A stretch of DNA of 64,000 bases from Rufibacter psychrotolerans (GTDB lineage Bacteria; Bacteroidota; Bacteroidia; Cytophagales; Hymenobacteraceae): positions 1 through 64,000 of the forward strand of contig NZ_JAFFJV010000007.1 of NCBI RefSeq assembly GCF_016924645.1, read 5' to 3'. Below the pieces are notes generated by a model that was not told the origin of the DNA, made no database searches, and saw nothing but the letters and a program-made list of their open reading frames with translations. Positions 1 to 64,000 of the stretch are shown one piece after another; position 1 is the stretch's first letter; each line of letters opens with the position of its first letter. The position numbers and the translations under genes are program-made.

Positions 1-204
1 TTTTTTTAGTGGTTTTTTTTGATTTGGGGTTTATTTATTTCTGTGTTTAACATACCGCGCCATAGTTGAGAATTAGATATAAACGCGATTATCAACAAGA
101 GAGAATCATCCCCCTACCCCCTTCAAAGGGGGACGGAACGCGTACAAAATGAGAATGTCTAGCAGAATCTTACCAAAGGCATTTTGCCGTAGTATCCACA
201 AACA

Positions 205-234
205 AAAATCCCACTCCTAAAGAAGTGGGATTTT
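205..234 (-). terminator. Hairpin terminator of the metalloprotease gene
   Basis: Perfect 10-bp inverted repeat AAAATCCCAC / GTGGGATTTT with a 10-base loop, 32 bases past the stop codon of the minus-strand metalloprotease. The A/T ends of the stem give the U-run expected in either direction. Confidence 0.8.
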
Positions 235-264
235 GACCTGTTTTCGGGAAAACGGCAGTAAAAC
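229..264. repeat. 36-bp palindromic element, copy 1
   Basis: Frame: G, ATTT, 7 bases, TTTT, CGGG, AAAA, 7 bases, AAAA, C. The outer arms pair poorly but all four A/T tetrads are in register. It ends 2 bp beyond the stop codon of the minus-strand metalloprotease and overlaps the tail of its terminator. This is the first of 30 copies; see findings. Confidence 0.8.
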
Positions 265-265
265 G

Positions 266-2695
266 TTATTCGCAGCCGATAGCTCCACCAGAGCCGATGG
301 GGGCACCGGGCGGAAGGTCTTTGTGCAGTTGCGGTTTGGCTTCTACCGGTTTCTGCAGGCGATCTAAGGCTAGCAGGGCATTGGCTTTCACTGCCTCGTT
401 TGAGGATTTCGCCTGTTTCTTGGCTGTTTTCTCTAAGTTCTCTAAATGCAACAGGGCGGCAGCGCGTACCGGATAGGCGGCGTTTTCATCCTGAGAGAGC
501 GCCAGCAGGTGCGTGAGTACCAGTTGTTGGGTGAGCAATTGAATTTGGCCGTCCAGCCCCGAGGCGGGTTTGGCCCACGTCTGTTCAATCACCTGGTTCC
601 AGACTTCGTCCAATCCCAGCTTGCTGCCGCGGGCTTTCAGTTCTACCAGACGGGCAGCGCGTTCGGGATGGAACAGGAAGGACAACGTGAAATCAGCGGA
701 GGCTTCGGCGGCGGCCAGTGGGTCAAAGGTGAGGCCGGTGCGTTTGTCAAACAACTCCCGCGTGGGCGACCAACCCGCTGGGCGGGGTGGAATGGCGGAG
801 ATGATCTTCTCCGGCAGGGTGAGTACGTTGGGTTGTAACGTGGCGAGTAGGGCATCCAGGGCTTGCTGCTGCTCGGCTTTGGGTACGAACTCGGTGACCA
901 CTTGTCCGTCGCCGCGGGAGGCGTAGGTGTAGTTCAGGCCACCTACTACTTTGGCGGCAGCTTCTACCTGGTAGCGGTGGTAATTGTAGATGGGCACCAG
1001 CACGTCTTCCAGCATGGCCATCGGCACGCCAGGTTTGATGTTGTTTTCCCCGAAACGCTCCAGGGCTTTCTGCCGGATGGCGAGTACGTTTCTCAGTTCC
1101 TCGGCAGCGTTAGGTCCGTTGTCCCAGAGGTGGGCCTGCGGATGCGCTCCGCCGGGAGCCCGTGAGTCACGGTCCGAGATGAATTGCAGGCCTTTCTGGT
1201 GACCTGCGCGCAGTAATTGGTCTAAGGCTTGTTTCTCGTTGGTGCCTTGCGGGAAATCCTGGTAGCCGTAGGTCACGGCCAGTTTGTCCCATTCGCCAAT
1301 GCCCACGGCGTAGGCATCAGACAAGTCGATCTGCCCGTTGGAGGTGAGTTTCACAGTAGGGTGCGGGTAATCCATCACGGAGGCGCGGTTGCTCACGCTG
1401 GCGGCGTAGTTGTGCATGATGCCCAACGTGTGGCCTAACTCGTGCGCTGATAGTTGTCTTAACCGGGCCAGGGCCATTTTCATCATCTCGGGATTGGCGG
1501 GTTTGCCTTGTTCATATGGAGCCAGCAGACCTTCGGCGATGAGGAAATCCTGGCGCACGCGCAGCGATCCCAAACTTACGTGGCCTTTGATGATTTCTCC
1601 GGTGCGCGGGTCGGTGACCGAGGCCCCGTAACTCCAGCCCCTGGTGCTGCGGTGCACCCACTGAATCACGTTGTAGCGCACATCCATGGGATCAGCGTCT
1701 GCGGGCAGGATTTCCACTTTGAAGGCGTCTTTGTACCCGGCGGCCTCAAACGCCTGCGCCCACCAGCGGGCACCCTCCAGTAAAGCGGTTCTGATAGATT
1801 CTGGCGCGGCATGGTCTACGTAGCACACAATGGGTTCCACCGCCTCAGAAATCGGCGCAGCGGGGTTCTTTTTTTGTAACCGGTGGCGGGCAATGAACCG
1901 CTTCACAATGGGCTCATCAACGGGCGTGCTGAAATCCATGTACTCAATCCCGAAATAGCCAGCCCGCGGGTCCATGGCTCTGGGCGTGTAGTTCTTATCC
2001 GGTAGCTGGATGAAAGAGTGGTGCTGGCGCAAGGTGATAGCTTGTACCGAGGGCGTAACGCTGCGCACGAAACCGCCCGCGTCCTCACCGCCCACAAACG
2101 TGAGCGTGGCTTCAAACTCGGTGTTCTGCGGAAAGTTCTTGGTGCGGGGCAAATACATGACCGAGCGATCTGCATCCAGGCGGTAAGAGCCCTGCCGACT
2201 GCGCTTGATGCTGCCCACCACGTCATGGGCATCGCGAAGCAGAAATTGAGTAGCATCAACCAGCACTTTGTCTCCCTCGGTGGCTTCCACCTTGAAGCCC
2301 CACAACGCGGATTGAGCGAAAGACTGGGCCACGGCCTGTTCCTCGGCGGGGTTGCCGTTCATGGCGCGGTAGCCCTGGTTGGGTTCAATGAGCAGCACCT
2401 TGGGGCCAACCTTGTGGAAATACACCACGTGCTCGCCGCCCAGCTGTCCACGGTCCAGCCCGATATCATTGGAGCCGAGGCCAGCGGCCAGGGAGTTTAC
2501 GTAGAAGAATTGCTGATCCAGTTTGTCAATCTCCAGCAGGATTCGGCCGGTAGCCTCGTCCCAGTAAAACGGAAAATAGCCGCTGAATTTCTGCATGCCA
2601 GCAGTTTTACCGGCGATTCCTGCGGGTTTGTTTAGGGCCCAGATGTGGGAAAATGCCAGAAAAGCGAACAGAAAGGAGAGGAGCGTTTTGCGCAT
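266..2695 (-). CDS. Secreted zinc-dependent metalloprotease (DUF5117/DUF4953 type)
   Basis: An 809-residue exported protease. The start chosen is the ATG at 2695: it is followed directly by a signal peptide (MRKTLLSFLFAFLAFSHIWA). A further upstream ATG at 2755 would add 20 residues before the signal peptide and overlaps a TATGTTT string that looks more like a promoter box. The catalytic zinc motif HELGHTLGIMH lies near residues 418-428 of the chosen protein and continues into N-Y, as in the gluzincin/metzincin-like family usually annotated DUF5117 (N-terminal half) plus DUF4953 (C-terminal half). These proteins are common in Bacteroidota; their natural substrates are not known to me. The gene stands alone, is divergent from the CPBP gene, and is followed by its own hairpin. 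Function as a peptidase is inferred from the motif. Confidence 0.88.
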   Translation of the reverse strand: MRKTLLSFLFAFLAFSHIWALNKPAGIAGKTAGMQKFSGYFPFYWDEATGRILLEIDKLDQQFFYVNSLAAGLGSNDIGLDRGQLGGEHVVYFHKVGPKVLLIEPNQGYRAMNGNPAEEQAVAQSFAQSALWGFKVEATEGDKVLVDATQFLLRDAHDVVGSIKRSRQGSYRLDADRSVMYLPRTKNFPQNTEFEATLTFVGGEDAGGFVRSVTPSVQAITLRQHHSFIQLPDKNYTPRAMDPRAGYFGIEYMDFSTPVDEPIVKRFIARHRLQKKNPAAPISEAVEPIVCYVDHAAPESIRTALLEGARWWAQAFEAAGYKDAFKVEILPADADPMDVRYNVIQWVHRSTRGWSYGASVTDPRTGEIIKGHVSLGSLRVRQDFLIAEGLLAPYEQGKPANPEMMKMALARLRQLSAHELGHTLGIMHNYAASVSNRASVMDYPHPTVKLTSNGQIDLSDAYAVGIGEWDKLAVTYGYQDFPQGTNEKQALDQLLRAGHQKGLQFISDRDSRAPGGAHPQAHLWDNGPNAAEELRNVLAIRQKALERFGENNIKPGVPMAMLEDVLVPIYNYHRYQVEAAAKVVGGLNYTYASRGDGQVVTEFVPKAEQQQALDALLATLQPNVLTLPEKIISAIPPRPAGWSPTRELFDKRTGLTFDPLAAAEASADFTLSFLFHPERAARLVELKARGSKLGLDEVWNQVIEQTWAKPASGLDGQIQLLTQQLVLTHLLALSQDENAAYPVRAAALLHLENLEKTAKKQAKSSNEAVKANALLALDRLQKPVEAKPQLHKDLPPGAPIGSGGAIGCE

Positions 2696-2842
2696 GTTTT
2701 TGGAAAAGTAAGCCTGAAACGGAATGAGCTGGATAAGGTAGCGAATTTGAAACATAGGGGCAAGGCTATGTTCTGGCTGGTTGCCTTAGGTTTTATCTGT
2801 TAGCTCCTGAGAACGTCCGTGGAAGCAATATCATAATACCCC

Positions 2843-2850
2843 TATATTTG
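2843..2850 (+). promoter_or_regulatory. Candidate -7 box of the CPBP gene
   Basis: TATATTTG fits the Bacteroidota -7 consensus TAnnTTTG exactly and lies 44 bases before the ATG at 2895. No clear TTTG is found about 20 bases upstream, so only the -7 part is supported. Confidence 0.45.
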
Positions 2851-2894
2851 CGTTGAAACCGATCTGAACGCACTAATCAAACCTTGTTGAAAAA

Positions 2895-3680
2895 ATGGCA
2901 CTCGTCCAAACAACCTCGTCTCCTATCACTAGCCGTCGTTCGTGGGGGACTGTTCTGGGCGGATACCTGGCCCTGGCACTCACGTACCATGCCGCTGAAT
3001 ATGCTATGCGTTTCCACCAGCATATTCCGCTGTTCCTGGGGTTGATGCTGGCCGTGGTGCCGGTAGCCTATGTGGTGGCCCGGTTGCAGGGCTTCCCGGG
3101 TTTGAAAGCCTGGGGCATGCAGTTCAACAAAAAGTACGCGTTGCTGCTGCTGGTAGGCTTGTCGCTGGGCTTGCTGGTAAACGGACTGGCCTTCGCGGTG
3201 CGGCTGTGGATGGGCATTGAGGTGGTGAGCCTGGTACCCGATACCGCCACGTTGCTCACCCAGACGTTGCTTTTCGCAGTGGGTACCTTCCTGCCTTCTC
3301 TGGCCGAGGATATTCTCACCCGCGGCTACCTGTTTGGGCATTTGCAAGGGAAGTTGAGCAAGTGGGGCTTTGTGCTAGTGTCTTCCGCGGTCTACGTCCT
3401 GAACCACATCTATTCCCTTGATGACGGTTTCGCTGCGTTGGCGTATCTGTCTGCGCTAGGCATCATGCTGGCTATTCCGCTGGTTTATACCAGGAACCTG
3501 TGGTACACCGTGGGCGCGCACTGGGCCGGCAACATTGTGTACCGTTTGGGACAGGATGTGCTAAAAGTAGAAGAAGGCCCTTCCACTTTCCCGGGCCTTT
3601 GGGAACTGACCATCTTTGTTCTTCTTTTTGCGGTGGTGAATTATTGGGTAAGCCGGAGAATGGCGAAGAACTTGCGGTGA
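2895..3680 (+). CDS. CPBP family intramembrane protease
   Basis: A 261-residue polytopic membrane protein of the CPBP (CAAX protease and bacteriocin-processing, Abi) family. Hydrophobic segments are visible at about 17-35, 45-63, 82-102, 122-136, 156-172, 178-198 and 232-250. The three family motifs are present: the first as E138-D139-xxx-R143 (usually EExxxR, so the second acid is Asp here), the second as the H171 region (VLNHIY), the third as H209-xxx-N213 (HWAGN). These residues form the glutamate-type active site in characterized members. In bacteria such proteins process prenylated or small peptides or act in bacteriocin self-protection, and nothing nearby tells which. It is monocistronic, divergent from the metalloprotease, and ends 20 bp before a 36-bp element. 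Confidence 0.85.
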   Translation: MALVQTTSSPITSRRSWGTVLGGYLALALTYHAAEYAMRFHQHIPLFLGLMLAVVPVAYVVARLQGFPGLKAWGMQFNKKYALLLLVGLSLGLLVNGLAFAVRLWMGIEVVSLVPDTATLLTQTLLFAVGTFLPSLAEDILTRGYLFGHLQGKLSKWGFVLVSSAVYVLNHIYSLDDGFAALAYLSALGIMLAIPLVYTRNLWYTVGAHWAGNIVYRLGQDVLKVEEGPSTFPGLWELTIFVLLFAVVNYWVSRRMAKNLR

Positions 3681-3699
3681 AAGCAACAGCTGGTACTCT

Positions 3700-3735
3700 G
3701 TTTTAGGCCTGTTTTATAGAAAGAAGCTAAAAAAA
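3700..3735. repeat. 36-bp palindromic element, copy 2
   Basis: Left half is the consensus (GTTTT, AGGCCTG, TTTT); the right half has decayed to an A-rich run. It lies 20 bp past the CPBP stop and abuts the terminator of the convergent gene. Confidence 0.75.
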
Positions 3736-3769
3736 ACGGCGATCACCTCTGGAAAGGAAGTGACCGCCG
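3730..3769 (-). terminator. Terminator of the broken secreted-protein gene
   Basis: Read on the minus strand, GGCGGTCAC ... GTGATCGCC is followed by eight T residues. The stem lies at 3738-3768 with one mismatch, about 50 bases past the final stop codon at 3821. Confidence 0.8.
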
Positions 3770-3820
3770 CTTGTATTGATTTAACCAGCAGGATGCCAAG
3801 TAACCAGGGTTCTGCCCCCC

Positions 3821-4435
3821 TTAAAGCACCTCTATGCCTACTACTTCCTTGATCTTGTAGTAGTTCTTGGCCGAGGGGACATACACCTCAATCTCCTGCC
3901 ATTTTACCTTCACTTTGCTGTTGACAAACTTGTTAGAACCCGCCACAAATTTCTCTGAACCCGTAAACTACCTGAGCCAGATAAAAGACTTTTCATTGTT
4001 CTTGTCGTCTGTGAGAATGAAGTAGTTGAAGTCTTTGGTGTCAATGCGCTTCAGGGTGCCTTCGGTAGTGCCAGCCAGGGAGCCTGCTTCGTTGGCCTTG
4101 GCCATTTTCACCGACAAAGCAATGAAGCTCTGGCAATTGTCCTTGAAAAGGTTCTTGGCTACCTCTTCGCCCACCTTTTTCATGGCAGCCTGGTCAGAAA
4201 TTTCCACATTTTTCTCCTCGGCGTACTGAACCATCAAACTAAGTTGCTGACTGAAACAGTCTACCACCGCCTTTTCGGCGCTGGGTTTGTCTGTGATCTG
4301 CTCTAAGTCAACCTTAGAAAGGCAGGCGCACAGATTATCAGATAACTTTTTTTCGGTGGCGCTAAGCGTTGCCTGGGCATTGGCAAAGGAAAAGAGGAAG
4401 CAACTAAAGAACGACAGGAGTAAAAATTTTTTCAT
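3821..4435 (-). pseudogene. Secreted hypothetical protein gene interrupted by an in-frame amber codon
   Basis: The reading frame starts at the ATG at 4435 with a clear signal peptide (MKKFLLLSFFSCFLFSFANA) and runs to a TAG at 3968-3970 after 155 codons. The same frame then continues without interruption for 48 more codons with good coding character (for example SEKFVAGSNKF and WQEIEVYVPSAKNYYK) to TAA at 3821, just before the terminator. The likely ancestral product is about 204 residues; TAG differs by one base from a Tyr or Trp codon, and Tyr would fit the flow of the sequence. There is no frameshift. I do not recognise a named domain; cysteines near the mature N terminus (LCACLSK) are notable. 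It is either a recent nonsense mutation, a sequencing error, or readthrough. An ORF caller would report only the truncated first part and may extend its start upstream. Confidence 0.75.
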
Positions 4436-4657
4436 GTAGGGTTGGTAAAAGGGTATAAAAATGTAAGGGTATAAAAAGACAATAATATCAATTAATGGAG
4501 GAATAAGAATGAGGCAATTCCTGGTGGGCACTTTTCTGCTTGCCGGTGCAAACAAGCCGCAGCGCCATGTGTTTCTCCTTGGCTTTGCAGAACAGGTGTA
4601 GCGTAAAGAAGCGGCGGAACAAAGCCGAAGGAAAACATTCAAGAATGTAAGAGGAAC

Positions 4658-4701
4658 TTCCGTTTTGGGCCTCTTTTCTATAAGAGAGGCCCAAAACGGA
4701 A
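4658..4701 (-). terminator. Long hairpin terminator of the Ldh-type gene
   Basis: Near-perfect 20-bp arms (one mismatch) around CTAT, 4 bases past the stop codon of the dehydrogenase. Its core at 4662-4697 is a 36-bp palindromic element with an extra TTCC/GGAA stem. Confidence 0.8.
4662..4697. repeat. 36-bp palindromic element, copy 3
   Basis: GTTTT, GGGCCTC, TTTT, CTAT, AAGA, GAGGCCC, AAAA, C. A nearly fully paired copy embedded in a terminator, 9 bp past a minus-strand stop. Confidence 0.85.
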
Positions 4702-4705
4702 ATGG

Positions 4706-5776
4706 CTACAACGTCACCCCAAATTTCTCGCCCAAGCCTTCCAGATCCTTCACCACCGGGGGCAGCAGCGGAATACCTTCTTTCAGGCGCTGCTCGGTAA
4801 AAATGCGCTCCGGATCGCCGGGGATGAGGACTTGGTGGCCTTCTTTGGCTTTGGAGCTTCTGAAGCGGGTAATCCAGTTGTCCATGTGGTGTTTGAAGTC
4901 CTCGGCGGGGCGGAAGGCGTCTACCCTCATGGCCCCGAAGAAGTGCCCGATGCCTTCGCCCACCGGATCTGCGGGCGGCGCCAGGAAACTCACGAACGGA
5001 GGCACCCACGGCCCGTAATTGGCCCCGGACAAGACGGCCGAGAAAATGTCTACCACGGCACCCAGCGCGTAGCCTTTGTGGCTGCCGGTATCGCCGCCCA
5101 AGGGGAGCAGCGCGCCGCCGTCTTTCAGTTCATGCGGATTAACGGAGGCCGAGCCATCGGCGGCCTGAATCCAGCCCAGGGGCGCTTCCAGGTTCTTGCG
5201 CTGCAGCATCTCCAGCTTGCCATTGGCGGCGGTGGTGGTGGCTAAATCGGCGACGAAGGGCGGTTGTTCATTGGCCGGAATCGCCACGGCGATGGGGTTG
5301 GTGCCCAGCAATCGTTCCAAGGAATAAGTAGGGGCCACGAGCGGACTGGCGTTAGTCATAGCCAGGCCAATCATGTCGTGCTCCAGGGCTTTCATGGCGT
5401 GGTACCCGGCAATGCCGTAATGGTTGGAATTCTTCACGCTCACCCAGCCGCTGCCGGCTACTTTGGCTTTCTCCAGCGCAATCTGCATCGCCTTTGGAGC
5501 CACTACCAGGCCAAGACCGCCGTCGCCGTCTACCGTGGCAGTGCTGGGCGTCTCATGCACCACACGCACATTAGGCGTAGCGTTGATGCGCCCTGCTTCC
5601 CACAACCGAACGTAGCCAATGAGGCGGGCTACGCCGTGCGAATCCACGCCGCGCAGATCGGCAGAGAGCAGGGTTTCGGTGGCCGTTTGGGCGTCATCTG
5701 GGGGGCAGCCGATGGCTAGGAATATCTGGCGGGAGAAATCAAAAAGGCGTTGGTAAGAGTACATGCGCAAATTCAT
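4706..5776 (-). CDS. Ldh family NAD(P)-dependent oxidoreductase (malate/L-lactate/ureidoglycolate dehydrogenase type)
   Basis: A 356-residue protein of the Ldh_2 family (type-2 malate/L-lactate dehydrogenases, not the classical LDH fold). Family landmarks are visible: ADLRGVDSHGVARL near residues 39-52 with the catalytic His of the SHG motif, NSNHYGIAGYHAM near 116-128, the MTNASP segment near 140, and GTNPIAVAIP near 158. It should reduce or oxidise a 2-hydroxy acid or related compound in the cytoplasm with NAD(P). The exact substrate cannot be read from sequence. The first ATG gives MNLRMYSYQ; the second Met (residue 5) is an equally good start. Monocistronic, with a strong hairpin directly after its stop. 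Confidence 0.88.
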   Translation of the reverse strand: MNLRMYSYQRLFDFSRQIFLAIGCPPDDAQTATETLLSADLRGVDSHGVARLIGYVRLWEAGRINATPNVRVVHETPSTATVDGDGGLGLVVAPKAMQIALEKAKVAGSGWVSVKNSNHYGIAGYHAMKALEHDMIGLAMTNASPLVAPTYSLERLLGTNPIAVAIPANEQPPFVADLATTTAANGKLEMLQRKNLEAPLGWIQAADGSASVNPHELKDGGALLPLGGDTGSHKGYALGAVVDIFSAVLSGANYGPWVPPFVSFLAPPADPVGEGIGHFFGAMRVDAFRPAEDFKHHMDNWITRFRSSKAKEGHQVLIPGDPERIFTEQRLKEGIPLLPPVVKDLEGLGEKFGVTL

Positions 5777-6138
5777 TTGAAACGGTCAAAGGTAAGGCAA
5801 TCCAAAGAAATGTTACCAGTAAGATTGCAGGCTTTGTGCCGGCTTCTGAGTAGGAAGTGCGGGAACCGCCTGCAAAGCGAGGCTTCCTGTAAGATGTAGC
5901 AGGCTGCCACTGTCCTGCGCTTTTCACCCGTAGGGGTGTAAGATAGTTGGCTGTCCTCCTGGTACTGTTTCAGGCCTGTTTTCCGGAAAATCGTTCTAAA
6001 ACCAATTAATTAGACCAGGAAAAGCTGATGAAGCAACCCGCCGCCGTACTTTCGCATCTTCCTGGTAAAAGCAACCCCGCCGCTGATTTTTCTGGAACGG
6101 ATTTTGCCTTTTGCTGAATATCAGAAACTGCTAATATT
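5777..6138. other. Divergent intergenic region
   Basis: 362 bp between the divergent dehydrogenase and TPR genes. It contains a short imperfect repeat of CCTGCAAAGCGAGGCTTCCTG and related strings at about 5826-5925 and one 36-bp element. No convincing small gene was found. Confidence 0.6.
5967..6002. repeat. 36-bp palindromic element, copy 4
   Basis: GTTTC, AGGCCTG, TTTT, CCGG, AAAA, TCGTTCT, AAAA, C. It lies between two divergent genes, where no gene ends, so it cannot be a terminator for either neighbour. The right outer arm does not pair with the left. Confidence 0.8.
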
Positions 6139-8502
6139 ATGAAAGCACGCTTACTCTCCTACCTCTTCGTTTCGCTGCTCTTCTGGAGCGGGCAGGCCGA
6201 GGCGCAGTCTTCTACCAAAGTGCTCTATGAGCAGAACCGGCAGGAAACGATGTCTATTTCCAGCTTCGCCAATTCGCAACTCAATGCGTTGGTGCAGCAA
6301 CTGGGGAGAGACAACCATCACCGGTCGGGGAAACTGGTGCTACCCGTGGAATTTGAGCAGCAGGAGAAAATCACGCGTACCGGAGACCAGGTAACGGTGA
6401 ACGCCTCGGTACGGAACGTGCGGGTGCGGGAACAAGTGCTATTCCGGGAGTTCGATTTTGCTGATGCGTTAACGCCCACCGTGATCAATGCCAGGGTGCA
6501 GTTGCTAGGCCGCGAAGACAAAGTGCTGCAGACTTTTGATGTTTCCAACAAGCACATCAGCGAAGATGGCGCCACCATGCTGGTGCAGACTACCCTCAAA
6601 GACACCTCAGATTTCGCGGGATACAAGGTGCGGGTGGTGGAGAGAAAGCTCGGCTTTTCTGCGGGGAACGACGGTGCCGTACGGAACCGATTAACCTTGG
6701 TGGACCGCTATTATGACGCCGATGCCCGGTTAGCCGAACTGTCCCGGGGACTGCAGACCATCAACCCGAATGACATAGACCATCTGGCCGTGCACGGCGA
6801 TCGGTTAAAGAGCCTGGAGCGGGATCTGAGCCAATTATACGACAGCCGCATGGAGCGGGAACTAGGCTTGAACCGGCATGACCCGGTGCAGTTACGCCGT
6901 CGGGCAAAAGACCTGGAAGTGCGCATGAGAGAGCGCCGGTTGGCCTTGGATCAGATGTGGGCGCGCCTGCCCGAGATCTACTACACCCGTGGTCTGGAAC
7001 TAGCCATGAACGGCAACACCCGGGCCGGTAGGGAGTTCTTTGAGCGCTCTTTGCAGGCTAACCCCGCCTTCGCGCCGGCGCACCTGCAACTTGCCCGTCT
7101 GGACTTCAAAGCCGGTTACCTGAAAGAAGCCGCCCAACGCACCCGTGATCTTTTGAACCGCATGCAGGTTGATCCGGAGACCTATCAGTTTGGGCAGGAG
7201 TTGGCGTTGGACATCCAGAACGAGTACGTGCAGGAGGGCGAGCAACTGAACAACCAAGGCAAATACCGTCAGGCGCTGGAGCAGTTTGAGCAAGCCCAGG
7301 ATTTCTGCCGAAGCATCTCCAGCCTGCGCTGCCGGGCAGAGTTGTGGGAGAAAGGCATTGTCTTCGCCAAAAACGGGATTTACGACGATTTGCTGCAAGA
7401 CGGTCGCCAGGCTCTGAACCAGAAAAACCTGAGCCAGGCTGAGAAACTGGCCAAGGAGGCCCAGCAGTACGCCCGTACCAACAAAACCGCCATTGATTCA
7501 GATGCCGCTGCAACCACGTTAATGCGCGATGTGCAGCAGCAGTTCTATCTTGGCTACATGGCCGAGGGCCGCAAAGCGCTTCAAACGAAGCAATACAGTG
7601 CTGCGTTGACAGCCTTTGAGAAAGGCAAAAGCCTGGCCAGCGAGTATAACCTGACCCCGCAAGCCGATGCGGAGAAACTGCTTCGGCAGGCCGCCCGTCC
7701 GGTAATCCTGGCCAAAATTGCCGAAGGTCAGCTTCAGGCCAACGCGAACAAACTGCCCCAGGCCCGCACCATCGCCTCAGAGGTGACGAACCTGCAGATC
7801 CGTTACGGACTGGTGAATGACAAAGAATTGGATGGTAAGTTCCGGGCGCTGAGCCAAGGTATCTTCTCGCAGGAGTGTGCCAATGCCCAGGCTGCCTATG
7901 ATCAGCACTACCAACGCTCTCTGCAATTGAGCGGCCAACGCCAGTTTGCCCAAGCCGCCGCCGAGCTGGACAAAGCCATTGCCGCCGCCAAACAAAACGG
8001 AGGCTGCGCCATTGCCTTCGCTACCGCCGATGTGGAGTTGACCCGCATTGATGCCCCGGCCCATTACCAGGAGCTGCTGCAGAAAGCCAATGAGTTGATC
8101 GGCCAGAACAACATGACCGAGGCGGTAAAAGTGTACCAGCAAGCCAGCCGCCATTTTGAAGAAACCGAGGTGGCTCGTTTTAGCCTCGGGCACCAGCCGC
8201 TGCTCACCTTTGCCATGGCCCACGAAAACAAAGCCTTCGTAGCAGAGGCGGCCCGGCACGCCGCGGCCAACGGAGATGCCGCTGGTTCCTTAGATTTGGT
8301 AAAACGCCTGGTTTCCTTAAAATACACCAAATATAACCTGAACCAACTGCAGGAACAAGTAGGCCAGCAACTCGCCACCCGAGACGCCCAAACCAACCCC
8401 AAAGCCGATTACAAGCAATTGGCCAACACCTACACCGCTGGCAACAAAGACTTGAAAAAGCTGAACAAGGCTTACCAGAAGCAGTTCAAGAAACTGACTT
8501 AG
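6139..8502 (+). CDS. Secreted tetratricopeptide-repeat protein
   Basis: A 787-residue protein with a signal peptide (MKARLLSYLFVSLLFWSGQAEAQ) and a mostly alpha-helical body. The region from about residue 60 to 190 looks like a beta-rich N-terminal domain; from about 280 onward the sequence shows repeated TPR-like helices (for example MNGNTRAGREFFERSLQANP, LNNQGKYRQALEQFEQAQDF, LQTKQYSAALTAFEKGKSLA, LSGQRQFAQAAAELDKAIAA), each with the small-large residue pattern of the fold. The C-terminal 50 residues are Lys/Gln-rich. TPR proteins mediate protein contacts; this one should act in the periplasm. No enzyme motif was seen and the partner is unknown. Monocistronic, with a strong hairpin after the stop. 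Confidence 0.8.
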   Translation: MKARLLSYLFVSLLFWSGQAEAQSSTKVLYEQNRQETMSISSFANSQLNALVQQLGRDNHHRSGKLVLPVEFEQQEKITRTGDQVTVNASVRNVRVREQVLFREFDFADALTPTVINARVQLLGREDKVLQTFDVSNKHISEDGATMLVQTTLKDTSDFAGYKVRVVERKLGFSAGNDGAVRNRLTLVDRYYDADARLAELSRGLQTINPNDIDHLAVHGDRLKSLERDLSQLYDSRMERELGLNRHDPVQLRRRAKDLEVRMRERRLALDQMWARLPEIYYTRGLELAMNGNTRAGREFFERSLQANPAFAPAHLQLARLDFKAGYLKEAAQRTRDLLNRMQVDPETYQFGQELALDIQNEYVQEGEQLNNQGKYRQALEQFEQAQDFCRSISSLRCRAELWEKGIVFAKNGIYDDLLQDGRQALNQKNLSQAEKLAKEAQQYARTNKTAIDSDAAATTLMRDVQQQFYLGYMAEGRKALQTKQYSAALTAFEKGKSLASEYNLTPQADAEKLLRQAARPVILAKIAEGQLQANANKLPQARTIASEVTNLQIRYGLVNDKELDGKFRALSQGIFSQECANAQAAYDQHYQRSLQLSGQRQFAQAAAELDKAIAAAKQNGGCAIAFATADVELTRIDAPAHYQELLQKANELIGQNNMTEAVKVYQQASRHFEETEVARFSLGHQPLLTFAMAHENKAFVAEAARHAAANGDAAGSLDLVKRLVSLKYTKYNLNQLQEQVGQQLATRDAQTNPKADYKQLANTYTAGNKDLKKLNKAYQKQFKKLT

Positions 8503-8517
8503 CTCTTTGGTGATAGT

Positions 8518-8568
8518 ATAAAACGGCACAGCCTCTCTTGAGTAAGAAGAGAGGCTGTGCCGTTTTAT
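8518..8568. terminator. Perfect long hairpin after the TPR gene
   Basis: 22-bp perfect arms starting ATAAAACGGCACAGCCTCTC around the loop GAGTAAG, 15 bp past the stop. The A/T ends of the stem fit a bidirectional terminator. It is not a member of the 36-bp family. Confidence 0.85.
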
Positions 8569-8599
8569 ATTCCAAATATTTTTATGGGGCTCTTGCCCC

Positions 8600-8620
8600 A
8601 AGGCAGTTGTAAACTGCCTT
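8600..8620. repeat. Small perfect hairpin
   Basis: AAGGCAGTT / AACTGCCTT with a three-base loop, directly before the next inverted repeat. Role unknown. Confidence 0.5.
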
Positions 8621-8656
8621 CATGGTAGGTCCAAGTCACAGACTTGAACCATGGAA
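8619..8656. repeat. Inverted repeat family E, copy 1
   Basis: An imperfect palindrome, TTCATGGT ... ACCATGGAA, containing GGTAGGTCCAAGTCACAGAC. The same 20 bases occur in the opposite orientation at 26.02-26.05 kb, so this is an interspersed repeat. Confidence 0.6.
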
Positions 8657-8678
8657 AATATAAAGGAAATAGAAGAAC

Positions 8679-8756
8679 CTATGGCGCGGAAGTAAATCCG
8701 TGCAATAGATCTCCTCTAGAAAGTGGAAAGGCACGGAAGTAACTTCCGCGCCATAG
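8679..8756. repeat. Inverted repeat family B, copy 1
   Basis: A 78-bp element with 25-bp arms (8679-8703 and 8731-8756) beginning CTATGGCGCGGAAGT. The arm recurs at 36642-36667 with one difference, and its tip CCGCGCCATAG also occurs at 55-65. Confidence 0.7.
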
Positions 8757-8809
8757 AGAATAGAGAATAATGTAGGAGTCAATTAAAGATGGATTAGCAA
8801 CACCGCTGC

Positions 8810-9023
8810 TATGCAAGTCCACAGCCGGAAGATCCCGATTCCAGTCTTTGGCTCGAGCGCCTCGCTTGTGGCCCTTGAAGAACAGAAACTAAGAGAAGAG
8901 GGCAAGCGTGGGCCGCAAGGGCAGTGCGAGGGGCAAAGACGGGGCCCCGCGGCCGTGAGCGCACGGAGGGCAGCTATGCAAAGAGCTGCCCATAAATCCA
9001 TAGACAAGCAGAAGCTACGTTAG
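8810..9023. other. GC-rich segment of unknown nature
   Basis: About 210 bp of much higher GC than the flanking gaps, with purine-rich strings and a perfect hairpin GGGCAGCT / AGCTGCCC near 8968-8991. Overlapping frames of about 70 codons exist on both strands but neither has plausible protein character. It could be a remnant of a mobile or structural RNA element; nothing supports a definite call. Confidence 0.35.
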
Positions 9024-9061
9024 CGAAAGCAAAAAACAATACGCACAATGCAGCAAACAAA

Positions 9062-10000
9062 TTATTGCTGCAACAACTCCGCCAGCATCCCTTCCTTCAA
9101 CGCATACGCCGATACCCGAATCTTCTCCAAGTTGTACTTCTCCAGCACCCAGGCAATGGCCACAGACGCCACTACAATCATGTCTACCCGCATGGCCAGC
9201 ATGCCCGGAATGGCCAGGCGTTCGGCACGGCTTTTTTGCAGGAGCGCTTTGTACTGGTTCAGGAAAGTGTTGACAGACAATTCGGCCTCAGGACTGGCGT
9301 CCAAATCACGGGTGAGGCCCTGAGCGGCCAAATCCATGTCTACCAGCGTGTCGAAGGTGCCGGAGGAACCAATCAGGACCTCGGGTTGGTGCTGCAGCAC
9401 GGCGGCGGTGAGCTTCTGTAACTGGTCTTGCAGGTAGTGGCGCAGGGCTTTCACCTGTTCGGGTTTGATGGGCTGTTCCTGGTCGGGGTAGAATTTGTCC
9501 AGCAGGCGCTGGGCCCCAATCTCGAAGCTCTTCTTCCAGAGAATGCCTTTGTCGGTGCCAAGGATGAACTCCACGCTGCCGCCGCCAATGTCCATGACCA
9601 GTACGGGCTTGGGGCCCACCTGCATGGCCATCTGTACCCCTTTGAAGATGAGCTCGGCCTCGCGGGCCCCGGAGATCACCTCCACGTCAATGCCGGTCTG
9701 CTCCTTAATGGCCTGCACCACCTCGGCCCCGTTGCTGGCGTTGCGCAGGGCGCTGGTGGCGGTGGCTTTTACCGCTTCCACGCCATGCTGCGTCATGGTC
9801 TCCTTAAACTCGCCTAGGGTGCGCAGCGCCCTGTCCTGGGCGGCGGCTGTAATCTCGCCTTTGCTGATGCCGCCTTCGCCCAGCTTCACCGGGACTTTGG
9901 TTTTATAGAGCGTGTTCTGAACGCCCTGGGCATCTAGTTCCACAATGAGCAGGTGAAAGGTATTGGTGCCAAGGTCAATAAAAGCTAATCGGCGGGACAT
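9062..10000 (-). CDS. ppx: Ppx/GppA family phosphatase (exopolyphosphatase-like)
   Basis: A 312-residue protein of the actin-like ASKHA fold. The phosphate-1 motif DLGTNTFHLLIVE lies at residues 9-21 and the phosphate-2 motif MDIGGGSVEFILG near 137-149; the conserved Glu/Arg region GAREAELIFKGVQ sits near 113. Members hydrolyse terminal phosphates of polyphosphate (Ppx) or pppGpp (GppA). At about 310 residues this is the short form with only the catalytic domains, as usual in Bacteroidota, lacking the C-terminal HD-like part of the E. coli enzymes. Which substrate it prefers cannot be told. It is convergent with the TPR gene and monocistronic. Confidence 0.88.
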   Translation of the reverse strand: MSRRLAFIDLGTNTFHLLIVELDAQGVQNTLYKTKVPVKLGEGGISKGEITAAAQDRALRTLGEFKETMTQHGVEAVKATATSALRNASNGAEVVQAIKEQTGIDVEVISGAREAELIFKGVQMAMQVGPKPVLVMDIGGGSVEFILGTDKGILWKKSFEIGAQRLLDKFYPDQEQPIKPEQVKALRHYLQDQLQKLTAAVLQHQPEVLIGSSGTFDTLVDMDLAAQGLTRDLDASPEAELSVNTFLNQYKALLQKSRAERLAIPGMLAMRVDMIVVASVAIAWVLEKYNLEKIRVSAYALKEGMLAELLQQ

Positions 10001-10142
10001 CTTTTTAAATTAGAAAGTAAGAATTAGGAACGGGAGCGGCTGTGATTGTGTACGCTCAGGCTGCCTCTGTTCTTGGTAACAAAGGCAGTACGTAAATCAT
10101 GTGGCTACGCCGATACAATTTTAGTAAAAAATGAAGGAAGCT

Positions 10143-10178
10143 GTTTCCGGCCTATTTTTCAAAAAGCAGCCTGGAAAT
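10143..10178. repeat. 36-bp palindromic element, copy 5
   Basis: GTTTC, CGGCCTA, TTTT, TCAA, AAAG, CAGCCTG, GAAA, T. It lies 187 bp beyond the methyltransferase stop and 143 bp upstream of the Ppx start. It is one of the few copies far from any stop codon. Confidence 0.75.
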
Positions 10179-10228
10179 GGCTGTGAGCTTGTTAATAGAA
10201 TCATCTATGTAATCCTTATCCTTTTTTC

Positions 10229-10318
10229 TGTCATCCTGCAAGGATCTTGAGGGCAAACGGCAACAGCGTGTAAGACATGGTTATTCTAGCTGGTCCACAA
10301 GATCCTTTCAGGATGACA
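10229..10318. repeat. Inverted repeat family C, copy 1
   Basis: A 90-bp element whose arms are TGTCATCCTG ... AAGGATCTTG and its complement ending CAGGATGACA, with AAACGGCAACAGCG near the left arm. A second copy with the same arms and a matching inner string lies at 36751-36840. Confidence 0.75.
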
Positions 10319-10364
10319 AAAGAGGAGGGAAGCGGTAGATGCGTTAACCTCCTGACGGACGGAC

Positions 10365-11252
10365 CTACTTCACCGAGCTGAACCGAAAGAAGGTACCCAG
10401 CGGGAGTTTGCGCTTGCCCTGGTCTTGCAGGTACAGTTCACCCAGTTCTTCGTTGCGCACGGTGGGGCCGAAGGAGGCTCTGATGAGGTTGTCCAGGATG
10501 AGGGCCGAGAAGCCCAGGGAGTACAGGTTGATCACGAAGAAGTTGTGCTCGGGGTCCAGCAGCTCAGCGCAGAGTTTGATGAGCTCGTTGATCTGTTCCT
10601 CCAGGAGCCATTTCTCACCATCGGGGCCGCGGCCGTACGCAGGCGGGTCCAGGATGATGCCCTGGTATTTGTTGCCCCGTTTCACCTCGCGGCGGGCGTA
10701 TTTCATGGCGTCTTCCACCAGCCACCTGATGTTGTCCAGGTTGCTGGCTTCCATGTTCTGGCGGGCCCAGAAGTTCACCTGCTTCACGGAGTCCAGGTGG
10801 GTGACATCGGCGCCGCCGGCGTTCGCTGCCAGAGAGGCGCCACCGGTGTAGGCGAACATGTTCAGCACTTTGGGTTTGCCGGGCAGCGCGCGGGTGCGGT
10901 CAAAGATAAACTGCCAGTTGGGGTCCTGCTCGGGGAACAGGCCCACGTGCTTGAAGGACGACAGCCCCAGCCGGAACCTAAGCTTCAGGTCGTTGTAGCG
11001 GTAGTTGATGAACCACTGCTCGGCCATGCCTTTCTTCAGTTGCCACTGGCCTTTCTCCTGGTTGCCTTTCTCGCGTTTGAACACGGCCTGGGCCAGGCGG
11101 TCCCACTCGCGCTCGGGCAGGTGTTTGTCCCAGGCGGCCTGGGGCTCGGGGCGGGCCAGCACATACTCGCCAAAGCGCTCCAGCTTCTCAAAATTGCCGC
11201 AGTCTATCAGTTCATAATCGGTCCAGGCGCTGGTGGTCAGGAAAGTGTACAT
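10365..11252 (-). CDS. Class I SAM-dependent rRNA methyltransferase, RlmI/RlmK-like
   Basis: A 295-residue methyltransferase. The start chosen is the ATG at 11252 (MYTFLTTSAW); an upstream in-frame ATG at 11429 would add 59 residues that are encoded partly by a 36-bp repeat and look non-coding. SAM-binding motif I is FAYTGGASLAANAGGADV at about 133-150 with the acidic residue at D154; the catalytic-type motif DPPAYGRG is at 202-209. This matches the catalytic domain of RlmI/RlmK 23S rRNA methyltransferases, but no N-terminal PUA domain is present, so it is a shortened relative with an unproven target. Divergent from dapF. Confidence 0.82.
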   Translation of the reverse strand: MYTFLTTSAWTDYELIDCGNFEKLERFGEYVLARPEPQAAWDKHLPEREWDRLAQAVFKREKGNQEKGQWQLKKGMAEQWFINYRYNDLKLRFRLGLSSFKHVGLFPEQDPNWQFIFDRTRALPGKPKVLNMFAYTGGASLAANAGGADVTHLDSVKQVNFWARQNMEASNLDNIRWLVEDAMKYARREVKRGNKYQGIILDPPAYGRGPDGEKWLLEEQINELIKLCAELLDPEHNFFVINLYSLGFSALILDNLIRASFGPTVRNEELGELYLQDQGKRKLPLGTFFRFSSVK

Positions 11253-11556
11253 AGGGTCAGGTAAAGTAATGGGGCAAAGGTACGCTTTTACGGTGAGCGG
11301 CGCAGTGCTTCTTACGGGATTGTGCCGGGCCGGTACCGCCTTTTTAGGGCTGTGGGGCACAAGATTTGTTTCGGGGCTGTTTTGCGGAAAAGCGCGTAAA
11401 AACAGGAAACCGGGGGAGCGCGCAGGCACGCCTTGGGGGAAATGCTTCCGGCATACTTATGTAAAGTAGCGCGGCGTTTCTTTTTTTGCTATTTTTCTAG
11501 AATTTTTCAGACCGAAGGCTGCGTCTTTCGGCCTAATAACCATCGTATTAAACCAC
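11253..11556. other. Divergent intergenic region before dapF
   Basis: 304 bp between divergent genes, holding one 36-bp element (11368-11403). No small gene is supported. A promoter for dapF must lie here, but no clear box was identified. Confidence 0.5.
11368..11403. repeat. 36-bp palindromic element, copy 6
   Basis: GTTTC, GGGGCTG, TTTT, GCGG, AAAA, GCGCGTA, AAAA, C. Located between two divergent genes with no 3' end nearby. It is translated in the false upstream extension of the methyltransferase frame. Confidence 0.8.
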
Positions 11557-12330
11557 ATGAACCTTACCTTCTATAAATATCAGGGCACCGGTAACGACTT
11601 CGTGGTGCTGGACAACCGGGCCGGAACCATTCAACTTACCCAAGACCAAGTGGCGTTCCTCTGCGACAGGCGCAAGGGCGTTGGGGCCGACGGGCTCATG
11701 CTGCTGCAGCAGAAAGAGGGCTATGACTTTGAGATGGTGTACTACAACGCAGACGGCCGCCCCAGCTCTATGTGCGGCAACGGCGGGCGCTGCCTGGTGG
11801 CTTTCGCGCAGTTCCTGGGGGTGGTGGAGAACGAGGCTTATTTCATTGCCGCCGATGGTCCGCACCTGGCTTACCTGAAAGAGGGATTGGTGCACCTGCA
11901 GATGAAAGACGTAGACGAGGTAGAGGACCTGGAGGGGGCCTGTTTCCTGAACACGGGCTCGCCGCACTACGTGAAGCAGGTAGAAGCTTTGCAGGACCTG
12001 GACGTGTTCTCTGAGGGCCGGGCCGTGCGCTACTCAGACCGGTTCAGGGCCGAGGGCACCAACGTGAACTTTGTGGAGCACCTGCCCGAGAACCAGTTGT
12101 TTGTGCGCACCTATGAGCGCGGCGTGGAAGATGAGACGTTTTCCTGCGGTACGGGCGTTACGGCAGCGGCGCTGGCCGCCAGCCGCACGGGCTACACCAG
12201 CCCCGTTGCCATTCAGGTGCTGGGCGGCAACCTGCAGGTAAGCTTTGAGAAGGAGGGCAGCAGCTTCCGGAACGTGTTTCTCATTGGGCCCGCCGTGCAG
12301 GTGTTCAAAGGCGAGATCACGCTTCAATAA
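11557..12330 (+). CDS. dapF: Diaminopimelate epimerase
   Basis: A 257-residue enzyme that interconverts LL- and meso-diaminopimelate in the lysine and peptidoglycan pathway, in the cytoplasm. Both catalytic cysteines are in their motifs: C73 in SMCGNGGRC and C197 in ETFSCGTGVTA. The N-terminal KYQGTGNDFVVLDN (residues 7-20) is also diagnostic. Length is normal for the family. It is followed at 53 bp by a GT2 glycosyltransferase and then a GNAT gene on the same strand, which may form one transcript. Confidence 0.97.
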   Translation: MNLTFYKYQGTGNDFVVLDNRAGTIQLTQDQVAFLCDRRKGVGADGLMLLQQKEGYDFEMVYYNADGRPSSMCGNGGRCLVAFAQFLGVVENEAYFIAADGPHLAYLKEGLVHLQMKDVDEVEDLEGACFLNTGSPHYVKQVEALQDLDVFSEGRAVRYSDRFRAEGTNVNFVEHLPENQLFVRTYERGVEDETFSCGTGVTAAALAASRTGYTSPVAIQVLGGNLQVSFEKEGSSFRNVFLIGPAVQVFKGEITLQ

Positions 12331-12383
12331 ATCTGGTTTCCAGCCGGCCTCCCAGTAGTTCCACCGTCAACCCAGCGCTCTCC

Positions 12384-13193
12384 ATGGCATCGCTCTCGTG
12401 TTCGCTTATCATTGCTACCTATAACTGGCCCGCCGCGCTAGACCTTTGCCTGCAGAGTGTGCTGCGGCAGGTGGTCATGCCCCAGGAGGTACTCATTGCC
12501 GATGATGGCTCTGGCGAGGAAACCAGGGCCTTGATTGAGTGCTACCAGCAACAGTTCCCGGTGCCCCTCATTCACCTGTGGCAACCCGACCATGGTTTTC
12601 AGAAGACCAAGATTCTGAACAAGGCCATCGCCCGGGCGCGGCAGCCCTACCTAGTGCAGATAGACGGCGACGTGATCCTGCACCCCAGGTTTGTGCAGGA
12701 CCACCTGGCCCTGGCCAAGCGGGGTAAGTTTCTGGCGGGCGGCCGCATCAACCTTTCTGAGCAGAATACCCAGGAAGTGCTCCAGAACGCCACCACCCAC
12801 TTCAGCCTGTCGGCTATCTTCAAGACCAGCAACTTGTTTAACGGCCTGCGCATTGGGTTCCTGCGGCACCTGCTGGCCGACCGCTACAAGCTGAAGGGCA
12901 AGAATAAGTACTACGCCAAGGGCTGTAACATGTCATTCTGGCGGGCAGACCTGCTGGCCGTGAACGGGTACAATGAATGCTACACCGGCTGGGGACCCGA
13001 GGACAGTGAACTGGCGGCCCGCCTGATGAACAATGGCGTTAGGAAAAGGGCCCTGAAAATGGGCGGCGTTTGTTTTCACCTGCACCACCCGTACGTAGAT
13101 GCCAGCCGCAAGGCCATCAATGAGGAACTGCTGCGCACCACCATCAAAGACAACGTCACCTATTGCCAGAGCGGCCTGGACCAGTATCTTTAG
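12384..13193 (+). CDS. GT2 family glycosyltransferase with galactosyltransferase-type C terminus
   Basis: A 269-residue cytoplasmic glycosyltransferase of the GT-A fold. The N-terminal strand SLIIATYNWPAAL (7-19), the ADDGSGEET loop near 40-47, the acidic VQIDGDVIL motif at 91-99 (D94, D96) and the acceptor-side WGPEDSELAARL motif at 203-214 are all present; the last is typical of the galactosyltransferase-like C-terminal region (Glyco_transf_7C). It should transfer a sugar from a nucleotide sugar to an unknown acceptor, often in surface glycan synthesis. Same strand as dapF and close to it. Confidence 0.9.
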   Translation: MASLSCSLIIATYNWPAALDLCLQSVLRQVVMPQEVLIADDGSGEETRALIECYQQQFPVPLIHLWQPDHGFQKTKILNKAIARARQPYLVQIDGDVILHPRFVQDHLALAKRGKFLAGGRINLSEQNTQEVLQNATTHFSLSAIFKTSNLFNGLRIGFLRHLLADRYKLKGKNKYYAKGCNMSFWRADLLAVNGYNECYTGWGPEDSELAARLMNNGVRKRALKMGGVCFHLHHPYVDASRKAINEELLRTTIKDNVTYCQSGLDQYL

Positions 13194-13211
13194 CCGCAAA
13201 AGCAGACGCTT

Positions 13212-13247
13212 GTTTTTAGGCCGTTTTCCTGAAAACGTCGCGAAATC
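13212..13247. repeat. 36-bp palindromic element, copy 7
   Basis: GTTTT, TAGGCCG, TTTT, CCTG, AAAA, CGTCGCG, AAAT, C. It begins 19 bp past the GT2 stop and ends 35 bp before the GNAT start, so it sits inside a likely transcript. Confidence 0.8.
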
Positions 13248-13282
13248 TCCTTACCCTAACTTTTCTAACCTGCCGCTGCGCC

Positions 13283-13816
13283 ATGCTGCAAACCCCCAGA
13301 ATCTTTCTGCGCGCCCCAGAGCCCACCGATGTGGAGTTCCTCTACCAGTTTGAGAACGACACCACCCTGTGGCCGGTGAGCTTATCGGTGGCGCCGTTTT
13401 CAAGGGAAGTACTGAGGCAGTACCTGGAGAACGCCTCCGCCGACATCTATGCCATGCGCCAGCTCCGGCTGATGGTCTGCCTGCAGCAGGACGGCACCAC
13501 CATCGGCACCGTGGACCTGTTTGACTTTGAGCCCCTGCACCGGCGCGCCGGCATTGGCATTGCCCTGACCCAGGGCCACCGAGGGCAGGGCTACGGGGCA
13601 GAGACCCTGCAGGTGCTGGAGGCATACGTAACCCAGGCGCTGCAGCTGCACCAGCTCTACTGCTCGGTTTCCAAAGCCAATGCAGGCAGCCTGAAGCTGT
13701 TTCAACAAGCCGGTTTCCAGGAGGTAGGCATCCGGAAAGATTGGCTGAGAACACCCCAGGGCTGGCAGGATGTGGTGGAATTCCAGAAGATTTTGCCGGC
13801 TGTTTTGCCCCAGTAA
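13283..13816 (+). CDS. GNAT family N-acetyltransferase (RimJ/RimL/SpeG-like)
   Basis: A 177-residue protein of the Acetyltransf_3 group. It opens with RIFLRAPEPTDVEFLYQFEN, typical of RimJ/RimL-type enzymes; the acetyl-CoA binding motif A is at about 92-106 as IGIALTQGHRGQGYG (pattern QxxGxG/A), and the C-terminal NAGSLKLFQQAGFQEVG is the motif B region. It acetylates an amine on a protein N terminus, polyamine or small molecule; the substrate is unknown. Located 89 bp after the GT2 gene with a 36-bp element between. Confidence 0.88.
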   Translation: MLQTPRIFLRAPEPTDVEFLYQFENDTTLWPVSLSVAPFSREVLRQYLENASADIYAMRQLRLMVCLQQDGTTIGTVDLFDFEPLHRRAGIGIALTQGHRGQGYGAETLQVLEAYVTQALQLHQLYCSVSKANAGSLKLFQQAGFQEVGIRKDWLRTPQGWQDVVEFQKILPAVLPQ

Positions 13817-13916
13817 TGGCACAGAATGTGCCAAATACGGAAGCTTTCATGCAGAATAAACCACATCTAAAATTGGCGAATTTATACTGAATTCACCCCG
13901 TTTTTCTATAGGTTTC

Positions 13917-13948
13917 AAGGCTAAATACAAAAGAACGTAGCCTTTTTT
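13917..13948 (+). terminator. Terminator-like hairpin 100 bp after the GNAT gene
   Basis: AAGGCTA ... TAGCCTT followed by further T residues. It either ends the dapF-GT2-GNAT transcript or acts as a leader hairpin ahead of the glycosyltransferase at 14036. Confidence 0.6.
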
Positions 13949-13981
13949 AAGTTGTGTACGTAAGCTAGGTTAGAAAATGAA

Positions 13982-14000
13982 AAGACGCTTGTTGCGTCTT
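13982..14000 (+). promoter_or_regulatory. Hairpin just upstream of the 14036 start
   Basis: AAGACGC TTGTT GCGTCTT is a perfect 7-bp stem, 36 bp before the start codon. It may affect translation of the glycosyltransferase; role inferred only from position. Confidence 0.35.
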
Positions 14001-14035
14001 CTTAGAAGAACCCACTCATCCTAACTCGCTTTCGT

Positions 14036-15325
14036 ATGTTTGACCTAGACACAGATTTCATCCCCGGCAGGGGAAGTAGCGCTTCTTCGTCTGAATCTGA
14101 GGTAACTTCTTCCAGTGCCTATTCTTCTATCACCACCAATACTCCTAAAGCGTCTCCCGCGCCCGCTTCTGGGCAAACCCTGGAGACGTACCTCGCGTCT
14201 GTCTCGGCCATCATCTGTTTATCGCACCTCCGGTGGGACTTTGTGTACCAGCGTCCGCAGCACCTTTTGTCCAGATTTGCGAAACATACCCGCATCTTCT
14301 TTTTTGAGGAGCCCTACTTCCATGAAGGGGCCCAACCCCGGTTGGAGCTGCAGGAGCGGGAGAATGGCCGGCTGTCTATTGTAGTAGCCCACTTGCCCAC
14401 CGGGCTTACGCCGGCAGAGATAGATGCAAAACAGGCCGAACTGCTCAACGCTTTCCTGGCAGACCATGACCTGCAGAAGACCGTTTTCTGGTATTATACG
14501 CCCATGGCCCTGGAGTTTACCCGGCAGTTTGAGCCCGCGCTCACGGTGTTTGACGTCATGGATGAGCTGTCGGCGTTCAAGTTTGCGCCGCCCCGCCTGC
14601 TGGAGCTGGAGCAGGAACTCATCAATAAGGCCGATATCTTGTTTACCGGCGGGCAAAGCCTGTATGAGGCCAAAAAGCACCGGCACAAAGAAGTGTACGC
14701 CTTCCCCAGCAGCATTGACAAGGCGCACTTTGCCAAGGCCCGCCAACCGCAGGAAGACCCCGCCGACCAGGCCCACATCCCGCACCCGCGCATGGGCTTC
14801 TTTGGCGTGGTAGACGAGCGGTTTGACATTGAATTGCTACGCGAAGTGGCTGCCGCCCACCCAGAGTGGCAGTTTGTGATCATAGGACCTGTTGTGAAAA
14901 TAGATCCGGCTGTCCTGCCTTCCAGTGCCAACATCCACTACCTGGGCGGTAAATCTTACCAGGAACTGCCCGCTTACCTGGCCGGCTGGGATGTGGCCAT
15001 GCTGCTGTTCGCCCATAATGACTCTACCAAGTACATCAGCCCTACTAAAACCCCAGAGTACCTGGCAGCCGGCAAGCCGGTGGTGTCCACCTCCATCCGC
15101 GACGTGGTGCGCCCTTACGGGGAGCTGAACTTGGTGCACATAGCAGACGGGGCCCCAGAGTTTGAGGCCGCCATTGAGAAAGCCTTACGCCAGAAAGACG
15201 ACAAGGGCTGGATGCGCAAGACCGACGATTACCTGGCGGGCATCTCCTGGGACAAAACCTGGCAGAACATGGTGCGCCTGATGCAGTGCGTATCACAGGA
15301 GAAAAAGAAACGCTCTGCCTCTTAG
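14036..15325 (+). CDS. Glycosyltransferase (GT4-like, GT-B fold)
   Basis: A 429-residue protein. Residues 1-50 are a Ser/Thr-rich, probably disordered leader; the enzyme proper starts near 57 with ICLSHLRWDFVYQRPQHLL, typical of a group of GT-B glycosyltransferases found beside UDP-galactopyranose mutase genes. A donor-binding region is visible in the C-terminal half: MGFFGVVDERFD near 260-271, LPAYLAGWDVAMLLF near 310-324 and SPTKTPEYLAAGKPVVST near 335-352, the last containing the conserved acidic residue of the nucleotide-sugar site. It heads the three-gene cassette with glf and the GH1/RmlD fusion and may use UDP-galactofuranose, but that is inference from context. Confidence 0.85.
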   Translation: MFDLDTDFIPGRGSSASSSESEVTSSSAYSSITTNTPKASPAPASGQTLETYLASVSAIICLSHLRWDFVYQRPQHLLSRFAKHTRIFFFEEPYFHEGAQPRLELQERENGRLSIVVAHLPTGLTPAEIDAKQAELLNAFLADHDLQKTVFWYYTPMALEFTRQFEPALTVFDVMDELSAFKFAPPRLLELEQELINKADILFTGGQSLYEAKKHRHKEVYAFPSSIDKAHFAKARQPQEDPADQAHIPHPRMGFFGVVDERFDIELLREVAAAHPEWQFVIIGPVVKIDPAVLPSSANIHYLGGKSYQELPAYLAGWDVAMLLFAHNDSTKYISPTKTPEYLAAGKPVVSTSIRDVVRPYGELNLVHIADGAPEFEAAIEKALRQKDDKGWMRKTDDYLAGISWDKTWQNMVRLMQCVSQEKKKRSAS

Positions 15326-15355
15326 TTAAAGTACAGTTTAAAAAAGGATCTGCGC

Positions 15356-15401
15356 GTTTGCCGGCTGTTTTGGGGCCATTTCCCCAAAAGCAGCAGAAAA
15401 C
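15356..15401. repeat. Palindromic element, copy 8, the 46-bp variant
   Basis: GTTTG, CCGGCTG, TTTT, then a 14-base centre with GGGG and CCCC, then AAAA, GCAGCAG, AAAA, C. It has exactly 10 extra bases in the centre compared with all other copies, so the two halves stay in helical phase. It lies 31 bp past the glycosyltransferase stop. Confidence 0.8.
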
Positions 15402-15493
15402 GCCTGGCTACCTCTTGCTCCCGCCCGGGTAGGAGTAGCATTGGTATGACGTTAACAAAAGTATCTGATGTAAAAAATTAGCCAAATAATTAT

Positions 15494-16690
15494 ATGTTCG
15501 ACTATCTGATTGTAGGAGCAGGATTTGCCGGGAGCGTACTAGCCGAGCGATTAGCTACGTATTCCAATAAAAAGGTATTAATCATAGATAAACGCCCCCA
15601 CATTGGCGGGAACGCCTATGATCATTATAACGAAGACGGGATTCTGGTGCACAAGTACGGCCCACATATCTTCCACACCAACTCCAAAGAGGTGTTTGAG
15701 TACCTGGGCCAGTTCACTGAGTGGCGCCCCTATGAGCACCGCGTGCTGGCCAGCGTAGACGGGCAGCAGGTGCCCATCCCCATCAACCTGGACACCATCA
15801 ACAAACTGTACGGCCTTAACCTCACCTCCTTTGAGCTGGACAAGTGGTTTGAGTCGGTGGCCGAGAAGGTGCCGGTGGTGAAGACCTCAGAAGATGTGGT
15901 GGTGAGCAAGGTAGGCCGCGAGCTCTATGAGAAGTTCTTCCGCAACTACACCCGCAAGCAGTGGGGCATGGACCCCTCTGAGTTGGACAAGTCGGTGACC
16001 TCGCGCGTGCCCACCCGCACCAACCGCGATGACCGCTACTTCACAGACACCTACCAGGCCATGCCCTTGCACGGCTTCACCAAGATGTTTGAGAACATGC
16101 TCAGCCATCCCAACATCAAGATCATGCTCAACACCGACTACCACGAGATCATAGACGTGATCCCGTTCAAGGAGATGATCTACACCGGCCCGGTAGACGA
16201 GTTCTTTGACTTTAAGTACGGCAAATTGCCGTACCGCTCCCTGGAGTTCAAACACGAGACCGTGAACAAAGAAGTGTTCCAGCCGGTAGCCGTGGTGAAT
16301 TATCCAAATGAGCAGCTCTACACCCGCGTCACCGAGTTCAAGTACCTCACCGGGCAGCAGCACCCTAAAACCAGCCTGGTGTATGAATTCCCACGGGCTG
16401 AGGGAGATCCTTACTATCCGGTGCCAAAGCCAGAGAACGCCGAGCTCTACAATAAGTACAAGAAGCTGGCCGACGCCACGCCCAACGTACACTTTGTGGG
16501 CCGCCTGGCCACCTACAAATACTACAACATGGACCAGGTAGTGGCCCAGGCGCTCACCCTGCACAAGAAGCTCACCGAGAAGGAGAAAATCACCCTGCCG
16601 GTGGTAGATGGCGTAGATGTGCTGCCCAAAGTAGTGCGGGAGGCTTTAAACGGAAGTTCCACCAAACTGAGTACGAATGGCAAACATTGA
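15494..16690 (+). CDS. glf: UDP-galactopyranose mutase
   Basis: A 398-residue FAD enzyme that converts UDP-galactopyranose to UDP-galactofuranose. The dinucleotide fold LIVGAGFAGSVLAERLA is at residues 5-21, followed by the DKRPHIGGNAYDH segment near 32-44, and the family motif RKQWGMDPSEL near 155-165. The C-terminal part VGRLATYKYYNMDQVVAQAL contains the conserved YKYYNMDQ of Glf. Length matches the bacterial enzymes. Its 3' end overlaps the start of the next gene by 14 bp, so the two are translationally linked. Confidence 0.97.
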   Translation: MFDYLIVGAGFAGSVLAERLATYSNKKVLIIDKRPHIGGNAYDHYNEDGILVHKYGPHIFHTNSKEVFEYLGQFTEWRPYEHRVLASVDGQQVPIPINLDTINKLYGLNLTSFELDKWFESVAEKVPVVKTSEDVVVSKVGRELYEKFFRNYTRKQWGMDPSELDKSVTSRVPTRTNRDDRYFTDTYQAMPLHGFTKMFENMLSHPNIKIMLNTDYHEIIDVIPFKEMIYTGPVDEFFDFKYGKLPYRSLEFKHETVNKEVFQPVAVVNYPNEQLYTRVTEFKYLTGQQHPKTSLVYEFPRAEGDPYYPVPKPENAELYNKYKKLADATPNVHFVGRLATYKYYNMDQVVAQALTLHKKLTEKEKITLPVVDGVDVLPKVVREALNGSSTKLSTNGKH

Positions 16691-18926
16691 GCTTTGGGGC
16701 GGCGTTGAGTGTACCGTAAACCGAGTAGGAGAGCAGTACTTTGATCAGTTGGTCCAAAGCGGGCATGCCCAGCGGATCTCAGATTTAGATCTGTTTGCCG
16801 AGCTGGGCATCCAAAAGATCCGGTACCCGGTGTTGTGGGAGAGCGTGGCGCCAGACCAGCCAGACCAGCACGACTGGACCTGGGCTACTGAGCGCCTCAC
16901 CAGACTCCGGGAACTGGGCATAGAACCTATTGTGGGGCTGCTGCATCATGGCAGCGGCCCCCGGTATACCAGCCTCGTAGACGAGGAATTCCCCCAGAAA
17001 TTTGCGCAGTACGCGCGCGCCGTGGCCCAGCAGTTTCCCTGGGTAACGTATTACACCCCCATCAACGAGCCCCTCACCACGGCCCGGTTCAGCGCCCTGT
17101 ACGGGCTATGGTACCCGCACGCCAAAGACGATGCCTCCTTCCTGAAAGCCCTGCTCAACCAGGTCGTGGCCACCAAACTGGCCATGCAGGCCATCAGGGA
17201 AATCAACCCCAACGCCAAACTGATCCAGACCGATGATCTGGGCTTTTCCCACAGCACGCCCGCGTTGCAGTACCAGGCAGCCTTTGAGAACCACCGCCGC
17301 TGGCTTTCCTGGGACCTGCTCTGTGGAAAGGTAGACCGGCAGCACCCGTTGTGGCAGTACCTGCGGCACGGCCAGGTGCCTGAGGCAGTATTGCTGGACC
17401 TGGTGGCGAACCCCTGCCCGCCCGACGTGATTGGGGTCAACTACTACGTAACCAGTGAGCGCTACCTGGACGAACACATCATTGACTATCCCTGGCACAC
17501 GCACGGCAGCAACCACCAGCAACGCTACGCCGATGTGGAGGCCGTGCGCGTGCAGGCCGCCAACCCCTTGGGCGCCCAAAAGATTCTGGAACAGGTGTGC
17601 GAGCGGTATGACCTTCCGGTGGCGGTGACCGAGGCCCACCTCTGTTGCACCCGAGAGGAACAGATGCGCTGGCTGGCCGAAGTCTGGGATTCTGCTTCGT
17701 TTTTACAAAAACAGGGCAAAAACATAGTGGCCGTTACCGCCTGGACCCTGCTGGGTGCCTATGACTGGAACAGCCTGCTTACCCAGCAAAACGGCCATTA
17801 CGAGGTGGGCGTGTTTGACCTGAAAGGCGGCGTGCCTGCCCGCACCGCCATCTCTAAGTTCCTGAGCGGGCTAACCACCAACCAAGAGCGCCACCCCTTG
17901 CTCAAGATTGCCGGCTGGTGGAAGCGCGCCTGCCGCAGCGAATACCCGCCCCTGGCCGAGTGCCCCGAGGTGTGGGACATACGCGCTGCGCCAAAACTCA
18001 CCAAGCGCACCGCCGTGCCGCCGCTCCTGATCACCGGCGCCACGGGCACCCTGGGCCGGGCCTTCGCCCGCATCTGTGACCTGCGGGGCATCCCGTATGT
18101 GCTTCTCACGCGGCAAGACCTGAACATCGCAGAGGCGTCATCGGTAGAAAAGGCCCTGATTAAATTCAAGCCCTGGGCCGTGATCAACGCCGCCGGCTAC
18201 GTGCGGGTAGACGAGGCCGAACAAGAGCCCGACGCTTGCCTCCAAGGCAACACCGCCGGTCCGGTACTGCTGGCCCAGGCTTGCCAGGCCCGCGGCATCG
18301 GGTTGGTCACGTTTTCCTCTGACCTGGTGTTTGATGGTGAAAAAAAGAGCCCTTACACCGAGGAAGACCAACCCCGTCCGCTGAACGTGTACGGGCGCAG
18401 CAAGGCCCAGGCCGAGGAGCAGGTGCTGGCCGTCATGCCCGAGGCCCTGGTCATCAGAACCAGCGCGTTCTTCGGGCCCTGGGACGAGCACAACTTTGTA
18501 TACCACGCCCTGCGGGCCATCTCACGGCAGAGCCCGTTCCAGGCCGCCAACGATGTGGTGATCACGCCTACCTACGTGCCCGACCTGGTGAACGCCACCC
18601 TTGATTTACTCCTGGACGGCGAAAGCGGCATCTGGCACCTGGCCAACCAGGGCAGCTACACCTGGGCCGAATTGGCCGAGCTGGCTGCCAGGCTGGCCGG
18701 TTTAGAACCAAGTCCCTGGCTGAAACCTGTCCCTAAAGAAAGCTTCCAATGGCCGGCCGCCAGGCCTGCGTACGCTGCGCTGGGCACCACCAAACGGGCC
18801 ATTCTTCCCGGGGTGGAAGACGCGCTCAACCGGTACCTGAGGGTGACTGAGTTCCCGGTGCGGCCGTCTTTGCCGCCGCAGGAAGAAGAAGTACCGGTAG
18901 AGAAAAGACTGTCTGCCGGCGCGTAA
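16677..18926 (+). CDS. GH1-like glycosidase fused to an RmlD-like sugar-nucleotide reductase
   Basis: A 749-residue two-domain protein. Residues 1-400 are a GH1-type TIM barrel: the acid/base motif is TPINEP (E131) and the nucleophile position reads VAVTEAHL (E319), so both glutamates are kept although the usual TENG has become TEAH. Residues 448-735 are a Rossmann domain of the RmlD/extended SDR type: LITGATGTLG at 451-460, and the catalytic YGRSK pair Y572/K576. There is no signal peptide, so it acts in the cytoplasm beside Glf. The fusion suggests that a sugar product is handled by both domains, perhaps as a scaffold for deoxysugar synthesis; catalytic activity of either half is unproven. 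It overlaps glf by 14 bp. Confidence 0.85.
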   Translation: MANIELWGGVECTVNRVGEQYFDQLVQSGHAQRISDLDLFAELGIQKIRYPVLWESVAPDQPDQHDWTWATERLTRLRELGIEPIVGLLHHGSGPRYTSLVDEEFPQKFAQYARAVAQQFPWVTYYTPINEPLTTARFSALYGLWYPHAKDDASFLKALLNQVVATKLAMQAIREINPNAKLIQTDDLGFSHSTPALQYQAAFENHRRWLSWDLLCGKVDRQHPLWQYLRHGQVPEAVLLDLVANPCPPDVIGVNYYVTSERYLDEHIIDYPWHTHGSNHQQRYADVEAVRVQAANPLGAQKILEQVCERYDLPVAVTEAHLCCTREEQMRWLAEVWDSASFLQKQGKNIVAVTAWTLLGAYDWNSLLTQQNGHYEVGVFDLKGGVPARTAISKFLSGLTTNQERHPLLKIAGWWKRACRSEYPPLAECPEVWDIRAAPKLTKRTAVPPLLITGATGTLGRAFARICDLRGIPYVLLTRQDLNIAEASSVEKALIKFKPWAVINAAGYVRVDEAEQEPDACLQGNTAGPVLLAQACQARGIGLVTFSSDLVFDGEKKSPYTEEDQPRPLNVYGRSKAQAEEQVLAVMPEALVIRTSAFFGPWDEHNFVYHALRAISRQSPFQAANDVVITPTYVPDLVNATLDLLLDGESGIWHLANQGSYTWAELAELAARLAGLEPSPWLKPVPKESFQWPAARPAYAALGTTKRAILPGVEDALNRYLRVTEFPVRPSLPPQEEEVPVEKRLSAGA

Positions 18927-18944
18927 TCCATTTCCCCCTTCTTT

Positions 18945-18990
18945 GCTCCGTTTTCGGCCTGTTTCGCGCGAAACAGGCCGAAAACGGAGC
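18945..18990 (+). terminator. Perfect 46-bp palindromic terminator of the glf cassette
   Basis: Arms of 23 bp without a mismatch, 18 bp past the fusion-gene stop, followed by TTTTGCTTTT. The centre is a 36-bp palindromic element to which a GCTCC/GGAGC stem is added. Confidence 0.85.
18950..18985. repeat. 36-bp palindromic element, copy 9
   Basis: GTTTT, CGGCCTG, TTTC, GCGC, GAAA, CAGGCCG, AAAA, C: a fully symmetric copy forming the core of the terminator at 18945-18990. Confidence 0.9.
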
Positions 18991-19129
18991 TTTTGCTTTT
19001 GGGGCAGCGCCACAACTGATCCTGGTTTTTCAGCACTGGTCTGTGCGGGAGCAGCGGCTTACTTCCTACCCGTTAGGCAACCCGCCGAGCTTACTCAGGA
19101 GGGTAGGGGCGGGGACCTGAGTATCTCCC

Positions 19130-19165
19130 GTTTTTTTGCCTTTTCAGAAAAATAGGCCCTAAAAC
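19130..19165. repeat. 36-bp palindromic element, copy 10
   Basis: GTTTT, TTTGCCT, TTTC, AGAA, AAAT, AGGCCCT, AAAA, C, flanked by TCCC/GGGA that extend the stem. It lies in the upstream region of secA, 170 bp before the start codon and about 200 bp past the previous stop. Confidence 0.75.
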
Positions 19166-19335
19166 CGGGACGATATTGTCTTTGTTCGGCATTTTTAGCA
19201 GATTTCAACTTTCTCTGACGTTCCGTCAGGTGCTGGGCACTATTGCGTAACTGGTATTGTTTTAGCTAGATAGAAAATTGTCGGAAAAACCGCGTATTTT
19301 TGAGATTGAATCAAGTACATTTTAAATAACACTTT

Positions 19336-22300
19336 ATGTTTGATTTTTTTGGGAAGACGGTCGCTAAGATTTTCGGAACCAAATCGGACCGGGATATCAA
19401 GGGCGTACTGCCGTATGTGACGCTCATCAACCAGGAGTTTGCCCAGTTGGCTTCTCTCACTGATGACCAATTGCGGAACCGTACGCAGGAGGTGCAAGCC
19501 ACCATTGCCGAGCGCCTGAAGCCCATTGATGATAAAATAGCCGCGCTGCACCAGCGCATTGAGAACGAGCCCGAGCTGGACATCGCCGCCAAAGAGGAGA
19601 TCTTCATCCAGATTGACGAGCTTGAGAAAGACCGCAACAAAGACCTGGAAGTGGTGCTCATGGAAGTACTGCCCCAGGCCTTTGCCATTGTAAAGGAAAC
19701 GGCCCGCCGCTACAAAGAGAACGGGCAACTGGTGGTTACCGCCACCGACTTTGACCGCAACCTGGCCGCCCGCAAGCCTAACGTGCAGATTCAGGGCGAT
19801 AAAGCCGTGTGGCTGAACAAATGGATTGCCGCCGGCAACGAGGTAACCTGGGACATGGTGCACTATGACGTACAGCTGATTGGCGGTATTGTGCTGCACC
19901 AGGGCAAGATTGCCGAGATGGCTACGGGTGAAGGGAAAACCCTGGTGGCAACGCTGCCCTCGTTCCTGAACGCCCTGGCCAAACGCGGCGTGCACGTGGT
20001 AACCGTGAACGACTACCTGGCCAAGCGTGACTCTGAGTGGATGGCGCCCCTGTTTGAGTTCCACGGCATCACCATTGACTGCATTGACAAGCACCAGCCC
20101 AACACCGACGCCCGCCGCAACGCGTATTTAGCAGACATCACCTACGGTACCAACAACGAGTTCGGGTTTGACTACCTCCGCGACAACATGTCCCGCGAGC
20201 CGGGTGAACTGGTGCAGCGCAAGCACCACTACGCCATGGTGGATGAGGTAGACTCTGTGTTGATTGACGATGCCCGTACGCCGTTGATCATCTCCGGCCC
20301 CGTGCCGCGCGGCGATGAGCACGAATTCTACGTGCTGAAGCCCCGTGTGGCTGCCTTGGTAGAAGCCCAGCGGAAACTGGTGGGGAACTACCTGGTGGAA
20401 GCCAAGCGCCTCATCAAAGAAGGAAACGAGAAAGAAGGCGGTCTGGCCCTGTTCAGAGCCTACCGTGGTTTGCCTAAAAACAAGCCCCTGATCAAGTTCC
20501 TGAGCGAGACCGGCGTGCGCCAGATCCTGTTGAAGACCGAAGCCTTCTACCTGCAGGACCACGCCCGTCAGATGCCGGAGGCCGACAAGCCTTTGTTTTT
20601 CACCATTGACGAGAAGCACAACCAGATTGAGCTCACCGAGAAAGGCATTGACCTGATCACCGGTCAGGGCGAAGACCCGCACCTGTTCATCCTGCCAGAC
20701 ATCGGGACGGAGTTGGCTAACATAGAAAACCACAAAGAGCTGTCTGCCGATGAGAAACTGCACCAGAAAGAGCGCCTGATTCAGGAGTACCAGGAGAAGT
20801 CGCAGCGGGTGCACACCATCAACCAGTTGCTCAAAGCCTACACCTTGTTTGAGAAAGATGTAGAGTACATCGTGACCGAAGACCGCAAGGTGAAGATCGT
20901 AGACGAGCAGACTGGCCGCGTGATGGAAGGCCGTCGTTACTCAGACGGGTTGCACCAGGCCATTGAAGCCAAGGAAAACGTGCGCGTGGAAGACGCCACG
21001 CAAACCTACGCGACGGTGACCTTGCAGAACTACTTTAGAATGTACCACAAACTGGCCGGTATGACCGGTACCGCCGAGACCGAAGCCGGTGAGTTCTGGG
21101 AAATCTATAAACTGGACGTGGTGGTGATTCCAACCAACCGCCCGGCCCAGCGCAAAGACGAGCACGACAAGGTATACAAAACCACCCGTGAGAAATACAA
21201 CGCCGTGGCCGAAGAGATTCAGCAGTTGACCCAGGCCGGGCGTCCGGTGCTGGTGGGTACCACTTCGGTAGAGATCTCTGAACTGGTAAGCCGTATGTTG
21301 AAGATGCGCGGCATTCCGCACCAGGTCCTGAACGCGAAACAGCACCAGCGCGAGGCCGAGATTGTGGCCGAGGCCGGTAAACCAAGCACCGTGACCATTG
21401 CCACCAACATGGCCGGCCGTGGTACCGACATCAAGCTGACCCCAGAGTCCAAAGCGGCGGGTGGTCTGGCTATTATTGGTACCGAGCGCCACGAGTCGCG
21501 CCGCGTAGACCGTCAGTTGCGTGGTCGGGCCGGTCGTCAGGGTGACCCGGGATCTTCGCAGTTCTTCGTGTCTTTGGAGGACAGCCTGATGCGCCTGTTC
21601 GGGTCTGACCGCATTGCCCGCCTGATGGACCGCATGGGGCTAGAGGAAGGCGAAGTGATTCAGCACTCCATGATCACCAACTCTATTGAGAGAGCGCAGA
21701 AGAAAGTGGAGGAGAACAACTTCGGTACCCGCAAGCGCCTGTTGGAGTACGATGACGTGATGAACGCCCAGCGCGAGGTGGTGTACAAGCGCCGCCGCAA
21801 CGCCCTCTACGGCGAGCGTCTGGAGCTGGACATCTGGAACATGATCTATGACGTGGCCGAGGACATCGTGCAAACCTACAAAGCCACCGGCAACCACGAA
21901 GACTTCCTGCTGCACATCATCAGGGTATACGGCTTCAACTCCGGCATCACGGCCTCTGAGTTAACCAACCAGTCGGCTGACGTGCTGATGGACCGCCTGT
22001 ACAACGAGGCGCTTGATTTCTACCTGGCCAAGAACCAGCAGATCATGGAGAACTCGGCCCCCATCATGGCCGATATCTACGAGAACCGCGGGCCTATGAT
22101 TGAGAACATTGCCGTGCCGTTCACCGATGGGCGCAGACAAATCACCGCCATTGCCAACCTGGAGAAAGTGGTGAACACCCACGGCCGTGAGCTGATCAAG
22201 ACGGTAGAGAAAGTGATCACGCTGGCTACCATTGACCAAGCCTGGACGCAGCACCTGCGTGAGATGGACGACCTGAAGCAGAGCGTGCAGAATGCGGTGT

Positions 22301-22716
22301 ATGAGCAGAAAGATCCGTTGTTGATCTACAAATTTGAGTCTTTTGAGCTGTTCAAGCGCATGATCAGCAAGGTGAACGAAGAAACCGTTTCCTTCCTGTT
22401 CAAGGCAGACCTTCCAATCCAGCAGGAGCAACCCGCCCCGGTGCAGGAAGCCCGTCAGCCGCAGGCGCCTAAAATGCCTAAGCTGCATGAGCAGAAAGAA
22501 GAAGTGCATTCTACGCTGGAAGAACCAACGCAAGGCATGCCGTCTATGCCCCAGGCCGCTGCTCCCAAGCAGATGCCCATCAGAGCAGAGAAGCATGCCG
22601 GCCGCAACGACCGCGTGAACGTGATGTACTCAGACGGCCGCGTGCTCAAAGACGTAAAGTTCAAAAACGTAGAAAACGATTTGCTCAACAACCGTTGCGT
22701 ACTCATTGAAGACTAA
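19336..22716 (+). CDS. secA: Preprotein translocase ATPase SecA
   Basis: An 1,126-residue motor protein that drives Sec-dependent export through SecYEG at the inner membrane. Walker A is ATGEGKT at 196-202, Walker B region VDEVDS near 302-307, and the helicase-like motif GRGTDI is near 695. The length exceeds the 900 of E. coli because of insertions (for example near 60-110), as is usual in Bacteroidota. The C terminus ends [13 protein letters not shown] without the Cys-rich zinc/SecB-binding tail, also common in this phylum. Start at 19336 is supported by the conserved N terminus [20 protein letters not shown]. The 3' end overlaps deoC by 11 bp. Confidence 0.97.
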
Positions 22717-23383
22717 CGTAAACGTACCCATTTTTCCGGAACAGAGCCTGGCACCGTACATAGACCATACGGTGCTCAGGCCTGATACCACCCAAGCCAT
22801 GGTGGCACAACTCTGCCAGGAAGCGATTCAGCATCGGTTCGCGGCAGTGTGCGTGCCACCTTGCTTTGTGCGGCAGGCGGTAGCCGCCCTGCAGGACACC
22901 GGCGTGAAAGTGGCCACCGTAGTGGGTTTCCCGCTGGGCTACCAGCTAACCAAGGTGAAGTTCTTTGAGGCGCACCAGGCCCTGTCTGAAGGCGCCAACG
23001 AGATTGACGTGGTCATGAACATCGCCGCGTTCAAGTCGGGCAAGCATGAGGAGGTGGTGTCTGAACTGCAGGAACTCAGCACGCTGTGCCACTTCCGCAA
23101 TTCCATCCTGAAGGTGATCATTGAAACCGCCTTGCTCACCCCGGAGGAAATTGTGCAGGTCTGCCGGCTTTGCGTAGAGGCCGAGGTAGACTACGTGAAA
23201 ACCTCTACCGGGTTTGCTGCTGCCGGTGCCCAGATTGAAGACGTGCTGCTCATGCGCGCCAACCTACCCAAACACATAAAGATCAAAGCCTCGGGCGGAA
23301 TCAAAACCAAGGAAGCCGCCCTTGCGTTGGTGAACGCAGGAGCAGACCGGATTGGAACATCCTCCGGCGTTTCATTGCTATGA
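22706..23383 (+). CDS. deoC: Deoxyribose-phosphate aldolase
   Basis: A 225-residue class I aldolase that splits 2-deoxyribose 5-phosphate into glyceraldehyde 3-phosphate and acetaldehyde in nucleoside breakdown. The Schiff-base lysine is K165 in YVKTSTGF; the second lysine is K194 in IKASGGIK, and D101 in NEIDVVMN supports the proton relay. Length is normal. It starts inside the last codons of secA and its stop overlaps the next start by 4 bp, so it lies in a tightly packed operon. Confidence 0.95.
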
Positions 23384-23934
23384 CTTGGAGAAACATGACA
23401 GCCAGATTTTTTACCTTCCTCTGCCTGGGCGCCATGATGAGTTGCGCGGCCACCAGCAGCAGTACCAGCACCTCCAACGGCAATGGGTCGGTGACGGAAG
23501 AGACGCGTGCAGAGAAACGGGGCAGCGGCACGGCTCCCAACATAGACACCAGGAAATACCGCACCACCTTTCCGGCAGCCCCTTCGCACGCCTCAGCCCC
23601 GGCGGCACCAGCGGCGCCCACCCACCACGTGCGGGAGCAGGTAAGTGTGCTCATGGACAGCGTGGCGCAGGCCAACAAAAACATCAAGTACGCGGCGGGG
23701 TACCGCATTCTGGCCTACACCGGCATTGAGCGCAACACGGCCATGACCCTGCGCAACAACTTAATTCAGCGGTTGCCCGAAGCCAAGGACTACCTCACGT
23801 ACAAGCAGCCCACGTACCAGCTAAAGATAGGAGACTTCTTTACCCGCGTGGAGGCACAGGCCGCCCTGGCCAAGATCCAGGACCTGTTGCCCAATGCCCT
23901 GCTGGTGCAGGAAACCATCAACATACCCAAGTAA
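23380..23934 (+). CDS. SPOR-domain lipoprotein
   Basis: A 184-residue protein with an N-terminal export signal ending in a cysteine (FLCLGAMMSCAAT), consistent with a lipoprotein. A Ser/Thr/Pro/Ala-rich low-complexity stretch (about 25-90) leads to a C-terminal SPOR-like domain (about 100-184; pattern YRILAYTGIERNTA ... YQLKIGDFFTRVEAQAALAKI). SPOR domains bind denuded septal peptidoglycan, so a role at the division site or in the envelope is plausible. ATGA overlap with deoC suggests translational coupling. Confidence 0.82.
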   Translation: MTWRNMTARFFTFLCLGAMMSCAATSSSTSTSNGNGSVTEETRAEKRGSGTAPNIDTRKYRTTFPAAPSHASAPAAPAAPTHHVREQVSVLMDSVAQANKNIKYAAGYRILAYTGIERNTAMTLRNNLIQRLPEAKDYLTYKQPTYQLKIGDFFTRVEAQAALAKIQDLLPNALLVQETINIPK

Positions 23935-23950
23935 GGCTACGCCGCCTGGC

Positions 23951-24012
23951 CACAACCGCCGTTTTAGGACAATTTCTCAGAAAACAGCCCTAAAACGGCG
24001 GTTGTGTTTTTT
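23951..24012 (+). terminator. Terminator of the secA-deoC-SPOR operon
   Basis: Arms CACAACCGCCGTTTTAGG and complement, followed by TTTTTT. The outer 18 bp pair perfectly while the inner part, from the 36-bp element, does not. Confidence 0.85.
23961..23996. repeat. 36-bp palindromic element, copy 11
   Basis: GTTTT, AGGACAA, TTTC, TCAG, AAAA, CAGCCCT, AAAA, C. The inner arms are mismatched, yet the element keeps its 36-bp length inside a working terminator stem. Confidence 0.85.
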
Positions 24013-24104
24013 GGGGCTCAAGCAGCGGACAGAGGTGTGTATGGCCACCCGCAGCCAATGCAGCTAGGTACATACACCAGAGAACCGCGAAATGTACGTA
24101 TGGC

Positions 24105-24114
24105 GGGGGGGGGG
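24105..24114. repeat. Run of ten G
   Basis: A (G)10 homopolymer in the gap before the small gene at 24219, 105 bp upstream of its start. Such tracts slip easily; it may alter promoter spacing or be a sequencing artefact. Confidence 0.7.
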
Positions 24115-24218
24115 AGATACGGAAAATTAAGAGGTAAATACTTAATTGTGCTAACCAAGTGCAGAAGCGGAGCAGGTTACCCCGTAGCTTTATACAAAGG
24201 CAGGGAGCCTGAAACGCT

Positions 24219-24461
24219 ATGAACGAAAGGGACTTGATTTTGGCACACTTGTTTCAGAAAGTGAGGGATTTCCCGGAGCCGGAAGATCACCCTACGTCTT
24301 CCCGCCAGTTGGCCCTGGATACCCAGCTTTCCCTGGAGCAGGTACTGTCGCTTTGCCAGGAGCTGGCCGAGGAAGGCTTTTTGTCCCTCAGTCCGCTGAG
24401 CAGCCCACCCTTGGTATACTTAACCATCACGGGAGTGGCCCGGGCCAGAAGACTGCGCTAG
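24219..24461 (+). CDS. Small hypothetical protein, winged-helix-like
   Basis: An 80-residue protein, MNERDLILAHLFQKV at the N terminus. The pattern of helices (residues 4-17, 28-33, 38-51) with LSLEQVLSLCQELAEEGFL resembling a recognition helix, then a short beta wing (LVYLTITGVARARRL), suggests a winged helix, but I do not recognise a family. It has a plain ATG start and an acidic N-terminal half. It lies between a terminator and the M20 gene, on the same strand as both. Confidence 0.6.
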   Translation: MNERDLILAHLFQKVRDFPEPEDHPTSSRQLALDTQLSLEQVLSLCQELAEEGFLSLSPLSSPPLVYLTITGVARARRLR

Positions 24462-24514
24462 GCCTCCAAAAGCTCTGAAGAACCAGAATGCTACCGCTAT
24501 CCAGAGCACTCCCT

Positions 24515-24550
24515 GTTTTAGCGGGGTTTTCAGGAAAACCCAGTAAAAAC
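24515..24550. repeat. 36-bp palindromic element, copy 12
   Basis: GTTTT, AGCGGGG, TTTT, CAGG, AAAA, CCCAGTA, AAAA, C, 54 bp past the small-gene stop and 54 bp before the M20 start. Confidence 0.8.
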
Positions 24551-24603
24551 AGCACTTTCGGTTTATAGCCGTACCTTTGCGGGCACAGAATCTTGTTTCT
24601 ACC

Positions 24604-25809
24604 ATGCCACAACTTGCACGTCATATCCAGCAACTCGCTCAAAAATACGCCCAGGACACCATTGCCACCCGGCACCACCTGCACCAGCACCCCGAGCTTT
24701 CTTTCCAGGAGTTTGAGACCTCGGCGTACGTGTTCCGGAAACTGCAGGAATACGGGCTGGAGCCGCAGCGCCTCACCGAAACCGGCGTAGTGGCCTTGGT
24801 CAAAGGCCGGAACCCCGAGAAAGCCACCACCGCCCTGCGCGCCGACCTGGATGCCCTGCCCATCCTGGAGACTAATGACGTGGCGTACAAATCTAAGAAC
24901 CAAGGCGTGATGCACGCCTGCGGCCATGACGTGCACACGTCTTCGCTCCTGACCACCGCCCGCATTCTGCAGGAACTCAAAGATGAGTTTGAGGGCACGG
25001 TGAAGCTGATCTTCCAACCCGGCGAGGAAAAATTTCCGGGAGGCGCTTCTCTCATGATCAAGGAAGGCGTGCTGCAGAACCCCGCGCCGCAGAGCATCCT
25101 GGGCCAGCACGTGTTTCCGTTCTTGCCCGCCGGCAAAGTGGGGTTCCGCTCAGGCATGTACATGGCCTCGGCCGATGAAATTTACATCACCGTGAAAGGC
25201 AAAGGCGGCCACGGCGGCTTGCCCGAGCAGCTGGTGGACCCGGTGTTGATCTCGGCGCACCTGTTGGTGGCGCTGCAGCAGATTGTGAGCCGCCGGGCCA
25301 ACCCAAAGGTACCATCGGTGCTGTCGTTTGGAAAAGTGATCGCCAACGGCGCTACCAACGTGATTCCCGGCGAGGTGAAAATAGAAGGCACCTTTAGAAC
25401 CATGGACGAAAGCTGGCGCGCCGAGGCCAAGCAGAAGATCAGGAAGCTGGCCGAGGGGCTGTGCGAAAGCATGGGCGGTTCCTGCGAGATCAACATCATG
25501 GACGGCTACCCCTTCCTGAAGAACGATCCGGCCCTGGTTTCCCGCGCGCGCGCCGCCGCCGAGGCGTATTTGGGCCCCGAGAACGTGGTGGAACTGGACA
25601 TGTGGATGGCCGCCGAGGACTTCGCCTATTACTCCCAGCAAACCGATGCCTGCTTCTACCGCCTGGGTACGCGTAACGAAGAGCAGGGCATTACCTCGGG
25701 CGTGCACACCCCCACGTTCAATATTGACGAAGCTGCCCTGGAAGTAGGCAGCGGCCTCATGGCCTGGCTGGCCATCCATGAACTTCAGGAACTGGCTTCC
25801 AAAGCATAG
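24604..25809 (+). CDS. M20 family amidohydrolase (N-acyl-amino acid hydrolase type)
   Basis: A 401-residue cytoplasmic metallohydrolase. The start is placed at the ATG at 24604 (MPQLARHIQQL); an upstream in-frame ATG at 24577 adds nine residues of no family character. Metal ligands are visible in HACGHDVHTSSLL (C106, H108), the glutamates in PGEEKFPGG near 139-147, and MAAEDFAYY near 337-345. RADLDALPILE near 80-90 is also typical. Members cleave N-acyl amino acids, hippurate or related amides. No signal peptide is present. Monocistronic, ended by a strong hairpin. Confidence 0.9.
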   Translation: MPQLARHIQQLAQKYAQDTIATRHHLHQHPELSFQEFETSAYVFRKLQEYGLEPQRLTETGVVALVKGRNPEKATTALRADLDALPILETNDVAYKSKNQGVMHACGHDVHTSSLLTTARILQELKDEFEGTVKLIFQPGEEKFPGGASLMIKEGVLQNPAPQSILGQHVFPFLPAGKVGFRSGMYMASADEIYITVKGKGGHGGLPEQLVDPVLISAHLLVALQQIVSRRANPKVPSVLSFGKVIANGATNVIPGEVKIEGTFRTMDESWRAEAKQKIRKLAEGLCESMGGSCEINIMDGYPFLKNDPALVSRARAAAEAYLGPENVVELDMWMAAEDFAYYSQQTDACFYRLGTRNEEQGITSGVHTPTFNIDEAALEVGSGLMAWLAIHELQELASKA

Positions 25810-25834
25810 TTTTTTTTAGGTCAATAATTAGGTC

Positions 25835-25899
25835 AAAAAGACTCCCGCGTTTTCAGGCTTTATTTCAGAAATGAGCCTGAAAACGCAGGAGTCTTTTTT
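25835..25899 (+). terminator. Terminator of the M20 amidohydrolase gene
   Basis: Starts AAAAAGACTCC, ends GGAGTCTTTTTT, and encloses a 36-bp palindromic element as its tip. It lies 26 bp past the stop. A-run before and T-run after fit a bidirectional terminator. Confidence 0.88.
25849..25884. repeat. 36-bp palindromic element, copy 13
   Basis: GTTTT, CAGGCTT, TATT, TCAG, AAAT, GAGCCTG, AAAA, C. Outer arms pair fully; the inner tetrads are slightly changed. Confidence 0.85.
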
Positions 25900-25923
25900 G
25901 TCTGGTAGTCTGACCTTGTAAAT

Positions 25924-25939
25924 GTTCTCACCAACAATC
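25924..25939. repeat. Direct repeat F, copy 1
   Basis: GTTCTCACCAACAATC, identical to 26174-26189. Confidence 0.6.
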
Positions 25940-26020
25940 TGAACTACGCTTCCTAAAGCAGAGACCCTCTTTAAAGTGGGCAGGAGAGATGATGACGTTT
26001 TCTTGTCCTTCTGATTCTAG

Positions 26021-26050
26021 TTCATGTCTGTGACTTGGACCTACCATAGG
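26021..26050. repeat. Inverted repeat family E, copy 2
   Basis: The reverse complement contains GGTAGGTCCAAGTCACAGAC, identical to the copy at 8.62-8.65 kb over those 20 bases. Confidence 0.6.
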
Positions 26051-26166
26051 CTGAAGTTTGTAAATCAATGAAGCGAAAACCTCAAGAACACTTAAAGCGA
26101 GATTTCTTCCTACTGCCGTCCTTTCTAATCTTTTATTTCTGTTCGCCGTTTCGCCATCTTCGCCGT

Positions 26167-26189
26167 TGTTGGTGTTCTCACCAACAATC
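26167..26189. repeat. Direct repeat F, copy 2, with hairpin
   Basis: TTGTTGGTG TTCT CACCAACAA is a perfect 9-bp hairpin that includes the second copy of GTTCTCACCAACAATC. Confidence 0.6.
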
Positions 26190-26563
26190 CCATCTGCTCC
26201 TCCGGTTACCTCAAGCCGTTAACTCCTGTTACGTAAATCAGTACTCGCCCTTCGCACGTTTGCCAGGTTGATCCTTGGTGTTCAACCTAACCCAACGAAT
26301 CAAGAAACCCAGAATTTGCCGCCGCTCAATTAGTGAACTCGGCACTGCTTAGGTAGGGTGCCTTAAGCATTAGAAGCCTATCTGGCCTGGGTCGGTGCCG
26401 AAGAAAGGCTTTGTTAAAGACAGAATGTCTTAATATGCGAAATTGATGTGATTTTTATATGTCTTTATGGCAGTAAATGCCTTGGTTTTCCAATTGGTAC
26501 AGAATTTATAGATAGGTAAGTATCCAATTGAAATGGCAACATAAAACATTAGAAATAAAGACA

Positions 26564-26998
26564 ATGGCAACTGTAAAACAACATCCGGTAGTACCAAACA
26601 GAGTTCCCCAGACCTTCAGCAGCCTGCTTGATACCTTCTTCCAGGACGCAGTAAGTCCGCGTAGAGTGCAGGGCTTTGCCCCGGCCGTAGACCTGTGGGA
26701 GACCGAGAAAAGCTATGAACTGGACATGGCCTTACCGGGCCTGAAGAAAGAAAACATCAACGTGGAGTTTGAGGAGGGCGTGCTGCGCGTGAGCGGTGAG
26801 CGCCTGTTCAACCAGGAAAACAAAGACCAGAAATTCCACCGCGTAGAGAACCTGTACGGCAAGTTCAGACGCTCTTTCCAACTGCCCGAGAACGTAGACG
26901 CGGCCGCCATAGACGCGCAGTTTGACAATGGCATGCTGCATATCTCGGTGCCTAAAGTAGAGGAGAAAGTGGTGAAACACCAGATCTCCGTGAAATAA
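26564..26998 (+). CDS. Hsp20/alpha-crystallin family small heat-shock protein
   Basis: A 144-residue ATP-independent holdase chaperone. The start at 26564 (MATVKQHPVVPNRV) is preferred over an ATG at 26528 whose extra residues are not family-like. The N-terminal FSSLLDTFFQDAV is the usual amphipathic lead; the alpha-crystallin domain spans about 38-135 (DLWETEKSYELDMALPGLKKE; the end has the family pattern FDNGMLHISVPKVE). Its own terminator follows. A single-gene unit, likely induced by heat or other stress, next to the HtrA-type protease. Confidence 0.93.
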   Translation: MATVKQHPVVPNRVPQTFSSLLDTFFQDAVSPRRVQGFAPAVDLWETEKSYELDMALPGLKKENINVEFEEGVLRVSGERLFNQENKDQKFHRVENLYGKFRRSFQLPENVDAAAIDAQFDNGMLHISVPKVEEKVVKHQISVK

Positions 26999-27019
26999 CA
27001 GCGGTGTTAAAAAAAAGTT

Positions 27020-27045
27020 AAAAAGGCGCCTTCGGGGGCCTTTTT
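27020..27045 (+). terminator. Terminator of hsp20
   Basis: AAAAAGGC(G)CC TTCG GG(G)GCCTTTTT: a GC stem with a TTCG tetraloop and a T-run, 22 bp past the stop. Confidence 0.88.
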
Positions 27046-27186
27046 GGCTTAGTCTTTGTTGATTTAACCATACTAGTTTCACTATTTTAGCGTTTCCCAC
27101 GTACCTATGAAGACGCGGTACCACGGGGTTCCTGAACGCTGAGATAGATAATTTACAGTAATTAACCTATATAGCTGACTTAAGAT

Positions 27187-28677
27187 ATGAGAACGAAACA
27201 GTTTATGTTAGGACTGGCGCTTTCCGCTATGGTAGGTGGAGGTGTTGCCGTTGGGAGTTATAAACTGCTGGATGATGACGCGCCCGCTACCGGGCAACAG
27301 CTTCCTAACACCAATGTGCGGTACACCAGCGCCATGCGCGAGTCTAACGTGATCGTACCCGAAGGATTAAACTTTGTTACCTCCGCGGAGCTGGTGACCC
27401 CGGCCGTGGTGCACGTAACCACTGAATACAAAGTGCAGGCCCGCCGGGCCCCAAGCGATATCCACCCTTTCTTCCGTGATTTCTTCGGCGATGAGTTTGA
27501 GGGCTATCAGCGCCAGCAGGGTCCGGCCATGGGCTCCGGTTCCGGGGTGATCATTGCCTCCAACGGCTACATCGTGACCAACAACCACGTAATTGACCGC
27601 GCCGATAAAATCCAGGTGATCCTGGACGACAAACGCACCTTTGATGCCACCCTGGTGGGCACTGACCCAAATACCGACATCGCGCTGCTGAAGATCAACG
27701 CCGATAACCTGCCGGCGCTGCGCTACGGCAACTCAGACAACGTGCGGGTAGGCGAGTGGGTGTTGGCCGTGGGTAACCCGTTCAACCTGAACTCTACCGT
27801 AACGGCCGGTATTGTGAGTGCCAAAGGCCGTAACGTAGGCATCTTGCAAGGAGCCGGCAGCTACAGCGTAGAATCCTTCATCCAGACCGATGCGGCCGTG
27901 AACCCCGGTAACAGCGGCGGCGCCCTGGTGAACCTGAACGGTGACCTTATCGGGATCAACACGGCCATTGCCTCGCAGACTGGTTCCTTTGCCGGATACT
28001 CGTTTGCCGTACCTTCTTCCATTGTAAGCAAGGTAGTGGATGACCTCCTCAAATACGGTGAAGTGCAGCGCGCCCTGTTAGGCGTGCAGATGCAGGAAGT
28101 GAACGCCGAACTGGCCAAGGAGAAAAGCCTGAAAACCCTGAACGGGGTGTACGTGGCAGGATTCTCTGAGAACAGTGCCGCCAAAACCGCCGGTATTGAG
28201 GAAGGCGACGTGATCACCGAAATCAACGGCGTGAAAATAAACACCGGGGCCCAGCTGCAGGAGCAGGTAACCCGTTACCGCCCCGGCGATAAGATCAAGG
28301 TAACCTACATGAGAGGCGGCAGCACCAAAACTGCCAACGTAACCCTGCGCAACGCCAGCGGCAGCACCGAGATTGTGAAGCGTGATCCAAACTCCGCCAA
28401 GTCCATGACCATTGACGGTGCCCGGTTTGAGGCCGCCAGCAAGCAGGAACTCAACAAGCTGGACATCACCGGCGGGGTGAAGGTGGAAGGCGTGGCGAAG
28501 AGCGGCTTTGCCGAGACCGGCATGAAAGACGGTTTCATTATCACCAGCATTGACCGTAATCCGGTGAGCACGCCGCAAGACGTAGACAAGATCCTGAAAA
28601 GCACCCGTAGAGGCGGTCTGCTCATTGAAGGGGTCTACCCAGACGGTCGCAGAGCATACTATGCCATTGGCCGCTAA
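27187..28677 (+). CDS. HtrA/Deg family periplasmic serine protease
   Basis: A 496-residue exported protease and quality-control chaperone. The N terminus has a short basic start and a hydrophobic stretch (6-24) acting as signal or anchor. The trypsin-like triad is complete: H134 (TNNHVI), D164 (NTDIALLKI) and S243 (GNSGGALV). Two PDZ domains follow at about 285-385 and 405-490. It should degrade misfolded envelope proteins. The DegP-type LA loop with aromatic residues (FFRDFFGDEF near 95-104) is present. Usual symbols are degP, degQ or htrA; the member type is not decidable here. Confidence 0.94.
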   Translation: MRTKQFMLGLALSAMVGGGVAVGSYKLLDDDAPATGQQLPNTNVRYTSAMRESNVIVPEGLNFVTSAELVTPAVVHVTTEYKVQARRAPSDIHPFFRDFFGDEFEGYQRQQGPAMGSGSGVIIASNGYIVTNNHVIDRADKIQVILDDKRTFDATLVGTDPNTDIALLKINADNLPALRYGNSDNVRVGEWVLAVGNPFNLNSTVTAGIVSAKGRNVGILQGAGSYSVESFIQTDAAVNPGNSGGALVNLNGDLIGINTAIASQTGSFAGYSFAVPSSIVSKVVDDLLKYGEVQRALLGVQMQEVNAELAKEKSLKTLNGVYVAGFSENSAAKTAGIEEGDVITEINGVKINTGAQLQEQVTRYRPGDKIKVTYMRGGSTKTANVTLRNASGSTEIVKRDPNSAKSMTIDGARFEAASKQELNKLDITGGVKVEGVAKSGFAETGMKDGFIITSIDRNPVSTPQDVDKILKSTRRGGLLIEGVYPDGRRAYYAIGR

Positions 28678-28711
28678 TTTGGGCCTCTTTTTAGAAAAAT
28701 AGCCTGTAAAC
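28676..28711. repeat. 36-bp palindromic element, copy 14, overlapping a stop codon
   Basis: A-ATTT, GGGCCTC, TTTT, TAGA, AAAA, TAGCCTG, TAAA, C. It shares the last two bases of the TAA of the HtrA-type gene. Confidence 0.8.
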
Positions 28712-28719
28712 GGCTTCTT

Positions 28720-28750
28720 AAAGCTCCTGCCCCAAGGCAGGAGCTTTTTT
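28720..28750 (+). terminator. Terminator of the HtrA-type gene
   Basis: AAAGCTCCTGCC CCAA GGCAGGAGCTTTTTT: 11-12 bp perfect stem with T-run, 43 bp past the stop. Confidence 0.92.
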
Positions 28751-28812
28751 GTTTTCTTATGTTGCCGGAAAGGCCTAAACTAGAGCTTTCATTTCTCCAA
28801 TCCTGATAAACT

Positions 28813-30384
28813 ATGGCACAACTCACCCAGGCAGCCCCGCTGCAAGAAACAATAACCAACCTGCTGGCCCAATTGGGAATCCAGGAAACCAATCCCGCCT
28901 ATAGTACCGGCCTGAACTGGGGCGGCCAAAATAACGCTGAAACCCGCGCCATCCATTCTCCTACCAACGGCGAGCTGATCGCCTCTGTAAACATGGCAAC
29001 GGAAGAAGACTACGACCAGGTCATTACGGTAGCGCAGAAGGCATTTCTGGAGTGGCGCAAATGGCCTTCGCCCAAGCGTGGCGAAGTAGTGCGCCAGATA
29101 GGCCAGAAGCTGCGCGAGTACAAAGAGCCATTGGGCAAACTGGTGAGCTATGAGATGGGCAAGATCCTGCAGGAAGGCTTGGGCGAAGTGCAGGAAATGA
29201 TTGACATCTGTGATTTCGCGGTGGGCTTGTCCAGGCAGCTGCACGGCTACACCATGCACTCAGAGCGCCCTACGCACCGCATGTATGAGCAGTATCATCC
29301 GTTGGGCGTAGTGGGCGTGATCTCGGCGTTCAACTTCCCGGTGGCGGTGTGGAGCTGGAACGCCATGCTAGCCGCTATCTGCGGCGATGTGGTGGTGTGG
29401 AAACCCTCTGAGAAAACGCCTTTGACGGCCGTGGCTTGTCAGCACATCATCAAGGAAGTGCTGGAGCAGAACCAGGTACCCGAGGGTGTGTTCAACGTGA
29501 TCATAGGTGATGCGGTCATTGGAAGTAGAATGGCGCACGATGAGCGCGTACCATTGGTATCGGCTACCGGGTCTACCCGCATGGGCAAGAAAGTAGGCGA
29601 GGCCGTGGGCCGCCGCTTAGGCAAGTCTTTGCTGGAACTGGGCGGAAACAACGCTATCATCCTTACCGAGAACGCTGATCTGGAAATGGCCATCCGGGCC
29701 GTGGTGTTTGGGGCCGTGGGTACCTGCGGACAGCGCTGTACCTCTACCCGCCGCCTGATCATCCACGAGAATATCTATGACGAAGTAAAAGAGCGCCTGT
29801 TGAAGGTGTACCCAAATCTGCCCATCGGGGACCCGTTGAAAGACGGCATTCTGGTAGGCCCGCTCATTGACAAAGACGCTACGGCGGCTTTCCTGAAAGC
29901 GCTGGAAACGGTGCAGCAGGAGGGAGGCAAGTTGTTGACCGGCGGCACCGTGCTGGAAGGCGAGGAATACGCCACCGGCACCTACGTAACCCCGGCCCTT
30001 GTGGAAGCCGAGAACCATTACCATACCGTGCAGGAAGAGACCTTCGCGCCTATTCTGTACCTCATCAAATATAGCGGCTCGGTGGAAGACGCCATCGAAA
30101 TCCAGAACGGCGTGCGCCAGGGCTTATCCTCGTCCATCTTCTCCACCAATTTACTTGAAACCGAAGCCTTCCTGAGCCACTGGGGTTCTGACTGCGGTAT
30201 TGCCAACGTGAACATCGGAACCTCCGGGGCCGAGATTGGCGGGGCGTTTGGCGGCGAAAAAGACACTGGTGGCGGACGCGAATCGGGTTCCGATGCGTGG
30301 CGGTTCTACATGCGCCGGCAAACCAATACCATCAATTTCGGGCGGGAACTGCCCTTGGCGCAGGGTATCAAATTTGACCTGTAA
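28813..30384 (+). CDS. Aldehyde dehydrogenase, ALDH7 (aminoadipate-semialdehyde) type
   Basis: A 523-residue NAD(P)-dependent dehydrogenase. Catalytic residues are in place: N174 (SAFNFP), E276 (LELGGNNA) and C309 (GQRCTSTRR). The C-terminal GGEKDTGGGRESGSDAW motif (near 482-498) is characteristic of the ALDH7 family (antiquitin), which oxidises 2-aminoadipate 6-semialdehyde in lysine breakdown and related aldehydes in stress. It acts in the cytoplasm as a tetramer in known members. Monocistronic; the true substrate here is an inference from the family. Confidence 0.9.
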   Translation: MAQLTQAAPLQETITNLLAQLGIQETNPAYSTGLNWGGQNNAETRAIHSPTNGELIASVNMATEEDYDQVITVAQKAFLEWRKWPSPKRGEVVRQIGQKLREYKEPLGKLVSYEMGKILQEGLGEVQEMIDICDFAVGLSRQLHGYTMHSERPTHRMYEQYHPLGVVGVISAFNFPVAVWSWNAMLAAICGDVVVWKPSEKTPLTAVACQHIIKEVLEQNQVPEGVFNVIIGDAVIGSRMAHDERVPLVSATGSTRMGKKVGEAVGRRLGKSLLELGGNNAIILTENADLEMAIRAVVFGAVGTCGQRCTSTRRLIIHENIYDEVKERLLKVYPNLPIGDPLKDGILVGPLIDKDATAAFLKALETVQQEGGKLLTGGTVLEGEEYATGTYVTPALVEAENHYHTVQEETFAPILYLIKYSGSVEDAIEIQNGVRQGLSSSIFSTNLLETEAFLSHWGSDCGIANVNIGTSGAEIGGAFGGEKDTGGGRESGSDAWRFYMRRQTNTINFGRELPLAQGIKFDL

Positions 30385-30454
30385 TCCTGCAGCGAAAGGC
30401 AGGGGCACGCAAGGATGTGCCGCCCTTCTCCAATCCCATTGCCCTGTTTCCAGA

Positions 30455-30495
30455 ACCAAGGGGCCTCGCATTCGTTGCTGAGGCCCCTTGGTCAT
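30455..30495 (+). terminator. Terminator of the ALDH7 gene
   Basis: ACCAAGGGGCCTC ... GAGGCCCCTTGGT, 13 bp perfect arms, about 70 bp past the stop. The T-run is short (CATTT). Confidence 0.8.
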
Positions 30496-30602
30496 TTCAG
30501 CCCCGCTGCGGCTAAAAGTTACGGCGCCGTTATCCCTTCAAAAGTTTACGGGCAATGGCCTTCGTGTCTTGTTTCTCGTACTACTGACTCTAAACTAACC
30601 CA

Positions 30603-31523
30603 ATGAAGAAACGAACTGGTTTACTGGTATTGGCGGGTGCTGCCTTAATCCTGCTGCTGCCCACCTTGCTCCCGGCCCAGATGGTGGACAAGAATTCAAT
30701 AATAGCCAAGGGAGCCAAGCTGGAAAAGTTGAGCGATGGTTTCTCCTTTACCGAGGGGCCGGCGGTGGACCGTGAAGGAAATGTGTACTTCACCGATCAG
30801 CCGAATAACAAGATCTTCAAATGGTCGGCGGAAACGGGGAAAATCAGCTTGTTCACAGATCAGGCGGGTCGTTCCAACGGGCTGTATTTTGACCGGAAAG
30901 GCAACCTCATCGCTGCCGCCGATATGGACAACCAGCTCTGGTCTTTTGACCAGGCGGGTAAACCCACGGTGCTGGTGAAGGACTATGCAGGCAAACTGCT
31001 CAACGGACCCAACGACCTCTGGATTGCTCCCTCGGGGGCTATGTACCTCACAGATCCCTTGTACAAACGAGACTACTGGACCCGAAATCCCGAACGTCAG
31101 CAAAATGGCGAGTACGTGTACTATCTCAGTCCAGATAGGTCGCGGTTTATCCCCGTAGAAGAAAGCTTGGTGAAGCCCAACGGAATCATAGGCACCCCTG
31201 ACGGCAAGAAGCTGTACGTGGCAGATATTGACGCCAATAAAACCTATGTGTACACCATCAATGCCGATGGTTCTCTGGCTAACAAGAAGCTGTTTGCCAA
31301 TATGGGTTCTGACGGGATGACGATTGACAACCAAGGCAACGTGTACCTCACTGGCAAGGGCGTGACCGTGTTTGACAAAGAGGGCCAGCAGATTGCGCAG
31401 ATTCCCGTTCCCGAGAACTGGACTGCCAACGTGACGTTCGGCGGAAAAGACCGCTCCACGCTCTTTATCACGGCCATGGGAGCTGTGTACGGAGTGAAAA
31501 TGAAGGTGAAAGGCGGGAATTGA
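30603..31523 (+). CDS. Secreted SMP-30/gluconolactonase family protein
   Basis: A 306-residue six-bladed beta-propeller hydrolase with a signal peptide (KKRTGLLVLAGAALILLLP). Family landmarks: SFTEGPAVDREGNVYFTDQP near 50-69 (metal-ligating Glu in TEGP), LNGPNDLWIAPSGAMYLTDP near 133-152 (Asn/Asp ligands), and VKPNGIIGTPDGKKLYVADI near 190-209. These proteins hydrolyse sugar lactones or related esters in the periplasm with a divalent metal. The sugar is not known. Monocistronic, followed by two hairpins. Confidence 0.9.
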   Translation: MKKRTGLLVLAGAALILLLPTLLPAQMVDKNSIIAKGAKLEKLSDGFSFTEGPAVDREGNVYFTDQPNNKIFKWSAETGKISLFTDQAGRSNGLYFDRKGNLIAAADMDNQLWSFDQAGKPTVLVKDYAGKLLNGPNDLWIAPSGAMYLTDPLYKRDYWTRNPERQQNGEYVYYLSPDRSRFIPVEESLVKPNGIIGTPDGKKLYVADIDANKTYVYTINADGSLANKKLFANMGSDGMTIDNQGNVYLTGKGVTVFDKEGQQIAQIPVPENWTANVTFGGKDRSTLFITAMGAVYGVKMKVKGGN

Positions 31524-31551
31524 AGCTTTTGCTTCACCCTAAAAAGAAGCT

Positions 31552-31587
31552 GTTTTAGCCTTGTTTTCGCGAAAACAGCTCAGAAAA
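31552..31587. repeat. 36-bp palindromic element, copy 15
   Basis: GTTTT, AGCCTTG, TTTT, CGCG, AAAA, CAGCTCA, GAAA, A, 29 bp past the SMP-30 stop. Confidence 0.8.
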
Positions 31588-31635
31588 GTTGTGGCAAGCC
31601 GAGATCGCTACTACTTGTTAAGTTATCTGGGAAGT

Positions 31636-31682
31636 AAACAGGAAAGCCCAAGTCGGTGCAAACGGCTTGGGCTTTCCTGTTT
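31636..31682. terminator. Perfect 17-bp hairpin in the gap before the DUF4442 gene
   Basis: AAACAGGAAAGCCCAAG ... CTTGGGCTTTCCTGTTT with a 13-base loop and T-run. It lies 112 bp past the SMP-30 stop and its right arm runs into the next 36-bp element. Confidence 0.8.
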
Positions 31683-31714
31683 TAGGGCAGTTTATCAGAA
31701 AAGGGACAGAAAAC
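31679..31714. repeat. 36-bp palindromic element, copy 16
   Basis: GTTTT, AGGGCAG, TTTA, TCAG, AAAA, GGGACAG, AAAA, C, 76 bp before the DUF4442 start. It is a second copy in the same gap. Confidence 0.8.
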
Positions 31715-31790
31715 GCTGCTTAACAGTTAGGCGTAATTTCTTAAAGTGCAGCAGAATCGCTATTTTACTATTGAACTTCAGCCTTTGCCT

Positions 31791-32300
31791 ATGCCTACCT
31801 CAACGCCTGTTTCTTCCACCGCCGCTTTCCGCCGGTTAATTTCCCGGCCCGTGAAACTGAGGCTGTTCTTGTTCAAGAACCTACCCATGGCGTATCTGGC
31901 GGGCGTCAGGATGAAGAAACTCACCGACCATGAGGCGCAGGTGACCGTTGAGTACGGCTATCTCACTAAAAATCCGTTCAAATCCATCTACTTCGCTTGT
32001 CTGAGCATGGCCGCCGAAATGGCCTCCGGGGTGTTGAGCTTGATGTATTTGTACCGGGCTCATCCGTCAGTGTCTATGCTGGTGGTGCACATGGAGGCCG
32101 AGTTCACCAAAAAAGCCGTGGGTACTATCACCTTCACCTGCACCGATGGTGCGGCCATCGCCGCCGCCGTGCACCAGGCCCAGGTTACCGGCGAGGGGCA
32201 GCAGGTGCAGGCGCTCAGCATTGGCCGTGATGCGCAAGGCGAGGAAGTGGCCCGCTTCCGCATCACGTGGTCCTACAAAGCCAGAACCAAAAAAGGTTAA
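31791..32300 (+). CDS. DUF4442 protein (hotdog-fold thioesterase-like)
   Basis: A 169-residue protein from the ATG at 31791 (MPTSTPVSS); an upstream ATG at 31746 would add 15 residues. The body (VRMKKLTDHEAQVTVEYGYL, then FACLSMAAEMASGVLSL) fits the DUF4442/PaaI-like hotdog group, which often hydrolyses acyl-CoA thioesters, though members of DUF4442 are mostly uncharacterised. No signal peptide is certain. Its TAA stop shares bases with the TAA of the convergent hydrolase gene: the four bases TTAA at 32297-32300 serve both. Confidence 0.78.
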   Translation: MPTSTPVSSTAAFRRLISRPVKLRLFLFKNLPMAYLAGVRMKKLTDHEAQVTVEYGYLTKNPFKSIYFACLSMAAEMASGVLSLMYLYRAHPSVSMLVVHMEAEFTKKAVGTITFTCTDGAAIAAAVHQAQVTGEGQQVQALSIGRDAQGEEVARFRITWSYKARTKKG

Positions 32301-33244
32301 GACTTACGGCTGGTTTTCTTCAAGAACTCTTTCACTACCTTCTGGAACTGGGCATTCTGCTCCAGGTAAATCACGTGGCCACCCGGCATGGAAACGGTGG
32401 TCTGGTTCGGGAATTTGAAGCTCTTGTAGTGGTTTGGCCCGATGGAGAAATCCTGCTGGCCGGAAATCACCAGCACCGGCATTTTCAGGTGTCTTGAGAC
32501 TTCGGTGAAGTCCTGGAAATACTCGGGGTAATTAGACCAGGCCTGTCCAAAACTGTAGTTGCCGGGGCGTTTGGCGTCTTCCTCGTTCATCTTCTTCAAT
32601 CCATCACTGGTAGTGTACATGAGCTGGTGGTACATGTCTTTTTGGTTCAAGGTCTGGATAATGGCCATAAAACGGTCAAAGATTGGTTTGTTGGTGTCCA
32701 GGAACGGAGCGGTGTCCTCGGGTTTCAGCAGTTCCACGCCGCGGTTGATCTGGGCGTGCATAGACGGCTCTAGGTGCAGGGTGGCGCTCAATAAAACCAT
32801 TCTGGAGATGGTCTGCGGATAGTAATAGGCGTACTCCGTGGCCAGAATGCCCCCGAACGAATGAGCCAGCACCGTCCATTTGCTATGGCCTAACTGCTGG
32901 CGTACCTCGTCAAAGTCCTGGGCTACGCGGTGCAGGCTGTAGTTACCGCTGGGCGATTTGCCAGACCGGCCGCTGCCGCGCTGGTCTACATAAATCATCT
33001 GCAGAGAATCTTCCAGGGAGTTGATGCCCAGCACTTCAAACGAGTGGCTCCACGCGCCCGGTCCGCCGTGGATGAACAGGCAGGGCCGGCCCTTGCCCGA
33101 GACTTTCACATACAGTTCGGTACCGTCGGTCATTGTCAGGCGCATTTCCTTTGGGGCAGAAGCGGTTGGTTTGGTCTGCGCCAAGGCGGCAGAGAGACTG
33201 ATGCCCAGCACGAACATCAGAATAAAGGAAAAACGAGCTTTCAT
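32297..33244 (-). CDS. Secreted alpha/beta hydrolase
   Basis: A 315-residue protein with a signal peptide (MKARFSFILMFVLGISLSAALAQ). The alpha/beta-hydrolase fold is shown by the oxyanion motif FIHGGPGAWSHSFE near 57-70, the nucleophile elbow AHSFGGIL near 128-135 (Ser130), and a C-terminal GGHVIYLEQNAQF with the catalytic His near residue 292. The HGGPG form resembles prolyl iminopeptidase-type enzymes, so a peptidase or esterase role in the periplasm is possible. Monocistronic and convergent with the DUF4442 gene; no terminator space exists between the two stops. Confidence 0.87.
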   Translation of the reverse strand: MKARFSFILMFVLGISLSAALAQTKPTASAPKEMRLTMTDGTELYVKVSGKGRPCLFIHGGPGAWSHSFEVLGINSLEDSLQMIYVDQRGSGRSGKSPSGNYSLHRVAQDFDEVRQQLGHSKWTVLAHSFGGILATEYAYYYPQTISRMVLLSATLHLEPSMHAQINRGVELLKPEDTAPFLDTNKPIFDRFMAIIQTLNQKDMYHQLMYTTSDGLKKMNEEDAKRPGNYSFGQAWSNYPEYFQDFTEVSRHLKMPVLVISGQQDFSIGPNHYKSFKFPNQTTVSMPGGHVIYLEQNAQFQKVVKEFLKKTSRKS

Positions 33245-33477
33245 AGGTTCAAATAGGGTTAGATTTTAGGCAAAAGTGAGAAATAAAATAGATAAATTGA
33301 TGTAGAGAAATACCCCATAAATTTTTTGGAGCACCGTGCAACCCTTGGCATAAACGGGTGTCTTTAGGGTAGAAGTTAGGAACAAGAGAGCGTCTGAAGG
33401 CTCTGCGTGAGGTTGGTGTTGTTCCGGGTTTTGCTGTTACTAGATTACCATCATGATGAGCCTTAAAAGGTAGCAAT

Positions 33478-34038
33478 TTGGAGACGCTGGAATACACCGA
33501 CGTTAACGCGCATATAGTAGCCCGCTGCAAGGAGGGCGACCGTAAGGCGCAGTATGAGCTGTACAAGCTCTACAGTAAGTCCATGTTCAACGTGAGCATG
33601 CGCATTACCAATGATTATACAGAGGCAGAGGATGTCTTGCAGGAATCGTTCCTGAGCGCGTTCAGGGAGCTGCACACCTTCAAGGGAGATTCCACCTTTG
33701 GCAGTTGGCTAAAGCGCATCGTCATTAACAAGTCCATCACCAAAGTGCGCAGCCGGCGCCTGCAGGTAGAACCGATGGACGATTTCCAGGACTTCGCCGA
33801 GGAAGCCCCGGAGTATGACCAGGAAGACATGGATTACAAAGTGGAGACCATCAAGAAAGCCATTCAGTCCTTGCCTGATGGCTATCGGGTGGTGCTCACC
33901 TTGTACCTATTGGAAGGTTACGATCACGGCGAGATAGCCGAGATCCTGAGTATAAGTGAGGCTACCTCCAAGTCGCAGTACAGCAGGGCCCGCAAGAAAT
34001 TGCTGAGCCTCATGCAGGAACAGTCATTTTTTAGCTGA
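33478..34038 (+). CDS. RNA polymerase ECF-type sigma factor
   Basis: A 186-residue sigma-70 family factor with regions 2 (about 15-85, with YTEAEDVLQESFLSAFRELH and FGSWLKRIVINK) and 4 (about 120-180, with LPDGYRVVLTLYLLEGYDHG and ILSISEATSKSQYSRAR). The frame has no ATG near the start: an in-frame stop lies at 33457 and the only start codon before region 2 is TTG at 33478, followed by GAGACGCTGG. A TTG start is therefore proposed. It heads an operon with the anti-sigma-like gene and a DUF4097 protein. The last codons and stop lie inside a 36-bp palindromic element. Confidence 0.9.
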   Translation: METLEYTDVNAHIVARCKEGDRKAQYELYKLYSKSMFNVSMRITNDYTEAEDVLQESFLSAFRELHTFKGDSTFGSWLKRIVINKSITKVRSRRLQVEPMDDFQDFAEEAPEYDQEDMDYKVETIKKAIQSLPDGYRVVLTLYLLEGYDHGEIAEILSISEATSKSQYSRARKKLLSLMQEQSFFS

Positions 34039-34061
34039 TTTAGAGAAAATACCTCAAAAAC
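34026..34061. repeat. 36-bp palindromic element, copy 17, overlapping sigma-factor stop
   Basis: A, TTTT, TTAGCTG, ATTT, AGAG, AAAA, TACCTCA, AAAA, C. It covers the final three sense codons and TGA of the sigma gene and ends 13 bp before the anti-sigma start, inside the operon. Confidence 0.7.
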
Positions 34062-34073
34062 GAGTAAGTGCAT

Positions 34074-34688
34074 ATGAAAGATAGATTAAAGGATTTTGTA
34101 CAGGCCCACCGAGACGAGTTTGACACCTTCACCCCTCGACCGGATCTCTGGCAGGACATTGCCGCCGAGCTGCAGCAGGAGGAGGTGAAGCCCACTATGG
34201 CCGTTGAACCAGAGAGAGAAGCCAGGGTGATCTCCATCAATTGGCACCATGCCTGGCGGTACGCCGCCGCCGTGGCCATGCTGATTATGGTAGCCTTTTC
34301 GGCCTACTATTACATGAACAATGGGGCGCAGCCATCGGGAACGGTGGCTGCCACGCAACCCGTTCCGCTGGAGAAAATAGCCCCGGAGGTGCCTCAGCTT
34401 GAAACCCGCTTTGCCAGTGTGATTGAACAGAAGGAAGCCCAACTGAGAGAGTATGACCTGAAAGCCTTGGGCATGGACAAGGAGTGGGAGCGGGAAGCAG
34501 CCACCCTGGACTCGGCTTACACAGAGCTTAAAAAAGAACTTTACACCACGCCTAACAAAGATGTGGTAGTAGAGGCTATGCGTGACAACTTAAAAATGCG
34601 AATCGCCATTCTGAACCGGCAGTTACAGGTTCTTGAAAACATACAGCAAGTGAAAAAACAAGTACCCAATGAAACTACTTCTATCTAG
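34074..34688 (+). CDS. Putative anti-sigma factor, single-pass membrane protein
   Basis: A 204-residue protein from the ATG at 34074; a GTG two codons earlier is possible. A cytoplasmic N-terminal part (1-60) is followed by one membrane helix at about 62-81 (YAAAVAMLIMVAFSAYYYM) and a periplasmic coiled-coil-like tail (about 110-204) rich in Glu, Lys and Gln. The layout and position directly after the ECF sigma gene fit a membrane anti-sigma factor that holds the sigma until a signal arrives, but no zinc-binding HxxxCxxC motif is seen. Its end overlaps the next gene by 20 bp. Confidence 0.75.
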   Translation: MKDRLKDFVQAHRDEFDTFTPRPDLWQDIAAELQQEEVKPTMAVEPEREARVISINWHHAWRYAAAVAMLIMVAFSAYYYMNNGAQPSGTVAATQPVPLEKIAPEVPQLETRFASVIEQKEAQLREYDLKALGMDKEWEREAATLDSAYTELKKELYTTPNKDVVVEAMRDNLKMRIAILNRQLQVLENIQQVKKQVPNETTSI

Positions 34689-35973
34689 TATAACCCTCCT
34701 GTTTGCGGCCAGTCTCTTTTCCTCCTCGGCAAGCGGACAGGCCCAGATGGTTCCTGTGCCAGAGGTTGCACCGGCCCCTAAGGTGGCGGTGGTGGTAAAG
34801 GCCCCCGCCAGGTGCCCTGGTACCGTCAATGTGCAGGCTTCGGCCGCCGTGGGCCACGCCCTGGCCTCGCTGGGAGCCCTGTATTCGCAAGACCATACGC
34901 CCGTTACGGGCCAGCCAGACCCGGAGCCCACCTCCGGCACGGGCCAGACTTCGGCGCAGCCTTCACCAGCTTTCCCGCATGAGAAAGTGAAAAGCGTGAA
35001 CCGCTCGTTCAAGGTGAAGAGCTCAGACAAACTGAGCATTGACAACCAGTTTGGCCTGGTGAACGTGCAGACCTGGACCCGCCCCGAAGTGGTGGTGGAA
35101 GTGACCATCATTGCCCGGGCCGAAATGGAGTCCAAGGCGCAGGAAATCCTGGACAAGATTAATGTGCGGGTGAGTGATGAGCGGGCGAGTGGTTTGATTT
35201 CCTTTGTGACCGAGCGCGAGCCCATGCACATCAGAAGCAGCACCCAGAAGAGCTTTGAGATCAATTACCTGGTGAAAATGCCCCGGGCCAACCCGTTGCG
35301 GGTCACCAACAAGTACGGCTCCGTGCAGCTCCCCGACCTGGACGGCCCCACCGAACTGTGCACCCGCTACGGCAAGCTCACCGCCGGCCGCCTGAACAAC
35401 CGCGCCAATAAAATCTCCATTGATTACAGCAGCGGCGAGTGCCAGATTGGGTACCTGAGGGGAGGCGACCTGGCCATCAAGTACTCGGCCCTGCGCCTGA
35501 ACGGGGGCGAGACCATCAACGCCTACACCGCCTACAGCGCCGTGAGCATTGACCGCGTGGAAGACCTGAACGTGGAGAGCCGCTATGACCGCGTGTTCAA
35601 GGTGGGCAGCGTGAACCAGGTGAATGGCAAGGGCAGTTACTCGTCCTTCGTGATTGATAACCTCAAGGGCTCGGCCGGCATGGAGGTGAAGTACTGCTCT
35701 AAGTTTGAGATTGGCAGCATTGACCAGAATTTCAAGAAAGTAGACGTGACCAGCGGCTACACCTCTGTGAAACTGGGCTTCGCCGATAAAAGCGCCTTCA
35801 ACTTTGACGTGAACACCGATTACAGCAACCTGAAGGTAGACCAGAACCTGGTAGACTTTAGCTTCAGGGAGGTAAAGAACACCTCTGCCTCCTACAAGGG
35901 CAAGTACGGCAAAGCCTCGCCCAGAGGAACCGTAAGCGTGAACAGCCGGTACGGCAACGTGCAGTTCTATTGA
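34669..35973 (+). CDS. Exported DUF4097-like beta-helix protein
   Basis: A 434-residue protein with a signal peptide (MKLLLSSITLLFAASLFSSSASG). After a Pro/Thr-rich linker (about 60-100) the C-terminal two thirds are built of short beta repeats of the DUF4097 or adhesin type (for example LSIDNQFGLVNVQTW, LRVTNKYGSVQLPDL, LCTRYGKLTAGRL, VNSRYGNVQF). The recurring YG/SxYG turns point to a right-handed beta solenoid. Function unknown; as the third gene of the sigma operon it may be the envelope output or sensor of that system. It overlaps the anti-sigma gene by 20 bp. Confidence 0.78.
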   Translation: MKLLLSSITLLFAASLFSSSASGQAQMVPVPEVAPAPKVAVVVKAPARCPGTVNVQASAAVGHALASLGALYSQDHTPVTGQPDPEPTSGTGQTSAQPSPAFPHEKVKSVNRSFKVKSSDKLSIDNQFGLVNVQTWTRPEVVVEVTIIARAEMESKAQEILDKINVRVSDERASGLISFVTEREPMHIRSSTQKSFEINYLVKMPRANPLRVTNKYGSVQLPDLDGPTELCTRYGKLTAGRLNNRANKISIDYSSGECQIGYLRGGDLAIKYSALRLNGGETINAYTAYSAVSIDRVEDLNVESRYDRVFKVGSVNQVNGKGSYSSFVIDNLKGSAGMEVKYCSKFEIGSIDQNFKKVDVTSGYTSVKLGFADKSAFNFDVNTDYSNLKVDQNLVDFSFREVKNTSASYKGKYGKASPRGTVSVNSRYGNVQFY

Positions 35974-36002
35974 TCCATTGGTGTAACGTGTGTACAGAGA
36001 GA

Positions 36003-36032
36003 GCAGGTCCCCGGCGGGCCTGCTTTTTTTTA
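36003..36032 (+). terminator. Terminator of the sigma operon
   Basis: GCAGGTCCCC GGCGGGCCTGC followed by TTTTTTTT, 29 bp past the DUF4097 stop. Confidence 0.88.
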
Positions 36033-36039
36033 TTAGCCT

Positions 36040-36075
36040 GTTTTTAGGTTAATTTAGAAGAAACAGCCCGTAAAC
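36040..36075. repeat. 36-bp palindromic element, copy 18
   Basis: GTTTT, TAGGTTA, ATTT, AGAA, GAAA, CAGCCCG, TAAA, C, between the sigma-operon terminator and the ridA-like start (11 bp before the ATG). Confidence 0.8.
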
Positions 36076-36086
36076 CTACTAAGACT

Positions 36087-36512
36087 ATGGACCAGAATCA
36101 GGCCGAGAGGGTGCATGCCTCCAAGGCGCCCGAGCCCGTGGGCTTGTACCCGCACGCCCGCCGCGTGGGCAATCTCTTGTTCCTTTCAGGCGTGGGCCCC
36201 CGCGAGAAAGGCACCAAACAAATACCCGGGGTAACCCTGGACCCCGAAGGCAACCTCCTCAGCTATGACATAGAGGCGCAGTGCCACTCGGTGTTCAAGA
36301 ACGTGCGCACCATTCTGGAGGAGGCCGGCTCGGCCTGGGAAAACCTGGTAGACGTGACGGTGTTCCTCACCAACATGAAAGCCGATTTCCCGACCTACAA
36401 CCGCCTTTACGCCGAGTACTTCCAAGACTGCCAGCCCTGCCGCACCACCGTAGAGGTGAACGCCCTGCCCACGCCCATCGCCATTGAACTGAAGTGCATT
36501 GCCACTATTTAA
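36087..36512 (+). CDS. RidA family protein (imine/enamine deaminase)
   Basis: A 141-residue member of the RidA/YjgF/UK114 family, close to the 2-aminomuconate deaminase branch. Family marks: GLYPHARRVGNLLFLSGVGP near 18-37 and VTVFLTNMKADFPTYNRLY near 91-109, and the CRTTVEVNALP near 119-129 with the catalytic Arg. These proteins deaminate reactive enamine/imine intermediates from PLP enzymes, as homotrimers in the cytoplasm. Monocistronic. Confidence 0.92.
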   Translation: MDQNQAERVHASKAPEPVGLYPHARRVGNLLFLSGVGPREKGTKQIPGVTLDPEGNLLSYDIEAQCHSVFKNVRTILEEAGSAWENLVDVTVFLTNMKADFPTYNRLYAEYFQDCQPCRTTVEVNALPTPIAIELKCIATI

Positions 36513-36515
36513 ACC

Positions 36516-36551
36516 GTCTAGGCGCTATTTTACTGAAAGCAGGCCCTAAAC
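36516..36551. repeat. 36-bp palindromic element, copy 19
   Basis: G, TCTA, GGCGCTA, TTTT, ACTG, AAAG, CAGGCCC, TAAA, C, 4 bp past the RidA stop. A diverged copy. Confidence 0.7.
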
Positions 36552-36641
36552 ACTTTCCAGTACGCTGGCGCGAGCGTTCCGCTCGTGTCCGCACGCATTG
36601 CTGGTTCTTTCTGTGATTTGGATTGCATTTACCCTGCACCT

Positions 36642-36704
36642 CTATGGCGCGAAAGTTACTTCCGTGCCTTTTATGCACAAGTCAAGGATTAACTTCCGCG
36701 CCAT
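36642..36704. repeat. Inverted repeat family B, copy 2
   Basis: Left arm CTATGGCGCGAAAGTTACTT continuing CCGTGC (36642-36667), right arm ending TTAACTTCCGCGCCAT. It matches the 8679-8756 copy arm with one difference. Confidence 0.75.
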
Positions 36705-36750
36705 CATAAAAGTAGCTTTGGGGCATTTTTGCAAATTGGTTACCCCTATT

Positions 36751-36840
36751 TTGTCATCCTGAAAGGATCTTGTGCGCGAACGGCAGTAGCGTTTCTCCAG
36801 GGCTTGTCTGGTTCGCCCACAAGATCTTTTCAAGATGACA
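36751..36840. repeat. Inverted repeat family C, copy 2
   Basis: Arms TGTCATCCTGAAAGGATCTT and complement ending AAGATGACA, inner string GCGAACGGCAGTAGCG; close match to the copy at 10229-10318. Confidence 0.75.
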
Positions 36841-37090
36841 AAGAGAAGGGGGAACCATTGAAATAGGGCAGCGTAACGGCTTTGTGAACCACAGAAAGAG
36901 CCATCCGGCATGCGTGCGGACACGAGCGGGACGCTCGCGCCAGCGTTCTGTTACTTTTGATAAGGCTTGTTTTGAGGAGTTGTTCCTTGATAGGGCCGTG
37001 GCCCTTGGGAGCCCTAGCCCCGCCTCTGGTTATAATGTGGGTGAGCGAGGCAATAACTTGACCGTTTTCCCTTTCTGAAGGTAGGCCGGG

Positions 37091-37126
37091 GTTTTGCCGG
37101 CGTTTTCCAAAAAATAGCCTTAGAAC
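37091..37126. repeat. 36-bp palindromic element, copy 20
   Basis: GTTTT, GCCGGCG, TTTT, CCAA, AAAA, TAGCCTT, AGAA, C, about 110 bp before the MutS-like start; no gene ends near it. Confidence 0.75.
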
Positions 37127-37234
37127 AGGAATAACTGCGGGCAGTTTCCTATTTTGCCTGGCTGCGGTACAGAACCCAAGGGGCCGGCGGTAACGTCTGC
37201 CGCGGGTTCTTTCATAGACTGAGTTGAAATTTTA

Positions 37235-39037
37235 ATGATACAGAATTCTCCAGAAGCCCTGTTTGCCGAACGCGAGCAGCGCTTTTTCGCCGCCGAGGAG
37301 CGGCAGGCCAACAAATACCGGTGGGTGGGGTGGCTCAGGTTAGCGTTCTTCGTGGGGTCGGTGTTGGGCTGCGTGCTGTTGTTTTATTACGGCAAGAACG
37401 GGGCGGGTCTGGGCCTGCTGCTCAGTGGTTACTTTATCTTCGCGGCGCTCATCCATTGGCACAACAAGATTGAGTACGCCCGCAAGCACCAGCTCTACCT
37501 GGGCCTGATCAACCGCCGGGAGGGCGAGCGCCTGCGCGGTGAACTCACCGATTTCCCCGGCGGCGAGGAGTTTCAGGAACCCAACCACTACTACACCGCC
37601 GACCTGGACGTTTTTGGCCCCAATTCCATTTTTCAGCTGCTAAACCGGTCTGTGACCCGGCTGGGGCAGCAGCGCCTGGCCGAGTGGCTGAAGGCCCCGG
37701 CTTCGGCCGAGGAGATCCTGGCCCGGCAGGAGGCCGTGGCCGAGCTGGTGCCCGACCTGGAGTGGCGGCAGAACCTGGAGGCCCGGGCCATGCACCACCT
37801 GCGCAAGACGCAGCAACTGCCCCAGCCTTTTCTCTTGTGGCTGCGCAGCCCCAACTTCTTCACGGGCAAGGCCTGGCTGGTGGCGGCTACCTTTCTGTTG
37901 CCCCTGCTCACCCTGGCCGCCGCTATCTACTGGGGCCAGGGGCACTCGCACTACCCGTTTCTGGGGCTGGTGCTGGTGCAGTTCCTCATTGCCACCAAGT
38001 ACCTGAAGGAGCGCGATGCGTTCTATGATGAAAGTACCGGCATGTATGAGACCCTGCGGAGCTATACAGACCTGCTGGTGCACATTGAGGGCCGCACGTT
38101 CCAGAGTGCCAAAGCCCGGGCCCTGCAGCAGCAACTGAAGGTAGACGAGCAACTGGCCTCGGCGCACGTGCGCAAGCTGGCCTCCATCATCCAGTACCTT
38201 TCGGCGCGGCTCAACACTTACCTCAACTTTATCCTCAACCACGTGCTCATGTGGGACTTTATCTGGATGTGGCGCCTGGAGCGCTGGAAGAAGACCATGT
38301 CGGGCAACATTGGGCAGGTGCTCAACACCGCCGCCGAGTTTGAGGCGCTGGCCAGCCTGGCGGCTTTCCAGTACGCCAATCCCGGGTACGCGGTGCCGCG
38401 CATCAGCAGCCAACCGTTTGAGTTTTCCGCCGAAGACCTGAGTCATCCGCTCATCTTCAGCCCGGGGCGCAGGGCCAACAGCATCGCGTTCAGTGGGGTG
38501 GGGCACACGGTGCTCATTACAGGCTCCAACATGTCGGGGAAGAGTACGTTTCTGCGGGCCGTGGGCGTGAACATGGTGCTGGCCTTCACGGGAGCCGCCG
38601 TGTGCGCCCGGCGTCTCACGGTGTTCCCCGCCCAGGTGTACACCAGCATGCGCACCGAGGACAACCTGGCCGAGAACACCTCGTCTTTCTACGCTGAGCT
38701 CAAGCGCCTGAAGCTGCTCATTGACTTAACGGCCACCGGCCAACCCGTGTACTTCTTCCTGGACGAGATCCTGAAAGGCACCAACTCGCATGACCGCCAC
38801 CAGGGGGCCATGGCCCTCATCAGGCAACTGCACCAGCGGCAGGCGGCCGGGTTTGTGTCTACGCATGACCTGGAGCTAGGCAACATGGAGCAGGAACTGC
38901 CCGGCTCCGTGCAGAACTTCAGCTTCAACAGCTACTTTGAAGACGGCCAGCTGCGCTTTGACTATACCCTGCGCCCCGGCATCTGCCAGAGCTTCAACGC
39001 CAGCCAGCTCATGCGCCAGATGGGCATTGAGCTCTAG
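37235..39037 (+). CDS. Membrane-bound MutS family ATPase
   Basis: A 600-residue protein with the MutS C-terminal ATPase domain: Walker A GSNMSGKST near 430-438, Walker B YFFLDEILKGTN near 505-516, and the THD signature near 544. Instead of mismatch-recognition domains it has an N-terminal cytoplasmic stretch and membrane segments at about 33-52, 59-73, 210-228 and 240-256, then a helical clamp-like region. Such transmembrane MutS homologues are common in Bacteroidota; a mismatch-repair role is doubtful because the DNA-recognition domain (FxE motif) is missing. Function unknown. Its stop lies inside a 36-bp element. Confidence 0.85.
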   Translation: MIQNSPEALFAEREQRFFAAEERQANKYRWVGWLRLAFFVGSVLGCVLLFYYGKNGAGLGLLLSGYFIFAALIHWHNKIEYARKHQLYLGLINRREGERLRGELTDFPGGEEFQEPNHYYTADLDVFGPNSIFQLLNRSVTRLGQQRLAEWLKAPASAEEILARQEAVAELVPDLEWRQNLEARAMHHLRKTQQLPQPFLLWLRSPNFFTGKAWLVAATFLLPLLTLAAAIYWGQGHSHYPFLGLVLVQFLIATKYLKERDAFYDESTGMYETLRSYTDLLVHIEGRTFQSAKARALQQQLKVDEQLASAHVRKLASIIQYLSARLNTYLNFILNHVLMWDFIWMWRLERWKKTMSGNIGQVLNTAAEFEALASLAAFQYANPGYAVPRISSQPFEFSAEDLSHPLIFSPGRRANSIAFSGVGHTVLITGSNMSGKSTFLRAVGVNMVLAFTGAAVCARRLTVFPAQVYTSMRTEDNLAENTSSFYAELKRLKLLIDLTATGQPVYFFLDEILKGTNSHDRHQGAMALIRQLHQRQAAGFVSTHDLELGNMEQELPGSVQNFSFNSYFEDGQLRFDYTLRPGICQSFNASQLMRQMGIEL

Positions 39038-39071
39038 TTTAGCTGCTTTTAGGTAAAAACAGGCCCGAAAC
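39036..39071. repeat. 36-bp palindromic element, copy 21, overlapping MutS-like stop
   Basis: A, GTTT, AGCTGCT, TTTA, GGTA, AAAA, CAGGCCC, GAAA, C. It begins at the second base of the TAG stop codon. Confidence 0.75.
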
Positions 39072-39239
39072 AGGAAAGCCTTTGGGAAATGTGCCTTTAA
39101 GAAGGAGCACCATGGTTTACCTGTTTTCTAGCGGATAAAAGCGAATCAGCGCTAAAACTTAACCTTCGGCAAACATTTGTGTCCCGCTGGGGGTTACCTT
39201 TGCAAACCGTAGTTTTTGTTCCTTTATACCCTTTGAACC

Positions 39240-39488
39240 ATGCGCGTTGTAGCCGACATCCCTCACCCCGACCTTAAAATCACCCTCCTAGCCTGGAACG
39301 GCAAGTACCTGCTGAAACTGGAGCTGGGCCCCTTTGAGCAGACCTACAAGGTGAGCGAGATGGAGGTAACCGGCGGCGATGAAGAAGTAAAAACCTGGCT
39401 GGATGAGGAGTTTCTGCAGGCAAGTATTGAACTTTTTCTGGCCATGCGGAAAAACCTGCACGAGACCCGCCGGCGCCATGATATTTAA
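39240..39488 (+). CDS. Small conserved-looking hypothetical protein
   Basis: An 82-residue acidic protein (MRVVADIPHPDLKITLLAWN at the start). Alternating beta strands (about 10-50) followed by a C-terminal amphipathic helix (about 58-80). The codon use and composition fit a real gene; no domain is recognised. No signal peptide. It lies alone between the MutS-like gene and another hypothetical on the same strand. Confidence 0.65.
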   Translation: MRVVADIPHPDLKITLLAWNGKYLLKLELGPFEQTYKVSEMEVTGGDEEVKTWLDEEFLQASIELFLAMRKNLHETRRRHDI

Positions 39489-39500
39489 TCTGGGCCCGCG

Positions 39501-39536
39501 TATTTTTACCTTATTTTAGAGGAAACTGTGGAAAAT
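39501..39536. repeat. 36-bp palindromic element, copy 22 (diverged)
   Basis: T, ATTT, TTACCTT, ATTT, TAGA, GGAA, ACTGTGG, AAAA, T; 13 bp past the stop of the 82-residue gene. The least well-kept copy; tetrads mostly retained. Confidence 0.5.
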
Positions 39537-39651
39537 GCTGTGGAGAACTTGCAATTGCCAGAAGCATAGCCTAAATTCAATTCAAGACAGACAAGCAACA
39601 ACGTATGAGTTAAACCCAAGCGCTACCTTGTAGTGCGTAGTCCCTAGCGTT

Positions 39652-40089
39652 ATGCAGATAGGATTTAGCAAACATATCAAGATCTCCTATCGGGCGGACA
39701 TGCAGACGGTTATCATCCGTTGGCAGCAGCCTGTCACGTTCACTGAGTTCAAGATGAACTGCCTGGCCATCCTTTCCCTGGCCAAAGAGCATACCGCGTG
39801 TTGCTGGTTGTTTGACTGCCGGTCTAAGGGCGAGGTCACGCAGGAGGAAAGCGATTGGCTCAGCAAGGAGTTCTATCCCAAAGCCCTGCAGCTGGTGGCC
39901 TCGCACGTGGTCATTGCCTGGTTGCTCAACCCCAGACAGATGCAGCGCCTGCAGGAAGGGGCCACCCTCACCGCCATCTCCGCCGACAGCCCCGATGTGA
40001 AACGCCGGGCCTTCCTCACCGAGCAGGAAGCGGTTAAGTGGTTAGAAGACGCCATGGAGCAGCTAGAACTGAAGAACAACAACCTGTAG
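39652..40089 (+). CDS. Hypothetical protein, STAS/SpoIIAA-like
   Basis: A 145-residue cytoplasmic protein. The pattern of strands and helices (TVIIRWQQPVTFTEFKMNCL, then CCWLFDCRSKGEVTQEESDW) resembles the STAS or SpoIIAA-like fold seen in many Bacteroidota hypothetical proteins of this size. No catalytic motif. It may be part of a signalling module but has no obvious partner here. Confidence 0.6.
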   Translation: MQIGFSKHIKISYRADMQTVIIRWQQPVTFTEFKMNCLAILSLAKEHTACCWLFDCRSKGEVTQEESDWLSKEFYPKALQLVASHVVIAWLLNPRQMQRLQEGATLTAISADSPDVKRRAFLTEQEAVKWLEDAMEQLELKNNNL

Positions 40090-40281
40090 TAGGTCTCTCT
40101 GTAACCTCCCTCTTACCAGCAAAAGTACCCCAACTCTGAAGGCTTCTCTTTGGAGCTCCACCGCCCTGCGTCCCGCTTTTCCTTAGCCTTGGTCTTACGT
40201 AAAGGTATGGCACTAGCCTGTTGCCCGCCGCCGCTCTCGCGGCAGTAATCTCCTTTCCCAGGCAGTGACCAAACAGCGGGT

Positions 40282-41091
40282 TTACTCCGCAAACGAGGGG
40301 AAGAGCGTCATGCCCCCGTCAACGTAAATGGTGGCGCCTGCCACGTAATCGGCTTCGTCTGAGGCCAGCCACGCGGCTACGCGGGCAATATCATCTGGTT
40401 CGCCAATACGGCCGTACGGAATCTGCGACAGCATCTTCTCTTCGCCTTCCCTGGAACTCCAGTCTTCTTTGTTGATATCGGTCTTGATGGCCCCCGGCGA
40501 AATGCTGTTCACCCTGATGCCCTGCGGTGCCAACTCCTGCGCCATGGTTTTCATCATCATAGCCACCCCGCCTTTAGACGTAGCGTAATTAACGTGCCCC
40601 GCCCACGGAATAATGTCATGCACCGAGCTGATGAAGATGATTTTGCCCGCGGCCCTGGACACCTCTTTTCTGATGCCCTGCTTTAAAAAGATCTTGCTGG
40701 CTGCCCGGGCGCACAGGAAAGGTCCGGTGAGGTTGGTGCCTATTACTTTGTTCCACTGGTCCAGCGTCATGTCTACCAGCGCGGCGTCCTTTTGGATACC
40801 GGCATTGTTCACCAGAATGTCCAGGGTGCCAAACGTATCCAGGGCAGTCTGGAACATGGCCTCTACCTCTTCCTCTTTGGAGACATCGGCTTTTATCACC
40901 AGGGCTTTCCCGCCCGCGGCTTCAATCTGGTCTTTGGTGGCTTGGGCACCTTCGTCATCAGAATGGTAGTTGACCACCACGTTGGCCCCGTGCTGCCCCA
41001 GCCTAATGGCAATGCCCTGCCCAATACCCGAACTGGCCCCGGTCACTATAGCTACCTGATTCTGTAAGCGTTTCGCGTTTGCTGCTTCCAT
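40282..41091 (-). CDS. SDR family oxidoreductase (glucose 1-dehydrogenase-like)
   Basis: A 269-residue classical short-chain dehydrogenase. Cofactor motif TGASSGIG at 17-24, NNAG at 95-98, catalytic Ser near 155-156 (FISSVHD), Y169 and K173 in YATSK. The C-terminal DGGMTLFPSFAE is typical of the glucose 1-dehydrogenase-like group. It reduces or oxidises a sugar or polyol with NAD(P) in the cytoplasm; the substrate is not certain. It is divergent from the PUL operon that starts at about 41.4 kb and may be outside it. Confidence 0.88.
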   Translation of the reverse strand: MEAANAKRLQNQVAIVTGASSGIGQGIAIRLGQHGANVVVNYHSDDEGAQATKDQIEAAGGKALVIKADVSKEEEVEAMFQTALDTFGTLDILVNNAGIQKDAALVDMTLDQWNKVIGTNLTGPFLCARAASKIFLKQGIRKEVSRAAGKIIFISSVHDIIPWAGHVNYATSKGGVAMMMKTMAQELAPQGIRVNSISPGAIKTDINKEDWSSREGEEKMLSQIPYGRIGEPDDIARVAAWLASDEADYVAGATIYVDGGMTLFPSFAE

Positions 41092-41233
41092 GTCTACTTG
41101 GTTTGTTGTGCTTTTACAGATACTAGGCCCACGCCTGAAATGTTTTTACGCACCCATACACCCGCGCCATTCCCTGGCCGTGCGGTAGCCAATTTGAGCG
41201 CAGTGCTCTCTGGCAGGTTCTTCCCTAAGGAGC

Positions 41234-41269
41234 GTTTTAGGTTAGATTTGTTCAAAACGGGCCGGAAAC
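41234..41269. repeat. 36-bp palindromic element, copy 23
   Basis: GTTTT, AGGTTAG, ATTT, GTTC, AAAA, CGGGCCG, GAAA, C. Between divergent genes, 143 bp upstream of the SDR start. Confidence 0.8.
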
Positions 41270-41302
41270 AGAAACAGCTAGTAGCATTGGAGTAGCTCTT
41301 TA

Positions 41303-41346
41303 TGTGTACGTGCACAAATAATAATTTATTTAGCGTGTTCGAACAC
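41303..41346 (+). promoter_or_regulatory. Tandem operator-like palindromes of the kinase operon
   Basis: TGTGTACGTGCACA at 41303-41316 and GTGTTCGAACAC at 41335-41346. Their centres (between the C and G of the central CG) are 31 bp apart. The inner one is 22.5 bp before the -33 tetrad. The same arrangement occurs ahead of susC, and the core matches a LacI-type palindrome. Confidence 0.75.
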
Positions 41347-41362
41347 ATTTATGACGATTTTC

Positions 41363-41394
41363 TTTGTAATTCTACTTTTATGTTTTTATGTTTA
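41363..41394 (+). promoter_or_regulatory. Promoter of the nucleotidyltransferase-kinase-CBM9-GH109 operon
   Basis: TTTG at 41363-41366, 20-base spacer, TATGTTTA at 41387-41394, matching the Bacteroidota -33/-7 pattern. The predicted start near 41400 gives a leader of about 345 bases. Confidence 0.7.
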
Positions 41395-41545
41395 GATAAG
41401 AAATCAAATTTCTAGGTTTCTCCCTTCTGGTTACGCTTTTCTACTCCTGGTTGCTTATGGAAACACGAACCTATTCTACTCCTGCGCTGGAATTACATCC
41501 GGTCAGTCCTGATTTACCTGCCGAAGGAAACAAACGCGGGGCTCC

Positions 41546-41581
41546 CGTTCTTGCCTGTTTTCCCCAAAACAGCCCGAAAAC
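41546..41581. repeat. 36-bp palindromic element, copy 24
   Basis: C, GTTC, TTGCCTG, TTTT, CCCC, AAAA, CAGCCCG, AAAA, C, in the leader of the kinase operon, 164 bp before the start codon. Confidence 0.8.
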
Positions 41582-41659
41582 AGGTGAGCAGCCAGAAGCT
41601 ACGGTACCCATGGGTGACCCGAATAGAAGGCCATAGCAGCCTTAAAGTGGCGCACTGTC

Positions 41660-41676
41660 TAAGGCAGACGCACTTA
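41660..41676. repeat. Short repeat H, copy 1
   Basis: TAAGGCAGACGCACTTA; its complement shares TAAGTGCGTCTGC with 46221-46236, in opposite orientation. Confidence 0.4.
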
Positions 41677-41744
41677 GAACTCTTTAGGCCGGGCGGGAAA
41701 AGGCTTTTTCATAAAAGAAACTCAGACTAAGACTTCAGATTGCA

Positions 41745-42662
41745 ATGGAGATAAAACCAACGTTGCTGGTCCTGGCGGCCGGTATGGCTACCCGGTACGG
41801 CAGCCTGAAACAGATAGTGGCCTTTGGGCCTCACGGAGAAACCATCATTGACTATTCCATTTATGATGCCATCAAGGCGGGTTTCAAGAAGGTTGTTTTC
41901 ATCATCCGGAAGTCAATTGAAGCCGAGTTTAAAGCCGCCATGCAGGATAAGTTCAGCCGGGCAGTAGAAGTAGACTTTGTGCTGCAGGAACTGGATATAC
42001 TACCGGAAGGTTTTTCGGTGCCTCAGGACCGAGTGAAGCCCTGGGGAACCGCGCACGCCGTTTGGGTGGCTGCAGGTAAGCTCACAGAGCCTTTTGCGGT
42101 CATCAACGGCGACGATTTCTACGGTTACCAGTCTTTCCAGATCATGGCAGATTTTCTAAAAAGCGGGCAAGAATGCGGCTTGGTGGGGTATCTGCTGGCC
42201 AACACGCTGTCTGAGCACGGCGCGGTGTCAAGAGGCATCTGCGAAGTGGATGCAGCCGGGAACCTGGTGAGCATCACGGAGCAGACCCATATAGAGAAAA
42301 CCCAGGACGGCATTGTGGCCATTGGCCCAGATCAGCAACCCATTCCGCTGGCCCCAGACCAGATGGTGTCTATGAACCTCATGGGGTTTGCGCCTTCCTT
42401 GCTGCCTTACTTTGGTAAATACCTGGAAGAGTTCCTGCGGGAAAAGGCCCACTTGCCCAAGGCGGAATTCTTTCTGCCCCTAGTGTTGGATAAGTTGGTA
42501 AAAGAAGGTGCCACGCAGGTGAACGTGCTGCCTACCCCGGAGAAGTGGTTCGGGGTGACCTATCCCGCTGACAAGCCCTTGGTGGTGGAAGCCCTCAAAA
42601 AACTCATTGAGGCCGGTACCTACCCCCAAAATCTTTGGAACACCCCCGTTAACAGCAAATAA
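41745..42662 (+). CDS. Sugar-phosphate nucleotidyltransferase
   Basis: A 305-residue protein of the NTP-transferase family. The nucleotide-binding signature LVLAAGMATRYGSLKQ is at 8-23, and the acidic INGDDFYGYQSF near 123-134 holds the metal-binding Asp. It should couple a sugar 1-phosphate to an NTP, giving an NDP-sugar. Directly followed (1 bp gap) by a NahK-like kinase, which would make the sugar 1-phosphate; together they form a salvage pair. Which sugar and nucleotide are used is not clear from sequence. Confidence 0.87.
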   Translation: MEIKPTLLVLAAGMATRYGSLKQIVAFGPHGETIIDYSIYDAIKAGFKKVVFIIRKSIEAEFKAAMQDKFSRAVEVDFVLQELDILPEGFSVPQDRVKPWGTAHAVWVAAGKLTEPFAVINGDDFYGYQSFQIMADFLKSGQECGLVGYLLANTLSEHGAVSRGICEVDAAGNLVSITEQTHIEKTQDGIVAIGPDQQPIPLAPDQMVSMNLMGFAPSLLPYFGKYLEEFLREKAHLPKAEFFLPLVLDKLVKEGATQVNVLPTPEKWFGVTYPADKPLVVEALKKLIEAGTYPQNLWNTPVNSK

Positions 42663-42663
42663 G

Positions 42664-43812
42664 ATGGTACAAACAGCAGGACAAGACGCTACGTTATCGT
42701 TCATCGTTTCCCGGTTCAACCTGCAAGGGACCGCCGCCTCCATTGTGCCGCACGGCTCGGGGCATATACATGACACCTACCATGTGGCAAATGCCCAGCC
42801 CGACTGTCCGGATTATCTGTTGCAGCGGGTGAACCACCACGTTTTCAAGAATGTGCCGGCCCTCATGGAGAACATCCATGTGGTGACCACGCATTTGCGC
42901 CAAAAACTGGAAAACACCTCAGAAACCCAACCTTCGGCAGAAGTGCTTACCCTCATTCCTACCCAAGACCAGAAATGGTTTTACCAGGATGAACAGGGCA
43001 ATTACTGGCGCATGTACTATTTCCTGTACGGCACCATGAGCTATGACTTGGTGAGCACCCCGCAGCAAGCCTACGAAGGCGGCAAGGCGTTTGGCCGTTT
43101 CCAGGCGCTGTTGGCCGATTTACCCGTGGACCTGCTGCACGATACCATCCCTAATTTCCACAACGTAGTAAACCGGCTACGGCTTTTCAGGGAGGCCGTA
43201 GCCAAAGATGCGGTGGGACGGGTGCGCGAAACCGGGCCCGAGATAGCGTTTGTGGAAGAGAAAGCCGAAGCCATGAGCGCCATTTACCACCTGGGCGAAC
43301 GCGGTGAGCTGCCCTTGCGCATCACGCACAATGATACCAAATTCAACAACGTCTTATTAGACCAAACCGGCAAAGCCCAGTGCGTGATAGACCTGGATAC
43401 GGTCATGCCCGGCTACGTGGCCTATGATTTCGGGGATGCGATCAGGACCACGGTTAACACCGCTCCCGAGGATGAGCCGCAGTTGGAGAAGATTCAGGTA
43501 GACGTTTCGCTGTTTGAAGGATTTGCCAAAGGGTTCTTAGAGGAAACCAGCAGTTCATTGACGGACCAAGAAATCGCCTCGCTCATACACGGCGTGCTGC
43601 TGCTGCCTTTTATCATGGGCCTACGGTTCCTGACCGATTACCTGGAGGGCGACCATTACTATAAAATCCACTTCCCAGAGCATAACCTGCAACGCTGCCG
43701 GGCGCAGTTTCAGTTGGTACGGCAGCTGGAGGCGAAGCTTCCGCAGTTCCAGGAAATCATTGAGCGGGTGGTGCAGGAAACCCGCCTGACAGAAATCGAC
43801 TCAAAAGCCTGA
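42664..43812 (+). CDS. Phosphotransferase, N-acetylhexosamine 1-kinase (NahK)-like
   Basis: A 382-residue kinase of the APH fold. The start is the ATG at 42664, right after the previous stop; an ATG at 42607 inside the upstream gene would add 19 residues. Catalytic loop ITHNDTKFNNVLLD near 238-251 (Asp as base, Asn as metal ligand) and the metal-binding VIDLDTVMPGYVAYDFGDA near 259-277 are present. NahK enzymes phosphorylate GlcNAc or GalNAc at C1; the pairing with a nucleotidyltransferase and with a GH109 enzyme two genes on supports an amino-sugar role, but other hexoses cannot be ruled out. Confidence 0.83.
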   Translation: MVQTAGQDATLSFIVSRFNLQGTAASIVPHGSGHIHDTYHVANAQPDCPDYLLQRVNHHVFKNVPALMENIHVVTTHLRQKLENTSETQPSAEVLTLIPTQDQKWFYQDEQGNYWRMYYFLYGTMSYDLVSTPQQAYEGGKAFGRFQALLADLPVDLLHDTIPNFHNVVNRLRLFREAVAKDAVGRVRETGPEIAFVEEKAEAMSAIYHLGERGELPLRITHNDTKFNNVLLDQTGKAQCVIDLDTVMPGYVAYDFGDAIRTTVNTAPEDEPQLEKIQVDVSLFEGFAKGFLEETSSSLTDQEIASLIHGVLLLPFIMGLRFLTDYLEGDHYYKIHFPEHNLQRCRAQFQLVRQLEAKLPQFQEIIERVVQETRLTEIDSKA

Positions 43813-43819
43813 AAGCGCC

Positions 43820-44473
43820 ATGAAACAGCTGGAAGTGCCGTATTTGCCTTTGCTCCAGAAAGACACGCCCTTACCCGACGTGTCTGAGCAGTTGGATAGA
43901 TTGGAGAAAAACGCCATTGATGCCGTGCCGTGGCCCTCTTACAACTACAAACCCCGGGTGTCTTTCTCGGTGGCCCACAGCAAGGACTGTCTGTTTGTGA
44001 AGTTCTATGTGGAGGAGGAGGCCATCAGGGCGGTGTTCCGCCGCACCAATGACCCGGTGTACAAAGACAGTTGCGTGGAGCTTTTCATTGCCTTCAACCA
44101 GGAGAAGGCCTACTACAATCTGGAGTTCAATAGCCTTGGTTCCTGCTTGATGGCTTACGGCCCGGAAAGAGAAAACCGCCAGTTTCTCTCAGAGGCGGTA
44201 ATCAGAGAGATAAAGCGGTATGCCCAGATGACGGTGGGCGAGGCCGCCCCTTCAGACACCCCGGTAAAATGGGAACTGACACTGGTGATACCCGAGGAGG
44301 TGTTCTGCTTCCATCGGTTTGGGTCTTCTTTGCATGAGCAGCAGTGCCGGGTGAACTTTTATAAATGCGGCGATGATCTGCCCACCCCGCATTACCTCAC
44401 CTGGAACCGCATCTGGGCTGCTGCCCCAGATTTCCACTTGCCAGAGTACTTCGGCGAATTACAGTTCCTATAG
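43820..44473 (+). CDS. CBM9-like carbohydrate-binding protein
   Basis: A 217-residue beta-sandwich protein of the carbohydrate-binding family 9-like group, as found in many Bacteroidota sugar operons. Marks: FSVAHSKDCLFVKFYVEEE near 50-68 (pattern of DOMON/CBM9 strands), DSCVELFIAF near 86-95, YYNLEFNSLGSC near 101-112, and the C-terminal NFYKCGDDLPTPHYLTWNRI. No signal peptide is evident, so location is uncertain. It starts 7 bp after the kinase stop in the same operon. Confidence 0.85.
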   Translation: MKQLEVPYLPLLQKDTPLPDVSEQLDRLEKNAIDAVPWPSYNYKPRVSFSVAHSKDCLFVKFYVEEEAIRAVFRRTNDPVYKDSCVELFIAFNQEKAYYNLEFNSLGSCLMAYGPERENRQFLSEAVIREIKRYAQMTVGEAAPSDTPVKWELTLVIPEEVFCFHRFGSSLHEQQCRVNFYKCGDDLPTPHYLTWNRIWAAAPDFHLPEYFGELQFL

Positions 44474-44504
44474 CGGGCTTCTGCGCCAGGTGGCAGTTTG
44501 TTGC

Positions 44505-44540
44505 GTTTTAGGGCTACTTTAGGGAAGACAGGCCCAAAAC
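44505..44540. repeat. 36-bp palindromic element, copy 25
   Basis: GTTTT, AGGGCTA, CTTT, AGGG, AAGA, CAGGCCC, AAAA, C, 32 bp past the CBM9-like stop, inside the likely operon before the GH109 gene. Confidence 0.8.
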
Positions 44541-44654
44541 GGTGGGGGAGTCCTCCGCCCGTGAGCATCCTGCAAGGCTAGGCACAAACAATTCTGCCGC
44601 TTTTCTTACTTCTGAACCACGTTTTGCTCTTTCACCCCATAAAGAAACACATCT

Positions 44655-46094
44655 ATGAGTACTAACAGGAGAGACTTTTTGAAGTTAGCCGGTCTGGCGG
44701 GCGTAGGACTGGCCAGTACAGGTTTTGTGAGCGGCTGTGCCTCCTCGGCAGCCGCAACCTCGCTTGACCAGATTCAGGCGCAGGCTAAAAAAACGCACCG
44801 GCAGCACTTCAACATGAGCGGGTATGCCGCTCCCCGCCTGGACAAAGTGCGGGTAGGTTATATTGGGCTAGGCATGCGCGGTCCGGCCTCGGTGGTCCGG
44901 ATGAACCATATTGATGGGGTGGAGATCAATGCCTTGTGTGACATAAGACCAGACAGGGTTGCCGCTACCTTAAAGAAGATAGAGGGCTCCAGCCATAAAC
45001 CAACCACCTATTCAGGTAAGGAAGACGCTTGGAAGGAGCTGTGCAACCGCAATGACATTGACCTGGTGTACATTGCCACGCCCTGGCACCTGCACACGCC
45101 CATGGCCGTGTACGCCATGGAGCACGGCAAACACGTGGCCGTGGAAGTGCCCGCCGCGAAAACCTTGGAGGAATGCTGGCAGTTGGTAGAAACCTCTGAG
45201 CGCACCAAAAAGCACTGCATGATGCTGGAGAACTGCTGCTATGATTTTTTTGAGATGCTCACTTTAAACATGGCCCGGCAAGGATTCTTTGGGGAGATTG
45301 TGCACGGCGAGGGGGCCTACATCCATAATCTAATAGACTTGAATTTTGCCAAGACCAGCGATACTGAGGAAGCCTATTACAACATGTGGCGCCTGAAAGA
45401 GAACGGGCGCAACGGAAGCTTGTATCCTACGCACGGTTTGGGTCCCATCTGCCAGGTGATGGACATTAACCGGGGCGACCAGATGGATTACCTGGTATCT
45501 GTCTCCTCCAATGATTTCAACATGGGCGCCAAGGCGAAGGAACTGGCCTCTAAAGACAACTTCTACCAGGATTTCGCGCAGATGAATTTTCGGGGGAACA
45601 TGAATACCACCACCATCCGCACTAAAAAGGGCCGCACCATTATGATTCAGCACGATGTGTCCTCGCCGCGACCTTACTCCCGTATTCACCTGGTCAGTGG
45701 TTCCAAAGCCATGGCCCAGAAGTGGCCAGATCCGGCTCGCATTGCTACCGGGCACGATTGGCTGTCCAAAGAGGAATTCGCCAAAATTGAAGAACAATAC
45801 ACCCCGCCTCTTACCAAGAAGCTAGGCGAAATGGCTAGGAAAATTGGCGGGCACGGCGGCATGGATTTCTTGATGGAATGGCGTCTGGTAGATTGCCTGC
45901 GCAACGGTCTACCCTTGGATCAGGACGTATACGATGCCGCCCTGTGGAGCGCCGTAGCTCCGTTGAGCGAGTGGTCAGTTGCCAACCGTTCTAACTCCAT
46001 TGACGTGCCTGATTTCACCGTGGGGGCTTGGCAGCATAACAAACCGGTAGAGCTAACCTTGCAAGGCGGCGGTACTACTAACGTGAAGGCGTAG
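44655..46094 (+). CDS. GH109 family glycosidase (alpha-N-acetylgalactosaminidase type), Tat-exported
   Basis: A 479-residue enzyme with the Gfo/Idh/MocA fold. The N terminus has a twin-arginine motif (NRRDFLK) and a lipobox-like SGC at C28, so it is exported folded with its cofactor and may be a lipoprotein. NAD-binding GYIGLGMRGPASVV lies near 68-82; the region ATPWHLHTPMAVYAMEHGKH and AVEVPAAKTLEECW (near 138-170) and the motif YPTHGLGPICQVMDINRGD (near 256-274) are typical of GH109. These enzymes remove alpha-linked GalNAc by an NAD-dependent redox mechanism. Last gene of the kinase operon; substrate within this PUL is not proven. Confidence 0.88.
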   Translation: MSTNRRDFLKLAGLAGVGLASTGFVSGCASSAAATSLDQIQAQAKKTHRQHFNMSGYAAPRLDKVRVGYIGLGMRGPASVVRMNHIDGVEINALCDIRPDRVAATLKKIEGSSHKPTTYSGKEDAWKELCNRNDIDLVYIATPWHLHTPMAVYAMEHGKHVAVEVPAAKTLEECWQLVETSERTKKHCMMLENCCYDFFEMLTLNMARQGFFGEIVHGEGAYIHNLIDLNFAKTSDTEEAYYNMWRLKENGRNGSLYPTHGLGPICQVMDINRGDQMDYLVSVSSNDFNMGAKAKELASKDNFYQDFAQMNFRGNMNTTTIRTKKGRTIMIQHDVSSPRPYSRIHLVSGSKAMAQKWPDPARIATGHDWLSKEEFAKIEEQYTPPLTKKLGEMARKIGGHGGMDFLMEWRLVDCLRNGLPLDQDVYDAALWSAVAPLSEWSVANRSNSIDVPDFTVGAWQHNKPVELTLQGGGTTNVKA

Positions 46095-46110
46095 CAAACA
46101 TTTAAGGCCG

Positions 46111-46176
46111 ATAAAGCCCGATGCCGTTTCGGGGCAGTTTTCGTAAAAACTGCCCCGAAACGGCATCGGGCTTTAT
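46111..46176 (+). terminator. 66-bp palindromic terminator of the GH109 operon
   Basis: Outer stem ATAAAGCCCGATGCC and complement enclose a fully paired 36-bp element; 17 bp past the GH109 stop. Confidence 0.88.
46126..46161. repeat. 36-bp palindromic element, copy 26
   Basis: GTTTC, GGGGCAG, TTTT, CGTA, AAAA, CTGCCCC, GAAA, C: a symmetric copy at the core of the terminator. Confidence 0.9.
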
Positions 46177-46220
46177 GTTGAATATGAACCCTGAAATTGA
46201 AGGATGCTGTTAAGCACCGC

Positions 46221-46236
46221 TAAGTGCGTCTGCTTA
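46221..46236. repeat. Short repeat H, copy 2
   Basis: TAAGTGCGTCTGCTTA, an inverted match to 41660-41676. Confidence 0.4.
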
Positions 46237-46241
46237 CCGCA

Positions 46242-46399
46242 GATTCTCCCCTCAGGAGGAGCGTAGGGGTGTTTACCCTGAAGAGCACGCATTCCAGCGC
46301 ACCTATATTACTTTCCAGATATTGGTCAAAGTGGTTGTTCAGCAATTCGCAGACCGGCAGGTGTAGACACCCCTCTGCGCTCCCCTCAAGGGGAGAATC
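46242..46399. repeat. Inverted repeat G
   Basis: Arms GATTCTCCCCTCAGGAGGAG... (46242-46272) and its near-complement ending AGGGGAGAATC (46367-46399), about 31-33 bp each, around a 94-base middle. The outer arm ends resemble the C/G hairpin at the window start. Confidence 0.7.
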
Positions 46400-46463
46400 T
46401 TGGTTGAAGCGTATTTTCAGGTAGTCGCTGAGACTATTCACCCCCAATAACAGAGGCTGTTAC

Positions 46464-46499
46464 GTTTTTGGCCTGATTTCTTCAAAACAGCCCCAAAAC
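46464..46499. repeat. 36-bp palindromic element, copy 27
   Basis: GTTTT, TGGCCTG, ATTT, CTTC, AAAA, CAGCCCC, AAAA, C, 11 bp beyond the minus-strand DUF4832 stop. Confidence 0.85.
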
Positions 46500-46510
46500 G
46501 AAACATGCGC

Positions 46511-48052
46511 TTAATTTACCTTGATGGTATGATTCAAGCGGTTATAGCCGGTGTTCTCTTCCCAGACATCGTTGTTGGCAAACCTGATGCTGTACTCAGG
46601 ACGTTTGGCGAGGCTCTCGTAGCCATCTGGCAGATGAAGCAGCACATCGTACTCGCCTTTCTGCAGGTTAGAGGGCAAGGGGATTTCCTCTGAAACGGTG
46701 ATCTGGCCCGGAAACCATCTCCTGATTTCTGTACTTAAGGGCAGCGCATACGTTTGCCCCGATTTCTTATGCCGCAACACCACCTGCACGGAACGTGGGT
46801 TGAAGGGAGCGGCGAAACCTACGTTTTCCAGCTGTAGAGCAATTGGCAACGAACTTCCTTTTCTAACCTTTTCCGGTAAAGAGGCTGATTTCAAGGTGAA
46901 CCGGTAGCCTAACCGGCGCTTGATGTTGTCCATGCAGCCGCCGGTTACCCAGTCATTATTCACTTGGTTGTTGTAAGAACTATTGAGATAGCTGTAGTGC
47001 ATAGCGGCCATTTCCTGCTCGGCGCGTCCGGCGGGAGCACAATCGTTTTGGGGACTATAGGCGTTGTCGCAGGTTTCGCCGCCTACGGCAACGTACTTGC
47101 TTTCGGCTTCAAAGTATTTACGGAGCGTTTCGTTGGCTGGACCCCGTTTAGTGGAAGAGTTGCCGTAGTCATAGAAAGTACCGTAATCATCCTCGCTGGC
47201 CAGGAAGCAGTCATTGTGCAAGCCTACCCGCGCACGGTCTGCGTTGGTAAATGCTTCCTGCTCCGTGATAGCCGCCGAGGTCACCGGAGCTTTGGGGCCG
47301 TACACAAACCGTTGCTTGATCTGGGGCGTTCTTACCTGCACCATGCGGTCCTGAGGCAAAGCATCCAGCAAGGCTTTCAGCATGTCGTTGCGGTCTTGCC
47401 AACTGCTGTCTGCCACTACGCCCAGGCCGTTGGTAGAGGCATCCCCGAAATAATCTGTAAAGTAATTCTCGCCCCAGATGCCAATAAAGCCTTGTTGCAG
47501 TACGGCAATGACATCGGCGTTCTTTTGGAAAACCGGTTTCAGCTGAGAGATATGCTGCAGCACAACGGCTTTGGGCGCATCGCCGTATGGTGGGCAGATT
47601 TTGTAGTCGTCTTTGCAGTCACCGGCTTTGGTGTCATTGGTGTACGCAAACCGCAGAATCATTTTCATGCCTGCGGCTCTGGTAGCGTCAAAATCTTTCT
47701 GCAGGTTTTCCAGGAATTCGGGGCTGAGCGGCTTGTTCTTAAAATCAGCGAGCAGGTAGCCGCGGTACACCAACGAGAGCTTGGCCGAGTACTTGGCGCT
47801 GTTGGTAATGTTCTGGTTGGCCGGCAGGGTTCTCAGTTTCACCAGTTCCTCTGCGGAGAGTGTTCCGGGTTTGCCGCCGGCGGCCAGGTAAAAGCCTCGC
47901 TCAGGGTTGGCGAAATCCTCTGAGCTCTCCATGTAGGTGATTTTCCTGGTTTGGGCAAGAAGCGTGGGCGGGGTGGTTAGCTGCGCCGTAAGCAAGAAAC
48001 ACAGCGTAGCAATGCTTTTCCAGAGGGACGGGGGAGTAGAGTGTAAGGCCAT
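46511..48052 (-). CDS. DUF4874/DUF4832 protein 1 (putative glycan-active enzyme)
   Basis: A 513-residue exported protein with an N-terminal hydrophobic signal (about 12-34, ending LLAQT). The DUF4874 part spans about 35-300 and the DUF4832 beta-sandwich about 320-513. Conserved marks shared with the paralogue at 49.1-50.5 kb are NPERGFY at 49-55, RFAYT at 134-138, QGFIGIWGENY around E195, VRTP near 265 and LHNDCF near 296. The acid in GxWGE is placed as in a TIM-barrel glycosidase, but no activity is established. It is the last gene of the susC-led operon on the minus strand. Confidence 0.8.
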   Translation of the reverse strand: MALHSTPPSLWKSIATLCFLLTAQLTTPPTLLAQTRKITYMESSEDFANPERGFYLAAGGKPGTLSAEELVKLRTLPANQNITNSAKYSAKLSLVYRGYLLADFKNKPLSPEFLENLQKDFDATRAAGMKMILRFAYTNDTKAGDCKDDYKICPPYGDAPKAVVLQHISQLKPVFQKNADVIAVLQQGFIGIWGENYFTDYFGDASTNGLGVVADSSWQDRNDMLKALLDALPQDRMVQVRTPQIKQRFVYGPKAPVTSAAITEQEAFTNADRARVGLHNDCFLASEDDYGTFYDYGNSSTKRGPANETLRKYFEAESKYVAVGGETCDNAYSPQNDCAPAGRAEQEMAAMHYSYLNSSYNNQVNNDWVTGGCMDNIKRRLGYRFTLKSASLPEKVRKGSSLPIALQLENVGFAAPFNPRSVQVVLRHKKSGQTYALPLSTEIRRWFPGQITVSEEIPLPSNLQKGEYDVLLHLPDGYESLAKRPEYSIRFANNDVWEENTGYNRLNHTIKVN

Positions 48053-48126
48053 GAAGCGGGGGAGTTGGGTGGAACAAAACGAACGAAGCGCTGGGCGTCA
48101 GCCCTGGAGCTGGCGGACACAACCAG

Positions 48127-48162
48127 GATTTGGGCCTGTTTTCCAGAAAACAGGCCCAAATC
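48127..48162. repeat. 36-bp palindromic element, copy 28
   Basis: G, ATTT, GGGCCTG, TTTT, CCAG, AAAA, CAGGCCC, AAAT, C: a perfectly symmetric copy, 14 bp beyond the PKD gene stop and 75 bp before the next gene start on the same strand. It could attenuate transcription into the last gene. Confidence 0.9.
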
Positions 48163-48176
48163 CCAATCAGGGCAGA

Positions 48177-49025
48177 TTATAGGTCAATGGAGGCAAACTT
48201 AGAGCTGGCCTGCTGGCTATGAGGAATGTTGCCCACCTCGGTCCAGCCGGAGTTCATTTCCAGGATGGCGAAATTGGCGGCATTCCTCATGCTACCCAAA
48301 CCTTCGCGCTTGATGGAGAACTCCACCACTTTTTTGCCGCCCACGGTTTTGATGGCCGAGAACTGCATGCGCTCGCCAAAGTTGGCTACCTCGTTCCAGG
48401 ACCAGCCATTGCCGGGACCCACGTGCGCAAAGACACTGCCTCCAGTGGGGTTGCCTTCAAAGAGGAAATCGGCGCCTGAAGCAGCTGGGTACATCCAGGT
48501 TTTAAATCCGGTTTCGGGGTTGTTGTCGGCATCCAGGTACAAGTCCATTACTGCCAGCGAGAAGTCCTGGGTACCTTCCAGGTAGAAGTTGAGGTGCCCG
48601 GCAGAGGCAAAAGTTTTCACAGCCAACAGGGTGCCGCCGGTGCCCTCGTTATTGGTATGGGTGTAGGAAACGTGCTCCCAATCGGTGAAATCGCCGTCAA
48701 TTTTGATGTTAGGACCCAGCACATACACAGAGTCCTGGAAGGTGCTGGTCTGGCCATTGCTCTTCACTGTGAGGGTAACCAGGTAGTCGCCTTTCTTGGA
48801 ATAGATGTGCGTGGGGTTGGACTGAAAAGACTGCTCACTCTCGTCACCGAAGTCCCAGAGGTATTCAGAGGCGTTTTGCGAGAAATCAGTAAAATTGACC
48901 ACAAAACCATCGGCCACGTAACTGAACACCGCTTTAGGTCCTGAATTTTCGTCGTCTTCCTCGCAGGAGAAAGTGGCCAGCAGCAAAAAGCCCAAGCCCA
49001 AGAAGAGTAAAAGTTTGTTTTTCAT
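48177..49025 (-). CDS. PKD-domain lipoprotein, SusE/F-position glycan-binding protein
   Basis: A 282-residue lipoprotein (signal peptide with ATFSC, Cys21). A PKD domain covers about 28-105 (pattern VNFTDFSQNASEYLWDFGDE), followed by a beta-sandwich of CBM9/DOMON type from about 108 (IKIDGDFTDWEHVSY) to the end. Its place after susC-susD fits the SusE/SusF role of a surface glycan-binding protein. The ligand is unknown. Confidence 0.82.
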   Translation of the reverse strand: MKNKLLLFLGLGFLLLATFSCEEDDENSGPKAVFSYVADGFVVNFTDFSQNASEYLWDFGDESEQSFQSNPTHIYSKKGDYLVTLTVKSNGQTSTFQDSVYVLGPNIKIDGDFTDWEHVSYTHTNNEGTGGTLLAVKTFASAGHLNFYLEGTQDFSLAVMDLYLDADNNPETGFKTWMYPAASGADFLFEGNPTGGSVFAHVGPGNGWSWNEVANFGERMQFSAIKTVGGKKVVEFSIKREGLGSMRNAANFAILEMNSGWTEVGNIPHSQQASSKFASIDL

Positions 49026-49075
49026 GTCGCTGATGCTTTAAAAGTTCGATTCTATTTGCCGTAGCGGGAGCCTGC

Positions 49076-50455
49076 CTAGAGATTCCCGATGGTTACCTGG
49101 TGCTTGAGGTTGTTGAGGCCGGTTTCCGCTTCCCACGTTTGGGGATTCGCCAGCCGGATGCTGTACTCGGGTCGGTTTTGCAACGCTTCTGCCCGGTCAG
49201 CAATCTTGAGGTACAGGTCATAATTGCCTGCCGGAATGCCCGTTAAGCTCACGCTTTGGTCAATGGTAAGGTTGGTGCCCGGCTTGCACGCGCGAACATC
49301 AACGGGGAGCGGTACTTGGTGGAGAGCGCCGGAGGCCTTATTTCTGAGCACCAGAAAGGTATTCTTTTGCTTGTAGACCGGCGCGTACCCTTTATTGGTG
49401 AGATTGATTTTTACCTGATAAGCTTGGTTGAGCCCCACCTGAGTGGCTAACGTGGCATCTACCAAAGCTAACCGGTACCCCAGATTTCGCTGGAATTCGT
49501 CAAAACAGCCCGAATTCCGCCAGGCGTTGAGGGTAGGCTGGTAATAGTCCAGGTTCAGGTAGGTCCACTTCAGAAGCTGCATCTCGGTGCGGCCCTCGGG
49601 GCAGGTAGGATTGTAGCCGTTCTGCGGAGGGCAGGTTTCTCCACCGGTGGGCACGTACAGGGCTTCGTTGCTGATGTAGTTTTTCTCTGGCTGAATGTTG
49701 GTGTAGGTACCGTAATTGGTGCCGCCAGACATGAAACAGTCGTTGTGATGGCCTACCCGGGCAATTTTCTCCGCAGAATACGCCATTGCCTGGCTCAGGG
49801 GCGTGGTGGTGCCAAAGATCTGCTGCTTTTTAGTAGGAGTCCTTACCTGCACCATCAACTCGGTGGGCAGCACGTCCAACAGTTTGAACAGCACCTTTCT
49901 TTCGTTTTCGGTGGTGTTGAGGCCGTTGGTAGACCCGTGCCACTCGCCCCAGGCCCCAATGAAGCCGGCCTGCACAAAGGCGATGATGTCTTTGTTGGCT
50001 TCAAAGGCAGGTTTCAACTGATCCAAGTGCTGCTCAATGATGGCCAGTGGAGCATCGGTGCCGTTCATCTGGTCGGTGTAGGCAAACCGGAGCACGCATT
50101 TAAGGCCGGCCTGCCTGATCAAGTCCATGTCGGTCTGGAAGAGGGTAAGCTGGGCGGCACTGAGCGGAGCGTCTTTGAACTTCTCCAGGTAATAGACTCG
50201 GTGGACGAGGGTGATGTTGTTATTCTTGAGAGAACCGAGTGTAGTAACGTTTAACGGGGCTCCTTCTGAATAAACCGAGAACAGGCGCATGAAACCTCTT
50301 TCCGGATTGGGGAAGATCTCGTTAGACGCGGCATAGGTGATGTTGGGCTTGGTTTCCGGCGTTGGGTCTGATTCTTCCTTGCTGCCAGAGCAACCAGAAA
50401 AACACCCAAGCAGGAAATGTAAGGCTAGTACCGTAAGCATGTTTCTTCCTCTCAT
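49076..50455 (-). CDS. DUF4874/DUF4832 protein 2, lipoprotein
   Basis: A 459-residue protein from the ATG at 50455 (MRGRNMLTVLALHFLLGC); an upstream ATG at 50515 adds residues without signal character, and an ATG at 50440 is also possible. The lipobox LLGC gives a lipid-modified Cys18. It shares with the paralogue NPERGF (50-55), RFAYT, QAGFIGAWGEWHG (E171), VRTP and HHNDCF. The two proteins are similar in layout but clearly diverged. Located directly before the PKD gene, downstream of susD, so probably a cell-surface component of the PUL. Confidence 0.8.
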   Translation of the reverse strand: MRGRNMLTVLALHFLLGCFSGCSGSKEESDPTPETKPNITYAASNEIFPNPERGFMRLFSVYSEGAPLNVTTLGSLKNNNITLVHRVYYLEKFKDAPLSAAQLTLFQTDMDLIRQAGLKCVLRFAYTDQMNGTDAPLAIIEQHLDQLKPAFEANKDIIAFVQAGFIGAWGEWHGSTNGLNTTENERKVLFKLLDVLPTELMVQVRTPTKKQQIFGTTTPLSQAMAYSAEKIARVGHHNDCFMSGGTNYGTYTNIQPEKNYISNEALYVPTGGETCPPQNGYNPTCPEGRTEMQLLKWTYLNLDYYQPTLNAWRNSGCFDEFQRNLGYRLALVDATLATQVGLNQAYQVKINLTNKGYAPVYKQKNTFLVLRNKASGALHQVPLPVDVRACKPGTNLTIDQSVSLTGIPAGNYDLYLKIADRAEALQNRPEYSIRLANPQTWEAETGLNNLKHQVTIGNL

Positions 50456-50542
50456 TGCGTCAAATTCACTTAATTGATTTTTTTTGAAGTAAGGGTAGCA
50501 GCCGCTTTCAGCCAAGGGCCGGGAAGCAGTGCTTTGGGCTAA

Positions 50543-50586
50543 ACTTCGGGGGAGAACCCGGTAAAGCTGGTTTCTCCCCGAAGGGT
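50543..50586 (-). terminator. Hairpin directly after susD
   Basis: Minus-strand CTTCGGGGAGAAACC ... GGGTTCTCCCCCGAAG, 3 bases past the susD stop. With no long T-run it is more likely an RNA-stabilising or attenuating hairpin separating high susCD from lower downstream expression. Confidence 0.65.
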
Positions 50587-50588
50587 TG

Positions 50589-52052
50589 TTAATTGTACCC
50601 TTTGTTCTGAATGAATTTCCCTTTGCCTTCGCTCACGGTTCTCAAGGAGAACGGATAAAGTACTTTGTCCTCATTGGTGTAGACAGAGCCTTTCACCTCC
50701 CGGGCCCGCTCCACGAACTTGCCGTGGCGGATAAGGTCGGCGCGGTACTGGCCGTTCTCGCACCAGAACTCATGGCTTCTCTCTGTTAGGATGAGGTCAT
50801 TGAAGGCCGCCAGCGAACTGTAGTCTGCCAAGTCTTTGTCCGGCAGATCAGCCCTTCTTCTGATGACGTTGACCAGTTCCATGGCTTCGGCAGTTGGGGC
50901 ACCGGTGGCGTTTGCCAAGGCTTCAGCCTTTGACAGCAGCACATCGGCGTAGCGGTACATGATGATGTCAACGGTAGAGACGGCGGTGGTTCTGTTAGCG
51001 TCTGGGTTCATCTTCAGTGGAATAGGGCCCAGGTTCATGACCGTACCCGGGTTAGCCCGGTTGTAAGTGTTGCCATCTGTGCCGGTGTATTCGGCAATCA
51101 GCATGGTTTTCCGCTCATCATTTTCTTCAAATGTGTCATAGAACCACCAGGTGCTTTGGATGGTGCCCCAACCGCCTTTTACCGGATAGTTAGACGGCAG
51201 CACCATCAATTGCCACTGGTTTTCACTGGTGCCTTCGTAGTCGCACGGAACGGCCCAGATCACCTCGCGGCTGTTCTTGGCGCCTTCCAGATCCCACATG
51301 CTCTCGTAGTCCTGGGTAAGGGTGTAGTAGTTATAGCCGATGATATCATTCGCCAGTTCCACTACCCTGTTCCACTTCTTCTCGTGCAGGTTGAGCCGTA
51401 TTTGCACCATTTTCGCTAAACCTTTGCTAAAACGGCCGTATTCTGCCTGGGCAGGGTGGGGCAGATCTTCGGCCGCGGCTACCAGATCGGCCTCAATGAA
51501 GGCCACCGTTTCCTCGTGTGACAGGCGGGCCAGGGGCACTTCTTCCATTGGTTTCTGCAATACTTCCAGCGGGGCAATCACCAGGGGGCCGTACATGTCA
51601 AACAGCTCGTAGGCGAGCAAGCCACGGGCGCACCTGATCTCAGCGATGGCTTTCTTCTTCACCGCCTCGCTCACCTCTGATTTGGTGATCAGGTCAATGG
51701 TGAGCGTCATCAGGCTGATTTTGTTGTAGAAAACATCATAGAAACGGGTAATGCCCGCATCGGTGGGTTTGTAGTTGTGGAGGGAGGCCGCCAGCTGAGG
51801 ACCGTAGGAACCGTTCAGGATCTCAGTGGTGGCATCGTTGATGTACATGATGCCGTTCTCAGAGGTGGTATGAATGCCGTCGCCCCACGAGCCACGCAGA
51901 GGATAGTAGCAGGCGTTTACCATGGCCTCTACGTCTGCCTCAGACTGCGGGAAAATGCTGGGGTTTATCTCAGAATAATCAATGGACTCTAAATCATCTG
52001 TGCAACCGCCCAGCAGGAAGAGTAGTGCAAGAGAAAGAAATACTTTGCGCAT
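50589..52052 (-). CDS. susD: RagB/SusD family outer-membrane nutrient-binding lipoprotein
   Basis: A 487-residue lipoprotein from the ATG at 52052 (MRKVFLSLALLFLLGGCTDD, Cys17); an ATG at 52082 overlaps the susC stop and adds 10 residues. TPR-rich SusD core with family marks ARGLLAYELFDMYGP near 140-154 and the C-terminal RSHEFWCENGQYRADLIRHGK. It forms the lid of the SusC transporter and binds the glycan on the cell surface. 29 bp downstream of susC. Confidence 0.93.
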   Translation of the reverse strand: MRKVFLSLALLFLLGGCTDDLESIDYSEINPSIFPQSEADVEAMVNACYYPLRGSWGDGIHTTSENGIMYINDATTEILNGSYGPQLAASLHNYKPTDAGITRFYDVFYNKISLMTLTIDLITKSEVSEAVKKKAIAEIRCARGLLAYELFDMYGPLVIAPLEVLQKPMEEVPLARLSHEETVAFIEADLVAAAEDLPHPAQAEYGRFSKGLAKMVQIRLNLHEKKWNRVVELANDIIGYNYYTLTQDYESMWDLEGAKNSREVIWAVPCDYEGTSENQWQLMVLPSNYPVKGGWGTIQSTWWFYDTFEENDERKTMLIAEYTGTDGNTYNRANPGTVMNLGPIPLKMNPDANRTTAVSTVDIIMYRYADVLLSKAEALANATGAPTAEAMELVNVIRRRADLPDKDLADYSSLAAFNDLILTERSHEFWCENGQYRADLIRHGKFVERAREVKGSVYTNEDKVLYPFSLRTVSEGKGKFIQNKGYN

Positions 52053-52081
52053 GGTCTTATAAATTAATGGGTGCTGGTTCA

Positions 52082-55000
52082 TTAGAAAGTCAGGTTAATG
52101 CCGGTGGTGAACGTTTTTACATTGGGGTAAGCCGCTGTGTAGGCATCGGTCTCGGGATCAATGCCCTCATAAGGCGTGATCACGAACAGGTTTTGAGCGG
52201 TCACGTGGATGGAGGCTCTGGAGAACACTTTGCCGGTCCACTTGGTAGGCAGGGTATAGGCCAGCGCAACGTTCTGCAACCGGACAAACCAGGCATCCTG
52301 CAGGAAGAAATCGCCTACGCTGTACGGAGACCAGCCATAAAAGGAGCTGGGCTGGGTAGTGGATGGATTTTCCGGAGTCCAGCGGTTCTTCACGGTGCGT
52401 AAGGCATTGTACCCGTAGGTGTAAATACCATCTGCGCTGATGCCGTAGGTGGTGTAGTTAGGATCGGCCATTTTACGCCCGAACATGCCATTGAAGTCAA
52501 AGTTGAGGGTGAAGCCTTTGTAGGTGAAGATGTTGGTCATGCCCACAATCAGGCTGGGGTCTGAGGTCCCGATGAGTCTGGTATCGGCGTCATCAATGAT
52601 TCCGTCTGGGGCGCCGGTGCGCAGGAAACGGCCATTCTCGTCTACCATGGGGTTGCCGTTGGCGTCGCGCTGGTAGCCGTTGATGTCTTTGATCTTGATC
52701 ATGCCGGGTCTCAATTCTGGCTGAGAAGGCACCTCTTCGCCCACCTGCATGATACCGTCTGCTACCCGCGCGTAAATGGCTCTGATAGGATCATTGACGT
52801 TCTCGTACACGGCAGGCTTCCAGTCTGGGGCTCTTTCTTTCCAGGTGTCTTTGAACCTTGAGAACGTGAAGATGGATCTCCACTCAAAGTCATTGCGCTG
52901 GAAGTTGCGGGTGCTTACGGTCAATTCAAAGCCTTTGCTCTGAGTCTTGCCCACGTTGGCCATGATGGTGTTGATGGGGTGGTAGGAGTTGATGGGTTTG
53001 AAGGCCAGCAGGTCTGAAATTACCCGGTTGTACACCTCCAAGGAGCCGTCTATGCGCCCGTTAAAGAGCGAGAAGTCCAGACCAAAGTTGGCCTCAGTGG
53101 TGGTTTCCCATTTCAGATCAGGGTTTTCCAGGCGGGATAGGGATACCCCGATCTCTCTGGTGTCATTACCCGAAAGCCAGGCGGGGTAAGCATAGTAGGC
53201 CGCGAAGGCGTTGCTGCCAATAGAGGCGTTCCCGGTTTGACCATAACTGGCTCTCAGTTTAAACTGCGAGACGGTGTTAGCCAGGCCCCCGAAGAACGGC
53301 TCCTCGGCTATGTTCCAGCCCACGGCTACCGACGGAAAAGTACCCCACTTGTTGTTTCGGGCAAACACGCTGGCCCCATCGGTCCGCACGGTCAGGGTGA
53401 GCAGGTACCGGTCTTTCAGGGTGTAGTTCAAGCGTCCAAAGTAGGAGGCCATTACATTTTCTGAGCGGGAAGAGCCCACGGTTTTGGTGCTGCTGCCAGC
53501 CCCTAGGTTGTTCCACAGGAAAGCGTCTGAGATAAAGTTGGTGTTGCCAACGTTAGTAAAGTCATTGTAGAAATTCTGCTGCGAGGCACCGGCCAATAGG
53601 TTAATGCGGTGGTGGGTAGCAATCGTCTTGACATAGGAGGCAGTTGCCTCCATCAGGTATTCGTTTTTATCAATCTCGGCAATGGAAGCCCGGCCAAATT
53701 CCAGTGCTCCGTGGATGGTGGTTTTGGGAAGATAATTCCAGCGCTTGGTGATGCCGCGGTCCATGCCTCCTTTCAACCGGATGGTGAGGTCTGGGATGGG
53801 AATAATGTCTATAAATGAGTTGAGCAACATGCGCTCAATGCGGCCTTCATCTGAAATGGTGAGCAGGGAGTACGGATTAGGCTGCAGAGCCAGGAGCGGG
53901 TTTACGGGGTAGTTGCCGTTCTCATCAATGGGTTTGATGTGCGGCCCCATCTGCATGGCGGCCCGAATGATGCCTGAGTTCTCAAATTGATCACCTCCTA
54001 GCTGGCTGTTGTCATTATTGATGCGGCTGGCCGTAAGGTTCAGGCCGAACTTGATGTATTTGTTTACGTCCTGGTCTACATTGGCCCGTACAGTAAACCT
54101 TTCAATGCCGGAGTTTTTGATGACTCCGTTGTGCTTGTAGTAATTACCCGAAAGCAGGAACTTGGTAGATTCTGTGCCGCCCGTCAAGGATAGGTTGTGC
54201 TGCTGAATGGAGCCATCACGGGTTACCAAACCAATCCAGTCGGTGCCCCGGCCCACGTTATTGATGGCGTTTTGGGTGTATAATCGGCGAAACGGCCCAT
54301 TAATAGGATCGGCCTGGGCTTCCTCCAAGGTTCTATTACCATAAGGAATCACGTTGTTGTCAAAGTTCCAGCGCTCCCAGGCAGCTTCGTTGCGCACCTG
54401 CATCCACTCGTTCAGGGGCAATACATCAAAAGGATTGTTGTATTTCTGAATGGAAAAGGTATTGGAGTATTGCACCTCGGCTTTGCCGGTTTTTCCTCTT
54501 TTGGTGGTGATGAGAATAACCCCATTGGCGGCCCGTGCGCCATAGATAGAGGTGGCGCTGGCGTCTTTGAGTACCTCAATGGACTCAATGTCATTGGGGT
54601 TGAAGGAGTTCAGGATGCTCTGGGTGCCGGCTTGGTAGCGTCCGCCGCTCCCGGGTTGCTGTAAATCTGAGATGGGGAAGCCGTCTACTACAATCAGAGG
54701 AGCGTTGCTGGCGTTGATGGAACCGGCACCCCGAATCAGAATGTCAAGTCCGCCACCGGGTTGGGCACTGTTCTCCCGGATCATTAAACCGGCCGCTTTG
54801 CCCTTTAGCATGTGCCCGATAGACGCAGCACCGGAGTTCACCACCAAGTCTTCTGCTTTCACAGAACTGATGGCTCCGGTTAAGTCCCTTTTCTTCTGGG
54901 TGCCGTAGCCCACCACCACTACCTCATCCAGGGCTTTTCTATCCTGAGCCATCTGCACATTCAGGGTAGATTCATTGCTGACCGCCACTTCCTGTGACAG

Positions 55001-55246
55001 CAAACCAATAAAGGAGAACACCAGCGTTGCCCCTGAAGGGGGTACCTGTATGCTGAAAGCACCGTTCGTGTCGGTGGTGGTTCCGGTGGTGGTGCCTTTT
55101 ACCACTACGCTAACACCGGTTAAGGCCTGGCCGTCTTCTTTAGCCGTAACGGTACCCGTCACCGTGCGGCCCTGGGCGGCGGCTTGCAGCACCGGGAGAA
55201 GCACCAGTAGCGTTAGCTTCAGAAATGTGTGTACCAATTTTTTCAT
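52082..55246 (-). CDS. susC: SusC/RagA family TonB-dependent outer-membrane transporter
   Basis: A 1,054-residue protein from the ATG at 55246, where a signal peptide begins (MKKLVHTFLKLTLLVLLPVL); the longer frame to 55441 is leader sequence. A carboxypeptidase-regulatory-like domain follows at about 28-100, then DEVVVVGYGTQKKRDLTGAI (SusC signature at the plug start, about 110-130), the plug with IRGAGSINASNAPLIVVDG, IYGARAANGVILITTKRGK, and a beta barrel to the C-terminal TFTTGINLTF. It imports glycan fragments using TonB energy. First gene of the minus-strand PUL operon. Confidence 0.95.
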   Translation of the reverse strand: MKKLVHTFLKLTLLVLLPVLQAAAQGRTVTGTVTAKEDGQALTGVSVVVKGTTTGTTTDTNGAFSIQVPPSGATLVFSFIGLLSQEVAVSNESTLNVQMAQDRKALDEVVVVGYGTQKKRDLTGAISSVKAEDLVVNSGAASIGHMLKGKAAGLMIRENSAQPGGGLDILIRGAGSINASNAPLIVVDGFPISDLQQPGSGGRYQAGTQSILNSFNPNDIESIEVLKDASATSIYGARAANGVILITTKRGKTGKAEVQYSNTFSIQKYNNPFDVLPLNEWMQVRNEAAWERWNFDNNVIPYGNRTLEEAQADPINGPFRRLYTQNAINNVGRGTDWIGLVTRDGSIQQHNLSLTGGTESTKFLLSGNYYKHNGVIKNSGIERFTVRANVDQDVNKYIKFGLNLTASRINNDNSQLGGDQFENSGIIRAAMQMGPHIKPIDENGNYPVNPLLALQPNPYSLLTISDEGRIERMLLNSFIDIIPIPDLTIRLKGGMDRGITKRWNYLPKTTIHGALEFGRASIAEIDKNEYLMEATASYVKTIATHHRINLLAGASQQNFYNDFTNVGNTNFISDAFLWNNLGAGSSTKTVGSSRSENVMASYFGRLNYTLKDRYLLTLTVRTDGASVFARNNKWGTFPSVAVGWNIAEEPFFGGLANTVSQFKLRASYGQTGNASIGSNAFAAYYAYPAWLSGNDTREIGVSLSRLENPDLKWETTTEANFGLDFSLFNGRIDGSLEVYNRVISDLLAFKPINSYHPINTIMANVGKTQSKGFELTVSTRNFQRNDFEWRSIFTFSRFKDTWKERAPDWKPAVYENVNDPIRAIYARVADGIMQVGEEVPSQPELRPGMIKIKDINGYQRDANGNPMVDENGRFLRTGAPDGIIDDADTRLIGTSDPSLIVGMTNIFTYKGFTLNFDFNGMFGRKMADPNYTTYGISADGIYTYGYNALRTVKNRWTPENPSTTQPSSFYGWSPYSVGDFFLQDAWFVRLQNVALAYTLPTKWTGKVFSRASIHVTAQNLFVITPYEGIDPETDAYTAAYPNVKTFTTGINLTF

Positions 55247-55750
55247 GTAGATGCAGTTTATTGGGTGAGGTGTGGGCAAAACGGAATGAGGTATAGGGAA
55301 AACTCCTCCTGAAAAAAAAGATAGGAAGGAGTTGCTCTGAGAGAAAAGCAGGTATTGCCAGCTTGTTACGGTAGTGGCCTGGCCCGTAATTGGGGGCATA
55401 GATACGGGAGACTGGCCGTAGTCAGGAAGGAACAGGCACATTGGTGTGCCTGAACAGAGACAAAGGGCTGCAATTTGGTTCCATAGAGGTCTGTTTGTTA
55501 AGTATCACTCTGGTTGTGTTGTAAGCGCAGAATATGTCTCAGACGGGTGGCCAGCTGCAAAGTAAATAGAGCCGGCGCCTGTCTTGGATAATGGTTAGGG
55601 AGCCAGGCCGCATATTTAGGGCCAACTCCGCCACGGAACGGTACTTCTTTCTCCAACCTGCCCTCTGGCCCTTGCTGTGCAGCGGTAAGACGGGCATCTC
55701 CTGGCTGCATAGCTACCTCTCTTTTGTGGAGATTTCTTGTCTCGGTGTAT
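55247..55750. other. Long leader of the susC operon
   Basis: About 500 bases lie between the predicted transcription start (near 55744) and the susC ATG. A 70-codon minus-strand frame (55498-55710) starts 34 bases after the predicted start but has no protein character I recognise. No riboswitch was identified. Confidence 0.5.
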
Positions 55751-55782
55751 TAAACATAGCTACTATAAATTAGATAAGCAAG
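55751..55782 (-). promoter_or_regulatory. Promoter of the susC operon
   Basis: On the minus strand, CTTG (55782-55779), 20-base spacer, TATGTTTA (55758-55751). The -7 box is identical to that of the kinase operon and the spacer is the same length. Confidence 0.7.
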
Positions 55783-55797
55783 AAGTTTTAGGTAAAA

Positions 55798-55843
55798 TGT
55801 GTTCGTAGACGCAAAGATTTTTCCTATATGTGTTCGAACACAT
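55798..55843. promoter_or_regulatory. Tandem operator-like palindromes between susC and the DUF5009 gene
   Basis: ATGTGTTCGAACACAT at 55828-55843 (perfect) and TGTGTTCGTAGACGCA at 55798-55813 (weak), centres 31 bp apart. The weak one is 22.5 bp from the susC -33 tetrad. The pair also precedes the candidate promoter of the DUF5009 gene on the plus strand. Confidence 0.75.
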
Positions 55844-55860
55844 GAAAGAAAGGTAAAAAA

Positions 55861-55891
55861 CTTGTTTGCTATCTTTTAATCCCCATCTTTG
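55861..55891 (+). promoter_or_regulatory. Candidate promoter of the DUF5009 gene
   Basis: CTTG (55861-55864), 19-base spacer, CATCTTTG (55884-55891), close to TAnnTTTG. It is divergent from the susC promoter and shares the operator pair. Confidence 0.5.
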
Positions 55892-56014
55892 AGAAAATAT
55901 CGGGTTTTCCGCACCCGATTTCTGGTAGGCTAGGAGCAGGGGAGAAGCGCAGAGGACAAGAAAGTAGATGAATCTTCCTGTCAGGGCCAGGGTGGGCAGC
56001 GGCGCCGGATGCCT

Positions 56015-56050
56015 GATTTTACCTTATTATAAGAAAAACAAGCCAAAAAC
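56015..56050. repeat. 36-bp palindromic element, copy 29
   Basis: G, ATTT, TACCTTA, TTAT, AAGA, AAAA, CAAGCCA, AAAA, C, in the leader of the DUF5009 gene, 84 bp before the preferred start. No gene ends nearby. Confidence 0.7.
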
Positions 56051-56133
56051 AGATGGCAAATCCTTCTTATACCACTCGCAACTCTTCGGTTAAGCATGCC
56101 CCAACGGTAACCGGGGTAACAGACGCATTTCCT

Positions 56134-57234
56134 ATGAAGACCACCTACCGGCTCCTTTCTCTGGATTTCATGCGCGGCGTCATCATGGTTTTGCTGGCCG
56201 CCGAAAGCACACTATTATATGTACGCTGGCAGGAACTGGCCGGAACCGAGGGCATAGCGGGCCAGCTGGTGCAGCAGTTCTTCCACGTGCCCTGGCAGGG
56301 ACTCCATTTCTGGGACCTGGTGCAGCCGGCCTTCATGACCATTGCGGGTACCTCTCTGTACTTCTCAGTGCAGCACCGGCTCCAGAAAGGCGATGCCCCA
56401 AGCCTGATCACCCATCATGTGCTGAAGCGAAGCCTGAAGCTTCTGCTGTTGGGGGTGGCGCTCCATTGCGTGTATGCCGGTAAGTTGGTGTGTGAGCTGT
56501 GGAATGTGCTGGCGCAGCTGTCGGTTACGTTACTGGTGGCGTATGTGCTGCTGCCGTACTCGGCCCGAACCCAGTTGCTGGTCTCATTTCTCTGTATTGG
56601 CCTCAGCGAGGCCTTGTACCGGTTCGCCCACATTCCGGGGTTTGACCAGCCTTTTACCCCAGACAAGAACTTCGGCTCCTGGATGGATCTGCTCCTGATG
56701 GGTAAACTGAACAGTGGCCATTGGATTGCCATGAACTTCCTGCCCACGGCCGCCCACACCATCTGGGGAAGCCTGGCCGGGAAAGTGCTGGCCTCCCACA
56801 AATCGGCGGCCTCTAAAATCAAGGTTTTCGTGCTGGCCGGCATCTTGGGGGTACTGGTGGGACATGCCCTGGACTTCACCGGCGTAGACCCTATCATCAA
56901 ACGTATTTGTACCGCTTCCTTCGTCCTTGCCTCGGGCGGGTGGGTGTTCCTGCTGCTGGCGTTCTGCTACTGGAGCATTGACGTGAGAAAGGCCGGGCAC
57001 TGGGTGCTGTTTTTCACGGTGGTGGGCATGAACCCCATCTTCATTTACCTGTTCTTTGAAACCGTGGGGCTGCAGTGGCTGAATGGAACAGTGGCTATCT
57101 TCACCAACGGGTTTACCGATTGGTTTGGGGTGCCAGATCAGGTGCAGGCGGTGCTGGCCTCCCTTGCTACGCTGGCGGTGGAGTGGTACATCTGCTACTG
57201 GCTGTACCAAAGGCGCATCTTCTTTAGGGTTTAG
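56134..57234 (+). CDS. DUF5009/heparan-alpha-glucosaminide acyltransferase-like membrane protein
   Basis: A 366-residue multi-pass membrane protein from the ATG at 56134 (MKTTYRLLSLDFMRG); an ATG at 56053 would add 27 polar residues and cannot be excluded. The opening LLSLDFMRGVIMVLLAAES is the family mark (DxxRG), and about ten hydrophobic segments follow. Relatives include the human lysosomal enzyme that acetylates the amino group of glucosamine in heparan sulfate. Its place in the PUL suggests acetylation or handling of amino sugars, which is an inference. Confidence 0.85.
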   Translation: MKTTYRLLSLDFMRGVIMVLLAAESTLLYVRWQELAGTEGIAGQLVQQFFHVPWQGLHFWDLVQPAFMTIAGTSLYFSVQHRLQKGDAPSLITHHVLKRSLKLLLLGVALHCVYAGKLVCELWNVLAQLSVTLLVAYVLLPYSARTQLLVSFLCIGLSEALYRFAHIPGFDQPFTPDKNFGSWMDLLLMGKLNSGHWIAMNFLPTAAHTIWGSLAGKVLASHKSAASKIKVFVLAGILGVLVGHALDFTGVDPIIKRICTASFVLASGGWVFLLLAFCYWSIDVRKAGHWVLFFTVVGMNPIFIYLFFETVGLQWLNGTVAIFTNGFTDWFGVPDQVQAVLASLATLAVEWYICYWLYQRRIFFRV

Positions 57235-57299
57235 GAGATAAGGGAAAAGAGGTCTGGCATTTCGTGTGAGAGGCAAGCGGATTGTTGGTAATTGGTATA

Positions 57300-57313
57300 T
57301 TTGTTCGTACACA
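57300..57313 (+). promoter_or_regulatory. Single operator-like palindrome before lacI
   Basis: TTTGTTCGTACACA, a variant of the core seen at 41.3 and 55.8 kb, 130 bp before the regulator start. It suggests autoregulation. Confidence 0.5.
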
Positions 57314-57442
57314 TATATAAGTGCATCACCCTCCGGCTTGCTCAATCTAAAAAGGACCACTTGTGACTAATGTCGCATTGGTTTGCCCAGTGATGAGAGC
57401 AGGTGAGCAAGGCATCAGAGATTGTATCAGAAAATAAGGTCA

Positions 57443-58513
57443 ATGGTAAAGAAAGGCATCGTTCGGATTAAGGATATTGCGGAAAAAGCAGGAGTTTCAA
57501 CGGGTACCGTAGACCGGGTGCTGCATGAGCGGGGGCGCGTGGCCGAGGACGTGCGGCAAAAAGTCCTGGAAATTGCGCAGGAACTTAACTACCAGCCCAA
57601 CCTGCTGGCCCGTACCCTGGTAAACAACCGGGTGTACGAGATAGCCGCGCTGCTGCCAGACCCCCAGCAGGATGTGTACTGGCAGGCCCCCAAAACCGGA
57701 GTGGAGAAAGCGCAGGCCGAACTGGCGCAGTATGGGGTAAGGGTGACGCAGTTTATTTTTGATCCCTATGAGGCTGCCTCTTACCGGCAGAAAGCGAACG
57801 AAGTCATTGCCATGAGCCCCGACGCCATTCTGGTGGCTCCCATTTTCTACCGCGAGTCGCTCCCTTTTTTCAAAAAATGGAAAGAGCTGGAGATTCCGTT
57901 CGCGCTGTTCAACACGCACATTCCGGATTACGAGCCCCTCATTTACATTGGGCAGGATTCTTACCAGAGCGGGTATCTGGCGGCGAAACTGCTGCACTAC
58001 GGGCATCCGCAGGGAGCCGCTTTTCTGGTGGCCCACATAGACGTGGACCTGTCCAACTCCTCCCACCTGATTAACAAAGAGCAAGGGTTTTTCGACTATT
58101 TTTCCCAAATCGGCTCAGAAACGCAGTATCCGCTGCTGCAGGCCGATCTGCACAACTCCTCCTCGGCCGCGTTTCATGAGCAGCTAGACCAGTTGCTGCA
58201 GGATAACCCTAAGGTCAGGGGCATCTTCGTGACCAACTCCAAAGCCCATACCGTGGCCCATTACCTGCAGCTGAGGGGCGTTTCCCACATCAAGTTGATT
58301 GGCTATGACCTCATGGAAAGAAACCTCCACTTTCTTAAGAAGGGCTTGATTGAGTTCCTAATCAACCAAAATCCCAAGGGGCAGGGCTACTGGGGCATCT
58401 ACGGCCTGGCCGATAAGCTGGTGTTCAAAAAGAAGGTCAACCCCATTAAGTACCTGCCGCTGGACATCATCACCAAAGAGAATCTACACTATTATATAGA
58501 AGCAGATCTGTAA
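57443..58513 (+). CDS. LacI family transcriptional regulator
   Basis: A 356-residue DNA-binding regulator from the ATG at 57443 (MVKKGIVRIKDIAEKAGVST); a TTG at 57422 would add seven residues. The helix-turn-helix is at 8-30 (KDIAEKAGVSTGTVDRVL), followed by the hinge helix LNYQPNLLARTL, and a periplasmic-binding-protein-like sensor domain from about 65. LacI-type proteins bind short palindromes with a central CG, as the operator candidates here have. The position of those operators upstream of the -33 boxes would fit an activator more than a repressor. Likely regulator of the PUL. Confidence 0.92.
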   Translation: MVKKGIVRIKDIAEKAGVSTGTVDRVLHERGRVAEDVRQKVLEIAQELNYQPNLLARTLVNNRVYEIAALLPDPQQDVYWQAPKTGVEKAQAELAQYGVRVTQFIFDPYEAASYRQKANEVIAMSPDAILVAPIFYRESLPFFKKWKELEIPFALFNTHIPDYEPLIYIGQDSYQSGYLAAKLLHYGHPQGAAFLVAHIDVDLSNSSHLINKEQGFFDYFSQIGSETQYPLLQADLHNSSSAAFHEQLDQLLQDNPKVRGIFVTNSKAHTVAHYLQLRGVSHIKLIGYDLMERNLHFLKKGLIEFLINQNPKGQGYWGIYGLADKLVFKKKVNPIKYLPLDIITKENLHYYIEADL

Positions 58514-58530
58514 GGGCCGGCATAGCTACT

Positions 58531-58566
58531 GTTTCAGGGCTATTTTCCGGAAAATCACCCCAAAAC
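58531..58566. repeat. 36-bp palindromic element, copy 30
   Basis: GTTTC, AGGGCTA, TTTT, CCGG, AAAA, TCACCCC, AAAA, C, 17 bp past the lacI stop. It is the last copy seen; none occurs in the remaining 5.4 kb. Confidence 0.85.
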
Positions 58567-58743
58567 TATACCCGATAGACGAAAATCCTTCACCGTACTT
58601 CAGGCATATTTTCTAATTAGAGGATAGAAGTAGGAAAGGTGCTCTAGGAGTACCCGCGGAGTGCGGAACGGGAAGCTGGCAATGGGGCCCTATTTGTAGC
58701 GTGAACTTGTTGCCCTGTTTGGCCGTCAGCCGTAGAACCCAGC

Positions 58744-59022
58744 ATGAAACCAATTGTCAGCATAGAGTACTGCCCCAAATGCGGCTGGATGTTGCGCGCC
58801 GCCTACATGGCCCAGGAACTGCTCACCACCTTCACCGACGATGTAAAAGGTGTGCTCCTGGAACCCAGCGAGACCAGCGGCACCTACCTCATCCGCCTTA
58901 ATGACCAGGTGATCTTCGACCGCAGAGCCGCTGGCCGCTTTCCCGACGTAAAGGAGCTGAAGCAGCTGGTGCGGGACAGGGTGAACCCTGGCAAAAGCCT
59001 GGGGCACTCAGACCGGAAGTAG
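58744..59022 (+). CDS. SelT/SelW/SelH (Rdx) family redox protein
   Basis: A 92-residue thioredoxin-like protein. The redox motif CPKC is at 10-13 in IEYCPKCGW, where selenoprotein relatives carry CxxU. The rest (ELLTTFTDDVKGVLLEPSET, then GTYLIRLNDQVIFDRRAAGR) matches the small Rdx family. Cytoplasmic; partner unknown. Standing alone before the NADH dehydrogenase gene. Confidence 0.85.
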   Translation: MKPIVSIEYCPKCGWMLRAAYMAQELLTTFTDDVKGVLLEPSETSGTYLIRLNDQVIFDRRAAGRFPDVKELKQLVRDRVNPGKSLGHSDRK

Positions 59023-59184
59023 GCGTTGTGCTTAGGCCCAGGGCTTTTTAGTGCTTCCCCCTGCCGGGTCGCCGTGGGAGGTAGTAAATACGCTATATCT
59101 TATATACAGGAATATCAGTATAAGGCTAATGAGAAAAGACGGCCCTGCAAGCGTAGGGCCTTTGTGACTTACCACTGATTAACT

Positions 59185-60531
59185 ATGCTGCATATAAACG
59201 AGCTTTCCCTCAACATTCCGGAAACTACCAAGCCCCGGGTGGTTATCATCGGCGGTGGGTTTGGGGGCGTGAACCTGGTGAAGAAACTGCCCGGAAAAGA
59301 GTTTCAGGTAGTGATGTTTGACCGGCAAAACTACCATGGGTTCTGGCCCCTGCTGTACCAGGTAGCCACGGCCGGCCTGGAGCCCGATGCAATTGCCGAG
59401 CCCCTCCGGAAAATGTTTGACGAGGACTACGAGGACTTCCACTTCCGGCAGGTGAAGGTAACGGGAGTGAACCCGGCCGCCAAAACCGTGACCACCCTGG
59501 TAGGCGAGCTCAGGTATGACTACCTGGTCATCGCCACGGGCACCAAATCCAACTACTTCGGGAACGAGCAGATCAAGCGCTATTCCTTTCCCCTCAAGCA
59601 GATCCCCGATGCCCTGAACCTCAGGAGCCAGATGTTGCAGGCTTTTGAGCAGGCCAACATGATCAAAGATCCCGATGTGCGGCAAAGCCTGCTCAACTTC
59701 GTGATCGTGGGGGGAGGGCCCACGGGCGTAGAACTGGCCGGCGCCCTGGCCGAGATGCGCAAGTATATTCTGCCGGGCGATTACCCCGGGCTGGACTTCA
59801 GCCAGATGAACATTATTCTGGTGGAGGGCCTTGACCGCGTTTTACCGCCCATGTCTCCCAAGTCTAGCCAGACCACCAAGGAGTACCTGGAGAGTGCCGG
59901 GGTTGTTGTAAAGCTCAACACCCTGGTAGAGTCGTACGACGGCGAGTTGGTGACCTTCAAGGGCGGGGAGACCATCAGGACCCAGACGCTTATCTGGGCG
60001 GCCGGGGTCTCTGGGGCCCAGATTGCCGGCCTCCCGCCCGAGGCGAGCGAACGGGGACGCTACCTGGTGAATACCTTTAACCAGGTCATCGGCTTCCCGG
60101 ATATCTTCGCCATTGGCGATGTGGCGGCCATGAAGACCGAGAAATGGCCCCGGGGACACCCGGGGGTGGCGCAACCGGCCATTCAGCAGGGGCAGCACCT
60201 GGCCAAGAACCTGCAACGCCTCATCAGGAACGAGCCCCTGCAGCCCTTTGAGTACTTTGACAAAGGCTCCCTGGCCATCATCGGCCGGAACCGTGCGGTA
60301 GCCGATCTGCCTAAGGACCTGCACCTGAAAGGGTTCATTGCCTGGGCGGCCTGGCTCTTTGTACACATTTACTACCTCATTGGGTTCCGGAACAAGCTGG
60401 TGGTGCTGGCCAACTGGATCTACAAGTTCTTTACCCGCGAGAACGGCAACCGCCTGATCATTCGTCCTTTCCTGAGAAAAGATGATGTTGCGGGACAGGA
60501 ATTTGTAAGGAGGCAGGCTGACCTGGACTGA
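59185..60531 (+). CDS. ndh: Type II NADH dehydrogenase (NDH-2)
   Basis: A 448-residue FAD enzyme that passes electrons from NADH to quinone without pumping protons. FAD fold VVIIGGGFGGVNLVKKL at 19-35; NAD fold VIVGGGPTGVELAGALAEM near 172-190; the second FAD motif FAIGDVAAM near 308-316. The C-terminal region (AWLFVHIYYLIGFRNKL, near 393-409) supplies the membrane-contacting helices. Length is normal. A terminator follows. Confidence 0.9.
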   Translation: MLHINELSLNIPETTKPRVVIIGGGFGGVNLVKKLPGKEFQVVMFDRQNYHGFWPLLYQVATAGLEPDAIAEPLRKMFDEDYEDFHFRQVKVTGVNPAAKTVTTLVGELRYDYLVIATGTKSNYFGNEQIKRYSFPLKQIPDALNLRSQMLQAFEQANMIKDPDVRQSLLNFVIVGGGPTGVELAGALAEMRKYILPGDYPGLDFSQMNIILVEGLDRVLPPMSPKSSQTTKEYLESAGVVVKLNTLVESYDGELVTFKGGETIRTQTLIWAAGVSGAQIAGLPPEASERGRYLVNTFNQVIGFPDIFAIGDVAAMKTEKWPRGHPGVAQPAIQQGQHLAKNLQRLIRNEPLQPFEYFDKGSLAIIGRNRAVADLPKDLHLKGFIAWAAWLFVHIYYLIGFRNKLVVLANWIYKFFTRENGNRLIIRPFLRKDDVAGQEFVRRQADLD

Positions 60532-60576
60532 TCCAGGGTTCAGTAAGGTTCTTGCTTCTTCTTGTTTTTAGCATCT

Positions 60577-60606
60577 AAAAAGGCCCGCCCAAAGCGGGCT
60601 TTTTTG
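60577..60606 (+). terminator. Terminator of ndh
   Basis: AAAAAGGCCCGC CCAAA GCGGGCTTTTTTG, 46 bp past the stop; classic stem and T-run. Confidence 0.92.
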
Positions 60607-61262
60607 ATGGATGACTGCTTTTCACAACAGGGCTGCCGCCTGGTGCTGTTATATGAACAAAAGTTTACGGGCTTGTGTCTGACTTTTTAATAATTGTATA
60701 ATTCCTTTTCCATGTCATGGTGTAGGATGGGTAAATACTGATGCGGTATTTGGTATCTGCTTATCCTTCATGTAAATACATTAATGAAAGCATGATTCAA
60801 GAGTTTAAAGCCTCTTTTGCAGTAGCAGCAGGAGTAATGCTAGTTAAAAATATTGTAGTATAAGTACTATGTGGCTGGTGTTGGAGGGAGCGTTAGTAGC
60901 AATATTTCCATGAATGTGCTACCCACTTTTAGGTATAATCTGAAATAATGTAACATTAATAACAAAAAATTTTGCAGTTTATAGAATAACCTATAAATTA
61001 GATCAACAAAGTTATACAGACCAGTTGCACAGCCTAAACAATTCCCCGTGGAAGTTTATAGCCGATTGAACTTGTTGGCAGAGTGTTGCTGTTGCTAGGT
61101 CTGATAATTATGTTTTTTGTTGGTTAAGTTCAAACAAGTAAGATGCTAGCTGTAAAACCTGGATTCTATTGCTCAGTAGCCTAAGATGTAGAACTTAGCT
61201 TATATATAATGTAACTATCAAGTATAAAGTTATCTATTTGTTTAATCAGTAACATCTACACC
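60607..61262. other. AT-rich intergenic region
   Basis: About 650 bp that is clearly richer in A/T than the rest of the window and lacks the 36-bp elements. A 23-codon frame (60792-60863, MIQEFKASFAVAAGVMLVKN...) is seen but too short to call. It leads into the 51-residue gene at 61263 and may be its long promoter/leader or a recently acquired stretch. Confidence 0.5.
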
Positions 61263-61418
61263 ATGAAAGCTAAAGCTACCTTCCTGAGTTATATCTCAGC
61301 AGAAAAAAGATTGAGAAAAGAACAATCTAAGTTGAAAAACGCTGCTAAGAATGCTGCGAACAACGTTGAGCAAGCCATCCAGCTTGACAAGAGAGGATCA
61401 TTGGTTTCTAGCAACTAA
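61263..61418 (+). CDS. Small basic helical protein, 51 residues
   Basis: Too short for a usual ORF cutoff. It starts MKAKATFLSYISAEKRLRKE and ends LDKRGSLVSSN. Residues 12-42 form one amphipathic helix rich in Lys, Ala, Asn and Gln. The codon use is A/T-rich (AAA, GCT, TCT) compared with most genes here. No signal peptide or known family. It may bind nucleic acid or a partner protein, but function is unknown. It lies alone in an AT-rich stretch before the tsf terminator. Confidence 0.6.
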   Translation: MKAKATFLSYISAEKRLRKEQSKLKNAAKNAANNVEQAIQLDKRGSLVSSN

Positions 61419-61608
61419 TTCTAGAGAGAGCCCACGCGTACCATCCTGACATCATCTACCAGAACACAACCCATTAAAGAATCTATATAGAAAAACTATT
61501 TACTACAGCAGGTACGGTACTTATGTAATACACCAAAATGTACTCTATAAGTACGCTATGCCTCATTTTATCTAATATTTAGTATTAAATATTAAATACA
61601 AGAAAGCA
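61419..61608. other. AT-rich gap before the tsf terminator
   Basis: 190 bp with A/T runs (AGTATTAAATATTAAATAC) and no gene seen. Confidence 0.5.
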
Positions 61609-61638
61609 AAAGCCCCACCGCAAACGCAGTGGGGCTTT
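61609..61638 (-). terminator. Terminator of the rplM-rpsI-rpsB-tsf operon
   Basis: AAAGCCCCAC CGCAAACGCA GTGGGGCTTT: perfect 10-bp stem with A/T ends, 33 bases past the tsf stop; usable in both directions. Confidence 0.9.
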
Positions 61639-61670
61639 ATTATTTTCAAAGAATCTGCTACGGCAAGCGC

Positions 61671-62504
61671 TTAGCCAATTGCAACTCTCTTGAACTCAGT
61701 AACGGTCATGCCTTTGTTGGTGTTGTCCAGCAGTTTGGCAATGGTCAAAGAAGAGTCTTTCACAAACTCCTGGTTCAACAGGGTGCTTTCTTTGTAGAAC
61801 TTGTTCAGTTTGCCTTGGGCAATTTTCTCCAGCATTTCCTCTGGCTTGCCTTCCTGACGGGCTTGCTCTTTGCCAATCTCAATCTCGCGCTGGATGGTAG
61901 CGGCATCAACGCCGTCTTTGTCCACCGCGATAGGACGCATGGCGGCAATTTGCATGGCCACGTCTTTTCCAACCTCAGTAACGTCTTTGTCACCGGTGTT
62001 AGTCAAGCCCACCAATACACCCAGTTTACCATTAGAGTGGTTGTAGGCTACTACTTTCTCGGCAGAAACTGTCTCGTAAGAAACCACGTCAATTTTCTCG
62101 CCAATCTTACCCATCAGGTCCGTGATGTGGTCTTGCAGCGAGCGGCCATCGGTCTGTGGCGTAGCCAACAACTCTTCTTTAGAAGGAGCGTTGGTAGAAA
62201 CGGCTGCGCTCAATACGGCCTGGGCCAGGTTTTTGAAGTCTTCTACTTTAGATACCGGCTCAGTCTCGCAAGCCAGCGCGATTACTTTCCCTACAGTACC
62301 TTCAGCGTTTACCTGCGTCAACACCACTCCCTCAGAAGTAGCGTTGTCAGCGCGCTTGCTGGCAATTTTCTGACCTTGCTTACGAAGGATATCTTTGGCT
62401 GCCTCAAAGTCGCCGTTGGCTTCGGTCAGGGCTTTTTTGCAGTCCATCATACCAGCGCCAGTTTCCTGGCGAAGTCTGTTTACATCTTGTGCTGTAATAG
62501 CCAT
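61671..62504 (-). CDS. tsf: Translation elongation factor Ts
   Basis: A 277-residue guanine-nucleotide exchange factor for EF-Tu. N-terminal UBA-like domain VNRLRQETGAGMMDCKKALTE (8-28) with the family signature, then SKRADNATSEGVV near 49-61, and the two core subdomains. It is the last gene of the ribosomal operon on the minus strand, 151 bp after rpsB with a hairpin between. Confidence 0.97.
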   Translation of the reverse strand: MAITAQDVNRLRQETGAGMMDCKKALTEANGDFEAAKDILRKQGQKIASKRADNATSEGVVLTQVNAEGTVGKVIALACETEPVSKVEDFKNLAQAVLSAAVSTNAPSKEELLATPQTDGRSLQDHITDLMGKIGEKIDVVSYETVSAEKVVAYNHSNGKLGVLVGLTNTGDKDVTEVGKDVAMQIAAMRPIAVDKDGVDAATIQREIEIGKEQARQEGKPEEMLEKIAQGKLNKFYKESTLLNQEFVKDSSLTIAKLLDNTNKGMTVTEFKRVAIG

Positions 62505-62585
62505 TGTTCTTTTATTAAGAAGTACGGTTAATAAGTTTTACTAGGAGGGTGGCCCGCTGTGGGGCGGCACCGGTTTGGTTAAAAA

Positions 62586-62629
62586 GAAACTGAACACTAG
62601 TGGCGCCAGGCTTCCTAATGTTCAGTTTC
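62586..62629 (-). promoter_or_regulatory. Hairpin between rpsB and tsf
   Basis: Perfect 11-bp arms (GAAACTGAACA / TGTTCAGTTTC) around a 22-base loop in the rpsB-tsf gap. It could be an attenuator, an RNA-processing site or a partial terminator. Confidence 0.55.
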
Positions 62630-62655
62630 AATTCTTTATCTAAAGAGGCAGAAGC

Positions 62656-63417
62656 TTATTCAGCGTCAATTTTCTCCTGGATGCCTTCTTCCTCTGAGCG
62701 TTTTCTGTCAGAGTCTTCTTTGTCTACCTTGCGCTCAGACAGACCTTCTTCAATGGCGCGGCCAATCAAAGAAGTGATCAGGGCGATTGACTTAGAAGCG
62801 TCATCGTTAGCCGGGATTGGGAAGTCTACGGTCTCTGGGTTAGAGTTAGTATCCACAATCGCGAATACAGGCAGGTTCAGTTTCTGGGCTTCTTTGATGG
62901 CGATAGCCTCACGCTTCACGTCCACTACGAACAGAGCAGCTGGGAGACGAGACAGGTCAGCGATACCGCCCAACACACGCTCCAGTTTCTCACGCTCACG
63001 GTTCAACATCAGACGCTCACGTTTTGCCATAGCAGCGTAAGCGGTGTTGTCTTTCACCATTTTGTCAATGGTTGACATTTTCTTCAAAGACTTGCGTACC
63101 GTCTGGAAGTTAGTCAACATACCACCCAACCAACGGTCAGTCACATACGGCATCTTCAGGCGTTTTGCCTCTTCGGCCACAATGTCCTGCGCTTGTTTCT
63201 TGGTGGCAACAAACAAAATCTTACGGCCTGACTTGGCAATCTGCTTGATGGCAGAGGTAGCCTCGTCCAGGGAAGCAAGGGTTTTGTTCAGGTCAATGAT
63301 GTGGATACCGTTTTTCTCCATGAAAATGTACGGAGCCATTTTAGGATCCCATTTTCTGGTAAGGTGGCCAAAGTGCACACCGGCGTCCAGTAAATCTTTA
63401 TAAGTGGTATTAGCCAT
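62656..63417 (-). CDS. rpsB: 30S ribosomal protein S2
   Basis: A 253-residue S2 protein. Family marks: [20 protein letters not shown] near 5-24, [15 protein letters not shown] near 39-53, [10 protein letters not shown] near 95-104, and [20 protein letters not shown] near 182-201. The C-terminal tail is acidic (from about 225). Starts 24 bp after the rpsI stop. Confidence 0.98.
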
Positions 63418-63441
63418 GATAGTGATACAGCTGATGATATA

Positions 63442-63828
63442 TTAACGTTTAGAGAACTGGAAGGAACGACGGGCTTTGCGCTTACCGAATTTCTTACGCT
63501 CCACCATGCGTGGGTCGCGGGTTAAGAATCCTTCTTTTTTCAGGGCTGGACGGGTTTCCGCGTTTTCTTCCACCAAAGCCTTGGTGATCGCCAAACGCAG
63601 GGCTTCTGCCTGACCGGCTACGCCACCGCCTTTGATGTTCGCCTTAATGTCGTATTTGCCAACCGCGTCAATCAGCACCAGAGGCTGCTGCACAATGGTT
63701 TGCAATACTTCACTAGGGAAGTATTCCTTGATATCTCTATCGTTAATAGTGATATTCCCTTGCCCTGACGTCATGTAGATGCGCGCCACCGAGGTTTTTC
63801 TTCTACCAGATGTATTGAGAACTTCCAT
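63442..63828 (-). CDS. rpsI: 30S ribosomal protein S9
   Basis: A 128-residue S9 protein. It begins MEVLNTSGRRKTSVARIYM and ends with the conserved RKARRSFQFSKR tail that reaches the P-site tRNA. GGGVAGQAEALRLAITKAL near 67-85 is the family core. 13 bp after the rplM stop. Confidence 0.98.
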   Translation of the reverse strand: MEVLNTSGRRKTSVARIYMTSGQGNITINDRDIKEYFPSEVLQTIVQQPLVLIDAVGKYDIKANIKGGGVAGQAEALRLAITKALVEENAETRPALKKEGFLTRDPRMVERKKFGKRKARRSFQFSKR

Positions 63829-63841
63829 TAAATATGTCTAG

Positions 63842-64000
63842 TTATTTTGTAAGTTTTACTTGAACAGGCTGTTGTGCCTCATGCGGATGCTCAGCAGCAG
63901 CATACACGTACAGGTTACGGAATTGCTCACGGCCCAAACGAGTCTTAGGCAACATACCTTTCACCGCACGCTCTACCAACAGGGTAGAAGACTTGGCTTT
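63842..64000 (-). CDS. rplM: 50S ribosomal protein L13, C-terminal part (cut by window edge)
   Basis: The last 52 codons of L13: [20 protein letters not shown] is the conserved C-terminal core, followed by a short tail ending QVKLTK. The gene continues past the right edge. rplM-rpsI is a conserved pair, here joined with rpsB-tsf. Confidence 0.95.

Follow-up and report, generated by a model that had tools for sequence, protein, structure and literature searches.

The window, a 64 000-nucleotide stretch of a Rufibacter psychrotolerans contig, contains adjacent susC and susD genes, which mark a SusCD-type polysaccharide utilization locus, together with an operon on the opposite strand (operon 1) and a gene for a LacI-family regulator. 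The genes of the locus are arranged as follows.

41457–41668, plus strand: remnants of a nagB-type gene (blastn against the Rufibacter relative L030)
41745–42662, plus strand: nucleotidyltransferase (PF00483), the first intact gene of operon 1
42607–43812, plus strand: APH-type kinase (PF01636); the true start may be later, at about 42661
43820–44473, plus strand: CBM9_2 protein, operon 1
44655–46094, plus strand: GH109-type protein (PF21252 and PF01408), operon 1
46511–50515, minus strand: two proteins of the DUF4874/DUF4832 type and one with a PKD domain, downstream of susCD
50589–52082, minus strand: SusD (PF07980, PF14322)
52082–55441, minus strand: SusC (TIGR04056, 867 bits against a cut-off of 368)
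57443–58513, plus strand: LacI-family regulator (PF00356 and PF13407, above cut-off), the proposed binder

An earlier note on this DNA had described operon 1 as a kinase operon; the kinase is present, but as the second gene, and the operon begins with the nucleotidyltransferase. DUF4832 genes adjoin Pel clusters in streptococci and clostridia, according to excerpts of PMC7112168, and this proximity is too little for the glycan to be named from the DUF4832/DUF4874 proteins. No HTCS or SusR gene was found among the 20 open reading frames (ORFs) between 28813 and 62531 that were scanned for domains. A 393-residue protein with no Pfam match is encoded at 56053–57234, divergent from susC, and its gene also adjoins lacI in five Rufibacter relatives (L030–L034).

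The upstream regions of operon 1 and susC each contain two putative operators and a promoter of the −33/−7 type.

41303–41316, plus strand: outer (distal) putative operator of operon 1, TGTGTACGTGCACA, a CG-centred palindrome
41334–41347, plus strand: inner (proximal) putative operator of operon 1, CGTGTTCGAACACA, with core GTGTTCGAACAC
41363–41366, plus strand: −33 element TTTG of operon 1, from the sequence and the alignment of relatives
41387–41394, plus strand: −7 element TATGTTTA of operon 1, the same in seven Rufibacter nag/NTP promoters
55829–55842, minus strand: outer putative operator of susC, a perfect TGTGTTCGAACACA
55798–55811, minus strand: inner, weaker putative operator of susC, CGTCTACGAACACA
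55779–55782, minus strand: −33 element CTTG of susC, from the sequence and the alignment of relatives
55751–55758, minus strand: −7 element TATGTTTA of susC, from the sequence and the alignment of relatives

Both promoters (operon 1, 41303–41394, plus strand; susC, 55843–55751, minus strand) have the order inner site, 16 nt, TTG, 20 nt and TATGTTTA. The geometry that had been reported for them is base-exact: CG-centred palindromes with centres 31 bp apart precede operon 1 and susC, the inner centre lies 22.5 bp from the −33 tetrad in both cases, and a 20-base spacer leads to the same −7 box. With the tetrad numbered −36 to −33, the site centres fall at −58.5 (inner) and −89.5 (outer); the predicted sites are thus all upstream of −33 and the core promoter of either target is free of operators. 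A distance of 31 bp corresponds to 2.95 turns at 10.5 bp per turn, so that two bound dimers would lie on the same side of the DNA, and the spacing strongly supports the proposed binding of two dimers on one face.

In the relatives, the outer and inner sites of operon 1 are separated by 31 bp in six of seven cases and by 30 bp in the seventh (L036, genome G001). The conservation of the nag/NTP promoter was compared among seven Rufibacter sequences, L036 being left out. The 16 nt that separate the inner site from TTG form its least conserved part (61%), with a length that is constant in all seven. Similarly, the spacers of the operon 1 and susC promoters agree in length and differ in sequence. 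The note had further described one site of each pair as strong and the other as weak, in reversed order at the two promoters; the reversal is real, but its size depends on how mismatches are counted. With mismatches counted over the whole of TGTGTTCGAACACA, the nag/NTP promoter has the better match in its inner site in 7/7 Rufibacter genomes, and susC has it in the outer site in five of six, with one tie. When the two letters beside the CG are disregarded, the inner site of the nag/NTP promoter is better in four of seven, with three ties that include the window, and the outer site of susC is better in 6/6. The conserved reversal may give the two promoters different induction thresholds.

In the window species a nagB-type gene has been deleted between the promoter and operon 1, whereas it is kept in close relatives. 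Its leader and start region can be aligned as far as 41478 and a 3′ remnant is found at 41591–41668 (72% over 78 bp); L030 has an intact nagB-type ORF at the corresponding place. The interval between the operator pair and the nucleotidyltransferase gene is ∼2.1 kb in L030–L034, and it contains a nagB-type ORF in L030 and L031, the two loci in which the ORFs were read, that of L031 being a nagB–PIG-L fusion (PRK02122, 1034 bits). The gene is not universal in Rufibacter, since this interval is only 71–530 bp in four more distant loci (L035, L036, L207 and L208). A nagB-type copy with 59% identity is located elsewhere in the R. psychrotolerans genome. Behind the pair, nagB-like ORFs also occur in four Hymenobacter regions (as read from the ORFs alone) and in Rhodocytophaga (domain-scanned).

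The protein encoded at 57443 combines a LacI helix–turn–helix with a sugar-binding domain, and palindromic CG-centred operators are linked to its gene, as is characteristic of the LacI/GalR family. Although 19 models of named NCBIfam LacI subfamilies (RbsR, CcpA, Cra, GalR and others) match, all are below cut-off, and the best of them, RbsR, reaches 64.1 of the required 382 bits. Two solved structures are related at E ≤ 1e-20, the closest being 3gbv, a putative LacI-family regulator that covers the part after the DNA-binding domain; neither revealed a ligand. The genes behind the operator pairs in this and related genomes comprise a nagB–PIG-L fusion, GH20, susC, an NTP transferase with a kinase, and a ROK-family protein. 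LacI probably has an amino sugar or a derivative of one as its ligand, because nagB-type, GH20 and susC genes are among these targets.

Matches to TGTGTTCGAACACA with at most two mismatches occur at seven places in the window's own genome (5.18 Mb), whereas the reversed control matches at three. The present locus accounts for three of the seven, including both places with 0–1 mismatch. Within the window, six matches were found at up to three mismatches, against a shuffle mean of 2.29 (one of 100 shuffles reached six). A scan of this genome for 31-bp pairs, which the note had suggested, returned only two at up to two mismatches, both in the locus, while the reversed control gave none at up to two mismatches and one at up to three. 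LacI relatives (E ≤ 1e-40) were identified in 11 of 16 Rufibacter genomes, the window's own included. At up to three mismatches, a pair is present in 10/11 genomes with LacI (in G001 only at three mismatches and on one strand) and in 1/5 without it (G013, on one strand). Weak single matches are uninformative at this level, as the reversed control matches 8/16 Rufibacter genomes, and since the genus search at three mismatches is noisy, the conclusions rest on at most two. Under this limit the pair is found in 9/11 Rufibacter genomes with LacI and in 0/5 without, with the control in one.

The association extends through the family. LacI (E ≤ 1e-100) is present in 68 of 204 genomes, and 31-bp pairs with up to two mismatches are present in 38, namely in 38/68 with LacI and in 0/136 without (Fisher p = 6e-23, a value that ignores shared ancestry; all genome counts given here treat related genomes as independent, though they are kin). 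The reversed control has a 31-bp pair in a single genome of the 204 (G009), and the same pattern at a spacing of 36 bp occurs in none. All 58 pair places are on the LacI contig, 44 of them no more than 6 kb and 55 no more than 20 kb away from lacI. Of the 30 LacI-bearing genomes that have no 31-bp pair at up to two mismatches, 18 are Pontibacter, and another genome with LacI and no 31-bp pair is that of the Rufibacter G015. The operator core differs with the LacI clade, being GTGTTCGAACAC in Rufibacter and GTGTGCGCACAC in Hymenobacter. When the residues of the recognition and hinge helices are compared with the operators by eye, their covariation is suggestive. The occurrence of pairs solely in LacI-bearing genomes, and always on the LacI contig, strongly supports the nomination of the 57443 protein as the regulator, and we consider it very probable that this protein binds the paired operators.

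The spacing of the sites was surveyed in 57 LacI regions (the window, L030–L045 and L087–L126; the more distant paralogues L046–L049 were left out), with a pass rule of at most four summed mismatches and a distance of 12–80. Of the 44 pairs obtained, some of which share one site in two registers (e.g. L123 and L125), 32 have a spacing of exactly 31 bp, and the other 12 are spaced at 21, 30, 32, 33 or 34 bp. Nine arm-permuted control motifs gave between zero and four pairs each, none at 31 bp. A separation of about 21–22 or 31–32 bp is that of tandem-operator LacI regulons, and the 32/44 pairs at 31 bp conform to it.

The position of the pairs relative to the promoter is equally constant. A slot was defined as a TTG 14–18 nt from the inner site, followed by N19–20 and at least five of the six letters of TAnnTTTG; these limits were set after the data had been seen, and an open search of gaps of 0–74 nt from the site, which served as a check, placed 45 of 46 promoter matches at a gap of 13–19. 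For the 30–32-bp pairs in 44 regions without Pontibacter, a promoter occupies the slot on exactly one side in 43/43 cases, against 1.07% in shuffles. Four of the loci (L136, L137, L142 and L161) were added after they had been seen to fit, and without them the result is 39/39; the non-fitting L177 and L186 are outside the 43 pairs. The set used for the open search left out 11 loci (L132, L135, L145, L147, L149, L150, L152, L154, L155, L160 and L164) of Hymenobacter, Adhaeribacter or Rufibacter that resemble records in the other set; eight of these have 30–33-bp pairs, all of which fit the slot. Most Hymenobacter pairs have a core promoter with 6/6 letters of TAnnTTTG, i.e. near consensus, and ten of 15 strong unpaired sites are in the inner slot. 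The geometry highlighted in the note is therefore not a product of chance, as judged from the 36-bp control, the permuted motifs and the shuffles together with the co-occurrence with LacI.

Loosening the summed mismatches to 5–6 added five pairs, of which three are in the slot and two (genomes G007 and G009) have a gap of 7. These two (L207:9512–9556 and L208:8564–8608) are from Rufibacter with a more distant LacI. Each precedes a large gene of the susC type and is 9 bp nearer to −33, or about one turn; the gene in L207 encodes a TonB-plug, susC-type protein according to a domain scan. In Pontibacter, a site precedes the nucleotidyltransferase gene in 11/18 regions, mostly with no recognisable outer site; all 11 are in the slot (gap 14–16, N20, TAnnTTTA), and two of them have a second site 21 bp away. 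In the Rufibacter G015 a site likewise precedes the nucleotidyltransferase gene, and it is outside the slot. More distant LacI homologues often have pairs spaced at 21 or 23 bp: among their 20–24-bp pairs a promoter is found at a gap of 14–17 in 10/19 and none is in the slot in 9/19, and among their 30–33-bp pairs four of six fit the slot, the exceptions being L177 and L186. The LacI homologues of Flavobacterium (L198:7887–10398 and L206:7887–10319) have pairs 23 bp apart. In L198 one large gene and one of the GHMP/galactokinase type follow such pairs, and the promoters occupy a comparable slot.

Slot promoters on both sides, as would suit regulation of the divergent neighbours (the SDR gene at 40282 and the gene at 56053), were seen in 0/43 pairs. 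The susC pair of the window has a weaker divergent promoter candidate just outside the slot (gap 19, CATCTTTG), on account of which such regulation may still occur. A further site is located before the regulator gene itself.

57300–57313, plus strand: single operator-like site before lacI, overlapping a conserved TATATTTG box at 57296–57303

This site is outside the promoter slot. The TATATTTG box is present in 6/6 aligned sequences, while the operator-like site is found in the window species and is absent from the five relatives aligned. Autorepression of lacI through this site was consequently rejected as a conserved, general feature; a recent gain of autorepression in the window species is possible.

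These observations lead us to propose, with a probability of about 0.6, that LacI would sense an amino sugar or its derivative and occupy the paired operators of operon 1 and susC with two dimers, at about −58.5 and −89.5 on one face of the DNA. By contacting RNA polymerase on the TTG-N20-TATGTTTA promoter, it would activate both operons. Import by SusCD and cytoplasmic amino-sugar processing would then be switched on together, because LacI would activate both operons. Activation, which we infer from the site position, is the somewhat likelier sign, since the sites stay clear of the core promoter, at a fixed distance from it, as upstream CcpA sites do; an operator upstream of the core promoter, as found here, is the arrangement of activators of the CcpA, Cra and MdxR type. 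Position by itself leaves the sign open, as excerpts of PMC4693257 describe GalR at −60.5 as a repressor of P1 and an activator of P2, and core promoters near consensus do not demand an activator.

The most serious alternative, which we regard as unlikely, is that the same LacI dimers at −58.5/−89.5 hold RNA polymerase inactive until the sugar releases them; it would leave the geometry unchanged and reverse the sign alone. The near-consensus core promoters would suit such contact repression, GalR at −60.5 is described as repressing P1 by contacting RNA polymerase on the same face (PMC4693257), and LacI-family proteins are called repressors more often than activators ('repressor' occurs 26 times and 'activator' three times in PMC4052901, a crude indicator). 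Against it stand the activation of P2 by the same GalR from −60.5, the usually activating effect of upstream CcpA sites, for which the excerpted text of PMC4591507 names the levanase operon as an exception, and core promoters that are free of operators at both targets.

That another regulator binds the pairs and lacI is a mere neighbour is very improbable. The 30 of 68 LacI-bearing genomes lacking a 31-bp pair at up to two mismatches would be easier to understand in this way, but the pairs are found in none of the 136 genomes without LacI, every one of the 58 pair places shares a contig with lacI and each LacI clade has its own version of the operator core, as seen for Rufibacter and Hymenobacter. 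CG-centred palindromes are, moreover, a typical fit for LacI proteins. Still less probable is that LacI displaces or traps another activator upstream, as CytR does with CRP (excerpts of PMC3454398); despite this precedent, no second conserved motif was seen by eye in the gap, the segment of lowest conservation. Coincidence, or duplicated promoter DNA of no regulatory meaning, has a negligible chance and was rejected: the noisy reversed control at three mismatches (8/16 Rufibacter genomes) is outweighed by 31-bp pairs in 38/204 genomes against 0/204 at 36 bp, by the permuted motifs and shuffles and by promoter spacers that agree in length and differ in sequence.

Activation by paired LacI dimers may reach beyond this locus. 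We tentatively suggest, at slightly less than even odds, a Bacteroidota-wide class of LacI-family activators of sugar loci that would contact RNA polymerase from one fixed place, with an inner operator ending 14–18 nt before the −33 TTG and an outer one lying another two or three turns upstream of it. The promoter module is rigid enough to be detected by pattern only, which would permit regulon prediction in many genomes, and activation of the unusual −33/−7 promoters of Bacteroidota by LacI proteins could be cleanly tested on it. Through this module, import and amino-sugar processing seem to come under the joint control of a soluble LacI-type sensor. In G004 (L035:2259–2303) the same pair precedes a susC that is only 33% identical in a 453-residue segment, as though a different uptake operon had been placed behind the switch. 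If the proposal is true, exchange of operons behind the module would rewire which glycan genes answer to the sensor.

In the open-access papers searched, we found no description of this regulator or of a fixed operator-to-promoter geometry. NagR is the LacI-type regulator of GlcNAc genes in proteobacteria, and only some of the present targets (nagB type and GH20) resemble its own. The best-known controls of sugar-uptake loci in Bacteroidota are the HTCS, SusR and sigma/anti-sigma systems. HTCS and SusR-like regulators of Bacteroides also use paired tandem sites spaced by full helical turns, on average 21 bp for HTCS and 67 or 77 for SusR-like proteins, but in the excerpts of PMC3878776 these are direct repeats bound by other protein families, and the LacI regulators of B. 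theta that this source lists control uronate pathways. A novel LacI regulator of Bacteroidota, UxuR2 of Algoriphagus marincola, likewise has loci that include a GH109-family gene; it differs in serving the hexuronate pathway, and the excerpted account describes no operator geometry (PMC5507952).

LacI-family activators are known from other phyla, including MdxR of Enterococcus faecium (PMC3737153), Cra (named as such in PMC4052901) and CcpA, which acts from upstream cre sites (PMC4591507), and upstream LacI/GalR sites have been interpreted as activator sites in Clostridium phytofermentans and at pta/ackA of B. subtilis (PMC5171806). MdxR, CcpA and Cra likewise raise transcription (CcpA from upstream sites), but a conserved 31-bp pair at Bacteroidota sugar-uptake promoters is not among the features described in the excerpts of these accounts. 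The GalR dimer at −60.5 of galP1/P2 is near the present inner site (−58.5); that system differs in its operator at +53.5 and in looping, with no second operator 31 bp upstream described in the excerpted text (PMC4693257). Tandem operators of LacI-family regulators show intersite peaks at 13, 22 and 32 bp, of which those at 22 and 32 bp were read as cooperative binding of two dimers, and RafR and ScrR have double sites only, at 21–22 bp (Ravcheev et al., 2014; PMC4052901). Both tandem sites of LacI proteins and activators from this family are thus already known, and the fixed promoter geometry is the part that we did not find described. As excerpted, the survey of Ravcheev et al. (2014) covered one Bacteroides group and measured how far sites are from each other and from the start codon rather than from promoter elements, whereas what is constant in the present pairs is their position relative to −33 and −7.
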